48,916 nt of DNA from IMG/VR virus record IMGVR_UViG_3300028392_001777, positions 1 through 48,916 of that record. One strand, given 5' to 3'. Every line of letters starts with the position of its first letter. The first letter of the stretch is position 1. The DNA comes from a virus. This document shows, piece by piece, positions 1 through 48,916 of this stretch. The translations under genes and the position numbers were made by a program. A model generated the notes under the pieces. That model was given only the letters and a program-made list of their open reading frames with translations, was not told where the DNA came from and ran no database searches.

Positions 1-1
1 A

Positions 2-235
2 CCACTGGAGTGCATTAAAAAGATTGTAATTAAGTTAAATGATGGTAAACAACGTACCATTAATTTACACACACTAATCAAGCAAGGATTACAAATCGAC
101 GACATCGAATCGTTGGTAGCCAGGACATTTTCTGAAATGGATGCTGATATTAAAGATGTCGATTTTGTAGTTGATATTAAAAGCGTTGCTGCATTAGTTC
201 AGCCAGAAACAGATAAGATATTGGGCAAACTTTAG
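2..235 (+). CDS. C-terminal part of an unknown protein (5' end outside window)
   Basis: An open frame runs from the left edge to a TAG stop at 233-235 and gives the last 77 residues of a protein whose start lies outside the window. The visible part is hydrophilic and acidic, with a segment rich in Asp (VDFVVDIKS) and a short helical end. I recognise no motif. The gene has no overlap with its downstream neighbour; a promoter lies just after its stop codon, so it probably ends an upstream transcription unit. It is called as coding because the frame is uninterrupted and its composition looks normal for protein. Confidence 0.6.
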   Translation, partial: PLECIKKIVIKLNDGKQRTINLHTLIKQGLQIDDIESLVARTFSEMDADIKDVDFVVDIKSVAALVQPETDKILGKL

Positions 236-236
236 G

Positions 237-265
237 TTGTAAAAGACCCAAAGTTCTGTTACAAT
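237..265 (+). promoter_or_regulatory. sigma70-type promoter for the 272 operon, probably leaderless
   Basis: TTGTAA at 237-242 and TACAAT at 260-265 are separated by 17 bp, and a TG pair at 257-258 makes an extended -10. Only six bases (266-271) separate the -10 box from the GTG start at 272, so transcription would begin at or next to the start codon. I see no ribosome binding site in between. Confidence 0.55.
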
Positions 266-271
266 AATACT

Positions 272-517
272 GTGAGAACCTTTGTATTCCATACCTTTTC
301 AATGGGCGATGTAGAAGACCCTGAAATTTATTGTGCCGTACCTATTAACCAGTGGCAACAAACAGAAAAGGGTCAGTGGGTTATGGAGCATTGTCCTGAC
401 CCACAGTTTCGCATAGGAGCAGATGCATTTAACTATGGGCACAAGGTTAGTATCTATGGTCCGTTAAAAGATCAGGATGCTATATATTATTCACTAAAGT
501 ATTTAGATGTTAAATAA
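272..517 (+). CDS. small conserved T4-like phage protein (FxMGDVEDP family)
   Basis: An 81-residue soluble protein beginning at GTG. Its N-terminal pattern, an aromatic beta strand followed by SMGDVEDPE and then a QWQQTEKGQWVMEH block, is one I recognise from uncharacterised small proteins of T4-like aquatic phages. Those proteins keep the residues before MGDVEDP, which supports the GTG at 272 over the internal ATG at 302. No enzymatic motif is visible and the function is unknown. The gene overlaps the next one by 11 bases (ATG at 507), so the two are likely translationally coupled. The start codon sits directly after a promoter with no leader and no Shine-Dalgarno sequence. Confidence 0.75.
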   Translation: MRTFVFHTFSMGDVEDPEIYCAVPINQWQQTEKGQWVMEHCPDPQFRIGADAFNYGHKVSIYGPLKDQDAIYYSLKYLDVK

Positions 518-728
518 ACCTTTAGATTTTTATGTTAAGTGGTTGGCAACTATTGTTGCATTAGGTCATGTAATATTAACTGCCCACGATGTGTATCCTT
601 ACTATAAATTTACAGGTTTGTTAAGTGCTTCACTATGGATATTACTAAGTTTTCTTTGGAAGGAACCTAGTTTAATCATATTAAATTTGATTATGGCAGC
701 AATTTATATACACGGGATATTTTTATGA
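507..728 (+). CDS. small three-helix membrane protein
   Basis: A 73-residue, mostly hydrophobic protein. Three hydrophobic segments are visible at roughly residues 10-26, 33-50 and 53-72, joined by very short loops containing Tyr-Pro (VYPYYK) and a Lys-Glu-Pro turn. This size and pattern resemble the small SWEET/PnuC-like membrane proteins often carried by T4-like aquatic phages, but I cannot name a substrate. It should sit in the host inner membrane. It overlaps both neighbours (11 bases upstream, 4 bases downstream), so it is translated as part of the operon. Confidence 0.7.
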   Translation: MLNKPLDFYVKWLATIVALGHVILTAHDVYPYYKFTGLLSASLWILLSFLWKEPSLIILNLIMAAIYIHGIFL

Positions 729-1687
729 AAATATTAGTAACTGGAGGACTAGGCTTTATAGGACACAATGTAGTTCGTGTACTCGAAAGCTTTCGTCACG
801 AAGTTGCTATCATAGATAATAAAACCAACTATGGTATTATTCCACAAAAAGAATTAGACTATCTAATGCTTGAACGCTTATGTCGCATACAAACTCGAGA
901 TATTTGTATTGCTGACATATCAGAATCATTTGACGATAGTATATTTGAAAATGTAGATGTTGTCATACATCTTGCTAGTTTTCCTAGACAAAAAGTAGTT
1001 AACGCTAATCCACAATGGGGTAGTCGTATTATGAGCGAAGGATTACTTAATCTGCTTGAACTAAGTGTTAAACATAAAATTAAAAAGTTTGTTTATATTA
1101 GCTCTAGCATGGTGTATGGCAACTTTGGTAAGCACGAATTCTTTGACGGCATGGATGAAGCCGCTGATTGTCGTCCGTTAGGGCAATACGGAATTATGAA
1201 ATTAGCCGGCGAATGGTTAGTAGAGGATTATAACCGGCATAGTAATTTAAATTATACTATTATACGACCTAGTGCTATATATGGTCCTTATGATGTAGAG
1301 GATCGTGTAGTTAGCAAGTTCATAATAACAGCTATGCGCGATGGGGTATTACAAGTTAATGGCGAAAACGACGAATTAGATTTTACCTATATAGACGATG
1401 CGGCTATGGGAATAGCATTAGCTGCTGTTAGTGATGATGCTCTCAATACCACATATAACATTACCCGAGGGCAGTCACATACATTATTAGATGCGGCTAA
1501 ATTAGCTATTAACATTGTGGGAAAAGGTAAGATACAAATTAATTCTCGAGATAATAATTTCCCTCAGCGAGGGCAATTAAACACATTACGAGCTAGAAGT
1601 GATTTTGGTTACTATCCTACTGTTGATATCGAAGAAGGTTTCCAGGAATACTACGACTGGCTTATTCAATCTACAAAGTTAAAATAG
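725..1687 (+). CDS. NAD-dependent epimerase/dehydratase (extended SDR family)
   Basis: A 320-residue cytoplasmic nucleotide-sugar epimerase or dehydratase. The N-terminal Rossmann motif TGGLGFIG gives G7xxG10xxG13, with Asp31 at the end of the second strand as expected for NAD(H). The catalytic set is visible: Ser126-128 in YISSSMVYG, and Tyr155/Lys159 in YGIMK. A conserved IRPSAIYGPYD block follows, as in UDP-glucose 4-epimerase relatives, and the length is normal for the family. The gene overlaps the upstream membrane protein gene by 4 bases (ATGA) and is followed 10 bp later by a glycosyltransferase-like gene. The pair may therefore make and use an activated sugar. Which sugar cannot be told from the sequence. 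Confidence 0.88.
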   Translation: MKILVTGGLGFIGHNVVRVLESFRHEVAIIDNKTNYGIIPQKELDYLMLERLCRIQTRDICIADISESFDDSIFENVDVVIHLASFPRQKVVNANPQWGSRIMSEGLLNLLELSVKHKIKKFVYISSSMVYGNFGKHEFFDGMDEAADCRPLGQYGIMKLAGEWLVEDYNRHSNLNYTIIRPSAIYGPYDVEDRVVSKFIITAMRDGVLQVNGENDELDFTYIDDAAMGIALAAVSDDALNTTYNITRGQSHTLLDAAKLAINIVGKGKIQINSRDNNFPQRGQLNTLRARSDFGYYPTVDIEEGFQEYYDWLIQSTKLK

Positions 1688-1697
1688 GGCAACAATC

Positions 1698-3380
1698 ATG
1701 TTAAATGTTTATCAAATTCCCTTAGAAGAAATAGAAAAAATAGAATGGCATGATGATCCTGCAGCCTATGATTATGAAATTTATAAATTAGGTGGAGAGC
1801 GTGATGAATTTATAGCTGTTAATCCGTATCTTGCTATGTTAAGTAATTTTATTAACGAAATTCCAGAAGTCGGTCAAAGTAGATGTATAGTTTGGAAAAA
1901 TCAAGACAGGTGGGTGGCAAAATATTTTACTAAGCCATGGGTTGACGGAAAAAGATATAAGGAAGTAGAATTAAACTTAACTTTAGAATTAATACACGAA
2001 CTAATTTCTAAAAATGAAACTTCAATAATACCTAATTTTGCCAATAATCCTTTATTAAAATCGTATATTGTATGGGAAAGGAATCCAGATATTGACAATT
2101 ACATATCGCTTAAAGATGATCCAACAAATATTACGCTAGAAGATTTAAATGATTTAAATTATGAAATGGTATGGTATCTTGATCCTAAATTTAATCCTAC
2201 TGATGGAAAAATATGGGCAGTAAAAGCACACTTAAAAGATTATCCTAATAAAGGCACTAAAGAAATGGGATACCTAAGTCCCAAGATGAGAATGAAATTT
2301 AATCCAGAAATTCCTAGACTAGATTACCACCTTGATTATTCTATTCCATACTATGATCTTAACTATGAATTTGTGTGGTATCTTGATCCTAAGTTCAATC
2401 CCACCGACGACAAAATTTGGGCTGTAAAACTTAAATTAATAAACGGTATACCTAAGCCAACCAAAGAAATGGGGTTTGCCAGTCCCACTATCATTTATAA
2501 TCCTGAGCTACCTAAGTTAGAATACATAATCGAAGAAAATATTCCTTATTACGATTTAAAGTATACACATATCTGGTTAGTAGACGAAAATATAACCGGA
2601 ACATTTGACGACGTATGGGCTGCTAAAATTATTCCGCACGAATCCGAAGGTGTAACATTTGTAGGTAATATTAAAATCAACCTACCTAAGGTGTTGGATG
2701 TAGTGTTTATTAGCTATAACGAACCTAATGCCGAAACAAACTGGCAAAGAGTTTTGGAAAAGGCGCCACACGCTCGTCGTATTAACGGCATTAAAGGAAT
2801 TGCGGAAGCACATCGATGTGCGGCAGAGTTAGCCACTACTGATATGTTTTATGTGGTTGACGGAGATGCTTGGTTAGTAGACGATTGGAAATTTGATTAT
2901 CAGCCATATATATTCGATAGAGATTGTGTGTTTGTATGGCACAGTATTAACCCAATTAATAATTTAGAATACGGATACGGCGGAGTAAAGCTATTGCCAA
3001 GAGAATTAACATTAAACATAAATAAAGATAAGCCAGACATTACAACAAGTATTAGTAATAAAATTAAAGTTGTGAAAAAGGTTAGTAATATCACAGCATT
3101 TAATACCGATGCCTTCAATACTTGGAAATCTGCTTTTAGAGAGTGTGCCAAATTAAGTTCAAAAACAATTAATCGTCGTCTGCTTGTTGAAACTGAAAAA
3201 AGACTCGATGCGTGGAATACTATTATTAACAACGTACCATACAGCTCAGATGCCTTAGCTGGAGCGATTGCTGGCACAGCTTACGGTAAAGAAAATTTAG
3301 ATAATCCAGAAGCATTAGAATTAATAAATGACTTTGAGTGGTTACATAATTTGTATAGTAATAAAAATAAAGTTAAATAA
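1698..3380 (+). CDS. repeat protein fused to a glycosyltransferase-like domain
   Basis: A 560-residue protein with two parts. Residues about 150-325 hold three copies of a roughly 67-residue repeat beginning near residues 152, 220 and 286. The first two copies share WYLDPKFNPTD and KIWAVK, with TKEMG and NPELPKL-type segments in the linker; the third is diverged (IWLVDE, VWAAK). From about residue 330 a glycosyltransferase-like domain starts with VVFISYNEP, followed by INGIKGIAEAH and a DxD-type FYVVDGDAW motif. This second part is clearly paralogous to the protein encoded at 12880-13809 on the other strand. The repeats could bind the acceptor; that is inference. The product probably decorates a phage or host surface component with the sugar made by the upstream epimerase. 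Confidence 0.75.
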   Translation: MLNVYQIPLEEIEKIEWHDDPAAYDYEIYKLGGERDEFIAVNPYLAMLSNFINEIPEVGQSRCIVWKNQDRWVAKYFTKPWVDGKRYKEVELNLTLELIHELISKNETSIIPNFANNPLLKSYIVWERNPDIDNYISLKDDPTNITLEDLNDLNYEMVWYLDPKFNPTDGKIWAVKAHLKDYPNKGTKEMGYLSPKMRMKFNPEIPRLDYHLDYSIPYYDLNYEFVWYLDPKFNPTDDKIWAVKLKLINGIPKPTKEMGFASPTIIYNPELPKLEYIIEENIPYYDLKYTHIWLVDENITGTFDDVWAAKIIPHESEGVTFVGNIKINLPKVLDVVFISYNEPNAETNWQRVLEKAPHARRINGIKGIAEAHRCAAELATTDMFYVVDGDAWLVDDWKFDYQPYIFDRDCVFVWHSINPINNLEYGYGGVKLLPRELTLNINKDKPDITTSISNKIKVVKKVSNITAFNTDAFNTWKSAFRECAKLSSKTINRRLLVETEKRLDAWNTIINNVPYSSDALAGAIAGTAYGKENLDNPEALELINDFEWLHNLYSNKNKVK

Positions 3381-3383
3381 ACA

Positions 3384-4679
3384 ATGTCAGACAAATCAAA
3401 TAACGATAACAAAAAAGAACCAGTAACACCGTGTAGTCCCACTGTTTGTGCTGTGCCTTGGATGCACTTAGCATTTGAACCTAGTGGGCAAGTAGTGCCG
3501 TGTTGTTTAACTTCTACCCATAATTATTTTTCTGGTAATCTTAAAACAATGACCATCGAAGAGATATGGAATAGTGATAATCAAAAAGCACTACGTAAGG
3601 AAATGCTCGAGGGTAAAGAGCCAAAGATTTGTAGTAAGTGCTTTGATCGTGAACGTGTCACCGGAGAAAGCGGTCGTGTATTCCACAATCGAGATTTCCC
3701 AGATGTTATTGAAGCTATTCCTAATATTACAGAGCCAGATGGTACTTGTACTACAATGGATTTAAAATACTGGGACTTTAGATTTAGTAACTTATGTAAC
3801 TTTAAATGCCGTAGTTGTGGACCACGCTATAGTTCTGCTTGGGTGCCAGATGCTAAGAAATTAGGATTCTCTGACCAAGAAAAAGTATGGAGTATCGATG
3901 CGGTAGATGATACTACCAACTTTAAGTTTTTAGATAATCAAATTGACAATGTAAAGCGTATCTATTTTGCTGGCGGCGAGCCGTTGCTTATGCCTGAACA
4001 CTGGCAGATTCTTGATATGTTAGTAGCCAAAGAACGATTTGATGTTAAGTTATCATATAATATTAACTGCTCTACATTAGAGTATGGCAAAAAGAACATT
4101 GTAGATTATTGGAGCAAATGGAACTTTGGCAAACTAGAAGTTTGGCCCAGTATTGACGAAATTGGTCAACGGGCTGAATTAATTCGGTCAGGAACTGTAT
4201 GGCCCAAAGTTGAAGAGAATTTAAAAATGTTATCTGGACTAAATAGTATTATACTGCGCCCTGGCATTACAGTTGGAGCATTCAATGTATTCCGTCTCCC
4301 AGAAATTATTACACATTTAGTTGATATTGGCGTTGTAAAAAAAGACCCAAGAACTAAGCGTATCAGCTACAATAACTTCTTTATTAATTTACTTGAAAGT
4401 CCAATTTACTATCATGTAAACATACTTCCAGATGATTTTAAAGAAGAAATTATTATTAAACTAAACAATTTCATAGAAGAATATAATACAAAGTATAATA
4501 CAGATATTTCAAAACTTCTAGCACATATCTTACACGAATTAACTAAGCCATTTAACGAGCAGGCTGCTAAACGATTTGTAAAACTTACAAGATCACTTGA
4601 CGAAATTAGAAATGAAAACACATATGAAACTATACCCGAATTGCAAAGAGTCAAGGAGGCTCTAAATGTTCAAGACTAA
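3384..4679 (+). CDS. radical SAM protein with N-terminal twitch domain
   Basis: A 431-residue iron-sulfur enzyme. The radical SAM cluster motif CxxxCxxC is at Cys138, Cys142 and Cys145 (CNFKCRSC), and a GGEP motif (AGGEPLL) follows for S-adenosylmethionine binding. Before the barrel lies a twitch/half-SPASM domain with Cys22 (CAVPWMH), Cys40-Cys41 (VVPCC) and Cys83/Cys86 (CSKC), which should hold an auxiliary cluster. This N-terminal order matches the twitch-domain radical SAM family of aquatic phages. Enzymes with SPASM/twitch domains usually modify peptides or proteins, but the substrate here is unknown. The gene lies 3 bp after the glycosyltransferase-like gene and overlaps the next gene by 14 bases. 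Confidence 0.88.
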   Translation: MSDKSNNDNKKEPVTPCSPTVCAVPWMHLAFEPSGQVVPCCLTSTHNYFSGNLKTMTIEEIWNSDNQKALRKEMLEGKEPKICSKCFDRERVTGESGRVFHNRDFPDVIEAIPNITEPDGTCTTMDLKYWDFRFSNLCNFKCRSCGPRYSSAWVPDAKKLGFSDQEKVWSIDAVDDTTNFKFLDNQIDNVKRIYFAGGEPLLMPEHWQILDMLVAKERFDVKLSYNINCSTLEYGKKNIVDYWSKWNFGKLEVWPSIDEIGQRAELIRSGTVWPKVEENLKMLSGLNSIILRPGITVGAFNVFRLPEIITHLVDIGVVKKDPRTKRISYNNFFINLLESPIYYHVNILPDDFKEEIIIKLNNFIEEYNTKYNTDISKLLAHILHELTKPFNEQAAKRFVKLTRSLDEIRNENTYETIPELQRVKEALNVQD

Positions 4680-5682
4680 AACAAGCATTGCAATAACAGC
4701 TAGTGATCGTAACGGGAAAGAATTAAAAGTAAAATTTAAAATTTTAGATACTGATATAGCAGATAGATGGATTAATGTTATTGAACAAAATCAAGAATTA
4801 AAGCATACATTACAAGCTAACTATAGAAAAATATTAAGTCCTGAAGAAAGACTTGAAAATTTTAACATCTTCCGCAATAATATTAAACAAATTAACGCAC
4901 AATACGACAAAGAGCTAGATGATATTGTATCCTTAGAATATTTGTTTAACAATCAAGACGTGTTGAACGATTTACACGAAGAATATGAAATTTATGGGGA
5001 TAGATTAAAAGCACTTAAAGACATAGGTTATTTTAACCGGCCAGACGAATACCCAGACTTATACGGTCCAGTATGGCCAGGTAAAAAACAAAACTTTGAT
5101 GTACATGAAAGATTTTTACGCCTAAACGAACAAATTCATAACTTTGAAGCTATCTTTAGAAATTGGGAAACCCCAGACGAAGGGTTATGTACTTGCTTAG
5201 TTGATTATATTCCAGCTGGTATACATGAACCGCTCAAGCCTGAAGATTTCTTTTTGTTTGAGTCTAACTTACAATGGGGCTGGATGTATTTAGGGTATAA
5301 TACCTTAGGTAAGCATTGGTCTAGTGTATTAAACGAAAACGACATTGAAGTAGTACATAGACACGCAGTACGCCCACAGGCCAGATTTGCCGCAGAGTTT
5401 TATATGCACTTTGGTCGCCCATCACTCACTTATGTTAGCCGTGTTAAATTTTATAACTGGTGGATGAAAAATAATTTGTCTGAAGTTGCTGATCCTGATA
5501 TGAAATTATCTGAATTAGCATTAGGTTATATCCCAATAGCTAAGTTAGCCGAATATAGTATAGATAATAGCTCCCCAATTAGTGTTCCGTATGACTGGTC
5601 TAATAAAGAAGCTAAAAACTGGAATGTAACTGTGTGGAGTAAATTTAATAAAATTACCAACGTACAAATTATGAACGAATAG
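4666..5682 (+). CDS. unknown protein coupled to the radical SAM gene
   Basis: A 338-residue protein I do not recognise. It begins with a short beta-rich stretch, continues with a charged helical region (about residues 45-140) and has an aromatic C-terminal half with blocks such as FESNLQWGWMYLGYNT and VHRHAVRPQARFAAEF. No signal peptide or membrane segment is visible. The start overlaps the end of the radical SAM gene by 14 bases and is preceded by the best Shine-Dalgarno sequence in this operon (AAGGAGG at 4653-4659, six bases before the ATG). Tight coupling suggests that it works with the radical SAM enzyme, perhaps as partner or substrate carrier; that is inference. The 3' end overlaps the convergent gene by 14 bases. 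Confidence 0.75.
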   Translation: MFKTKTSIAITASDRNGKELKVKFKILDTDIADRWINVIEQNQELKHTLQANYRKILSPEERLENFNIFRNNIKQINAQYDKELDDIVSLEYLFNNQDVLNDLHEEYEIYGDRLKALKDIGYFNRPDEYPDLYGPVWPGKKQNFDVHERFLRLNEQIHNFEAIFRNWETPDEGLCTCLVDYIPAGIHEPLKPEDFFLFESNLQWGWMYLGYNTLGKHWSSVLNENDIEVVHRHAVRPQARFAAEFYMHFGRPSLTYVSRVKFYNWWMKNNLSEVADPDMKLSELALGYIPIAKLAEYSIDNSSPISVPYDWSNKEAKNWNVTVWSKFNKITNVQIMNE

Positions 5683-6292
5683 TTGGTTGATAAAGATAAG
5701 TATTTCCTTCAATCTGTACCCAATCTGGATCATTACTTAAATCTACTTGCGGCAATGAGTGATCTTCAAACATTACAAATTGTTCATTAGTTAATATATT
5801 AAGATCGGGTCTTTCTTCAAATACAGCTTCATACCCCAAGGAGCGAGTGCGTACACATATTTCCCATGCTGCCCCGAAGAAATAAATATTTTTTATTTCA
5901 GGATGTAGTAATAAATAATATTCTAGCTCCCACCACCAGAGCATAGATATTTGATGTTTATTTGGATTTATATAATTCAATATAATAGGATTAGTTTCTT
6001 CTATTAAATTTTTGTTATTATACCTATTTAAATAATCGTGTGCGTACCGTAAATGAGGTATTTTTTTCCTAGTTGATTGTTTACACATTAATCTATTATT
6101 TTGATACCAAATGCTCTCGCCCTTTTCATGTTCTGTTTTACAATTATAGGATGCAAGTACTATTGTTTTAATACTATCCGTATTATCTAAGAAATTAGTA
6201 ATTCCGTGATAACACCTTTCTGCATCTATATCTAAACTAGGACTTTTCCAACAGTCTATCAAAATGGCAATGCTAGGTAAAGATGTAATCAT
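5669..6292 (-). CDS. isochorismatase-like cysteine hydrolase (divergent)
   Basis: A 207-residue protein that looks like a diverged member of the isochorismatase-like hydrolase fold. The N-terminal strand IAILIDCW places Asp13 where the family has its catalytic Asp, and the segment FFGAAWEICVRTRSLGYEA places Cys146 in the position of the nucleophile before the characteristic CVxxTxxxAxxxG-type helix. Length is normal for the family. The Lys of the usual Asp-Lys-Cys triad cannot be assigned with confidence, and an extra aromatic insert (MLWWWELEYYLL) precedes the last strand. The gene runs against both neighbouring operons and has its own late-type promoter, so it is expressed as a single unit. 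Substrate unknown. Confidence 0.6.
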   Translation of the reverse strand: MITSLPSIAILIDCWKSPSLDIDAERCYHGITNFLDNTDSIKTIVLASYNCKTEHEKGESIWYQNNRLMCKQSTRKKIPHLRYAHDYLNRYNNKNLIEETNPIILNYINPNKHQISMLWWWELEYYLLLHPEIKNIYFFGAAWEICVRTRSLGYEAVFEERPDLNILTNEQFVMFEDHSLPQVDLSNDPDWVQIEGNTYLYQPTIRS

Positions 6293-6311
6293 AGTAGTTT
6301 AAGTAAACAAT

Positions 6312-6319
6312 TATTTATA
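6312..6319 (-). promoter_or_regulatory. late-type promoter box TATAAATA for the 6292 gene
   Basis: The - strand reads TATAAATA, identical to the T4 late promoter -10 element read by gp55-containing RNA polymerase. It ends 19 bases before the ATG at 6292, leaving room for a short leader. No -35 box is needed for this promoter class. Confidence 0.6.
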
Positions 6320-6334
6320 CATCAATATATAGTG

Positions 6335-6342
6335 CATAAATA
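6335..6342 (+). promoter_or_regulatory. late-type promoter box CATAAATA for the 6371 operon
   Basis: CATAAATA differs by one base from the T4 late box and lies 28 bases before the ATG at 6371. The same variant occurs upstream of the gp6 gene and of the tube-cap-like gene. It is arranged divergently with the perfect box at 6312-6319, so one 78-bp gap would serve two late units. Confidence 0.5.
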
Positions 6343-6370
6343 TTATATCTTATCAAAACAAAAACTCCAA

Positions 6371-7312
6371 ATGAAAAAAATAATTAGAATTCGACAACCC
6401 GACGATGCTCCAATGCATCTTACTTGGATGATTAATAATATATGTCAAAATAGTTGTTCATACTGTCCTTCTGATTTACATGACGGTAAAAATCACTATT
6501 ACGAGTGGCAGGATGCTAAACGATTCTTTGAAATGCTATTTGAACGCTATCCTAAAATTCATTGTAGTGTTAGTGGTGGCGAACCTAGTATGAGTCCATT
6601 TTTCAAAGATATTTGTAAAACATTTCACGAAGCAGGACATACTATTGGGTTAACATCTAACGCCGCAAAATCTCCGGAATACTGGAGTGAGCTTGCTGAA
6701 TATTTAAACTATGTTTGTTTTTCGTGGCATCCAGAATTTCTCGATCCTAAATTTGCTGAAAAAGCTATTGCCGCTGGTAGTAAAAAACCAACAGTAGTTC
6801 GTATTATGATGCATCCTGCTTACTGGGATAAATGTGTTGAGGCCTATAATAATTTTTATAAAATAGAAGAAATTATTACAGAACCTGTTAAAATTATTGA
6901 CTATAATAATATAGACCCTGCGTCTTATCAGTATACGCCCGAACAACTTGAATGGTTTAATCATAATACTGGTAATCAAAGAAATTTAATGCACATAGAT
7001 CAAAACTTACCTCATCCTAAAATTTGGGCAACTTACTATTTTAATGACGGTACAGAACAATTTAAAGCTAATGCTAGCGATTATGTAAATCAAGGCATGA
7101 CTAATTTTAACAATTATACTTGCGAAGTTGGACTAAAATCATTGTTTGTAAGACCTAACGGAACTATATATTTAGGTAATTGTTTAGTTAATGGAAAAAT
7201 TGGTAATATTACTAAGCCTGATAAGATTATGTGGCCTACCAAGCCTGTTAAATGTAATCTTGATATATGTAGTTGTTCAAGCGATGTAAACATTAATAAA
7301 TGGATTGATTAA
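6371..7312 (+). CDS. radical SAM/SPASM-type protein, first of a tandem pair
   Basis: A 313-residue radical SAM enzyme. The cluster motif is at Cys25, Cys29 and Cys32 (CQNSCSYC), followed by SGGEPSMSP for SAM binding. The C-terminus has a SPASM/twitch-like set of cysteines (YTCEVG, YLGNC, then KCNLDICSC), including the usual sequence of a Gly before a Cys and a GNI turn, so at least one auxiliary cluster is likely. The ATG at 6371 is chosen over the upstream in-frame GTG at 6332 because it gives the same N-terminus (MKKII) and the same cysteine positions as the paralogue at 7313, and because the GTG overlaps the promoter box. Substrate unknown; enzymes of this type commonly act on peptides. 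Confidence 0.85.
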   Translation: MKKIIRIRQPDDAPMHLTWMINNICQNSCSYCPSDLHDGKNHYYEWQDAKRFFEMLFERYPKIHCSVSGGEPSMSPFFKDICKTFHEAGHTIGLTSNAAKSPEYWSELAEYLNYVCFSWHPEFLDPKFAEKAIAAGSKKPTVVRIMMHPAYWDKCVEAYNNFYKIEEIITEPVKIIDYNNIDPASYQYTPEQLEWFNHNTGNQRNLMHIDQNLPHPKIWATYYFNDGTEQFKANASDYVNQGMTNFNNYTCEVGLKSLFVRPNGTIYLGNCLVNGKIGNITKPDKIMWPTKPVKCNLDICSCSSDVNINKWID

Positions 7313-8257
7313 GTGAAGAAAATTATAAAAGTTCAACAATCAGAAACATCTCCATTAAATTTAACGTGGATGATTAACAATATATGTACAAATAGTTGTT
7401 CTTACTGTCCAGACAATTTACACAACGGGCAAAATCATTACTATGAATGGGAGAATGCTAAACGGTTCTTTGAAATATTGTTTGAGCGTTATCCGCGTAT
7501 TCACTGTAGTGTTAGTGGAGGTGAGCCTAGTGTAAGCCCTTTCTTTATAGAAATTTGTAAAACATTTTACGAAGCAGGACATACTATTGGCATTACCTCT
7601 AATGCTGCTAAACCTGTTGCTTACTGGGAAGAAATTGCTCCTTACTTAGCATATGCTGCATTCTCCTGGCATCCTGAGTTTCCCGATAAGAATTTTGAAC
7701 AGAAAATTATGGCTGTAGCAAAATTAAAACCTGTAACTGTACGAATTATGATGATGGCAATGGATTGGGATAGATGTTTAGAAGCTTACAACTATTACTC
7801 GGCTATTCCTGAAATTATAACAGAACCAGTCAAAATTTTGAATCACAAAGGAAAAAATATTTCCGCTCACTATTACCCACACGACTATGCCGAGTGGTTT
7901 AAAAAAAATGTAGGGAATCACAGAGAGTTAAAACACTTTGAAAATGAAACTAAAACTGTAGATATTGGTGCTACATTTTATTTTGACGATGGCACTAATG
8001 ACCAAGGCATGGGCAATGCTAGTGACTATGTTAATCAAGGCATGACTAATTTTAACGGTTATACTTGTGAAATTGGATTAAGATCTTTGTGCGTTAAGTG
8101 GGACGGGGCACTATATTTGGGTAACTGTTTAGTCGGGGGTATGATTGGTAATATTAATGATCCTGAAAATATTAGATGGCCAACAGAATCTATAAAATGT
8201 AACATAAACTTGTGCGATTGCTCAAGTGATGTAAATATTAATAAATGGATTGATTAA
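7313..8257 (+). CDS. radical SAM/SPASM-type protein, second of a tandem pair
   Basis: A 314-residue paralogue of the preceding protein, starting with GTG directly after its stop codon. Cys25, Cys29 and Cys32 occupy the same positions as in the first copy, SGGEPSVSP follows, and the C-terminal cysteines (YTCEIG, YLGNC, KCNINLCDC) are conserved. The two proteins are alike over their whole length, most of all at both ends, so they come from a tandem duplication. The middle (about residues 160-230), where substrate contacts would be expected, is the most diverged. The pair may act on two positions or two substrates, or as a heterodimer; this is inference. Confidence 0.85.
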   Translation: MKKIIKVQQSETSPLNLTWMINNICTNSCSYCPDNLHNGQNHYYEWENAKRFFEILFERYPRIHCSVSGGEPSVSPFFIEICKTFYEAGHTIGITSNAAKPVAYWEEIAPYLAYAAFSWHPEFPDKNFEQKIMAVAKLKPVTVRIMMMAMDWDRCLEAYNYYSAIPEIITEPVKILNHKGKNISAHYYPHDYAEWFKKNVGNHRELKHFENETKTVDIGATFYFDDGTNDQGMGNASDYVNQGMTNFNGYTCEIGLRSLCVKWDGALYLGNCLVGGMIGNINDPENIRWPTESIKCNINLCDCSSDVNINKWID

Positions 8258-9357
8258 TGTTTTGTAGATTCTTATCAAATACCTATCATTTTACTTACGA
8301 CAATGTAAAACCCTGCTGCTGGATTAAAAATACGCCAAGTACACAGATCAATATTCTTGATCCCGATATTAAAGGAAAGATGGAAAAAATAAGACAAATA
8401 GATGAATGGATTCCTGAGTGCAGTTATTGCTACGATTTAGAAAAAGCCGGAACTGGATCTCCAAGAACTAGAGCAGACAAAGAATCAATTTTTAGTCCCG
8501 AAGACAAATTAGGCGACATTATTAAAATTGAACTACAGATAGATGATGATTGTAATGCCGCTTGTTTAATGTGTGGGACGTGGAATAGTAGCACTTGGCA
8601 ACAATACGAAGTTAAAACACTTAAAACTAAAGAGTTGTCGTATCGTTGGAAAACAACTGTTGACGAACGTGTTGAAGCTATTACTAATATAATTGATTTT
8701 GATAAAGCAAAACAAGTTCACTTTTTTGGCGGGGAGCCATTTAATACAAATACGCAATTAAGAATATTAAAGTTAATGAAACACCCTGAAAATATAAAAC
8801 TAGTGTATGTTACTAACGGAAGTGTATTTCCGTGCGACGAAACAATAGCATTGTGGAAAAAATTTAAAAATGTAGTGGTGGCGTTTAGTATTGATGGTAT
8901 CGAGGAGCATTTTGATTATTTGCGGTGGCCGTTGCGGTGGGATCAAGTTAAAGTTAATTTAGAAAAATATACAGATTTGTGTTCTAATAAGTTTGTAATG
9001 AATACCAGTTTTACCGCAACTCCATTTAATATATTTTATATAGATAGGTATACTAAGTGGGCCGAAGAATTTTCTAAAATAAACAAAAATAATAGTTATC
9101 CAATTAATACGTGGTTTTTAAACCCTCATCCAGTAGTTGGAAATGAAATAAATATGTCATGTATTCCTTTGGCCCTGCAAGATGTTATTAAATCTAAATA
9201 CGGAGAAGATAGTAGAATAGCAAAATTACTAGTTTCTTTCAACAAAGAGCAATGTCAAACTATGCTCAATTATATAGAATTTCACGACGGTCACAGAAAA
9301 CTTAACTGGCGTAAAACATTTCCAGAAGTTGTACGATATTTCGAGGAAACAATATGA
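8257..9357 (+). CDS. second twitch-domain radical SAM protein
   Basis: A 366-residue radical SAM enzyme of the same architecture as the one at 3384: an N-terminal half-SPASM/twitch segment with Cys20-Cys21 (KPCCW) and Cys55/Cys58 (CSYC), then the radical SAM motif at Cys99, Cys103 and Cys106 (CNAACLMC) and a FGGEPF motif. Lines such as AFSIDGIEEHFDYLRW match the usual barrel strands. Compared with the 3384 protein, the N-terminal domain is shorter. Its start overlaps the previous stop by 1 base and its end overlaps the next gene by 4 bases, so it is translated with the paralogous pair. Confidence 0.87.
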   Translation: MFCRFLSNTYHFTYDNVKPCCWIKNTPSTQINILDPDIKGKMEKIRQIDEWIPECSYCYDLEKAGTGSPRTRADKESIFSPEDKLGDIIKIELQIDDDCNAACLMCGTWNSSTWQQYEVKTLKTKELSYRWKTTVDERVEAITNIIDFDKAKQVHFFGGEPFNTNTQLRILKLMKHPENIKLVYVTNGSVFPCDETIALWKKFKNVVVAFSIDGIEEHFDYLRWPLRWDQVKVNLEKYTDLCSNKFVMNTSFTATPFNIFYIDRYTKWAEEFSKINKNNSYPINTWFLNPHPVVGNEINMSCIPLALQDVIKSKYGEDSRIAKLLVSFNKEQCQTMLNYIEFHDGHRKLNWRKTFPEVVRYFEETI

Positions 9358-10190
9358 GAACAATAAGAATATACGGTGATAGTTTTGCTTTTGCCGCAAC
9401 TTTTAACAACATTAAAATGGGCTGGGGCAAAATGCTTGGAGATTTATTATCACTTCCAGTTCATAATAGTGCTGTGAGCGGTGGTAGTACAGAATATGCT
9501 ATTAAATCATTTATAAATGATATTGAAAATAATCTTATAGGAGATGATGATATTATTATCTATGTTCCAAGTAGTCCAGGGAGATTATATTTTTCATATC
9601 AATTAAATGTTGCACCAAATACAGCTGGACCATATACACATAAAACTTTTTATTTTAATCCGACAGAATCACGCGAATGGTATTGGGAAAATAAATCACA
9701 TATTGAATGGTGGATGGTCAATAATGATCGTGATATGCAAATAATCACATTCGAATCTTATATACAACTATTAAAAAACTTTGCTATTAGTAAACCAAAT
9801 TGCACAGTTATAGTGTTACCTGCTTTTCATAGTAGTAAATATAACCAAGATATTTTTAATAACTTGCCGCCGCATAATTTTTTAAGGGCTAACATTAATC
9901 TTTCTACAGTTAGCCAAATTGAAATTGATGACACAACAGAGTATGATTATTTTAAATGGACTAAATTTACTAAAGTAGATTCAAGAGTAAATCATTTAAC
10001 TCAAATAAATTTAACTATATTAGCTAATTTATTAGTCGAATCAATAAAAACATTAAATATAGATAATATTACATATGATAAATTTCAAACTAATATTATT
10101 AAGACAATTACATCTAAAGAAGAATATTTAAAATATGTCGAAAACAATATTCTACCATATCGAAAAGATATAGACCAGATAATTAGCTAA
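9354..10190 (+). CDS. SGNH/GDSL-type hydrolase-like protein
   Basis: A 278-residue protein with an N-terminal IYGDSFA motif: Asp9-Ser10 fit block I of SGNH hydrolases with Ser10 as nucleophile. NSAVSGGST further on fits block II with its Gly. Near the C-terminus, DSRVNHLTQINL gives a candidate catalytic His214, preceded by Asp209; the spacing is longer than the usual DxxH. A clear block III GxND is not visible, so catalysis is uncertain. Relatives often remove or transfer acyl groups on glycans. In this operon it could trim or acylate a sugar or peptide product. The start overlaps the upstream radical SAM gene by 4 bases and a GAGG ribosome binding site precedes it. Confidence 0.68.
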   Translation: MRTIRIYGDSFAFAATFNNIKMGWGKMLGDLLSLPVHNSAVSGGSTEYAIKSFINDIENNLIGDDDIIIYVPSSPGRLYFSYQLNVAPNTAGPYTHKTFYFNPTESREWYWENKSHIEWWMVNNDRDMQIITFESYIQLLKNFAISKPNCTVIVLPAFHSSKYNQDIFNNLPPHNFLRANINLSTVSQIEIDDTTEYDYFKWTKFTKVDSRVNHLTQINLTILANLLVESIKTLNIDNITYDKFQTNIIKTITSKEEYLKYVENNILPYRKDIDQIIS

Positions 10191-10309
10191 TGAAAACAAT
10201 AATAAACTTTTTACTAAAACCATTTCGATGGATTAAAAAACGTCGGGAATTTAAACGCAAATTAAAAGAATTGCGTAAGCAAGACCCTTTTATATATCCA
10301 TTATGGTAA
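10190..10309 (+). CDS. 39-aa basic peptide of the DPFIY type
   Basis: A short gene between the SGNH-like and oxygenase genes. The ATG overlaps the upstream stop by 1 base (TAATG) and the TAA at 10307-10309 overlaps the next gene by 7 bases. The product has 13 Lys/Arg among 39 residues, a hydrophobic start (IINFLLKPF) and ends with RKQDPFIYPLW. Small basic proteins ending in a DPFIY-like motif are familiar to me from T4-like aquatic phages, which supports it as real. No function is known. It could be a nucleic-acid or membrane-binding peptide, or a substrate of the surrounding enzymes; the latter is speculation. Confidence 0.6.
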   Translation: MKTIINFLLKPFRWIKKRREFKRKLKELRKQDPFIYPLW

Positions 10310-10968
10310 ACTATCCAACTGAACTACTCAATTTTTATAATCAAAATAAAGATTACACAAGCCCAGTATACCCATCTCTTCAAGAATCGCACGATGATGT
10401 GGAATGTGCTTACTATCCTATCAAATTTGATTTTGATACTACCTTTTTACTAAAAGAGTGTCAGGATGTTGATGATTTATACTTTAATCACCGGGGACAG
10501 GACAAGAAAAGCGGGTACGGACACGAAGGATGGCAAAGTTTGACACTACACGGCATTGACAAACACAAGACAGAGCATTATACTAAGTATGGCTTCACAA
10601 GTTTAGAAGAAGCAGGATATCATTGGACCGATGCTTGTGAACGAGTTCCAAATTTATACAAATTTTTAAGTAGTTTGCCGTTTAAAGTGTTTGACAGAGT
10701 ACGTATTATGCGATTAGCACCAGGCGGTTATATTATGCCGCATTCGGATAATAAGTACCAACGAGCTTTTAGTCCACTTAACATAGCTATTAACAATCCA
10801 GAAGAATGTTATTTTGTGTTTAAAGACAAGGGCATTGTTCCGTATCAAGCAGGATTGGGGTTAGTAATAGATGTAGGCAGAGAACACGCAGTTATTAATT
10901 TTAGCAATGAAGTGAGATATCACATTATTGTACATGGGCACTATGATAAAGGTTTTTATAGTTTATGA
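10303..10968 (+). CDS. aspartyl/asparaginyl beta-hydroxylase-like Fe(II)/2OG oxygenase
   Basis: A 221-residue cytoplasmic dioxygenase-like protein of the Asp/Asn beta-hydroxylase family. The iron ligands are visible as His147 and Asp149 (PHSD) and His195 (REHAVINF), and Arg205 ten residues later should bind 2-oxoglutarate. RIMRLAPGGYIMPH before the HxD motif and the INNPEECYFVF strand fit the double-stranded beta-helix core. Family members hydroxylate Asp, Asn or related residues on proteins or small molecules. The gene overlaps the 39-aa peptide gene upstream and overlaps the next gene by 4 bases, so it belongs to the radical SAM operon. Its substrate is unknown. Confidence 0.85.
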   Translation: MVNYPTELLNFYNQNKDYTSPVYPSLQESHDDVECAYYPIKFDFDTTFLLKECQDVDDLYFNHRGQDKKSGYGHEGWQSLTLHGIDKHKTEHYTKYGFTSLEEAGYHWTDACERVPNLYKFLSSLPFKVFDRVRIMRLAPGGYIMPHSDNKYQRAFSPLNIAINNPEECYFVFKDKGIVPYQAGLGLVIDVGREHAVINFSNEVRYHIIVHGHYDKGFYSL

Positions 10969-12344
10969 GTCTAGTTTATATACAAAAATTATTTTTAAAT
11001 AAAAAAATAAGATATGCTGTAGTGGATCAAGCACAAGTAGCATCTAAACATACAGAGCTTTTTAAGAAAATGCGTGATATAACAATTTCGCTTACTACAA
11101 GAATTGCTACTTTAACTCCTAATGGAGGCGATGTTAAGTTTTACAATACTATTGACGAAGCTATGGAAGATAGTATCAACTATGATTTGATTTTTATTCA
11201 ATCTGTTGGCAATTTTATAAAAAGCAATGAAATTTTAAAGGAATTAGAAGACTATACTAAAGCCAATCCTGATTTTTTCATGGTGGCATTTACATTGGAC
11301 TGGCAATTAGAGCACGGCAAGGGGTGGGTTGAGTGTCACCATCAAATGTTGTTTGTTAATATTAATACTTGGAAGCAAGTAGGTTCCCCTAAGTTTGGCG
11401 GTTGGGACACGGTTGAAGAAGAATTGCCTAATTATAGTCGTTCAGAAGAAAATTTCCACGACAAGTATACTCCTTACTGGATGAAGGGCGAACCCGGTGC
11501 TACATTAGGAACTAGATCCAAGCAGGGTACAGGTTTTATTAAAGCGGCATTTGAACATGGTATGAAAATTGATAACTTTACAAATGCTATGAGAAAAACT
11601 AGACTATATGTTTACCCTGAATCAGAAACTAGCGAATTACATGAAGCATTTACAAGACGAAATACTAGATTAGTAAGCAATCCTAATCAAAAAAAGTGGA
11701 TTCGTACATTAAGCCCTGCTCCTACTATTTGGATTTATAATAGTGAGCGTTATTACTTTGAAGATACCGAAAAAACTTGCGATACTTACTTTGGGCCGGC
11801 ATCTGGATTTAAATATTTAGATATTTTAAACGGTAATGAAAAAGTGAAATTTGTATTTTACGATTTCCATCAAAAATCTATAGATTGGATCAAACAACTT
11901 AAAGAAACATGGGATGGTAATGATTTCCCAGCGTATATAAACAATCAATCTGTTGAATTCAACGAATACTACAAGTATGTCAATAAAGATATCGAAACTA
12001 ATCAAGAATTATTATTTCATGATTTTGGCGGGGAAGAAAACTTTAAAGTACTATGGAATCGTTTCAAAGAATGCGAAGCCGAGTACATTGTGTGCGATTT
12101 GTTTGATTTGGAACAAGTTAAACATTTAATAGCAAAAACAAAAGGAAATGTTCCTTTCTTTTATTATAGTAATATATTTGCTACAGATTATACTGTAATT
12201 AACTTTACATTAAAAGAAATCACCGATCATCATAATGCGTTTTTGCAGTTAATTTTTGATACTTATCCCAATGGACTTACTCACGGTTGTAATGAATTTG
12301 GTGAGTGGGTCAATTCGCCAATAAAAAATATACATAATGTTTAA
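10965..12344 (+). CDS. large unknown protein of the modification operon
   Basis: A 459-residue soluble protein that I cannot assign. The N-terminal third has alternating strands and helices with YDLIFIQSVGNF, then a segment FFMVAFTLDW followed by CHHQMLFVNINTW and a GSPKFGGW turn, which looks like an alpha/beta enzyme or transferase fold. The C-terminal half contains another alpha/beta region (FVFYDFHQKSIDW; YIVCDLFDLE). It overlaps the hydroxylase-like gene by 4 bases and the methyltransferase-like gene by 8 bases. The position suggests a role in the same pathway. A glycosyltransferase-like fold is possible but not shown by a DxD motif. Confidence 0.75.
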   Translation: MSLVYIQKLFLNKKIRYAVVDQAQVASKHTELFKKMRDITISLTTRIATLTPNGGDVKFYNTIDEAMEDSINYDLIFIQSVGNFIKSNEILKELEDYTKANPDFFMVAFTLDWQLEHGKGWVECHHQMLFVNINTWKQVGSPKFGGWDTVEEELPNYSRSEENFHDKYTPYWMKGEPGATLGTRSKQGTGFIKAAFEHGMKIDNFTNAMRKTRLYVYPESETSELHEAFTRRNTRLVSNPNQKKWIRTLSPAPTIWIYNSERYYFEDTEKTCDTYFGPASGFKYLDILNGNEKVKFVFYDFHQKSIDWIKQLKETWDGNDFPAYINNQSVEFNEYYKYVNKDIETNQELLFHDFGGEENFKVLWNRFKECEAEYIVCDLFDLEQVKHLIAKTKGNVPFFYYSNIFATDYTVINFTLKEITDHHNAFLQLIFDTYPNGLTHGCNEFGEWVNSPIKNIHNV

Positions 12345-12879
12345 TAAAGATTCTTTTTCAAACGGACAAATAGATAGTAAACTATGGTTGTGTCGCGAGC
12401 TTGAAGATTTAGGATGGGACAGCGATTATACTCATATATACGCAGGGTGGTACGGAGTGCTTGCTTTTTTATTATTGAGTCGGGAAAAATTTAAAGTTGG
12501 CCGTATTGAAAGTTTTGATTTGGACCCTAATGCTGAAGCGGTTGCTGATATGATTAACGAAAATTGGGTTATTAAAGAGTGGAAGTTTAAAGCATTTACA
12601 CTAAACTGTAATCAAGGTTTAAGGGGTAATCCTGATTTAATTATTAATACTAGTAGTGAACACTTTGAAAGTATGGATTGGTTTAATAATATTCGACCTG
12701 GAACTCGTGTTATCATACAGGGTAATAATATGCCGCATGATGATCATTATGTGCATTCTGCTACATTAGAAGATTTTATATCAACTTATCCATTGTCTAG
12801 TATTGTCTATCAAGGTAGTTTAGATTTTACATACCCCGATTGGCAGTTTACTAGATATATGGTTATTGGTACTAAGTAA
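12337..12879 (+). CDS. class I methyltransferase-like protein
   Basis: A 180-residue protein with the layout of a small Rossmann-fold methyltransferase. The first strand region THIYAGWYGVLAFLLL stands where motif I would be, and RIESFDLDPNAEAVAD provides the acidic end of strand 2 (FDLDP) that usually binds the ribose of SAM. PDLIINTSSEHF would be motif IV and GTRVIIQGNNMP the next strand. The glycine-rich loop of motif I is not canonical, so activity is uncertain. It is the last gene of the + strand operon and abuts the convergent gene at 12880 with no gap. Confidence 0.62.
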   Translation: MFNKDSFSNGQIDSKLWLCRELEDLGWDSDYTHIYAGWYGVLAFLLLSREKFKVGRIESFDLDPNAEAVADMINENWVIKEWKFKAFTLNCNQGLRGNPDLIINTSSEHFESMDWFNNIRPGTRVIIQGNNMPHDDHYVHSATLEDFISTYPLSSIVYQGSLDFTYPDWQFTRYMVIGTK

Positions 12880-12886
12880 TTACCAA
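12866..12886. other. inverted repeat across the convergent gene junction
   Basis: TTGGTA (12866-12871) and TACCAA (12881-12886) form a perfect 6-bp stem with a 9-base loop that contains both stop codons of the convergent genes. There is no T-run on either side, so it is not a standard intrinsic terminator. It may slow polymerase or protect the 3' ends, or may be chance. Confidence 0.3.
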
Positions 12887-13809
12887 CCTTCTTGACGGCG
12901 GATAACATCAATCTCGCGAGTCATAACTGCATGATTAACATATTTCTTACGTTGATGATCTTTAAAAAACATACTAGCAGCTTCGTCTAACATAACTATA
13001 GGCAAATTAAGCTGAGAAATTAAATCGCCGGATATTCGCGCGGCAATTTGCTCAGGATCATGCCCATCTATTGTGCTAAAAATTTTCTCGAGAGCATCAA
13101 AGCTCTGTACATTTCTATAATCCCACTCAGGAGTAATCATTAACATATATGTACCCATCCTAGCGCCAAGCATAGCCCAAATACCGTTTTCTACGTCGCG
13201 TCCAACATTTTGCCATATAGTTAAATGGTCAAGATTTCGTTGATGTACTTGCTGTTTAAATTTTACTATTGTTGGTTTTGCTCCGCGGTCAAGACACATC
13301 TTAACTCCTTCTCGGAAACCTGCACGCCATGCTTGAAATGGTGTTTGATTAGGAAAGGTTGTGGAGTAAGTATTATGCATTGCCCAATATAACGGGTCAA
13401 AACAAAATTCTACTTCTGTTTCAGTGCGACCATCTGTATTCTCATGAGTTTTCATGTTGTTTACAAATGTTTTAGTCCATGAACTAATGCCACCGTTGCC
13501 ATAACATAATCCGTTAATGTAATTAATTGCCTTCCAACGAAATACTGCCTGCTCCCACTCTTCGTCAGGAAATTCTAATGTAAGATCAAAGAAATCGTCC
13601 TCGGGCATATTGTCGCCGTCAATAAGAATAAAGCGTTCTGTTTCGCTAGCGGCAGCGGCGGCTTTGTGTGCGGCATCTGAGCCCTTAACTCCGTCAACAC
13701 GTTTGGCCCAAGGTATCATATTTTTGATTTCAACCCAAAACTTTTCTTTTTGCGGCTCGTCGTAGCTCAAGTATATGCAATCTAAATCTGCTATATCGAT
13801 GCGTTTCAT
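12880..13809 (-). CDS. glycosyltransferase-like protein, paralogue of the 1698 protein
   Basis: A 309-residue protein resembling the C-terminal part of the 560-aa protein at 1698-3380: CIYLSYDEP matches VFISYNEP, RVDGVKGSDAAH matches RINGIKGIAEAH, and FILIDGDNMPEDDF matches its DxD-type DGDAW motif. FQAWRAGFREGVKM corresponds to FNTWKSAFRECAKL. The threefold repeat of the paralogue is absent. I choose the ATG at 13809 because it overlaps the upstream stop as ATGA and has GGAG six bases before it; the GTG at 13821 would only add four residues. It is the last gene of the - strand glycosyltransferase operon. Confidence 0.75.
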   Translation of the reverse strand: MKRIDIADLDCIYLSYDEPQKEKFWVEIKNMIPWAKRVDGVKGSDAAHKAAAAASETERFILIDGDNMPEDDFFDLTLEFPDEEWEQAVFRWKAINYINGLCYGNGGISSWTKTFVNNMKTHENTDGRTETEVEFCFDPLYWAMHNTYSTTFPNQTPFQAWRAGFREGVKMCLDRGAKPTIVKFKQQVHQRNLDHLTIWQNVGRDVENGIWAMLGARMGTYMLMITPEWDYRNVQSFDALEKIFSTIDGHDPEQIAARISGDLISQLNLPIVMLDEAASMFFKDHQRKKYVNHAVMTREIDVIRRQEGW

Positions 13810-14132
13810 CTTAAACTCCACTTAATATTAGGTTCATGCTCACTAACAACAATACTTACATCACTGGGATGGCAAGGAGTGCCTATTTCGTCTGGCCTTA
13901 ATTTTACAACACTTGGTCTGTGTGTAATTACTAACTGATTATTAATTACTCTAGCATGAGTAGGCGGATTTATGTAGGTAGTGTGATCAATGTCTATATA
14001 CTTACCAGGTAAATCCTCCATAGAGTAAAATAATGGATATCCTTGGTCATTGTAGTACAATCTATATATAGGAGTGCTAACTTCTTGTGGCAATAATGCG
14101 GCCCAAAATTCTGCTTCGGTCATTTCACTCAT
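13806..14132 (-). CDS. small unknown protein of the glycosyltransferase operon
   Basis: A 108-residue soluble protein. It starts with an acidic helix (MTEAEFWAALLP) and continues with beta-rich sequence (PIYRLYYNDQGYPLFYS, YIDIDHTTY, HARVINNQLVITHR). I see no catalytic motif. The gene overlaps the upstream gene by 8 bases and the downstream glycosyltransferase-like gene by 4 bases. The tyrosine-rich strands and the HTTYINPP segment resemble small phage proteins of unknown role; the tight overlaps argue that it is real and works with its neighbours. Confidence 0.65.
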   Translation of the reverse strand: MSEMTEAEFWAALLPQEVSTPIYRLYYNDQGYPLFYSMEDLPGKYIDIDHTTYINPPTHARVINNQLVITHRPSVVKLRPDEIGTPCHPSDVSIVVSEHEPNIKWSLR

Positions 14133-14916
14133 TACTCCACTCCTTTATATGATAATGTACTAAACCCCATTGAGCGATTGTGTTTAATCTTAGCCCAGGA
14201 TTAGTATTTTCCCACACTAACTCATTGGTCCAGTCTTCTGTTATAATAGGAATTATGTTCTTTTTCATGTGTACCATTGTAGGACCCATACCTAAAGGTA
14301 GTGTAGCATTTTCTATCCCGATAATATTAGCGGCTATAGCATAAACTACATCGGTAGTAGGAATATCATCAGGATATTTTAATAATGCTTTGTATTTGTC
14401 CCAATATTCAAAAATATTACTTACTAGGCCAAAAAATTCTTCTGCGGTATTACTTTGTTTCCAATAAGTAATTCCGTTATATACATCAGGTAAATTATTA
14501 TCGTCAAATAATTTTCTGTAGACTCTAGAAACGCCTGAATTGTCATAAAAATCTCGACAACCTTGACTAATAGCTACATTTCGATATGCCAGTAATTCCC
14601 ACCAGTGGTCTATAGGACTAGCGCACCACATATCTGCTTCAAGTTTAATAGTTTCCTGATAAGGAGTCGCTTCGTATACTTGCCAATCATTGGATAATTT
14701 CCACGATGATTCCTTAGCTTGATCTCCGTAAGGTAATAATTTAATAATGTCAAACTCATCTGCTTTAATCATCATATCTGTTAATAAACAAATATTTACT
14801 TCAGGGTGCCACTGCCGAATACTGCGGGCTAATTTTTTAGCGCACAATACATAATCTGTGTTTTTAGTGTTAACAGCTGGAATCAAATAACCGCGTTCAA
14901 GTAGATTTAGCAACAA
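14125..14916 (-). CDS. glycosyltransferase-like protein (GT8-like), first paralogue
   Basis: A 263-residue GT-A-type protein. DYVLCAKKLARSIRQWHPEVNICLLTD near the start is typical of glycogenin-like transferases, and TIKLEADMWC near residue 93 stands in the place of the DxD metal site but with Glu-Ala-Asp. VYNGITYWKQS corresponds to the usual acceptor-side loop. It aligns with the next upstream protein (14897-15697), which has a true Asp-Ala-Asp at the same depth. No ATG fits the start; TTG at 14916 or 14913 follows an AGGAGA ribosome binding site inside the upstream gene, so the exact start is uncertain by one codon. Confidence 0.7.
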   Translation of the reverse strand: MLLNLLERGYLIPAVNTKNTDYVLCAKKLARSIRQWHPEVNICLLTDMMIKADEFDIIKLLPYGDQAKESSWKLSNDWQVYEATPYQETIKLEADMWCASPIDHWWELLAYRNVAISQGCRDFYDNSGVSRVYRKLFDDNNLPDVYNGITYWKQSNTAEEFFGLVSNIFEYWDKYKALLKYPDDIPTTDVVYAIAANIIGIENATLPLGMGPTMVHMKKNIIPIITEDWTNELVWENTNPGLRLNTIAQWGLVHYHIKEWSNE

Positions 14917-15697
14917 TCTCTCCTAAGTGTCGTTTACCCATAGCATGAAAATCTTGATTAAGAATTATATAACGCGGTTTTTGATCTGCTGTTAAAAAAT
15001 CTACACGATAACTATCATTGGATAACTGTGTTAGTGCATGTTCAGGAGTTACTGATGCTAAATTCCAGGGCATATCAGCATGGTCAAGTGTGTGGCCATC
15101 AACAATGTTTAATGCTATACTCAAAGCAAAATCGTTACGATATGTTGATTTTGCAATCCCATATAATGCTTTGTAATGATCCCAATTATCACGAATCATA
15201 CTCATAGTTTTAAAAATTAATTTTGCTTCTGTAGATCTGCGAAACATCATTATAGTTGCCCACCACATAGGTGTTTGATGACGGCCAAAATTGTTAAGTT
15301 CGTCAAAATTATCTTTGTTTACTACATCATACGCTGTTTTGTGTGCAACAAAATTTTTATCAATGTTTAATATTTTTAATAACTCATTGCTTGCTATAAC
15401 ATAGTCAGCATCTAACACTAAGGTATGCGACCACGGACTTAATTCGTAAGCATCAACACGATTACCGTTGTACCATGTAACATCTTCCTCTTGATCAGCA
15501 AATTTTCTTAAATGTTTGCCTTTGGGCTGTGCTATTATTACTTGTTCAAAGCGATACTCAGGAGGACAAGGTTGATCGGTTACTATTGCTACTGGTAGGT
15601 TTAAATGCCTACGAATATTTTTTGCGGCCCAATTGGCTATAGCAAGATAATCTATATGTTCATTATTAAACGCAAAAATTAGTACGCCGGTGGTCAT
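14897..15697 (-). CDS. glycosyltransferase-like protein (GT8-like), second paralogue
   Basis: A 266-residue GT-A-type protein. The start VLIFAFNNEHIDYLAIANWAAKNIRRHLNLPVAIVTD fits the nucleotide-sugar binding region and TLVLDADYV near residue 95 is a good DxD motif. WWATIMMFRRS and the C-terminal H-containing segment (LNQDFHAMGKRH) fit the later strands. It overlaps the upstream 107-aa gene as ATGA and the downstream paralogue by 20 bases. With three transferase-like genes in one operon and a fourth plus an epimerase at 0.7-3.4 kb, a glycan of several sugars could be built. Confidence 0.74.
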   Translation of the reverse strand: MTTGVLIFAFNNEHIDYLAIANWAAKNIRRHLNLPVAIVTDQPCPPEYRFEQVIIAQPKGKHLRKFADQEEDVTWYNGNRVDAYELSPWSHTLVLDADYVIASNELLKILNIDKNFVAHKTAYDVVNKDNFDELNNFGRHQTPMWWATIMMFRRSTEAKLIFKTMSMIRDNWDHYKALYGIAKSTYRNDFALSIALNIVDGHTLDHADMPWNLASVTPEHALTQLSNDSYRVDFLTADQKPRYIILNQDFHAMGKRHLGEIVAKST

Positions 15698-16017
15698 CTA
15701 TTTTTATTAAGTTCTTTATATTCGTTAAGCCATGCGGACATTTGCTCACAATATTTTTGATATGCTAATTTTCTTAATTCTATTACATTAACTTTTATAG
15801 GATTTTCATACGAGTCTAATATCACAATATCAGTTTCACTGTGTTTATTCATTTTTACACACAGATCTAAAAAATTAATAAGTTCAGGTGTTGCTCTAAA
15901 TATTCCGCTATCATGTACCAAAATAAACTTGCCTTGATATTTTTCTTTTAGTGTTCGTTTGGCAGCTGCGTGATCAAAACGAGTTCGCGAATGTTTAATT
16001 AATTCTTCAGTATCCAT
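15694..16017 (-). CDS. small conserved T4-like phage protein (KEKYxGKFIL / IFRATPELI type)
   Basis: A 107-residue protein with an N-terminal basic helix (HAAAKRTLKEKYQGKFIL), then HDSGIFRATPELINFL, an acidic strand ILDSYENPIKV and a C-terminal charged helix. I recognise this pattern from uncharacterised small proteins of T4-like aquatic phages, but no function is known. It is the first gene of the - strand glycosyltransferase operon. Its ATG lies six bases after a -10 box, so its message should be leaderless, and there is no Shine-Dalgarno sequence. Confidence 0.72.
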   Translation of the reverse strand: MDTEELIKHSRTRFDHAAAKRTLKEKYQGKFILVHDSGIFRATPELINFLDLCVKMNKHSETDIVILDSYENPIKVNVIELRKLAYQKYCEQMSAWLNEYKELNKNR

Positions 16018-16023
16018 GCTTTT

Positions 16024-16052
16024 ATTATACTACAGAAAGGTAAAAAAGTAAA
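16024..16052 (-). promoter_or_regulatory. sigma70-type promoter for the glycosyltransferase operon, probably leaderless
   Basis: On the - strand TTTACT (complement of 16047-16052) and TATAAT (complement of 16024-16029) are separated by 17 bp. The -10 box is followed by six bases and then the ATG at 16017, the same spacing as at the 272 promoter. The -35 box overlaps the T-run of the terminator of the tail module. Confidence 0.55.
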
Positions 16053-16068
16053 GAGTTTAGTTCTCTTT
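16042..16068 (-). terminator. intrinsic terminator of the tail module
   Basis: Reading the - strand after the stop at 16087, AAAGAG (complement of 16063-16068) pairs with CTCTTT (complement of 16050-16055) around a 7-base loop, followed after AC by six Ts (complement of 16042-16047). The stem is AT-rich and short, but its place between two - strand operons fits a Rho-independent terminator. Confidence 0.5.
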
Positions 16069-16086
16069 TGGTAAAATTAATTGTTA

Positions 16087-17076
16087 TTAAATGTTGGCTA
16101 CGGATGAAAGAACGGTCGGCGTTCCCCATACATTGGTAATGTATGTTGTTTCTGGTGGAGTATACGTAACAACTGTGGCTGCCGCGGTGCCAAAAGCAAT
16201 ACCAGTAGTAGCTGTTCCGCCTGTAAGTGTAGTTACTGACGATTCACCGTTTTCATACCATGTGGTCACTAAAGTAAGTGACGTTGGTGTAACATTATTA
16301 TTAACTGCAGCCGTAACTTGTACATAATTACTACTGTATGGTCCAGCGGATGGATATTGTTTGTAAATTGCCACTGGTGTGGTTGTTAAATTAAAAAATC
16401 CAGTACCCGATGCTAAAATACTGGGAGTACCGGCGCCGCCACGTGCTGTTGTGCCATAGTAAGTTTGGCCAGCAATAGTATGCGCGGTGTTAGCGCCAGA
16501 TAAAAATACACCTACATTAGCACAGGTATTTAGAATAAAGCCATTCCATGCTGTATCTCCAGTAGTGCCTGTAGATGTTTTGCTAAACTGAACTTTAATT
16601 AATCCGCCAGCATTAAAGAAACTTGTTGCGGCACTGGCATTTGAAAATGTTACTGTGTCTGTAAAAGTTGCTGTCCATTTGCCATCAACGTTACCAGAGG
16701 TATTACCAATACCGCCTGGAAAACTAGCAGTACCAGTCCATCCTGTAAACTGTGTTCCAACAAGGGCGGCATTAGCACGATTATTATAACAATTAGTTAT
16801 ATCAGTGTTAACATTAGTCAAAACAGAAATTATATTACCGGCTACAGGATTAGTACGTGAAGTAATAGCAGTGCCTTGGTGAGCTCCCATTTGCGAAATA
16901 GTAGTATTAAGAGTCGCCCATTGAGCTGCTGTTACTGTTCCGCCAACAACTACTGTTGATAGTGCTGGTTGACCGTAAGCAGAATTCCAAGTTGCATTAA
17001 TATTTGCGCCCGCTGTTGTAGAAACAAAGCCATTGTAGTCTGCCGCTTGTATTAGTCCGCCTGTTATATAAGTCAT
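16087..17076 (-). CDS. fibre-like virion protein, paralogue of the next upstream gene
   Basis: A 329-residue protein rich in Thr, Ala, Gly and Asn and without charged clusters, as in phage fibres. The N-terminal 100 residues (DYNGFVSTTAGANINATW, AQWATLNTTIS, TSRTNPVAGNIISVLTNVNT) are nearly the same as in the protein at 17096-18049. The middle (TGWTGTASFPGG, SNVDGKW) differs. The C-terminal part keeps the pattern VQFSKTSTGTTGDTAWN and a VVTYTPPE end. It is probably a distal tail or fibre component on the virion surface; an assignment to a given fibre position is not possible. Last gene of the tail module. Confidence 0.7.
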   Translation of the reverse strand: MTYITGGLIQAADYNGFVSTTAGANINATWNSAYGQPALSTVVVGGTVTAAQWATLNTTISQMGAHQGTAITSRTNPVAGNIISVLTNVNTDITNCYNNRANAALVGTQFTGWTGTASFPGGIGNTSGNVDGKWTATFTDTVTFSNASAATSFFNAGGLIKVQFSKTSTGTTGDTAWNGFILNTCANVGVFLSGANTAHTIAGQTYYGTTARGGAGTPSILASGTGFFNLTTTPVAIYKQYPSAGPYSSNYVQVTAAVNNNVTPTSLTLVTTWYENGESSVTTLTGGTATTGIAFGTAAATVVTYTPPETTYITNVWGTPTVLSSVANI

Positions 17077-17095
17077 TTAATTATTCCGTTGTTAA

Positions 17096-18049
17096 TTATA
17101 CTACCGATGCTGCTACTGTAGGTGTTCCCCATACAGGACTTAAATTTGTCTGTTCCGGTGGGAAATATGTTACCACCGTTGCTGGTGCTGTACCAAATGT
17201 AATACCATTTGTAGCTGTACCACCTGAAATTACAGCACTTAACGCTGTGCCATCGTCAAACCAGGTTGTAGTAAATGTAATAACTGCTCCAGAAACAGAT
17301 GCGTCGACTTGAACATAATTAGCATTATACGGTAGATCTGAGTCAAATTGTTTATAAAGTGTAACTGGGGTGCCAGTTAACTGAAAATATCCAGTACCTG
17401 TTGCCAATGTACTTGGAGTGCCTGTTCCGCCTACTTTAGTAGTACCTGTGTATGTGCCACCACTAATTGTTTTGGATGCTGCTGTAGAACTTAAATAAAT
17501 TGTTCCACAAGTTGTACCAATAAATGCATTCCATTCTGTATCTTCTGTTGTACCTGTAGAAGTTTTACTAAATTGAATTTTAACTAATCCGCCAGCATTA
17601 AAGAAGTTTGACGCTGCTGTTGTATTAGCAAATGTTACCGTGTGAGTAAATGTAATAGCCCAAGCTGCTCCGCCCGAACCTGTACTAGTAGTTTTACTTG
17701 AACTACCTGTCCATGCAGTAAATTGTGTACCTAAAGTAGCGGCATTATAACGATTATTGTAGCAATTAGTAATATCTGTGTTAACATTAGTTAATACGGC
17801 AATAATAGTACCTGCTGTAGGATTAGTACGCGAAGTAATTGTGGTGCCTTGATGGCTTGCCATTGAACTAATCGTTGAATTTAATGTGGCCCATTGTGTT
17901 GCTGAAATCGTGGCAGCTGCTGCTACAGTTGAAAGAGCGGTTTGACCATATGCAGTGTTCCAAGTAGCATTAATATTAGCACCTGCTGTTGTTGAAACAA
18001 AACCATTATAGTCTGTAGATTGAATTAAACTGCCTGCTGAGTATGTCAT
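17096..18049 (-). CDS. fibre-like virion protein, paralogue of the gene downstream
   Basis: A 317-residue protein of the same family as the one at 16087-17076, with DYNGFVSTTAGANINATW at the N-terminus, TSRTNPTAGTIIAVLTNVNT near residue 75, VKIQFSKTSTGTTEDTEWN in the middle and VVTYFPPE near the end. The central segment after TAWTGSS differs in length and sequence, as expected for surface-exposed parts of a duplicated fibre gene. It lies 13 bp after the tail-fibre gene and 19 bp before its paralogue, so all three are likely one transcript. Confidence 0.7.
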   Translation of the reverse strand: MTYSAGSLIQSTDYNGFVSTTAGANINATWNTAYGQTALSTVAAAATISATQWATLNSTISSMASHQGTTITSRTNPTAGTIIAVLTNVNTDITNCYNNRYNAATLGTQFTAWTGSSSKTTSTGSGGAAWAITFTHTVTFANTTAASNFFNAGGLVKIQFSKTSTGTTEDTEWNAFIGTTCGTIYLSSTAASKTISGGTYTGTTKVGGTGTPSTLATGTGYFQLTGTPVTLYKQFDSDLPYNANYVQVDASVSGAVITFTTTWFDDGTALSAVISGGTATNGITFGTAPATVVTYFPPEQTNLSPVWGTPTVAASVV

Positions 18050-18062
18050 TACATTTTCTGTA

Positions 18063-19346
18063 TTATTTAACTGTAACGATTGCTTCGACTGCGCCTTCTT
18101 CAGTACTAGTTTTGCTTTCTAAAGCACGCCCAATTACATTAAATGAAGTCGCTTCGCCTGATTTGGCTGCTCTTGCTAATCCGTTACCTGCTGAAACTAA
18201 GCGATCACCTTTAGTTACTTGACCAATAACACGAACCGGAACACGACCTGTCATAGCAACCGGTGGATGTGTCAAGTCAGTACCTGCTTTACTATTCATT
18301 AAATAGGCAGCGCGAGTACTAATTACACCAAATACAGATTCGCTTAATTCTGTACTAGCCATTGTAATTTCTGCTATGCCGCCAAGTTCAACTACTGTAC
18401 CCGGAGCATATTCTGTATCCGAGGCAAATCTTTCTGCCACGTCAGCATAGTTAGCATCAATCTGGTTACCAGTAATTGCGCCAGTGGAGCCATTAATAGT
18501 CATTGCTGTAGTTGGAACACCAGCTTTATTAATTACAAAATTAATATTGCCGTTTGTATCGTTATTCGTAAAATTAATTGCTGTACCGCTAACACTTATT
18601 GCTAAATCACCGTTAGTACCAACCGTTAATCCTGTATTATTGATTACAGCTAATGTACCTGTAGTAGATGTATTAGCATTTGTACGCATAAACGAACTTG
18701 CTGTTACACCATTTAAACTTGTTGCGTTAGTGGCTGTGCCTTGAAACAACGGTGTTTGACCGTTAACGGTAGATGCCAATTGAATACCTGGATTAATTGT
18801 AGCAAATCCACTAATAGCAGGACTTGGTGTCCAAGGACCTGCGTCATCACTAACAATACCAACAATGGCATTATTGACATAAAGTTCAATAATAATATGT
18901 GAAGCAGATAATGTGTCAGTAACTACAGTTGGAATTGCGCCGGTTATGCCGGTAGCAGATGTATAAGTTGGACCAATTAATAACCAGGTTGTACCAGTCC
19001 ATACAAATAATTGTGAAAGAGTTGTGTCATACCATAAATCGCCAACGGAGTTGTTAGTTGGAGCAGTAGCAGATGCTTGTGAGCCGCCTAAGGATTTAAA
19101 TGCTACTCCGTTATAAACTTGTAATACACCTGTGGCAGTATTAAACCATAATTGTCCTGTTAATGGAGCTCCGGGAGGAGTGCTATTAGCACCGTTCTCT
19201 AACAAGTGAATAAAGTTGTCATCTAAAAACTGACCATATCCAGCGTAGTTTTTACCGACTAGTGTTTGTGAACTTGTTTGGTTAATAGTTCCATCAGGAA
19301 TTACTGCAAACACATTCCCGTTTGTTAGATTAATTGTATATGACAT
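18063..19346 (-). CDS. tail fibre protein with conserved C-terminal domain
   Basis: A 427-residue fibre. Residues 1-150 hold short beta repeats with PGAPLTGQLWFNTATGVLQVYNG and SVGDLWYDTTLSQLFVWTG, a pattern common in phage fibre shafts. A Thr/Asn/Gly-rich part follows. From about residue 300 comes a domain I know from T4-like aquatic phage fibres: YADVAERFASD, PGTVVELGG, VFGVISTRAAYLMN, MTGRVPVRVIGQVTKGDRLV. Its role in those phages is presumably trimerisation or tip formation. The gene has a perfect late promoter box upstream and GGAG before the ATG. Confidence 0.85.
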   Translation of the reverse strand: MSYTINLTNGNVFAVIPDGTINQTSSQTLVGKNYAGYGQFLDDNFIHLLENGANSTPPGAPLTGQLWFNTATGVLQVYNGVAFKSLGGSQASATAPTNNSVGDLWYDTTLSQLFVWTGTTWLLIGPTYTSATGITGAIPTVVTDTLSASHIIIELYVNNAIVGIVSDDAGPWTPSPAISGFATINPGIQLASTVNGQTPLFQGTATNATSLNGVTASSFMRTNANTSTTGTLAVINNTGLTVGTNGDLAISVSGTAINFTNNDTNGNINFVINKAGVPTTAMTINGSTGAITGNQIDANYADVAERFASDTEYAPGTVVELGGIAEITMASTELSESVFGVISTRAAYLMNSKAGTDLTHPPVAMTGRVPVRVIGQVTKGDRLVSAGNGLARAAKSGEATSFNVIGRALESKTSTEEGAVEAIVTVK

Positions 19347-19371
19347 TTATGATTACTCCATCCTTATATTA

Positions 19372-19379
19372 TATTTATA
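19372..19379 (-). promoter_or_regulatory. late-type promoter box TATAAATA for the tail-fibre genes
   Basis: The - strand reads TATAAATA, the full T4 late -10 element, 25 bases before the ATG at 19346 and in the 53-bp gap after the stop at 19400. It would drive the fibre gene and its two downstream paralogous genes separately from the giant gene. Confidence 0.62.
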
Positions 19380-19399
19380 GCATTTTGATATATTCATAT

Positions 19400-20008
19400 T
19401 TATGCTACACTTAGGTTCGTTAAAGTCTGTATTCTAAGGGTATAATCGATCTGAATTTGACGATTTAGGGCTTTTTGAACCGGGTGAAAAATGACGTGAG
19501 TTATTAAAAACAAGTCCGTGGCAGAGCCATTCCAGCATTGTAAGCCCAGTTCGTCGAATACATACTCACCGTTAAAATTGGTACTGTTATCAAATGCTTG
19601 TTGACCAGGGGGTTGACCGTAATCCAACAAACAAGATACTAAAATGTCAGTATAAACATTACCCGAAGTGTGTAATACTGTCATATAATCATTAGCAGGG
19701 TCCAAATTATTAGACGAATTTTGATCAACTACTTGAGCATAAGTTTCGTTGTATAAACTAGCATTTTGCCCAGTTACGTTTGGGGGCAAATATGTAATAA
19801 CACCTGTTGGGTCAACAGCAGAACCGCCGTTGCCAAATGCCATGGTATAAATCCAACCTTTAGGAGCGTTGGCTAATGTATTGGCCATGGCAATACTAAT
19901 ATTTTCATAATTTACTGCATTCTTTTTATCAACTAAAACTTCTCCCGTTGCTGGGTCGGTAATTTTGACAAAACCTTCTATCTTTGCTAAACCTGGTTGA
20001 ATTATCAT
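19400..20008 (-). CDS. putative virion structural protein with YLPPN motif
   Basis: A 202-residue protein with MIIQPGLAKIEGFVKITDP at the N-terminus and AFGNGGSAVDPTGVITYLPP in the first half. The latter is a pattern I associate with structural proteins of large myoviruses. The C-terminal part contains FDELGLQCW and IDYTLRIQT strands. No enzyme motif. Its first 30 residues resemble the 46-aa product encoded just upstream (IEGFVKITDP against VEGFIKIYDP), and the two genes overlap by 4 bases (ATGA). It lies between the giant gene and the tail fibre, so a baseplate-fibre connector role is plausible; this is inference. Confidence 0.7.
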   Translation of the reverse strand: MIIQPGLAKIEGFVKITDPATGEVLVDKKNAVNYENISIAMANTLANAPKGWIYTMAFGNGGSAVDPTGVITYLPPNVTGQNASLYNETYAQVVDQNSSNNLDPANDYMTVLHTSGNVYTDILVSCLLDYGQPPGQQAFDNSTNFNGEYVFDELGLQCWNGSATDLFLITHVIFHPVQKALNRQIQIDYTLRIQTLTNLSVA

Positions 20009-20145
20009 GCTTTTTGCTCCACGAATACTTTACGACTTTGGGGATCGTAAATCTTAATAAATCCCTCTACAGACACAGATCCCGTATCATTGGGACGTTT
20101 TTCAGGTTTAACTGCTGGTTGTTGAGTTGTTGTTTTATTTTCCAT
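20005..20145 (-). CDS. 46-aa protein related to the N-terminus of its neighbour
   Basis: A short gene missed by a length cut-off. It starts at the ATG at 20145 and ends at a TGA at 20005-20007 that overlaps the next ATG. The product has a Thr/Gln/Pro-rich start (MENKTTTQQPAVKP) and then SVSVEGFIKIYDPQSRKVFV, which matches the beginning of the 202-residue neighbour (IEGFVKITDPATGEVLVD). Both DNA order and similarity support coding. It may be a free copy of an N-terminal docking strand. AAAGAAC precedes the start as a weak ribosome binding site. Confidence 0.6.
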   Translation of the reverse strand: MENKTTTQQPAVKPEKRPNDTGSVSVEGFIKIYDPQSRKVFVEQKA

Positions 20146-20185
20146 TGTTCTTTATTTATTAGTTTTAAAACCACACTAAACCTTA

Positions 20186-23100
20186 TTAACTGTTACCCTG
20201 TAAAAATAATGCTCCAGGATTAATAGTTTCCTGTAAAGGAACACCATCAGATGCTGTTCCAACCCCTTGATTATACCATGTTACACCACGACGCACTAAT
20301 ATAGCTACATCACTACCCTCTTGCGGAGAAATTTCAAATGTTACTTCAACTGGTGTTTCTGCTGTAATTGTATAACCTGATGTTTGGCGAGCGCCACCAA
20401 CATATACTTCGACAGCGGCACTCAATGGCTGCCAGTATGTTGTATTGGTCAATACCGTTCCCGAAGGAACATTAATTTTAGCTCTATAGTAGAACCCAGA
20501 ATTAACTACGCCAGTGCCCATTATATATGTGTTGGATATTAACCAAATTGCAGCATCGGTGATTGCTAACGAGATAGTATCAGCAACAAATACAGTTTGA
20601 GATCCATCGGCCACCGGATACATATTAGTATTAGGATTTCTATTACTAACAATATAATTTTGATATTCAATTGGCATTAAATTATCGCGATTTAGGTTGT
20701 AAACTAATGCTCCAACTTCGTGCGGAGCATCTGCTGTGCCGCCGGTACCGCGCAACAAACTACTAATTGTGTTAGCTATCAAATCAATTTCACGATACAT
20801 AATGCGTTCACCTTCAATCATTACCACACCCCATACATTAGCGGCAAAATTAGGAGTGCTTAATCCTGAAGCATCGGCAACATAAATGATGTCACTTGTT
20901 TGTGTAACCGGTTGTGTTACTGTAGTAGTTGTAGCAGGAGTCATGCGATATGTGGCTTGAACATCACGCATATCTTGGAATAACCGGAACTCCATAGCTT
21001 CTGGAACTACTGAATTTGTTACTTGAGTAATCATTACAGTATCTGTAGGGCCCAATGTACCCGATGTCAATACTAACTCTGTACCTGTAATTATATAATC
21101 TCTATAAGGTGTTAATACTTGGCCATTTAAATATACCCAAGGACGAGCAATGTCTGTAGTTTCACGAGTCATATTTAAATCATTAAAACTTATAGTAGCA
21201 CCAGTAGTATAGTTAAATGATCCAGCTGTATCATTTGAAAGATTAGTTGATGGATCACGAAGAACTTCTAATTCTAATACTGTTCCATTACCAGTAGCAG
21301 GATTGTTAAGTGTGAATACTAATCCTGTTGTGGCACCAGTAGTAGTTGTAACAGCTGGCCCGCCTAATGTTGTTGACAAAGTAAATATGTTAAGACCGTT
21401 AGTAGCAGTAATATAATATGTAGTTGGGTCAGTATAACCTACAATAGTACCCGAGCCAGACGGTGTTCCAGATACTGTTACTGTTTGATCTACATATAAT
21501 GTAGTGATATCACAATCAAATACACCGCTGGTATTATTTACTGTTGTGCTTGAGATGGTTCCCCATGCCGCTGTAAATTGTGTCCCCACAAAATTGTTAG
21601 ATGCGCCAATTAATGTATAATTTGTAGTCCCAGCCACATTAATTTGATAGATAAATCCGTTTTTTATTTGGCCAACAGTTAATGCTACTGCTGGCTGAAC
21701 AATAACAGTTGAACCTATAAACAATGGGTCGTAATCAGTTGTATCGTACCCTTCAGATACTGTAATTCCTTCTGTAACTGGGCCAACAAATATTTGTGTT
21801 AATAAACGTTGTTCGCGAGTGTCATTAAATGTTGTTACAGATACGAACTGTCCAAGACTTGGTCTTAATCCACCTGTAGTATTAAATGTTAATGTTTTAG
21901 CTACGGGATCAATACGGGCTTGCCAACCAGTCCATACAGCAATGTAAATTCTTATATCTATTGTTGGAGCAGTATTAAATGTTACTATAGTACCAGCTGT
22001 TAGCGGCGTAACTGTATAAGTTGAAGGCTGTTGTAATATGTCATTAAAGTAAACTTCAACATCTGTGTCTAAAATAGTTGCTTGATTGATGCCCAAGCGT
22101 TGTGCTACTTCAAATACTGTAGTTACATCATCGCCTAAATAGTCAATTCCTCCTGCTGTTCTAGCGCGAACGCCCTGAACAGTAACAATAGCGTTAACTG
22201 AATTAGTATAATCTAAACTATTATCTAAATTAAATACGAGTTGACTTGCGGTTGAAACAAATGTTTGTGTAACTGGCAAACTCCAGCTGTAATCTGTTGT
22301 TACACCGTCAATAGTAGTAGGATAAAGTACCACTAAACTTATAAAATCAGTATCTGTATATGTAGTATCAAAGTTTACTACGGTGGTACTAAATGTATCA
22401 TACTCATAGGTATAATTAGTGTTGTCTAAATAAACTCCGTTAACAAAAATAACAAATTCTTGTATAGCTGGATCACCATCTGCTGTATAATATTGTACAG
22501 GAACAATTAAAGTGTCTCCAAAATCAGCTCCATTGTAAACATTCTTATAAACTTGATTGCCGCCACCTAATTCGTAAACATATACACCTAATTGGTCGCC
22601 ATTCACTGTAGCTAACGATGAATTCAAAATAGTAAATGTTTGATTAGGCCAATCTACTGTGAAATCGGAGCCTTCAGTTAAATCATATCGTTGTGTAGAG
22701 TTTGTAATTTCTAAAGCAAACGGTGTAGGGAAAGTCCCAGCAAAACTTGTAGTAGGATTATTGCGGTTGTAAATTATTTGAGTTAATGATTGTGGGAAAC
22801 CGTGTCCAAGGCCCAGCCAGTCGGCACCTGGTGTGGTATACACACGGAAGTCTAATGTGTCAAATTCTATACCTGGTACTAATTCTTCTGGAGCATGACT
22901 TTCAAACACATCAACATATTTGCCGCCATCAATATTAATATCTGTTGGTCGTGTTCCTAAGTATGGGTCAAGATATTCACTTTCAAAGAATGTATCTAAT
23001 ATACCTTTGTCGTAGGTCAATCTTCCATCACGGCTGTATAAAATGTTGTCAAATGTTGTTGTGTCATAAGGAGCACGGTCAAATCCTGTGTCGAATTCAA

Positions 23101-26100
23101 AACTTATACCAGATACTTGTACACCCGGATAGTCAATACCGTCAATTAACAACGGCAAGTTTAATCCTGGCTCATTAACAGTAGGAACATAGTAACCCAT
23201 TGTACGATTTACACCACTTAACATATCTGGATCAATAAGATCCCATTCTGTAGGATCAAATACTGTATTAGCAACATAACCTGAAACGCTATTAGCGGCA
23301 TAAACTTTGTTGTTGTAACGAACTTGTGTTCCGTTGGGATAAACAGTAATAATTGTAGCTGTAAATTGTCCGTCGGTCGATGACCCGGTGGCTGTTGTAG
23401 TAAAACTTACTGTAGTTGTTGTACACGCCGTAACTATGTGTGTGCCATTTAGTGCCAAGTTAGAACAACCGGCTACTGTAATAGTTGTGCCTACTGGAAC
23501 AGGGGGTTCCGTTTGCCGAGCGACAAATGTTAATGTTGCTGTTCCGCTAGTTACAGATCCAATAGATAAATTTTGAATAACAAAAGTAGTAGGAGCCCAG
23601 TCTACAATATCAGTTTGATATTGGTATCTATCATACTTAATATTAATTTTAAATTCACGTATCAATGGATTTCCCATTTGTGCTGTAGCCACTGCTATAG
23701 TGCCTACATATACCAAAGGGACCGTACCATTAATTTGATCGTCTGTGCCAGCTGGTGCTATATTGCCTAATATACCGGTTTCGCTAACTGCGAATATATT
23801 ATTTGATGGAGTAATAATATAATTGTTAGAATTTACATCTAATCCGGCAGACCAAGGTGTTGGGTTAGCTGGTAAGTTACCACCGCTGATTGTAATAGTA
23901 GGGGTGGAAATATATCCTGAGCCTGGATTAACAACAGTAAGTCCGATAACTTGTCCGGTTCCATCGATAATAGCAGTCATTGTAGCGTTAGTAGTAGGAC
24001 TGCCACCGGTAACCGTTACAACTGGAGTAACTGTATATCCGGCACCACCGTTAATAACAGTAGCACCTTGGAGGCTTAGTAAGTAATTGTCATACCATTG
24101 ACTGTAAATACTAGGATATTGCCAAATTTGTGCGTTCGATGAAGTATCACTGACTATAGAATAATTTGTAGTAATTGCAACATCGTATGGCAATCCGTCT
24201 GGATTGGTGTCGCCCGGCGGAATATCATTTAATATTGGGCTAACAAACTGTGGGGTTTCCAATGTTGCTTTCCAGTAAGCTGGTAAGTCAAAGTCGGTTA
24301 CATCTCCGTCGAAAGTATCATTACCATCATAAATTAAATTAAATTGACGAACTTGAACATGATATGGTTTAACTTCTTGGAAATAATCTATTACAAATTT
24401 TTGATTATCTTCAATGTAAGTTTGATATGGCAAAAGCGAACGAATCTTATGGTCAACATTAACATAACTAGATTTAACTAACCAAGACGGATCAGTAAAT
24501 TCACTATACACATAGTTAAACATTAATATTAAACTACTATTACGCTCAATCTTTAAATCTTGAATATAAATTTGTTCGTTTAACGCCCGTATAATATAAC
24601 GAGTTTCAGTTTGTGGTGTTTGGTCAAAATAATGTGAGTCAAACACTTGCGCATCAAATCCAAAATTACCTGCAGCATAATTCCATAGTTCTTCTTTAAA
24701 CGCAATGGTCCCATCTTCTAACCCAACACGAGTCCATCCTGTAGCAGGATCAATGCCTGAGCGTAAATAAATTTCCCATTTGCCAGCACCATTTGATATA
24801 ACACGAACCGATGATCCAACTGGCGCAACAGTAAGGCTTAATGTTGATAATTGACCTTGATTTTGTACCGCAGCTACTGGAGCAACGCTTGAATTGTATC
24901 CAGGTAAGTACCAGTTAATGTAATACCAGTAAGCAGGTGTATAGTATGATTGAACTTGAATTAGCGTCGTAGTTTTACTTGTGGTTACTTGATATATTGT
25001 CCACAATCCGTCTTGTGAACTATCAGACAAAACAAGATATTTGTATCCGGCCGGGACAACAGCAAGATTTTGATAGCTTAATACTTCAAGATTTGGAACT
25101 TCTTTATTCCAAACAACGGTTGTAACTCCGTCTAATGTAACTGTTGATTCGGGAATTGGTTGTTCTGAGTTAAGTAATTCAAAACTTCTTGTTTCACTAA
25201 TAGGAAATTGTGCTATTACATTATTAGCCCGTGTTAAATAATTTTGTAGTGCTCCAAATCTATCGGCAAACATTGACTGACGTGGGCGAAACTCAACACC
25301 ATAACGCATACCTAGACTTAATCCTGGATCAGGCACAGGATTGCCGGCCGAGGTAACTCCGCAAAAACTATCTAATAATTTACGATATAAATTAGAATTT
25401 AAGAAAGAATCGGCATCTCCGTCTATAATAATTTGATATTCCTGATGTACTATAGCATCATTTAATTGGCGATCAAAACCAATACTTAATATTGTACTCT
25501 TAGCATTTAATAAACGTTGAGCATTGTAAATAGCAACTGTACTAGCATTTAATGCCGCAATATAGGGTAATCCACTACTTCTTGGATCCAAAATGTAACT
25601 CGCAACGCCTGTAGCCGGTAATGTTTTTCCAGATCCGCCAGCGATGGTAGTAATTCCTTTAACCCAGAAATAATATACTGTTGTAAAAGTATTATTTGAT
25701 CCTAGAGCAGAATTAATATTATAACTTGTTTGACTTAATGGTGTTCCTTGGCCAGTATAGCCCGACGGTGGTGTTGAACTTTCCACCCATTGATAAATGT
25801 CTACACTACTTCCAGGGAATGTTGTACCCCAGCGGCGACTTGCATAGACAATATCGTCTTGATTGGGATCAATAAAACGAACTGTGTCGGTGTCCCACCA
25901 CATTTGACCAATATGAGAACTTCCCCAAGAGTTACCAAGGTTATGTACAGATCCAATATTATACTGGGCCGGATCTACTGCGCCAATATAATCAATGTTT
26001 TCTCTGGCTACGCCAAGTATCTTGCCTTGTAAGGGATCAAAAAAGTCGTAGTAAGTTTGAACTCCGCCATTAATTGTTGTATTAATACCAACTGATTGTG

Positions 26101-29100
26101 TTCCGTCATATGAAAATACTCCGTCAAGTTTATAAACATCCACCACAGGTTGTTGATATCTAATAGGTGCCCATGCCGCTTTATCTGTGAGATTGTTAAA
26201 CATAGTAACATATCCTGGATACCCGTTAGGAAAATCCCCATTAGTAGTAGGATTTCCTTTGGCTCCTATCATTAATTTTCCAGTAACATAACTTACACTT
26301 TCTCCAAAATTATCGCCTTGTACTGTAAGGTCATTATAAATTTGTTGTCCAAACGCAAACTGTCCTGGATTATTAATATTTTTAGTACTACTTGGGAAAT
26401 AATCATATGTATATGCTACACCGCCGTTAGGAATTAAATTAAAGAAGGTTGTGCTATGTTCGTCAAAATATGTTTGACCAGCATCAAATGTTGTTGGCTC
26501 GTAAATGTTCCCGTTGGGAGCCCCAACAATTAAATTAATAGCATTGGAATTTATACTTAAAGAATATCCAAAATTTGCGTTGTTAACTGGCAATGGACTT
26601 AATAGTTGCTGAGAAAATACAAATGTATTAAATCCTAGTTGATTGAATACAGAATTTGTTGCTCCAGGAAGTACTGTTAGTAAATTATTAGTAACAGCAG
26701 CTTTTATATTTTCTATAAAAATTGATAATCTTCCTGATACTACTAAAATAGTATTACCAGGAATAGGGGCATAGGTAAAGTAAATATTTTGATTAGAATT
26801 ATCATAAGAATAATCAACTCCGTATGTTTGTAAAATATTGTTTACATAAACTACTGTATTATAAGCACTAGCTGAGGAGTATAAAGTTCCTATATTATAA
26901 ATTTGTGTGCTGCCATCACCAATAAATGTTAAGTCAGGAGTAACTGATGCTTGTACATTAGGAATTCCTGCGGCATTAATTGCAGCTGCAAATCCTGCTG
27001 CTGTATTATTTGGTAATCCTGGAACGGTAACTTGTGTGTTATTAATACGCAAAGTTCCGCCGGCTGTAATAGTAGGATTAGCAATGGTAGAAGTAGTTAT
27101 TCCGTAAACGCGAGACTGATTAGTTTGGTAGTCTACCGATCCTGCAAATTGTAAATAAGTGCTGTCATACGGAGCTCCAACATATAAACTACAATTTAAT
27201 GGGCACGACACAACATCAAATCCATAAGATGCTTGATATTTTATTGTACTACTGTTTACTTGCTGTATTTGTGTAATTGCGTTAGTTTCAATTTCAATTA
27301 TGTCGCCGTAATTAAAGGTAATATTAGAAAATATAATGTTATTGCCGCTAACCGTGAATTGTCCTTCAAGTGACTGCTCTGTTGTAAGCAAAAATATTCC
27401 GTTTACACTTACTGCCACTGGAGACACTACGTTGCCTGGAACAGTATAAGTTAATTGACTTGGGGTTGATACAATATAACGTAAAACACTTCTATCAAAT
27501 ACATATGTTGTCCCCGCGCCTACTGTTAAATTAACTTGGGCATTAGGAGCGCCAATCATTATTTGACGGCCATCAGTAGTTGTTGTTATACTTGATCCAA
27601 ATTTATCTCCATTTACCGAGCTAGCCGATGTAATAGTTTCAACATACTGCCAGTAGGTAGGAGTAGATACAATAATTTTAGCACCTAACGGCGGAATAGA
27701 TCCTGATAAGAAAGTTAACGCTGTTGTTGTATTATTAAATGTATAATCTAAGAAAGGACGTTGTAGTACCCCATTTACTTTTACTGTAAAATTATAAATG
27801 CTTGTAGCATTGTACAAATAATTGTTTAGTGTAAATGTTGATGTTGTAACTGTTCCGGTTCCTGATTCACTATACGCTGTTATTCTTCCGCTTAAAACGT
27901 CAGTAACCGTAACAGTTAAATTATCAGTAGGGTCAGTTCCACCTAATTGTGTTCCATTGATAGTAAGTATATCACCAATTTGATAGCTGACCCCTCCAGA
28001 CACTAACTCGCTAGTATAAACACCGCGAGTATTAGTGACATTAAAGACCGCAGAAATACCAATGCCTGAAGTGGCATTTTGTTGAATTCCATAATATGTT
28101 TGTGTGTTAAGTTGAATTGCGTTAGAGCGACTAATTGTTAAAGTTTGGTTAGTACCAGGTGCGGCTACAAAAATTACATAATTTTCATTAATTGTATAGT
28201 CAGTTCCATAAGTCGCAATGTTACCATTTAATGTAACTATTAATTGATTTGGGTTAAAATAATTAATTTGTATTGCTGTATCATATTCAAATAAAGTCTG
28301 CGAGCCATTTGTTGTATAAGTTATTGATTGTTCTACAACTTCAACTTTTTCATAAGCATAAACTACATTAGCGCCAGGAGCACCAATATACATCCAGCGT
28401 TCATCAAAACTAATTGCAGCGGATGATCCAAATCCTATAGGACTAAAATTTTGATCAGGAGCAACCAATAATTGTACTTGTGTATAAAATCCAGTATCTG
28501 AATTTCTATAAATTATAGCAGCATATCCTGCTCCTGAATTACTAGTACTGGCCCCAGCGACTCCCCAATTATGATTTCCAAATGCCACAGCATTGCCATA
28601 CCCGGCAGTGCCTTGGGTGCCTAATATTAATTCAGTATTAAACTGATAATCTTGATAAACACCGTTAAAATATGTATATATTGACCCAGCACCGGCTTGT
28701 GCGCCAGGCACTCCAACTAATGCTCCAAAATTATCATTGACTTGAGCAACACTTGCTCCAAAATTTGCTGTGCCGGCAAGACCCGGAGCAATGGTTTGAT
28801 TTATAGTAAATGGAGAACCTTTTTGTAGTGTTTCCCAGTGTCCATTACCGTCGTTGTCTACCCACGCAATGCTTCCTGGTGTTAAACTATTTACGTAAGG
28901 TAAGGTTGAAATGTCGCTGGCTTGATTTACTCGAGCACTTTGTAAATGAAATACTAATCCAGTTCCTGTTAAAGAGTTTACATTTGTATTTGTAAAATTA
29001 AATTCAATAATAATAGTAGTGGTACTTGAAACTGCTAATACACGATAAACTCCATTAACACCTTGATTAAAATACTTAATAATAATTAAATCGCCATAAG

Positions 29101-32100
29101 ATAATCCATGGGCGGCATTAAATTGAACTATAGCAGTAGAGTTAAGATTGTCAGTCAAAGAAATCATTTGACCTGGAACATCTTCAACACGATAAACACC
29201 CCAATTATAACTGTTTATTTTAGCTATCCAGATATATGTTCCAGTTCCAATATTGTTTATTTTAGCATCAATTGCCGTTGGATCATTAATATCAAATACA
29301 GTAACATCAACATCCTCCAAACATACATAGCCTGCTGTTGGTAATGCTTGCGGCAAATTACTATTTTCATAAGTAGTAGGAAGAATATCAGAACTTGTAA
29401 TATTATAACTTGTTTTCCACAAATTTTTAACATATACCGATTGGTTAGCTTCACTTGTTTGCCCTGGAACAATGACTTGTATGGTCGAAGGATTATAAGA
29501 CAATAACGATTGATTTAATTGTATTTCAAAATAACTCTTATTGGCCTGCGCACCATAAGTTCCTGATAACACACCCCAATTTTCATAAATGTCGTATGCT
29601 CCACTTTCTTTTCCATTGATGCGAGCAGTTTTAAATACTTCAGCGGCACGCAATGTTCCTTTTGTTCCAAGAAATTGTTGATATAATTGAACCTGCGTTA
29701 CTCCGTTAAGGTTCATATCTGTCATATAAGGGCGAGGACGGAATCCTATTAAAGCAAACGCAAATAAATCATTATCAGAAGTTAAGTTAGCTTGATATAC
29801 ATCATATGCTGTAGTTAATTGATCGGCTTTGTTGGCTAAGTTAGGCAGTAATCCTTGGTCAATTAATTGATAATTACTCTTTACCCAATTTGTATAATTA
29901 AATTTTTGTTGTGGTTGTGAAATAACTAATGCTTGCCAATATGTATTTTTATATAATACGATTTCGCCTTTAGCATACGTTCTATTTGAATCCCATTCTT
30001 TTACATTATTTAGATTGAGAATAAATCCTTGAGCATTTAATTGTCCGTCCCACTCAGTAGTAGTTGAAGCAATTAAACTTAATCTAGACTGGCGAGCAGC
30101 TGTAATTGGATTGTAAATTAAATCACGGAACTGACTTGTGTTGTTTAACACTATCATATCTTCGTAATTTGTAAATTTTAATGTTAGATAGTTAATAGTT
30201 TGTTGATTAAGAGTAGATACTGAAAACTGATTTCCGTCACGATTTACCACCATCTTACTAACGTCCAGAGCATTGCCATTTTGATCTAGTAACATATTCT
30301 CAGGAGTGACACTAGCAATAGTATCTACAATACTAATAGGTTGACTTGCTGTAATTGTTGTGGCAGATGGATTTAAATTAATAATTGTATTAAATGTCCA
30401 ACCTTGCGCGGCAAAGTACAAAAATTCTTGACACATTTGATTCCAGTTTAATGTATACCCATTAAACACATTATCAAACATTAAGCCTTGACTAGTTAAC
30501 CAAGTCCCATAGCTTAATAAGAAGTCGCAGACACTGGCGGGATTTGTAAATACATATCCATATGGTATTTGTGTTGTATTATCAGTATATTGCGTTGGCA
30601 CTTGAACCGATAAATCCCCGCTGGTAATAGTTTGAAATGCTCCCACAGGACTACTAATAAAAATTTTAAAATAAGGGCTAATATTACTATATCCAGATAC
30701 ACTATATCCAACCCCGCCGTTATCCAATTCTACAATTTGAACAATTACGGCACTATAATTAATAGTGTTAAAAGGTTGATTTTTATAAAATAATAAATCA
30801 TAACTTGTTGGAGGAATTAATAAACTGTTATTAGTTGATGCTGGACCAGCACGTTCTGTAAACAACTGTACATACACCGGGTCGGAAAACGATGCCATAC
30901 GATAACATAATCTAACATCAATACTTGCTAACGCATTGGTTAACGAGGTTGTGCTGTTTAATCCTATGCGTTGATTATAATCTACAATCCAGTTAATATA
31001 ACTAGCTTTACTAACGCCATTGCCATAAATTTGTACACCGTTAGCATCTAAACGATAGCGATTATTATACAAATATTGACCTAATGTTGTGTTATAGCGA
31101 TATAAATCTCTGTCAGCAAATAGCGAAAAGAATTGCGCTGGTTTTGTTAAAGCAAGTAAACGCATGATAGCAAACGGATACGCACTACTGTTCCACCATG
31201 AGTCCTGAACTGGGCCGCCGTCTCCAGCCATCCAAGATGCTTGGAAACCAGACGGATCATTCAAACCAACTACACATTCAAGTGGATTTAATAAATCGCC
31301 TTCGGACCCAACTGGTATAATTTCAAGTAAGCCAGGACGAGCGTATTCAGGAAGAATGTAAGGGCCAAGTGGGTCGGCTACTAGACCAGCTTCAAGATCG
31401 CCCCATAATACTGTGTTGCCCGAGGTATAAGGTGCTGGGCCATAACGCTCCATCCACCATAGTGGCTCTTCCGTAAAGCCAAGCATTTCCCAAGGTGTTG
31501 TGTTAGGTGTTTCTGTATCGTAAAAATAACGATAGATACCGCGCCAGTTTCCTTGTAGGAACGGTTGTTGATCAATGCGGTTAGCTGATTCTCTATAGTT
31601 GTAGGTAAACGGATTACTTGCTACATAAGTTTGTGTAGTATAGTTAATCTTATTTTGCCCTACCCAAGCAAAGAAAGTTTCGTTTAAAATCTGATTTACT
31701 TCTTGCCAGGTATATGGTGTTTTACGGAAATAGCCTGGTAACAATGCTGTAGTTTGTGCTGGGTAGAAATCTGGATCTACTTCATCAGTAGTTAGTGGAA
31801 TTGGATTATCGTCTACTTTAATATTATTATAAACACGTTTTTCAAACTCAATTAATATTTGGTCGCGAATATCGCCAAATGCAATGGTAGTAGATCCATC
31901 GTGGCCGCGGATTACAAATGTTGGCTCGTTATATGTTTCGTCAAGATAAATTTCTGGTTTATATTTAGGATATAAACCCATCTTACTTGGTGTATTAGGA
32001 CACCAGTTAGGACTTGGATTTGTAGATGTTGTAACTGTTTTAGTAGTAGAAACACCTGTATTAGTATTTGTAGTTGTTGAATTTCTAGTAGTTAATACCG

Positions 32101-35100
32101 GAATATATTCGTTAATGGTGACAACATCACCTGTGGTTATTGGAACTAAAAGTGTTAGCTTAGGAGCAATAGTAGATACGGTGTATTCTGTACCTCTCAA
32201 TAGCAATACACCATTTAAATATACTAACAAACTTTGATAATTGGACGATGTAAAATCATACATCTGGGTAGTATTAAATGTTTGTATGGTAATTGGAGTA
32301 ACTGTTGTGGAAGTTGAAGTATAGTTAGACCCGCATGGTAACATATCCGACCAGTAAAACGAATCTGAACTTGTAAGACTTGATGTAATTTTTTGTATGG
32401 TTAAATCAAGAATACTACTAATAGATTGTCCTGGTTGAATATCTAATTGTGTTACCGCTGTTAATATTTTATTTTTATATTTTGTGTATTCTTGACTGTT
32501 GTATGCTAATGCGCCAAAAATATCATAGTTAGCATTGCGTATAAAGAAGCCAGCAAGTGTAAGCGGCGATGATTGTTGTAATATTTGCTGACCATAAGGA
32601 ATAATATTACCTAAGTCACGAGTATTGTTGCGTCCATTGATTGTGCCTTGAAAGTCTAATAAATTTTCGCAAATTGTGCCGTAATGCTGGCGAACAGTAC
32701 CTAACGTAAATTGACTGCTATTGCCGTTGAACGGATTATTTTCAAGATTGACAGGAACTTCATAAAAACCTTGAGCGCTGGCTGTTTGACTGTAAACCAA
32801 CACTTCAATAATATCGCCGGCAACATAACCTGTACCAGTTAAAGTGATAACTGTATTGCCAAGACTGTTAGTTGTTAATGTATAAGTTGATGGATCTTGA
32901 TATACACTATTAATAAAAATTTGTACAGCTGGAACATTTAAATCTGTCTGTGCTACTACATCAAGTTGTAATGCTTGCCCATTGTAAGTAAATTGGAACT
33001 GTTGGCGGGCTAAGGACGGAATTGCGGCAGTTTGCCAGCCAATTTCTAAAGTAAATGCAGTAAGATTACTATATTGATAAACAAATCCTTCGCTGACATT
33101 TATAGTCTGACCTACTCCTGTTGAGGTAGGAGTATATATAAATGTGTCTGTATAAAAATTATTATCAAATAATGTATCACCGATATTATTAATGCTAAAA
33201 AATGCTAACGGAATTCCCAACACAGTATCTATTGGGTTGTCAGGATTTTCAGCATAGCTTAATAATTTAGAACCAGTAAAGTTTGTACTTGGATATTGTG
33301 TTGTATCGCCAAAGCTATAACCATTGCTATCAAATACATCGAACAAAGGTGGCTCCTGAACATTTGATTTTTGTTGAGCTAAAATCCAGTTAATTCCGTC
33401 ATAATAGTAACTTTGGCCTACTATACTAACTGTTCCACCGCTGATATAAGCGGCAGTTGTAGTATTACTATAGCTTACAGTGGATTTTGTACAAGCGGTT
33501 ACAGTATAAATGCCATTATACCCAGCTGGTGTAATGCCACGGACAGTAACAGGGTCGCCAATTAAAAATGGGGGAGATCCCAGCGGATCAAATTTTATAG
33601 TAGCAGCTGTTCCATTGCCTTTAATGGATTGTACAGCTAGTACTGTACCATTAATTGAAACTGTTCCTTGATTTGTTAATACAGTAGTTTTAGGGATTAA
33701 ATCAATAATAGGTATTGTTGATTGTTGCGGATTAGGAACAATAAAGTTTACAGTATAAACTTCTTTACGAACATCAAAATTATCATCAACAGCAAAAATA
33801 ATAGTACTGTCTTGAACAAGTGTATAGCCGTTAATTGTATAGCTGGTTTTACCGTTGACGTTAAGTAATGCATCAGTTTGTATAAAATCTATTACGTCAA
33901 CCGCATCGATTCCTTGAATAGCAAAATTAAATAATTTGGTATTAGCTCGAAATTCTAAAATTGGACGAGTTGCCCTTTCAGCACTAACATATGTAGGGGT
34001 GGTATCGTTATAAATTGCCGTAGCATTAATTACATCAATATGGAACCAGCGATTACTCCGAGACCAAGGATTTAAATCTTGACTTGCCATATTAATTGTA
34101 ATATAATCTTGTCGAGCTGGTTGATTGCCGTAAGAAGCAATATTGCCACCACTTGTATACGCTCCGACTGCCGCACTACTATAAGTTAATGAGGTTTTGC
34201 TCGAAGATAAAACTGTATAAATTCCATTGTAATTTCCTGTAACTGAAGTAATACCGGCTACAACAATTAACTGGCCCGGAGCGAATGGTGGAGTTGGTTG
34301 TTCAAAATAACTTAATGTAACTAATGACCCTGTTCCCACTGCATTAGTTACATTAATAATTTCAGTTTCAACAGCATAAGATTCAGGAACAATTAAAGAT
34401 GTTTCTGGTACTAATATAATGCCCGACCCAACGCCCTGAACATAATATGTGTTACCTTGATATGATTCTGGATATACTGTCCCTTCAAACGTAACCTTTA
34501 GACCATTTGTAAATGTTACTCCGTTAGGACTTGTATAATTAAGTTCCCCTAAAATTTCAGTATCTACATTAATATATGCATCTGTGGCTTGATCAATTAA
34601 ATTAATTGCTCCAAATATATTTGGGTCTTGGCCGTCTTGGTAGAACAATGTTGAAAGAGCGGCAGTAAGCAACGGCATTTCTTGAAAGAAACCTTGGGAA
34701 TTTTTATACCAGTTGGTATTAACATATTCTGTGCCTGAAGTAATACTAAATTGTGATAGCTCTGCTATAGATAAAATGCTGTTAAGACGAATAAACGGTA
34801 CTCCATTAACATCGTTTACATATTGAATCTGCCATAGTCCAAATTGTATTGCTTGATCTGTAATTGGGGTAGCTTCTGAAAATGTAGTTGAGTCATAAGA
34901 GCCAATCGCTCCAATGTCGCCGGGTGCTAACGGATCAAATGGAGTTTGATTAATCCATCCACCTGGCACTGGATCAGATGATTGTACAGAAAATACTAAT
35001 GTTCGATTGGCAAGACTAGTAATACCGTCGATGCCAGTAGGATAGGTTGTTAAAAACTGTTCTACTGAAATACCGTTAATTTGATTATATAACAAAGTTG

Positions 35101-36232
35101 GCGGGGCAACAAGATTTACTCTGCCTACTCCTACGGTCGGGTAGTTGATATAAGGCATAGATGTATAAAAACTCTGTGCTGTTTTATCTGGAACATTAAA
35201 TGTTAGGGTACCTATGTCAATACCGTTATTAATTACCCCTAATACATCACGAGAGGAAATGTTAGGAGACCAAGGCAGTCTTCCGCTAACGCCAGGCTGT
35301 GATTGAATCCAAAAATCAGGACCTGTGCCTGGAGTAGCATCAACAATATTAAATTGTCCACGGAGATTAAATTCTATATCATTACAATAGTATAGTGTAT
35401 CTGGGGCATTTGTTGGAACAGTAAAAATTACTAGCCCTTGGCTGGCTCCGTTATTTTGTACTCCTGTATTCCATAGATTTGTTGTCCCAAACGACAATTC
35501 TGTTTTAATATAAAATGCTAAAGGAGCCGTTTGAACTAAATTCCAAGTATATGTATTGCCACGAACTAATGTTAAAGTAGGATTAGCTTGAAAATCTATC
35601 GTCCAAGAACTTGTTCCGTTGTTTATAACTCTATAATCAATAGCATCAGCATTTGCTTGGGAAATATCAAAATTATAAGATCCGTTACGAGCTAATGTTA
35701 AAGTAGGATTGTTACCAGCATATCCGCTAAATGTATAAACACCGTTTTGACGTGTAACTGTAAAAGTTTCTTGAGTTGGAATTTCTGTAGCAGATACTAT
35801 AACAGCATCAGGGCCGTTAGGCAACCAGTAATATTGAGCATAATTATTAAATTTATCAAAATCTACAAACGGATCCCAAGAATAGTATTCACTTTCAAAT
35901 AATCTATCGGTTTGATCAGTAATAGCACCTTGCGTTGACAATCCGTCAATTATGCCTGGATAGGTAATAACATCATTAACCGCGCCTGTATCGGGATTAA
36001 GCATTACAACACCAGGTTCTAATTGATAGTTATTGCGAACAGCCGTAGGTTCAGTTACATAAGTGTCTGTAGGATTAACACCTGGACCAACTTTTTGACC
36101 AATGTATCCTTGCGTTTGTTTATAAGCAGGTTCTTGAATTAACTGGTCAAGAGTGGCTGACAGAAACTGTTTGTTTACTGGTGTTTGAAATATTTCTGGT
36201 AAAAAATCAACTGACCGAACTTTTGCAGCCAT
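20186..36232 (-). CDS. giant 5348-aa virion structural protein
   Basis: One uninterrupted 16-kb frame. The N-terminus (VRSVDFLPEIFQTPVN, LDQLIQEP, YQLEPGVV) is a family I know from large structural proteins encoded beside gp6 in T4-like aquatic phages. Ig-like or beta modules with NGIYTV and YxSGG patterns occur near residues 640-690 and 870-935, with a related one near 4225-4290. At least ten short modules of the form VxVNG...DYT...GD are spread along the chain. Residues about 2480-3330 carry FG-GAP-type repeats (FGSSAAIS, MYIGAPGA, IMIGAPNA, FGYSLS, LIVGAPNG, FGESVS), as in integrin-like beta-propellers. GxGY repeats lie near 4060-4120. The C-terminal end has GERIMYREID and a RGTGG block. 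The gene overlaps the gp6 stop by 1 base. Probably a long baseplate-attached adhesive or tail fibre protein. Confidence 0.85.
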   Translation of the reverse strand: MAAKVRSVDFLPEIFQTPVNKQFLSATLDQLIQEPAYKQTQGYIGQKVGPGVNPTDTYVTEPTAVRNNYQLEPGVVMLNPDTGAVNDVITYPGIIDGLSTQGAITDQTDRLFESEYYSWDPFVDFDKFNNYAQYYWLPNGPDAVIVSATEIPTQETFTVTRQNGVYTFSGYAGNNPTLTLARNGSYNFDISQANADAIDYRVINNGTSSWTIDFQANPTLTLVRGNTYTWNLVQTAPLAFYIKTELSFGTTNLWNTGVQNNGASQGLVIFTVPTNAPDTLYYCNDIEFNLRGQFNIVDATPGTGPDFWIQSQPGVSGRLPWSPNISSRDVLGVINNGIDIGTLTFNVPDKTAQSFYTSMPYINYPTVGVGRVNLVAPPTLLYNQINGISVEQFLTTYPTGIDGITSLANRTLVFSVQSSDPVPGGWINQTPFDPLAPGDIGAIGSYDSTTFSEATPITDQAIQFGLWQIQYVNDVNGVPFIRLNSILSIAELSQFSITSGTEYVNTNWYKNSQGFFQEMPLLTAALSTLFYQDGQDPNIFGAINLIDQATDAYINVDTEILGELNYTSPNGVTFTNGLKVTFEGTVYPESYQGNTYYVQGVGSGIILVPETSLIVPESYAVETEIINVTNAVGTGSLVTLSYFEQPTPPFAPGQLIVVAGITSVTGNYNGIYTVLSSSKTSLTYSSAAVGAYTSGGNIASYGNQPARQDYITINMASQDLNPWSRSNRWFHIDVINATAIYNDTTPTYVSAERATRPILEFRANTKLFNFAIQGIDAVDVIDFIQTDALLNVNGKTSYTINGYTLVQDSTIIFAVDDNFDVRKEVYTVNFIVPNPQQSTIPIIDLIPKTTVLTNQGTVSINGTVLAVQSIKGNGTAATIKFDPLGSPPFLIGDPVTVRGITPAGYNGIYTVTACTKSTVSYSNTTTAAYISGGTVSIVGQSYYYDGINWILAQQKSNVQEPPLFDVFDSNGYSFGDTTQYPSTNFTGSKLLSYAENPDNPIDTVLGIPLAFFSINNIGDTLFDNNFYTDTFIYTPTSTGVGQTINVSEGFVYQYSNLTAFTLEIGWQTAAIPSLARQQFQFTYNGQALQLDVVAQTDLNVPAVQIFINSVYQDPSTYTLTTNSLGNTVITLTGTGYVAGDIIEVLVYSQTASAQGFYEVPVNLENNPFNGNSSQFTLGTVRQHYGTICENLLDFQGTINGRNNTRDLGNIIPYGQQILQQSSPLTLAGFFIRNANYDIFGALAYNSQEYTKYKNKILTAVTQLDIQPGQSISSILDLTIQKITSSLTSSDSFYWSDMLPCGSNYTSTSTTVTPITIQTFNTTQMYDFTSSNYQSLLVYLNGVLLLRGTEYTVSTIAPKLTLLVPITTGDVVTINEYIPVLTTRNSTTTNTNTGVSTTKTVTTSTNPSPNWCPNTPSKMGLYPKYKPEIYLDETYNEPTFVIRGHDGSTTIAFGDIRDQILIEFEKRVYNNIKVDDNPIPLTTDEVDPDFYPAQTTALLPGYFRKTPYTWQEVNQILNETFFAWVGQNKINYTTQTYVASNPFTYNYRESANRIDQQPFLQGNWRGIYRYFYDTETPNTTPWEMLGFTEEPLWWMERYGPAPYTSGNTVLWGDLEAGLVADPLGPYILPEYARPGLLEIIPVGSEGDLLNPLECVVGLNDPSGFQASWMAGDGGPVQDSWWNSSAYPFAIMRLLALTKPAQFFSLFADRDLYRYNTTLGQYLYNNRYRLDANGVQIYGNGVSKASYINWIVDYNQRIGLNSTTSLTNALASIDVRLCYRMASFSDPVYVQLFTERAGPASTNNSLLIPPTSYDLLFYKNQPFNTINYSAVIVQIVELDNGGVGYSVSGYSNISPYFKIFISSPVGAFQTITSGDLSVQVPTQYTDNTTQIPYGYVFTNPASVCDFLLSYGTWLTSQGLMFDNVFNGYTLNWNQMCQEFLYFAAQGWTFNTIINLNPSATTITASQPISIVDTIASVTPENMLLDQNGNALDVSKMVVNRDGNQFSVSTLNQQTINYLTLKFTNYEDMIVLNNTSQFRDLIYNPITAARQSRLSLIASTTTEWDGQLNAQGFILNLNNVKEWDSNRTYAKGEIVLYKNTYWQALVISQPQQKFNYTNWVKSNYQLIDQGLLPNLANKADQLTTAYDVYQANLTSDNDLFAFALIGFRPRPYMTDMNLNGVTQVQLYQQFLGTKGTLRAAEVFKTARINGKESGAYDIYENWGVLSGTYGAQANKSYFEIQLNQSLLSYNPSTIQVIVPGQTSEANQSVYVKNLWKTSYNITSSDILPTTYENSNLPQALPTAGYVCLEDVDVTVFDINDPTAIDAKINNIGTGTYIWIAKINSYNWGVYRVEDVPGQMISLTDNLNSTAIVQFNAAHGLSYGDLIIIKYFNQGVNGVYRVLAVSSTTTIIIEFNFTNTNVNSLTGTGLVFHLQSARVNQASDISTLPYVNSLTPGSIAWVDNDGNGHWETLQKGSPFTINQTIAPGLAGTANFGASVAQVNDNFGALVGVPGAQAGAGSIYTYFNGVYQDYQFNTELILGTQGTAGYGNAVAFGNHNWGVAGASTSNSGAGYAAIIYRNSDTGFYTQVQLLVAPDQNFSPIGFGSSAAISFDERWMYIGAPGANVVYAYEKVEVVEQSITYTTNGSQTLFEYDTAIQINYFNPNQLIVTLNGNIATYGTDYTINENYVIFVAAPGTNQTLTISRSNAIQLNTQTYYGIQQNATSGIGISAVFNVTNTRGVYTSELVSGGVSYQIGDILTINGTQLGGTDPTDNLTVTVTDVLSGRITAYSESGTGTVTTSTFTLNNYLYNATSIYNFTVKVNGVLQRPFLDYTFNNTTTALTFLSGSIPPLGAKIIVSTPTYWQYVETITSASSVNGDKFGSSITTTTDGRQIMIGAPNAQVNLTVGAGTTYVFDRSVLRYIVSTPSQLTYTVPGNVVSPVAVSVNGIFLLTTEQSLEGQFTVSGNNIIFSNITFNYGDIIEIETNAITQIQQVNSSTIKYQASYGFDVVSCPLNCSLYVGAPYDSTYLQFAGSVDYQTNQSRVYGITTSTIANPTITAGGTLRINNTQVTVPGLPNNTAAGFAAAINAAGIPNVQASVTPDLTFIGDGSTQIYNIGTLYSSASAYNTVVYVNNILQTYGVDYSYDNSNQNIYFTYAPIPGNTILVVSGRLSIFIENIKAAVTNNLLTVLPGATNSVFNQLGFNTFVFSQQLLSPLPVNNANFGYSLSINSNAINLIVGAPNGNIYEPTTFDAGQTYFDEHSTTFFNLIPNGGVAYTYDYFPSSTKNINNPGQFAFGQQIYNDLTVQGDNFGESVSYVTGKLMIGAKGNPTTNGDFPNGYPGYVTMFNNLTDKAAWAPIRYQQPVVDVYKLDGVFSYDGTQSVGINTTINGGVQTYYDFFDPLQGKILGVARENIDYIGAVDPAQYNIGSVHNLGNSWGSSHIGQMWWDTDTVRFIDPNQDDIVYASRRWGTTFPGSSVDIYQWVESSTPPSGYTGQGTPLSQTSYNINSALGSNNTFTTVYYFWVKGITTIAGGSGKTLPATGVASYILDPRSSGLPYIAALNASTVAIYNAQRLLNAKSTILSIGFDRQLNDAIVHQEYQIIIDGDADSFLNSNLYRKLLDSFCGVTSAGNPVPDPGLSLGMRYGVEFRPRQSMFADRFGALQNYLTRANNVIAQFPISETRSFELLNSEQPIPESTVTLDGVTTVVWNKEVPNLEVLSYQNLAVVPAGYKYLVLSDSSQDGLWTIYQVTTSKTTTLIQVQSYYTPAYWYYINWYLPGYNSSVAPVAAVQNQGQLSTLSLTVAPVGSSVRVISNGAGKWEIYLRSGIDPATGWTRVGLEDGTIAFKEELWNYAAGNFGFDAQVFDSHYFDQTPQTETRYIIRALNEQIYIQDLKIERNSSLILMFNYVYSEFTDPSWLVKSSYVNVDHKIRSLLPYQTYIEDNQKFVIDYFQEVKPYHVQVRQFNLIYDGNDTFDGDVTDFDLPAYWKATLETPQFVSPILNDIPPGDTNPDGLPYDVAITTNYSIVSDTSSNAQIWQYPSIYSQWYDNYLLSLQGATVINGGAGYTVTPVVTVTGGSPTTNATMTAIIDGTGQVIGLTVVNPGSGYISTPTITISGGNLPANPTPWSAGLDVNSNNYIITPSNNIFAVSETGILGNIAPAGTDDQINGTVPLVYVGTIAVATAQMGNPLIREFKINIKYDRYQYQTDIVDWAPTTFVIQNLSIGSVTSGTATLTFVARQTEPPVPVGTTITVAGCSNLALNGTHIVTACTTTTVSFTTTATGSSTDGQFTATIITVYPNGTQVRYNNKVYAANSVSGYVANTVFDPTEWDLIDPDMLSGVNRTMGYYVPTVNEPGLNLPLLIDGIDYPGVQVSGISFEFDTGFDRAPYDTTTFDNILYSRDGRLTYDKGILDTFFESEYLDPYLGTRPTDINIDGGKYVDVFESHAPEELVPGIEFDTLDFRVYTTPGADWLGLGHGFPQSLTQIIYNRNNPTTSFAGTFPTPFALEITNSTQRYDLTEGSDFTVDWPNQTFTILNSSLATVNGDQLGVYVYELGGGNQVYKNVYNGADFGDTLIVPVQYYTADGDPAIQEFVIFVNGVYLDNTNYTYEYDTFSTTVVNFDTTYTDTDFISLVVLYPTTIDGVTTDYSWSLPVTQTFVSTASQLVFNLDNSLDYTNSVNAIVTVQGVRARTAGGIDYLGDDVTTVFEVAQRLGINQATILDTDVEVYFNDILQQPSTYTVTPLTAGTIVTFNTAPTIDIRIYIAVWTGWQARIDPVAKTLTFNTTGGLRPSLGQFVSVTTFNDTREQRLLTQIFVGPVTEGITVSEGYDTTDYDPLFIGSTVIVQPAVALTVGQIKNGFIYQINVAGTTNYTLIGASNNFVGTQFTAAWGTISSTTVNNTSGVFDCDITTLYVDQTVTVSGTPSGSGTIVGYTDPTTYYITATNGLNIFTLSTTLGGPAVTTTTGATTGLVFTLNNPATGNGTVLELEVLRDPSTNLSNDTAGSFNYTTGATISFNDLNMTRETTDIARPWVYLNGQVLTPYRDYIITGTELVLTSGTLGPTDTVMITQVTNSVVPEAMEFRLFQDMRDVQATYRMTPATTTTVTQPVTQTSDIIYVADASGLSTPNFAANVWGVVMIEGERIMYREIDLIANTISSLLRGTGGTADAPHEVGALVYNLNRDNLMPIEYQNYIVSNRNPNTNMYPVADGSQTVFVADTISLAITDAAIWLISNTYIMGTGVVNSGFYYRAKINVPSGTVLTNTTYWQPLSAAVEVYVGGARQTSGYTITAETPVEVTFEISPQEGSDVAILVRRGVTWYNQGVGTASDGVPLQETINPGALFLQGNS

Positions 36233-39200
36233 TATATCGCCCCGGCGGATTGTAAGTTAGTACTTGTCAATGCTGTAATGATTTGTATATCGTTAATGTT
36301 TGCTCCATTAACAAAAATTTGATTGGGGGCGCATTGAATTTCATACAAAGCACCAAAACTCAGCTGAGGATTTAAAGGAACTAATACCACTGACGCTACA
36401 TAAGTTCCAATTTGCGAATGGATATATGCTGATAATTCTGAAAAGTAAAATGTATCGCCAAAGTTCCAATTAGCAATATCAAAGTAAGCATTCATAGTTG
36501 CTAAAACTAAATTTTGTATTTGATTATTGCTAGCATTAGTATTGGGTGCCGGAACAACTTTAATAGTTGCTCGCAATGCTTCTGCGGCTTTACTTCCAAA
36601 TAGTGGAACAAATTCTACACTATTAAGAATCATGTTATCACTGATCATTTTATAAGTTTGTAATCCAGCATACTCTGTTGTTAATTGATTAATATTTGGA
36701 GCTGTAGGTTCTACCACCGTGTCAGTAGTATCCTGAATCCAAGCAAGATAAGCAGTATAATATTGTAATGTAACCAAATATAAATCAATAATATTTGTAC
36801 TACCAGGATCAATAAGATTAGTTAATGCACTATTATGGCGATACTGAAAGTATAAACTTTGTCTGCCAATTTCTGCTTTCCAACCAGTAACTAAAGTTAA
36901 TACTCTTGTGGTTGTAAGAGTTGCTTCTAATATATAAAAATTATTGTCTGAATAAGCATAAAATACTTGTCCAGTTACATATTGTTCTTTAACTAATTCA
37001 ATTGCAGCTTGTGTTGCGTAGCTACTAACAACAGTACCAGATGGTTGCAACAAATATCTTTGGAGATTATCAAAGTCTGTTGTTAATTGAAAAAATACCC
37101 AAGGTGTTGTAGATGTGGTAGCAGTTGGCGTTGGATAATTTCCAGGATAAGCGCCTGTAATTTCATAGAAAAAATCGGGATCATCAGGAATGCCATCATT
37201 GTTATAGTCTTGGTAGCTAACTAATACTTGGAAATCATCAACCAATCCATCAGTAAGTACTGGCTGACCAATAATTTTAAGATTAATATCTGTTAGCAGT
37301 GGAGAATTATTTGTGGGTTGACTATTAACTTTTAACACTTTAACATAATCTGAAATGACTGTGCCAGTGCGACTGTCATAAATTGCCTGTGCTGAATCAA
37401 AGAAGAAGCGTACTTCTAACACACTACCATAATAGTAATCAAGGCTGCGTGATATTGTAGTATATTGATTACCGTTAAAAGTACATTGTATTAACCAACT
37501 AGCATCAAGTCCTGTACCTGTTGTATCTCCAGCATATTCCTGACTCCAAGCCGCACCAACAGCAAGATTAGCGGCAGTAATAACATACCAAGTATATGGT
37601 GTACCAGTAATACTACCGGTACTATCATATCCTAAACCAAAATTAGCATTTAAATATATTTGATTATAAATTGTTCGTCTTACTGATGTACTAAATTGAT
37701 TAATAAACAACGGAATTACTTGATTGGCAATAGCCCCTGTTGGTACATAGGTGTTAAGTACTACCGGCCCAACACCAGAAGCCAAATTACCTAAACCTTG
37801 ATTGGTGCCATCGGCAAGTACAGCCTGAACACTTGCCCAAATTGTTAAACTGCCGCCGTTAACTGACGCTGTGCCTGGTTGTAATTCATTATTAGAATCA
37901 AAATAGTATCCTGTTGGGGGTACAAATTTAACCAACGATCCTTCAACAATATATTGAGCATTGTTACTGGCATAGCCCTGACCAATTGGTTGAGGCACGT
38001 CCGAACTATTCATAAAATAGCCAGTGGTTTCATTGACAATAGTGGTGCTTTCTTGCCACAAATAGTTAATAGGCACTAAGTTAGGGCGTTGAAAGTTAGC
38101 ATAGTAAAATTGTTTTAATGTTTCACCCAATAAAATAGGTGTTAAATCATTAAGAATAACATTGTTAATATCATTGGTTGTTTGCCATCCAAAAGTAAAC
38201 GCTGGTGTTGTGTTTTCATACCACAATGCGCCATCGGCAGCGAAAATATTTGTCGAAGAGTATGTGCCCGTTGGGTCAACCAAATCTAAGTAACGACTTG
38301 TTCCAATCGAGGAACGATTAACAGCTGAACTTTTTAAAATAGAATTGTACGTTGTAAACGGAAAATTTGTATAGTCTTCTCCGTTAACCATACGATTCTG
38401 TGTATAGTAACGAGCCGGAGCACGTTCTTTAATTTGGTCAATAGTCTCACGAGCAGTAGCATTAGTAACCGGATTAGTAATGCCGCAAGTAAATGTAACA
38501 GTTTCTAACGTTCCTGAACGACTAACATAGGAAATAGGAACTTGTACTGATTGCATTGCTTCTGGATTAATAATATATTGTAATCCATTACTAGCACGAA
38601 CATAAGTGCGGAACTGTCCTACTGGAATACTAGCAAAAACATTGTCACCAAACACTAATGTAATTTGATCATTAGTACGACTTGTCACTGAATAGGCTTT
38701 TCGTATAGTAGAACTATTTTGTTCAATAGCCGCAGTATAAACCGAAGCAACTCTTTGCCAAATAGAAGTAACACTTCCTACATTGTCTAATTGATATAAC
38801 CAAATATCGGTATTGTTGACGCCTTCGATATTAATATCAACTGTGCGATTAGAAACTTGTTGTACTAAATTAAAATCTTGATTTTGTAATGTGCCTTGCT
38901 TAAACAAGAAGAAAAATCCTGTGTTGGCCGATTGATATCCTAATTCATCGTTACGGAATAATATATTAAAGCGGCCCACTGGCAATGGAGGAGGTTCATA
39001 AATGTATGTTTCACCTACGGATGTAGAATTTACAATTTCAAATGGCATATTAACGCCATCAATAATACTTGTATAAGGAATTATTGGCAAATATCCGGGA
39101 ACTAAGTTAATAGTATATTCCTGTGTATCTACTCCTAAAATTGTTTGGTCGTTACCCGGATGACCAATAGACTGTGTATCAACTAATGTAGCATTAATAA

Positions 39201-39675
39201 TTGCTGTAAATTGTTCTTGCCAGTCAAAGTTGGCAGGGTCGGCCCAGTTAACTGTAATGTTAGATAAATTAGTGCCGTTATAATCAACAACATTTTCTGT
39301 AGTTGATACCGATAATACTTTAATATAACCATTAGCTTCTGTATTGCGTTGTGGTTGATAAGAAACTAAGTTAGCAAGTTTAATAACAGAGTCTCGACGT
39401 TCTGCTGTATCAATATAGTTTTCACGTGTGTTTAGATCTGTACGGAATGCCAGGCCTTGCCCCATAAAAGCCATAACATCAAGTAGGGCAATAAATTCTG
39501 AACTTTCAATATAATCATTGAATGTTTCTGGATAATACTGACGTAAGTAATCTATGAAAGATTTGCGTAAAGTCTCAAAATCATAGGATTGAAAGTCACC
39601 TTCGCTATAGGTTTGATAGATTCTTTTCCAATCTTCGACTCCAAATAGTGCGGTTTGTCTTGTTGTTTTTGCCAT
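36232..39675 (-). CDS. 6: baseplate wedge protein, gp6-like
   Basis: An 1147-residue protein. The N-terminal region (EDWKRIYQTY, GDFQSYDFETLRKSFIDYLR, YYPETFNDYIESSEFIALLD, FRTDLNTRENYIDTAERRDS) is the signature of gp6-like baseplate wedge proteins of T4-like phages. The middle (DQITLVFGDNVFASIPVG, RTYVRASNG, TCGITNPVTNATARETIDQIKERAPARYYTQNRMVNGEDY) fits the baseplate J-like core. The C-terminus (LVLATMNAYFDIANWNFGDTFYFSEL) fits the dimerisation end. It is longer than T4 gp6 because of inserted beta domains. It follows gp25 after a 60-bp gap with a late promoter box. Confidence 0.92.
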   Translation of the reverse strand: MAKTTRQTALFGVEDWKRIYQTYSEGDFQSYDFETLRKSFIDYLRQYYPETFNDYIESSEFIALLDVMAFMGQGLAFRTDLNTRENYIDTAERRDSVIKLANLVSYQPQRNTEANGYIKVLSVSTTENVVDYNGTNLSNITVNWADPANFDWQEQFTAIINATLVDTQSIGHPGNDQTILGVDTQEYTINLVPGYLPIIPYTSIIDGVNMPFEIVNSTSVGETYIYEPPPLPVGRFNILFRNDELGYQSANTGFFFLFKQGTLQNQDFNLVQQVSNRTVDINIEGVNNTDIWLYQLDNVGSVTSIWQRVASVYTAAIEQNSSTIRKAYSVTSRTNDQITLVFGDNVFASIPVGQFRTYVRASNGLQYIINPEAMQSVQVPISYVSRSGTLETVTFTCGITNPVTNATARETIDQIKERAPARYYTQNRMVNGEDYTNFPFTTYNSILKSSAVNRSSIGTSRYLDLVDPTGTYSSTNIFAADGALWYENTTPAFTFGWQTTNDINNVILNDLTPILLGETLKQFYYANFQRPNLVPINYLWQESTTIVNETTGYFMNSSDVPQPIGQGYASNNAQYIVEGSLVKFVPPTGYYFDSNNELQPGTASVNGGSLTIWASVQAVLADGTNQGLGNLASGVGPVVLNTYVPTGAIANQVIPLFINQFSTSVRRTIYNQIYLNANFGLGYDSTGSITGTPYTWYVITAANLAVGAAWSQEYAGDTTGTGLDASWLIQCTFNGNQYTTISRSLDYYYGSVLEVRFFFDSAQAIYDSRTGTVISDYVKVLKVNSQPTNNSPLLTDINLKIIGQPVLTDGLVDDFQVLVSYQDYNNDGIPDDPDFFYEITGAYPGNYPTPTATTSTTPWVFFQLTTDFDNLQRYLLQPSGTVVSSYATQAAIELVKEQYVTGQVFYAYSDNNFYILEATLTTTRVLTLVTGWKAEIGRQSLYFQYRHNSALTNLIDPGSTNIIDLYLVTLQYYTAYLAWIQDTTDTVVEPTAPNINQLTTEYAGLQTYKMISDNMILNSVEFVPLFGSKAAEALRATIKVVPAPNTNASNNQIQNLVLATMNAYFDIANWNFGDTFYFSELSAYIHSQIGTYVASVVLVPLNPQLSFGALYEIQCAPNQIFVNGANINDIQIITALTSTNLQSAGAI

Positions 39676-39695
39676 GGTTATTCCAGTGTTACAAG

Positions 39696-39703
39696 TATTT
39701 ATG
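39696..39703 (-). promoter_or_regulatory. late-type promoter box CATAAATA for gp6 and the giant gene
   Basis: On the - strand CATAAATA lies 20 bases before the gp6 ATG at 39675, in the only gap of this stretch of the tail module. One mismatch to the T4 late consensus, the same as in the boxes at 6335 and 48036. Confidence 0.52.
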
Positions 39704-39735
39704 GATTTAATAAACTGGGTAGTTTTACTTTAAAT

Positions 39736-40110
39736 TTAAACGTAACTAGCACTACGCTGGGTTTGATCAAAGAATATGGATAGTTGTTGGGCGGTTGTTG
39801 TAGCCACAGTTTGTAGTATAATTTGAATTAGCATTCCGTTTTGTTGTGGGTAAGAATAAACGTTTTGAATATATAATCTAGGGTCTCCGCCGGCTACTCG
39901 TTGTACTTCATCGTAAATTGCTTGCTGTGTATCTGGTAACTGATTTTCAAACAAAAAAGACCAAATAATTGTGCCGTAACCTGGCCGCCCAGGTAGTTCT
40001 CCCTGCCTAATGTTAAACGCATTGAGCAAATCTTGTTTAATTAAAGCGTCATCAACCAGTGTAAACTGTTTGTTGCGATTAATGGTAGAGTATCCAACAA
40101 AAGTAGCCAT
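39736..40110 (-). CDS. 25: baseplate wedge protein, gp25-like
   Basis: A 124-residue protein with the gp25 family pattern: ALIKQDLLNAFNIRQGE, then LPGRPGYGTIIWSFLFE, then a C-terminal strand pair (MLIQIILQTVAT). This family (GPW/gp25, also found in contractile injection systems) initiates wedge-to-sheath contacts. Length and order before gp6 match the T4-like layout. It lies 8 bp after the Ala-rich protein gene. Confidence 0.93.
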   Translation of the reverse strand: MATFVGYSTINRNKQFTLVDDALIKQDLLNAFNIRQGELPGRPGYGTIIWSFLFENQLPDTQQAIYDEVQRVAGGDPRLYIQNVYSYPQQNGMLIQIILQTVATTTAQQLSIFFDQTQRSASYV

Positions 40111-40118
40111 AACTATAC

Positions 40119-40997
40119 TTATCCAAATAGATTTTTAGTATTATTAGCAGCGGTTACTACATTGTTTGCCACATTAGTTGCTTGGCCAGCGATAACTTGT
40201 GCTTGCCCAACTACAGCACCCACTGTAGCTTGTGTTTGGGCTATTAATGCTTTTGCCTTGGCTATATCTGCCGCAATACCTAAACTTGTTGCCGATGGTA
40301 ATTCATATGTAGGAGATTTTATTAAATCACTACCAATTACTCTATCCATTGCCGCATCTATAGTTTTACGGTCAACAGTATTATTAAATGCCGCGCCTTT
40401 TTGTATGCCTGATACTAGTCCTGGTAATGAGTTTACAAAAGAAATAGCAGATTTTACTGATTTTGCTAATGTATCTATTGCAGCTAAAGCAGGGGCTGCT
40501 AAAGTGTTTAATCTTCCAAGTGCTGCGCCAGCAGCGTTTTTAGCAAGATCTGCAACAATTCCTTCTACACTAGTTACAGCATTTTTTGCCAAGGCATCAA
40601 CATCAATAGTGCTAAGACTAGCAAGAGCATTGCCAGCAATATTACCTGCATTATCATAAAATTTGTTAGCAGCCGCCCATGCTGTAGTTGCCGCTGTTCC
40701 ATATTTGCTTCCACAGGCTATTAATGCTCCAATGTCTCCATCAACTGCAGTTTTAACTGCGGCAGAAGTGGCCGCAAGGTCACCACCTGTTAATCCTGTT
40801 GCTAATCCTGATAGTTGAGTTTGCACTGTCCCAGTTGCAGCTTTAACATCATTAAGCGCCGTAGTCCCAAATCCTACCGCACCAGTTGACAGGGCAGTAA
40901 GGCCGGCATTGTATTGAGCTACAGCAGTTCCGCCTAGCTTAGATATATCTGTAGGTATTGAGCCTAACGGTAAAGATGGATTAAGACCAAATGCCAT
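40119..40997 (-). CDS. Ala-rich putative virion protein
   Basis: A 292-residue protein, very rich in Ala, with a start MAFGLNPSLPLGSIPTD and long stretches of predicted helix (TSAAVKTAVDGDIGALIACG; ADIAKAKALIAQTQATVGAV; ATNVANNVVTAANNTKN). No signal peptide or membrane segment. I recognise no family. The place between the spike and gp25 genes, a CAGGAG ribosome binding site and a strict + frame in between (2-bp gap to the upstream gene) support a structural or assembly role in the baseplate, such as a helical rod or chaperone; this is inference. A long antisense open frame (40162-40659) is a composition effect. Confidence 0.65.
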   Translation of the reverse strand: MAFGLNPSLPLGSIPTDISKLGGTAVAQYNAGLTALSTGAVGFGTTALNDVKAATGTVQTQLSGLATGLTGGDLAATSAAVKTAVDGDIGALIACGSKYGTAATTAWAAANKFYDNAGNIAGNALASLSTIDVDALAKNAVTSVEGIVADLAKNAAGAALGRLNTLAAPALAAIDTLAKSVKSAISFVNSLPGLVSGIQKGAAFNNTVDRKTIDAAMDRVIGSDLIKSPTYELPSATSLGIAADIAKAKALIAQTQATVGAVVGQAQVIAGQATNVANNVVTAANNTKNLFG

Positions 40998-40999
40998 TT

Positions 41000-41869
41000 T
41001 TATGCTCCTGTTGAATTTGTAAATAATGATAACGCAGATGCTGAAACTAAATTTCCGTCGTTATTATAAACGTGTCCAGTACTTATGGATGGGGTGGACA
41101 CCGTTGGTTTAGCCGGAACAATTACTCCCAAAGATACTAACGAATCATAACTATCCATCATTAACTGATATTGTATTTGATTTTGTATTACTTGATTATT
41201 TAATATATCATTAACACTAGTAACTCCATTAAGTCCAGTCCAAGGGCTTGGAGATTTCATAACTGAAACAAAATTAGCTGGATTAGCAAATGTGCTAGTA
41301 TTAATTGGACAATATTGTTTTGAGAAACCTGGTTTAATGTATCCAGCTCTTTCAAGTTGTTGTGAATTGAACCCGTAGTATCCAATACCTTTTTCTTGTG
41401 TAATAACATTCCATGCTTGACCGACTACTGCAGCAATTTGTGCCATAATAGCTTGTATTTGTACAGGCGATAACGGGCCAATCCCCGGAACACCTTGACT
41501 AAAAGTACTAGATCCTGCATCTGTTGAGGTAGCATTACCAGTCACTTGAACATAATTAGCCTGATTTATAATATTAGCTGTAACTACATTATTTAAATTA
41601 GGTAAAGTAGCTACAACTGGCAATCCCGAAATTATTTCTAGTATAGCCCGATCGTTTACTCCAGCTGTGCCTCGCTCTAATCGAGTAATGCCAAAATTAT
41701 TAATTGCTTCTTGTGGGCTTGTTAAAGTGTCGCCTGGATTATACCCAACAAATGTACCAGCAGCAACTTGTTCATAAAAAATTTTGTCTGCTTGAGCTTG
41801 AGTTGTGCCAGATGGAGCATTTAACTCAAATGTTGAACCAGAAGGAAGAGTGTATTTAAAAATTGCCAT
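41000..41869 (-). CDS. unknown baseplate-region protein
   Basis: A 289-residue protein beginning FKYTLPSGSTFELNAPSGTTQAQADKIFY, a short beta-helix module that resembles small phage tail proteins. The middle has a Gln-rich helix (LSPVQIQAIMAQIAAVVGQAW) and the motif FNSQQLERAGYIKPG, which is similar to segments seen in peptidoglycan-binding or hub-linked phage proteins. The C-terminus is Ser/Thr-rich. No catalytic residues can be assigned. It lies 1 bp after the spike gene stop and 2 bp before the Ala-rich gene, within the tail module. A hub or spike accessory role is plausible. Confidence 0.62.
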   Translation of the reverse strand: MAIFKYTLPSGSTFELNAPSGTTQAQADKIFYEQVAAGTFVGYNPGDTLTSPQEAINNFGITRLERGTAGVNDRAILEIISGLPVVATLPNLNNVVTANIINQANYVQVTGNATSTDAGSSTFSQGVPGIGPLSPVQIQAIMAQIAAVVGQAWNVITQEKGIGYYGFNSQQLERAGYIKPGFSKQYCPINTSTFANPANFVSVMKSPSPWTGLNGVTSVNDILNNQVIQNQIQYQLMMDSYDSLVSLGVIVPAKPTVSTPSISTGHVYNNDGNLVSASALSLFTNSTGA

Positions 41870-41870
41870 G

Positions 41871-43388
41871 TTAATTTGTTTTAGTTATGCTTACGCCGGC
41901 TGGTACTGTTGGAGCTCCAGGCGGAGTTGAATTTATGCCGTTGCCTAGGTTAACATTAACTTGAACACCTTGGTTATGATATGGCCATGGCTCATGTGAT
42001 GGGGTACGAGTACAAATACTCAATGTACCTTCAGCATCTACTTTCCAACCGGTGCTGGTGTCAAACTGTGCGTTAGGTAGTGTATATTCTGTCAATCCAG
42101 AAGGAGCTGCTATAAACGGAGCAAACCCTGGATTAATTTCTAAATTTTTTCCTTGTAATATTAAAGCCCCTCTTCGGCCATTCCAGAAACCGCCAATGCT
42201 GTCTATGCCTAACTCTCCGTTAGCTTTAATTTTAATTTTAGTTTCACTGTATATTTGTAAAGATTCTGCGGTGGCGCAGGTAAATGTACCTTCACTGGCT
42301 ATAGTTGTGGCTGTGCCGCTTTTCATATTAATATTTCCGCCAGCATTTATATTAATATCTTTGTCGGCGTGTAGATTTATAATACCATCTGAGCGTAAAT
42401 TAATTGAGTTAGTAGAATAAACATCAAGTGTTCCTTCTTGTCCAAACTCCAGCCATACTTGGCCGCTACCATGCGCAATATAAAAACAATTACCATCATC
42501 ACTCATAGTTAACTGATGCCCTTTGGCTGTACGAATACGTACCAAAGAGTTTGTTCCTGAGATATCACCGTCATCCATAACAAAGGAATGGCCGCCTTTA
42601 CGTCCAACCACATTAGTGGCTGTTACAGGAACAGATCCTGAATTTAATTTTTGTACAATTTCAGAATCTTGTAATCCACCTTGATATATTGGGCGGCCAG
42701 GTGTACTAAATCCAAATACAGTACTTGGACTTTCACGTTGTATAGAAGAACTAATTGATCCTCTAATAGGATCATTGACCAAACCTTGATTAAGCAATAC
42801 ACTAGCAACATAGCTGTGAACTGGTTTAGGCTGATTAAAAAATTGTGGGTTTTCTGTAATAGCAGTATTTTGTTCTGCGTTATTAATTTCAGTGGCAGGC
42901 AATTGTGGACTTTTAGCAAAATAAGCATTTTGATTTGCGTTTTGCTTGGCAGCATTTGCTGTTGCTCCGACAGCAGGTATCATAGAATTAATGCCTTGCT
43001 CTTGGAGTACACCTGTGTAAAAACCTTGATTAGGATCGCCTGCTATAAAAAAGCATATGACTTTCACACCAATGTCGGGCGGGCTAAATGCCATACCATA
43101 ACTTTGTTGATTGTTAGTTGATCCATAGGTACCAGTACCTGTTGATGTACTTGTCTTAGGGCTTGCTCCAGCAAACGGAGAAACATGATTAACTGTTCGC
43201 CAGCCTGCTTCATTTTTCTTATTAGGTCCGCCAAATTGTTCAATATACACTTGGACTCTGCCATTACGAGTAGGGTCTATATTGTTCATAATTTCGCCAA
43301 CAAAAGGGCCAAAGTCTGTAGGATTTCCACCACGATCAAATTTATAGTTTGAAGACCTACCTGTAATGCGATGAACATCTAATGACAT
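41871..43388 (-). CDS. 5: baseplate central spike protein, gp5-like without lysozyme
   Basis: A 505-residue spike. Residues about 25-130 form the OB-fold (FVGEIMNNIDPTRNGRVQVYI, WRTVNHVSPFAG, PDIGVKVICFFIAGDPNQGFYTGVL) as in gp5/VgrG. A linker of about 120 residues, rich in Asn, Gln and Ala, takes the place of the T4 lysozyme domain; no lysozyme motif is visible. From about residue 265, GHSFVMDDGD, HQLTMSDDGN, and then strand after strand (INLRSDGIINLHADKDININ, NINMKSG, LQIYSETKIKIKANGE) form the beta-helical needle. A short C-terminal extension follows. The gene sits directly after the hub-like genes. Confidence 0.88.
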   Translation of the reverse strand: MSLDVHRITGRSSNYKFDRGGNPTDFGPFVGEIMNNIDPTRNGRVQVYIEQFGGPNKKNEAGWRTVNHVSPFAGASPKTSTSTGTGTYGSTNNQQSYGMAFSPPDIGVKVICFFIAGDPNQGFYTGVLQEQGINSMIPAVGATANAAKQNANQNAYFAKSPQLPATEINNAEQNTAITENPQFFNQPKPVHSYVASVLLNQGLVNDPIRGSISSSIQRESPSTVFGFSTPGRPIYQGGLQDSEIVQKLNSGSVPVTATNVVGRKGGHSFVMDDGDISGTNSLVRIRTAKGHQLTMSDDGNCFYIAHGSGQVWLEFGQEGTLDVYSTNSINLRSDGIINLHADKDININAGGNINMKSGTATTIASEGTFTCATAESLQIYSETKIKIKANGELGIDSIGGFWNGRRGALILQGKNLEINPGFAPFIAAPSGLTEYTLPNAQFDTSTGWKVDAEGTLSICTRTPSHEPWPYHNQGVQVNVNLGNGINSTPPGAPTVPAGVSITKTN

Positions 43389-43391
43389 ATA

Positions 43392-44918
43392 TTAATTTCC
43401 AATATTTTTTAAAGGATTAGAAAAGAAATTTCTAACAGCGGCAATTTGAGTTCCTGCTTTTTGTTGATTACTTAATCTAACATCCGCAACTGGAGTTGTT
43501 TCTTTTGAAACCTCTGTTTTAATATTTTTTGTAGTTTCTGGTGTTCTACCCAATGATGCAATCTCTTTGTAGTTTAAATTTTTCAATAAAGTGCCTTCTA
43601 ATGTCTGTTCAAATTTACCTTTACTAAAAGTACTTTTAAGTGTAGCAAGTGTGTATGCCGCACTGGATTGTGACACGGTATTTGCTGCCGTTCCAGCATT
43701 AACATCCATTATTCCAGTACCACTAAGCGGACCGCTACTACCTTCATTATAATCTGTTGGAGCATTCCAATTAACCGCAAATACTGCTTGCTGGGCGTCT
43801 GTGTTTACTGTTCCATCAGGATAAAATCCCTCAAAATTAAAATTTGCTGCGTTAAGGCCAACCACTTCACCCTGCTGAATCCAAGCAGGATCACCTACAA
43901 TAGTAATTTTAATTCTTGCTTGATCACTATCACTATACAAAAAATCAGCTAATGTACTGGCTGGATTCAATGCGGCACCTTTAGCTCCTTTGTCATTTTG
44001 GGCAGATGCAGTTGAAGGCACATTTTTATTTGGGCCAAGCCCTAGTTGCACTGCTTCTGCTAGTTTAGGACTTTGTAGTACTTGTCTTTTAGTATAGTTT
44101 CCACTTATAGCATTTTGATATTCTGTTGGGTAACTTTGTTCAAAATTAAGTACTTGCGTATTTAATCCTGTAAACCAATAATCATATCGTTTATGAACCC
44201 CTTGAAATTGTGCTTGTGGGAAATATTGACTTTCTGATTGATTAATTTTATAAGGTGTAATAGTATAAGTTATATGATAAGCAAAATCATTACGTTTGGT
44301 ATCAATTTTATCTCCTATGATAGTTGTTTTAGTATTAATTTTAAACCATGTTGTTGTATTATTTGCTGCTGTTGAATTACTAGCAGTATCTTTTGATGTA
44401 AGCTGATCTTGTATCGCTATTTGTTGTTTTGTAATATATGAACTATTACGCATTGTTGTTTCAATAAATTGCATAATTTGTGTGCCTTGCGATACTGATA
44501 TATTTCTAGCTTTATTATTTGTTTTATTTGTGACAGGTAATATAGATTTAGAAGTATTGTTGGCTTGCATAGGTGTAGCTATCTGATCAGTGGCTCCAGG
44601 TATTGTTACTAATTCATCTTTCAAAGACTTAGGAGCAAATTGTACTTCATAAAAATTTGCTATTTCTACCGTGCCTTTTTTAACCAAATCTTTTTCATAT
44701 TGATTCATAGCAGCACACAATCCAGTATAAATGTATTCTTGTGACCCAGTAGGAGCCGCTGATGCTTTAGGTGGCGGCAATCCAGCAGCTGCAGCCTTGG
44801 CTGTAGTAGTACTTGGAGCATCTCCAGCATAGTTTCTGATGGCTCCGCGGCCAACTGTGCCTACCGCAGATGCTTGCGCTAGTCCTGCCGCTATTCGTTC
44901 GTTCGATATACCTGGCAT
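43392..44918 (-). CDS. baseplate hub-like protein, C-terminal part
   Basis: A 508-residue protein. An Ala/Thr-rich start is followed by EIANFYEVQFAPKSL, a long central beta region with RYDYWFTGLNTQVLNFEQSY, and then ARIKITIVGDPAWIQQGEVVGL and FSKGKFEQTLEGTLLKN. The last patterns match the C-terminal half of hub-type tail proteins that I know from large aquatic myoviruses, where they sit behind the domains seen here in the two genes upstream (44932 and 45987). It is therefore likely one part of a split hub. The stop lies 3 bp before the spike gene, as expected for a hub-spike pair. Confidence 0.68.
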   Translation of the reverse strand: MPGISNERIAAGLAQASAVGTVGRGAIRNYAGDAPSTTTAKAAAAGLPPPKASAAPTGSQEYIYTGLCAAMNQYEKDLVKKGTVEIANFYEVQFAPKSLKDELVTIPGATDQIATPMQANNTSKSILPVTNKTNNKARNISVSQGTQIMQFIETTMRNSSYITKQQIAIQDQLTSKDTASNSTAANNTTTWFKINTKTTIIGDKIDTKRNDFAYHITYTITPYKINQSESQYFPQAQFQGVHKRYDYWFTGLNTQVLNFEQSYPTEYQNAISGNYTKRQVLQSPKLAEAVQLGLGPNKNVPSTASAQNDKGAKGAALNPASTLADFLYSDSDQARIKITIVGDPAWIQQGEVVGLNAANFNFEGFYPDGTVNTDAQQAVFAVNWNAPTDYNEGSSGPLSGTGIMDVNAGTAANTVSQSSAAYTLATLKSTFSKGKFEQTLEGTLLKNLNYKEIASLGRTPETTKNIKTEVSKETTPVADVRLSNQQKAGTQIAAVRNFFSNPLKNIGN

Positions 44919-44931
44919 ATATTATTTTTCC

Positions 44932-45984
44932 TTAATAACTAGCATCATTATAAGCCGGATCAATTTCCGTTCCATCTGGTCTGTAAGTGGCCGGAGATGC
45001 TGTTTTTAATGGCGACGATGCTTGCGATGGGGCTGAGGTAGTAGTGTTACGTTTAGAGTCGTCACCGCTGGGAGATGAGGCAATAACTGTTCCATTTAAT
45101 ATTTGTTCTACAGTTTCTCCAACTAATTGCCAATTATGTGGCACCGAGCCTAGCGCAGTAGATTGCGCATACTTATAATTTGTGAGACCATTTGCTGTTA
45201 TATGATATTCTACTACTTTGCCGCTTACCTTAAACTCAATGTTAGCAATATTAAATGGTAGATATTTTACAACAACTGCATTTGAATTGTTAGGTACTGC
45301 CCCGGGTGTCCCGGATACAGGTGACACATTGGTTACTAAATTTCCTTTTTCATCCCAACCATAAAATTTTATGACCATAACAAAAACTGCGTGTTGGGGG
45401 AAGACGGCAGTTGATTTATATAAATCCTGAACTGCTCTAGTAAGATTATATAACAATGTTATACCGTTTGGTTCTGTTACTTTAAAAGAAAGACTTTGAA
45501 AAGAGCTTGGGCCAGTACTTGTGCCAAAGTTTCCAATGATTTCAAGATCATCCATATAATAATCGTTAGGAAAATACTTGTTACGACCAGGTTGGGCTTG
45601 TGGTTGAGCTGGTTGAACAGCAGGGCCTTTGTCGGCTGGAGCAGATCCGGCGGCTGGGCCTTTTGGCGCAACAATGCCAATATCAGTAGCATTGGTCGCA
45701 GATGTTTTTCCGTCGGTGCCAGTGGCTAAGGTTGATCCGTCATCGAATGTTTGTATTGTAGATCCGTCATCAAATGTTTGTATTGGTCCAGTGGGTGGGT
45801 TATATGGAACTGCGCCAGATGTGCTTGGTGTTGTTTGCGATTGCTGTAGTGTTACAATAGGTGCGTTTGTACCTACATCATTAAATTCAGCGGGCGCGGC
45901 TTGGACTGTAACTTTACCAACAGGGGTCGCTGGATTAGAAGTAGTAGCTATTGTGCCGGTAGAGACTCTTGGTTCTGTAGCCAT
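44932..45984 (-). CDS. baseplate hub-like protein, middle part
   Basis: A 350-residue protein. Residues 1-135 are a low-complexity linker (EPRVSTGTIATTSNPATP, VTLQQSQTTPSTSGAVPY, a perfect 9-residue repeat IQTFDDGST). From about residue 138 a folded domain follows: YFPNDYYMDDLEIIGNFG, LSFKVTEPNGITLLYNLTRA, FVMVIKFYGWDEKGN, LPFNIANIEFKVSGKVVEYHI. This matches the first half of hub-type tail proteins of large myoviruses. The linker also occurs at the start of the upstream protein (45987). The gene has its own AGGGGA ribosome binding site and lies 13 bp before the C-terminal part. Confidence 0.68.
   Translation of the reverse strand: MATEPRVSTGTIATTSNPATPVGKVTVQAAPAEFNDVGTNAPIVTLQQSQTTPSTSGAVPYNPPTGPIQTFDDGSTIQTFDDGSTLATGTDGKTSATNATDIGIVAPKGPAAGSAPADKGPAVQPAQPQAQPGRNKYFPNDYYMDDLEIIGNFGTSTGPSSFQSLSFKVTEPNGITLLYNLTRAVQDLYKSTAVFPQHAVFVMVIKFYGWDEKGNLVTNVSPVSGTPGAVPNNSNAVVVKYLPFNIANIEFKVSGKVVEYHITANGLTNYKYAQSTALGSVPHNWQLVGETVEQILNGTVIASSPSGDDSKRNTTTSAPSQASSPLKTASPATYRPDGTEIDPAYNDASY
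45758..45784 (-). repeat. 27-bp tandem repeat, second of two copies (45731-45757 and 45758-45784)
   Basis: Two adjacent 27-bp units with few mismatches encode the peptide IQTFDDGST twice in the linker of the hub-like middle protein. It is an in-frame duplication and so changes only linker length. Confidence 0.75.
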
Positions 45985-45986
45985 AT

Positions 45987-46778
45987 TTAGATTCCCCTTG
46001 CTAAATTATTATTAACTGCTTGACCAAAACTATTAGTTGTTGTCCCGGCTCCGGTATCTTGAAATAAAGTTCCGTTGCCAGGCGCGGTCGCTGGAGCCGG
46101 CGCGGCAGGTGTTACTGGTGGAGGCGCTCCTCCACTTTGCATTAACAAAGACCATTCGTTAGTATTAATTTTTGAAGTGTTTGCCATTATATTAGCTTGT
46201 TGAGGTGTTAGTAAATACAAACTAAGGCTGTATGTATAACTGGCAAACTGATCTAACACATTTGGAGAAGGTGTTATTGGATTTCCTGGATTGGTAGCAG
46301 CATTGACAGTTCTATCTGTTCCAGATCTAGTATCGGCTATTGAGGCATCGGCCGGTGGAGCTTGTGCTACTACCGCAGACGATGGCGCAATAAAAGCAGT
46401 TTCTCCTGTGTCAGCCGAAGACAGACCAAAATTTGGATTAACAGCGGTAGATGGGCCATATGGAATTGCTCCAGTAGATGTTTGTGAAGTTGATTGCGAT
46501 TGCTGTAATGTCACTGTTGGAGCATCAGTGCCTGTATCTGAAACTGCTGAATTTTTATTAACTTGATCTTGATTAAAAACTGGTATTGTTGCAGTAGCAG
46601 GACTAGAAGAAGTAGCTATATCGCCAGTAGAAACTTTTGGTTCACTGTTAACCTGATTATATGCAGCTCGTTGTTCAATATTTGGAGGTAAGGTGGTTGG
46701 GGCAGATGTTGATCCGTCTGGTAATTGATAGATATTATATCCATTTTTATCTTTGCCTAAATATCTTGGGTCAGCCAT
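45987..46778 (-). CDS. baseplate hub-like protein, N-terminal part
   Basis: A 263-residue protein. After a short start domain (ADPRYLGKDKNGYNIYQLPDG) come two low-complexity linkers shared with neighbours: EPKVSTGDIATSSSPAT and VTLQQSQSTSQTSTGAIPY (also in 44932-45984) and SSADTGETAFIAP (also in 47079-48014). Near residue 180 the segment VLDQFASYTYSLSLYLLTP and LLMQSGGAPPP begin a pattern that in large myoviruses forms the very N-terminus of hub proteins. The ATG at 46778 is chosen because the longer TTG-started frame to 46850 would lie inside the upstream gene and lacks a ribosome binding site. Confidence 0.65.
   Translation of the reverse strand: MADPRYLGKDKNGYNIYQLPDGSTSAPTTLPPNIEQRAAYNQVNSEPKVSTGDIATSSSPATATIPVFNQDQVNKNSAVSDTGTDAPTVTLQQSQSTSQTSTGAIPYGPSTAVNPNFGLSSADTGETAFIAPSSAVVAQAPPADASIADTRSGTDRTVNAATNPGNPITPSPNVLDQFASYTYSLSLYLLTPQQANIMANTSKINTNEWSLLMQSGGAPPPVTPAAPAPATAPGNGTLFQDTGAGTTTNSFGQAVNNNLARGI
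46384..46409 (-). repeat. 26-bp exact repeat, copy 1 (copy 2 at 47944-47969)
   Basis: These 26 bases recur without a change at 47944-47969, and the match continues for about 10 more bases with two differences. Both copies encode the linker SADTGETAFIAP in two different tail proteins. Confidence 0.8.
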
Positions 46779-46779
46779 A

Positions 46780-47079
46780 TTATATTCCCAATGCTTGCTG
46801 TAATGTAGTAATCTTGGGCAAATAAATTTGTGTTCCTGATTTAAAATCAAGTGGTGGTTTTTGTAGTGTATTTGGATTGCGTTGATAAAATACCCACCAT
46901 AGCTCAGAATTGTTATACAAATCTAATGCCAACAAATCTGGTCTATATTGATATGTTAAATTTATTGCGAAATATTGGTCGTCAACTAACTTTGGAATTG
47001 GCCTGTTGACCATTGAGTCCAAAAAGAACTGACTGTATCCTGTATTATAATAAGGACTTGCTTGTGTGTAGGTTGCCAT
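46780..47079 (-). CDS. 53: gp53-like baseplate wedge protein
   Basis: A 99-residue protein with a characteristic core: RPIPKLVDDQYFAINLTYQYRPDLLALDLYNNSELWWVFYQRNP, then FKSGTQIYLPKITTL. The run of RPDLL, LWWV and a closing IYLP resembles gp53-like baseplate proteins of T4-like phages, which have a LysM-like fold. T4 gp53 is longer, so this would be the core domain only. The ATG at 47079 overlaps the upstream stop (TAATG) and follows AGAGGAGGG, so it is preferred to the TTG at 47085. A generic LysM-type tail protein is the alternative reading. Confidence 0.7.
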   Translation of the reverse strand: MATYTQASPYYNTGYSQFFLDSMVNRPIPKLVDDQYFAINLTYQYRPDLLALDLYNNSELWWVFYQRNPNTLQKPPLDFKSGTQIYLPKITTLQQALGI

Positions 47080-48014
47080 TACCAAAACCCTCCTCTTAGT
47101 AAATTGCCGTTGGCAAAACCTTTAAGACTAAACTGTTTACTCACTTGTTGGCGACTTTGTACTGGTAATAATCTAATAGTAATATCCATTTTAGTTGGAA
47201 CGTATGTTGGTGACCCGCTGGCATTGTTTGGCGTATTTGGACTACCAAACGGCACAACAGGCAACGCACCCGGAGTCGTAAATGCCGCTGCTAATCTAGC
47301 ATATCCGGTTATTTGTCCACCGGCAACGCCGCTGTTTAATACATTACTTACTGTTGCTGCGTTCAAGCCAACATTATTTACAACCGAGGCTCTGATATAG
47401 TCTACATCTTCTGGTAAGTTATATGTAAATTCTGTAATTACACAAGGATGATTGTTAAACTGATATTGACCAAGACCAGACATAAAAACTAATGGCGGAG
47501 GTGCTCCACGTTGAGCATCTTGTCCGTAAAACATTTTTGTAGCGGATCTAAAAAAGTGAATAACGGCTAGCAAGTAATTTGCTTGGGCAGTATTTTGTGC
47601 AGTAAAATGTCCCGTAATATTGATATCACTAATGCTACTGTTTTGATAAAAATATCCTCTATAATTTGAATGTGTTAAATCATATGATGAGTAATTTGCC
47701 TTATATCCCATATCAATTTTTGGGGTATATGGAAATATAACTCCATTAGTTGGTTTCAATGGTTGTAGAATTCCTGGTGTAGGATCGTTATACAAATATC
47801 CTGCATCTTTGGCTAAACTTATTCTTAAACGCCAGTCAGTGTTACTTGCTACTTGCCCTGTTTGATCTGCTATACCTGGTTGTTTTCTAGTGCTTTCTAT
47901 TAGTCCAGCAGTACCCGGTGAGGTCGTTGCCGCTGAAGTATTCGGCGCAATAAAAGCAGTTTCTCCTGTATCAGCAGAAGATATTCCGGCGTATGGGTCT
48001 GGTGCTATTGCCAT
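47079..48014 (-). CDS. tail tube cap / baseplate protein (gp48/gp54-like)
   Basis: A 311-residue protein and the first gene of the tail module. A linker with SSADTGETAFIAP opens it. From about residue 60, DWRLRISLAKDAGYLYND, GVIFPYTPKIDMGYKANYSSYDLTHSNYRGYFYQNSSISDINITG and LLAVIHFFRSATKMFYGQDA match the core of the tube-cap or tube-associated baseplate proteins in T4-like aquatic phages. These proteins end the tail tube on the baseplate. Whether it corresponds to gp48 or gp54 cannot be told. AGGATAACC precedes the start and a late promoter box lies 21 bases upstream. Confidence 0.75.
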   Translation of the reverse strand: MAIAPDPYAGISSADTGETAFIAPNTSAATTSPGTAGLIESTRKQPGIADQTGQVASNTDWRLRISLAKDAGYLYNDPTPGILQPLKPTNGVIFPYTPKIDMGYKANYSSYDLTHSNYRGYFYQNSSISDINITGHFTAQNTAQANYLLAVIHFFRSATKMFYGQDAQRGAPPPLVFMSGLGQYQFNNHPCVITEFTYNLPEDVDYIRASVVNNVGLNAATVSNVLNSGVAGGQITGYARLAAAFTTPGALPVVPFGSPNTPNNASGSPTYVPTKMDITIRLLPVQSRQQVSKQFSLKGFANGNLLRGGFW

Positions 48015-48035
48015 TGTTTTGGTTATCCTATTACA

Positions 48036-48043
48036 TATTTATG
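48036..48043 (-). promoter_or_regulatory. late-type promoter box CATAAATA for the tail module
   Basis: CATAAATA on the - strand, 21 bases before the ATG at 48014, in the 115-bp divergent gap with the sigma factor gene. The same one-base variant of the T4 late box occurs at 6335 and 39696. Confidence 0.55.
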
Positions 48044-48070
48044 ATTCAAATAATATGGGTAGATTATAGA

Positions 48071-48104
48071 AAAAGGTTGACAAAAGGTTGACTTGTGTTA
48101 TAAT
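48071..48104 (+). promoter_or_regulatory. strong sigma70-type promoter of the gp55-like gene, with an 11-bp tandem repeat
   Basis: TTGACA at 48077-48082 and TATAAT at 48099-48104 are separated by 16 bp, both boxes match the consensus fully and a TG at 48096-48097 extends the -10. The 11-base unit AAAAGGTTGAC occurs twice in tandem (48071-48081, 48082-48092) across the -35 region, which could be a regulator site. Transcription should start near 48111. Confidence 0.72.
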
Positions 48105-48129
48105 AAATAATCACTCAGGAGATTAATTA

Positions 48130-48916
48130 GTGGCTACAGCACCTATAGTATCACAGAAAAAAGTCATATATCTCAATAATAGAGATATTTTAAAGCAGAT
48201 TCACTTATCCAAAAATACATATTGCAGCTATAAAGATCCCATAAACGATCATCAATATGACATTATTTTGCCCACAGTTGAGAAAATCAACCAGCGCACA
48301 GTAGCAGAGGCTAGGCGGAATCGTTCGGATCGTATTAAAAAAGAAACTGGAGTAGTTATTGATCCTAAAAAAATTCCTAATACAGATTTGGTGTTTAGAA
48401 TTACCTGTTGGGAACATATTCCAATGGCTCCTAAAAAGATTCCAAAGTCTGCTACTACTAAAAAGAAAAAATTAGACGATTTATTTGAGCTAGATTTAGT
48501 AGAAGACGATCCTGTTATTGATTTGCCAGCAGAAGCTGCTTTAGATGATGCTAAACATATTAGACTTCCGTTTCCCCCGTTTTATCACTATCGCTTGGAT
48601 GACAAAAAACAACCTTTCTTAGTTGGTAAGAGTCACTGGATTGGCGACTTGGAAAAAGGTGAGTTCAGTAAGGACCACGGTGCAGTTACCCGCACACTGG
48701 CTACTATGTACATGAAGCTATGCGAGCGTTATGCTACCCGTAGTAACTGGCGTGGCTATACTTACAACGAAGAAATGCGTGGAGCAGCACTAGTTCAGTT
48801 GTCGCAGATTGGTTTGAGATTTGACGAAAGTAAATCACAAAATCCGTTTGCTTACTATACAGCGGCTATTACTAATTCTTTCACACACGTTTTAAATTCT
48901 GAAAAGAAAAATCAAA
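48130..48916 (+). CDS. 55: late-transcription sigma factor, gp55-like (3' end outside window)
   Basis: 262 codons are visible, open to the right edge. The first residues (KKVIYLNNRDILKQI) match the N-terminus of T4 gp55 (YVNNKELLQAI), and the last 60 (CERYATRSNWRGYTYNEEM, LRFDESKSQNPFAYYTAAI) match its sigma region 2 (FSGYTQSWKQEM, NFDETKYKNPHAY). Between them lies an extra region of about 150 residues with TDLVFRITCWEHIPMAPKK, a Lys-rich stretch and acidic patches that T4 gp55 lacks. The product should direct host RNA polymerase to TATAAATA-type late promoters, several of which lie in this window. Start: GTG, 8 bases after AGGAG (48117-48121). Confidence 0.88.
   Translation, partial: MATAPIVSQKKVIYLNNRDILKQIHLSKNTYCSYKDPINDHQYDIILPTVEKINQRTVAEARRNRSDRIKKETGVVIDPKKIPNTDLVFRITCWEHIPMAPKKIPKSATTKKKKLDDLFELDLVEDDPVIDLPAEAALDDAKHIRLPFPPFYHYRLDDKKQPFLVGKSHWIGDLEKGEFSKDHGAVTRTLATMYMKLCERYATRSNWRGYTYNEEMRGAALVQLSQIGLRFDESKSQNPFAYYTAAITNSFTHVLNSEKKNQ

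Follow-up and report, generated by a model that had tools for sequence, protein, structure and literature searches.

A recurrent island of radical SAM genes beside the tail-fibre genes of an uncultured T4-like phage, with a probable role in glycan tailoring

Gene content and layout

The window (the whole 48,916-nucleotide stretch of DNA analysed) comes from a large, uncultured, T4-like aquatic phage, and it contains an island of radical SAM genes adjoining the tail-fibre genes. Every ORF named between 3384 and 12879 in an initial annotation is present, in two near-continuous plus-strand runs separated by one minus-strand gene. The two operons proposed there both exist, but the first reaches further upstream, starting at an epimerase gene at 725 and including a glycosyltransferase-like 560-aa protein at 1698. 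Genes within the island overlap tightly.

725..1687, plus strand: NAD-dependent nucleotide-sugar epimerase/dehydratase, dTDP-glucose dehydratase-like (phrog_540, E 5e-50)
1698..3380, plus: u560, three repeats and a C-terminal domain homologous to gt313, with which it clusters; DGD motif
3384..4679, plus: twA, twitch-domain radical SAM protein of the u338-adjacent clade (NF033640, E 2.5e-108; tree)
4666..5682, plus: u338, new protein family, regularly adjoining twitch radical SAM genes
5669..6292, minus: 207-aa protein, possibly cysteine-hydrolase/isochorismatase-like; D13 and C146 invariant; own late-type promoter
6312..6342: divergent late-type promoters, TATAAATA on the minus strand (6312-6319) and CATAAATA on the plus strand (6335-6342)
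6371..7312, plus: rsB1, radical SAM protein with SPASM-like C-terminal cysteines (PF04055, E 3.7e-10; alignment)
7313..8257, plus: rsB2, rsB1 paralogue, 62% identical (PF04055, E 3.6e-8)
8257..9357, plus: twC, twitch-domain radical SAM protein (NF033640, E 8.7e-53; tree)
9354..10190, plus: SGNH-like hydrolase/acyltransferase (YGDS and DxRxNH motifs)
10190..10309, plus: p39, 39-aa ORF of the peptide family ending in LKELRKRDPFIYK; this copy carries an additional PLW
10303..10968, plus: aspartyl/asparaginyl beta-hydroxylase-like Fe(II)/2OG oxygenase with complete ligands (PF05118, E 5e-12)
10965..12344, plus: u459, GT-A-like N-terminal part and a second domain (model pLDDT 79; PDB fold matches)
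12337..12879, plus: mt180, class I methyltransferase/spermidine-synthase-like (profile match, E 0.005; 31 relatives)
12880..13821, minus: gt313, putative GT-A-like glycosyltransferase, DGD motif; conserved alongside islands
14125..14916, minus: gt263, GT8-like glycosyltransferase (family profile)
14897..15697, minus: gt266, GT8-like glycosyltransferase (family profile)
15694..20008, minus: tail-fibre block (u107, u329, u317, fib427, u202), flanking the island in relatives; fib427 carries a chaperone-like domain

The perfect TATAAATA at 6312-6319 faces left, into the 207-aa gene, whereas the radical SAM operon has its late-type site, CATAAATA, at 6335, 28 nt ahead of an ATG at 6371. A relative (L003) and the promoter spacing both place the start of rsB1 at that ATG and not at a GTG at 6332. 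Of the seven [CT]ATAAATA copies in the window, six precede a gene in the matching orientation by 19-50 nt, and the second operon is predicted to be expressed late, from its upstream late-type promoter.

Enzyme families and new protein families

The two twitch proteins recognised initially are confirmed: both pass the curated 170-bit cut-off of NF033640 (twitch domain-containing radical SAM protein), twA with 362.7 bits and twC with 179.8 bits, and both carry the CxxxCxxC radical SAM motif (CNFKCRSC and CNAACLMC, respectively). Residues 22-86 of twA additionally match PF13186, an N-terminal cysteine domain. The twitch radical SAM family is large and phage-enriched; twA homologues occur in 65 viral loci, and up to 17 NF033640 matches occur in a single record. 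Twitch paralogues split in the tree into position-specific clades, with 44 of 44 in one clade (support 1.0), a pattern that matches the expectation for successive steps. The clade of twA has the same support, and twC groups with second-position paralogues of other islands.

Both rsB1 and rsB2 pass PF04055, with an invariant CxxxCxYC motif and C-terminal cysteines (C264, C308, C313) kept in at least 90% of the alignment. Their earlier description as SPASM-type paralogues is retained as 'SPASM-like', since the Pfam SPASM domain (PF13186) is unmatched in either protein and only the C-terminal cysteines are conserved. Sequence searches of solved structures returned no relative for twA or rsB1, and tblastn against 50,697 cultured-phage records found only weak Vibrio phage matches for twA and none for twC or rsB2. 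A defence reading of the four radical SAM proteins, including as antiviral prokaryotic viperins, was rejected: NF038283 scores were at most 31 bits against a cut-off of 180, and the PADLOC matches span the radical SAM core only.

The hydroxylase passes PF05118 (46.3 versus 22.6 bits), and its ligands H147, D149, H195 and R205, correctly called complete at the outset, are invariant in eight relatives, although a solved-structure sequence search found no PDB relative. Known PF05118 enzymes act on Asp/Asn side chains of proteins or on lipid A, the lipid A hydroxylase LpxO being a member. The epimerase matches TIGR01181 at E 7e-32, below the cut-off of that model. Two further assignments are weak: the SGNH-like hydrolase keeps G8-D9-S10 and D209..H214 in 11 relatives but has a sub-threshold Pfam match, and a methyltransferase-like identity for mt180 is suggested only by the spermidine synthase profile. 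The 207-aa protein, with a sub-threshold nicotinamidase match (E 1.1), is a putative cysteine-hydrolase/isochorismatase-like protein.

Of the two proteins initially listed as unknown, u459 has a candidate GT-A-like fold. No PDB fold matches u338, it was absent from 399 of 399 bacterial genomes, and neither it nor the LKELRKRDPFIYK peptide is described in the open-licence literature searched; it is a previously undescribed family, fused to a radical SAM protein in some phages, of rsB type in locus L037. The u459 model matches GT-A enzymes, among them the capsid glycosyltransferase of PBCV-1, at E 4e-5 with modest TM scores of 0.2-0.4; it has no evident DxD metal motif, its second domain looks Rossmann-like, and it too is fused to a radical SAM protein in some phages, again of rsB type in locus L018. 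Neither PHROGs nor PADLOC assigned u338, u459 or the 207-aa gene to a specific family. Among the remaining candidates, the family profile of gt263 and gt266 matches glycogenin (E 5e-5), single-sequence searches giving no Pfam match. Judged from its sequence, u560 is a putative GT-A-like glycosyltransferase; it has no Pfam match, gt313 has no PDB sequence match, and database searches lend neither any glycosyltransferase support.

The p39 ORF belongs to a widespread, previously undescribed family of 33-40-aa peptides with a variable N-terminus and the invariant C-terminus LKELRKRDPFIYK (the DPFIYK peptide). Its members mainly precede a carbamoyltransferase gene (66/116) or an SGNH gene (28/116), and in many phages lie next to twitch radical SAM arrays. 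In a replication-gene context there is no radical SAM gene nearby. A tblastn search of the same 50,697 cultured-phage records gave no match, with a low-complexity filter that may have masked the queries.

Conservation in phages and bacteria

The island is an ordered module that recurs in many aquatic phages. Relatives are colinear in the order twitch radical SAM - u338 - (rsB, SGNH) - hydroxylase - u459, with u459 after the hydroxylase in 17 of 17 loci. The initial annotation had named co-occurrence in T4-like phages beforehand as the point on which its proposal of a multi-step, phage-carried pathway would turn; the colinear core found in relatives supports that proposal, and chance assembly is excluded because the genes co-occur. 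The region is also hypervariable, the methyltransferase, SGNH copies, epimerase and p39 being gained and lost across relatives. Related islands additionally hold a DegT sugar aminotransferase, a NodU-type carbamoyltransferase and an amidinotransferase closest to StrB1 (4e-66); the window itself has no carbamoyltransferase.

All three bacterial twitch radical SAM loci that were opened adjoin glycosyltransferases, two of them within RmlD/ABC-2 exporter/TylF/WbsX and GT2/GT41/epimerase/methyltransferase clusters. Plasmid searches for twitch radical SAM genes were empty.

Possible functions of the island

We consider it probable that this is a late-expressed glycan-tailoring island, acting on a glycan of either the virion or the host surface. 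Glycan tailoring is favoured because GT8-type and glycosyltransferase-like genes, the epimerase and tail fibres adjoin the island, u459 has a GT-A-like model, related islands hold sugar-type enzymes and the bacterial loci sit beside glycosyltransferases. Against it stand the lack of a characterised close homologue for any island enzyme, the known action of PF05118 enzymes on proteins and lipid A, the modest u459 fold scores and its missing DxD, the unsupported glycosyltransferase calls for gt313 and u560, the weak SGNH and methyltransferase assignments, and the small number of bacterial loci (n=3). We infer a sugar as substrate, as well as the order of steps and the attachment site. The epimerase would make or divert a nucleotide-sugar, on which the four radical SAM enzymes would carry out separate radical steps (e.g. 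dehydration, epimerisation, deoxygenation or C-methylation); the 2OG oxygenase would hydroxylate the product, the methyltransferase-like protein methylate it and the SGNH protein add or remove acyl groups. With u338 as a constant partner of the lead twitch enzyme, assembly of the glycan may fall to u459, u560/gt313 and the GT8 pair, the attachment site being either the host surface or a virion protein, of which a tail fibre is the likeliest.

A narrower possibility, exclusion of other phages through changes that the enzymes make to host lipopolysaccharide or capsule, with the virion left undecorated, can be entertained tentatively. It would suit the membership of LpxO in PF05118 and the polysaccharide clusters around bacterial twitch loci, but late expression and tail-fibre adjacency suit virion decoration at least equally, and none of the island genes was recognised as encoding a membrane flippase, ligase or Gtr-like membrane protein. 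Modification of a virion protein or of the 39-aa peptide by the radical SAM enzymes, hydroxylase and methyltransferase, in a RiPP-like or carrier-peptide pathway, a reading close to the protein modification suggested initially, appears improbable. Peptides are often the substrate of SPASM/twitch enzymes, PF05118 includes Asp/Asn-acting hydroxylases, and a conserved peptide does lie in the island and beside twitch arrays in many phages. However, Pfam scans found no RiPP recognition domain (RRE/PqqD), the peptide usually pairs with carbamoyltransferase or SGNH genes, in some cases far from any radical SAM gene, its fixed C-terminus and variable N-terminus reverse the arrangement of most RiPPs, and the window's closest relatives lack it in their colinear islands. 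Bacterial twitch loci, moreover, are glycan loci, and glycan tailoring is the better supported of these two readings.

Modification of phage DNA bases was considered because relatives carry a carbamoyltransferase, and a phage carbamoyltransferase of the NodU/TobZ family is known to act on 5hmC (PMC8670742). Some relatives place peptide and carbamoyltransferase between primase- and helicase-like genes, or, in our reading of one cluster (c33), near a dCMP deaminase-like gene. Yet the 5hmC system requires a thymidylate-synthase-type hydroxymethylase, and the thymidylate synthase/dCMP hydroxymethylase family is missing from 8 of 12 carbamoyltransferase-bearing records, seven of these eight exceeding 170 kb and including the window's nearest long relative; with the island beside tail fibres under late-type promoters, and no carbamoyltransferase in the window, DNA hypermodification is highly improbable. 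Nearly as improbable is a pile-up of unrelated auxiliary genes that do not act together: hypervariability and the variable presence of several genes would fit, but the fixed twitch radical SAM-u338-hydroxylase-u459 order, tight overlaps, fusions and position-specific clades would not.

It is tempting to speculate that twitch radical SAM, u338 and peptide form the core of an assembly system that is new and specific to phages. The basic peptide, with its fixed C-terminal LKELRKRDPFIYK and its gene lying between u338 and an enzyme that transfers carbamoyl or acyl groups, would serve as docking or carrier for an exotic carbamoylated, guanidinylated virion sugar; we regard this as doubtful. If glycan tailoring is correct, the genomes of uncultured T4-like phages from aquatic habitats contain, at the host-recognition site, long and ordered sugar-chemistry pathways such as we know from no well-studied model phage; a glycan of the virion or host surface, as their possible product, may shape who infects whom. 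A large radical SAM family that is enriched in phages would also gain a testable function, with u338 and the DPFIYK peptide as marker families.

The setting is already known. PMC7029224 describes the host recognition cluster of pelagimyophages and cyanomyophages as a hypervariable region adjoining the tail fibres in aquatic phages of the T4 type, where radical SAM genes occur as cassettes together with several GT8 glycosyltransferases; in pelagimyophages such GT8-rich islands are read as altering the host surface. The present island is alike in adjoining tail-fibre genes and in its GT8 and further glycosyltransferases. The earlier statement that the set has no described function holds for the open-licence literature searched, although radical SAM cassettes have been reported from this island type. 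What is new is the ordered core, the u338 family and the widespread peptide family; the passages of PMC7029224 that were read describe neither this core nor the rsB pair or the peptide. Related phage islands, taken together, also share a toolbox with aminoglycoside sugar tailoring (StrB, TobZ, BtrN/AprD4 and HygX types), namely the StrB1-nearest amidinotransferase, carbamoyltransferase, sugar aminotransferase, radical SAM, 2OG oxygenase and methyltransferase, although the window has only part of the set and the radical SAM families differ. Two bacterial clusters (G096, G764) resemble the window in placing twitch radical SAM genes beside sugar genes (RmlD, TylF-type O-methyltransferase, epimerase, glycosyltransferases); in G096, which contains four twitch radical SAM genes in a row together with an export transporter, neither u338 nor the peptide was found.

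Gene content and candidate late promoters

The window, a 48.9-kb piece of a T4-like myovirus record, has genes for the baseplate wedge and tail fibres at 18-40 kb; every gene named in the initial annotation between 3384 and 12879 was found. Both twitch-domain radical SAM proteins, twA and twC, exceed the curated family cut-off, and the hydroxylase described as having complete ligands is positive in a PF05118 family scan, its four ligands being invariant in eight relatives. The radical SAM paralogues rsB1 and rsB2 have SPASM-like C-terminal cysteines but leave the SPASM Pfam model unmatched, while the SGNH-like hydrolase is recognized by its conserved motifs and the methyltransferase-like protein by a weak profile match. 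The first operon starts upstream of the island as first described, with a nucleotide-sugar epimerase at 725 and then the 560-aa protein u560, which has one domain in common with the window protein gt313. The start of rsB1 is placed at 6371 by comparison with a relative (L003).

1698-3380, 560-aa protein u560
3384-4679, twitch radical SAM protein twA
5669-6292, minus strand, 207-aa gene inside the island on the opposite strand, with its own late-type promoter; its product possibly has a cysteine-hydrolase fold
8257-9357, twitch radical SAM protein twC
10190-10309, 39-aa ORF p39 between the SGNH and hydroxylase genes

The window has seven [CT]ATAAATA sites, six of which precede a gene in the matching orientation by 19-50 nt, in positions that make up 2.2% of the sequence; the genes behind them include tail-fibre, baseplate gp6 and rsB1. 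The late-type promoter suspected for the second operon is thus supported, by the site before rsB1, one base off the T4 consensus; a perfect TATAAATA near 6312 is the site of the opposite-strand 207-aa gene. Flanked by the tail-fibre genes on one side and the baseplate wedge gene on the other, a single 5348-aa ORF (20186-36232) is predicted to encode a giant structural or fibre protein.

Conservation of the island as a unit

Viral scans with twA and the hydroxylase returned 65 and 14 loci, respectively, and window proteins mapped onto these loci fall in identical order in many contigs; most records are fragments, and genes were mapped with a simple longest-ORF caller. The protein u459 directly follows the hydroxylase in all 17 clustered hydroxylase loci (about ten lineages by our count, as several overlap within one contig or are near-identical), and a twitch-u338 pair lies upstream of the hydroxylase in every locus extending far enough, with rsB, SGNH and second twitch genes as insertions variably present. 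Fusions to an rsB-type radical SAM domain occur for u338 (L037:11223-13268) and for u459 (L018, 3344-5782; L019; L021). The core genes co-occur in the same order in relatives and form a unit.

In a fast-method tree of 249 twitch proteins, all 44 u338-adjacent copies of carbamoyltransferase-type islands fall in one clade (support 1.0), separate from a twA clade that takes in 14 of the 16 copies next to u338 in islands of twA's own type (support 1.0), and twC groups with second-position copies (support 0.93). Such position-specific clades fit distinct steps, each with its own enzyme, and not recent duplication. In peptide-bearing related islands as many as six twitch genes stand in a row, typically just before u338. 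One 303-kb viral record (G005, the IMG/VR record behind L052) has up to 17 twitch family matches.

A small peptide family

The terminal motif of p39 recurs in relatives. The pattern LKExRxxDPFIY matched at least 119 viral stretches (L081-L199) and, across bacterial and archaeal genomes totalling 257 Gb, one place only, a control that supports our estimate of chance matches. The lone match, on a MAG contig of Gammaproteobacteria MED685 (L200), lies in a cluster of phage type, with twitch, GT-like, epimerase, oxygenase-like and methyltransferase-like genes, and is probably viral sequence inside the MAG.

Members are 33-40 aa long with a fixed C-terminal LKELRKRDPFIYK; the motif (consensus MNWIKNLYNRIKLEIRYRKKLKELRKRDPFIYK) was at the extreme C-terminus in all 80 loci first examined, and no PHROG or annotation was found for the family. 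Positions outside the search pattern are conserved too and synonymous sites vary freely (48% difference at third codon positions, 11% at second), which shows selection acting on the peptide itself. Among 116 loci, the ORF overlaps the following gene by 4 nt in 92; a carbamoyltransferase gene follows at 66 loci and an SGNH gene at 28, and the preceding gene is u338 (43), SGNH (21) or primase-like (19).

With its PLW extension p39 is a family outlier, and it is absent from the island of the window's nearest relatives (G001, G013), where a peptide-carbamoyltransferase pair lies ~16 kb off, outside the window-equivalent stretch. Their carbamoyltransferase ORF (L203:12093-12995, L204:6608-7510) has only 301 aa against ~490 aa elsewhere, and is perhaps split or truncated. 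In L085 the peptide is fused onto the C-terminus of an SGNH protein. A second setting is seen in L088, L089, L123, L141, L158 and L167: the peptide and carbamoyltransferase genes have a primase-like gene on one side and a helicase-like gene on the other, and no twitch gene is close by.

Glycan context and rival readings: ALTERNATIVES

A role in glycan chemistry is the preferred reading of the island. Its neighbours include a GT8-like pair (glycogenin match), gt313, the epimerase and the tail-fibre block. The predicted model of u459 is GT-A-like, with fold matches including the PBCV-1 capsid glycosyltransferase and Mimivirus R699, and related islands encode a sugar-type DegT aminotransferase, a NodU-type carbamoyltransferase and an amidinotransferase with streptomycin StrB1 as its best match among solved structures (E 4e-66). 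Modification of a peptide by the island enzymes, which their classes permit and for which p39 offers a peptide in place, appears unlikely, as gene context and peptide architecture speak against it. Carbamoylation of DNA, known for a related carbamoyltransferase (PMC8670742), is more improbable still, since a thymidylate-synthase-type hydroxymethylase was not found in eight of 12 carbamoyltransferase-bearing records, seven of the eight exceeding 170 kb and including the window's nearest long relative.

In a published analysis (PMC7029224), pelagimyophages are described as carrying, at their tail-fibre genes, a 'host recognition cluster' that contains GT8 enzymes and radical SAM cassettes and is interpreted there as modifying the host O-chain; this bounds the novelty of the island. 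We lean slightly towards attachment on the virion over the host surface because of the late-type promoters and the fixed tail-fibre neighbourhood.

The twitch family is rare in bacteria: within one phylum, three of the 399 genomes have it above cut-off, among them G020, the MAG with the phage-like cluster noted above, and in a class it is one of 385; u338 was found in none of the same 399. All three bacterial twitch loci examined have a glycan-related setting: four twitch genes are flanked by ABC-2 exporter/RmlD and TylF/WbsX genes in G096, one lies beside GT2, GT41, methyltransferase and epimerase genes in G764, and one is ~1 kb from a GT2 gene in G131.
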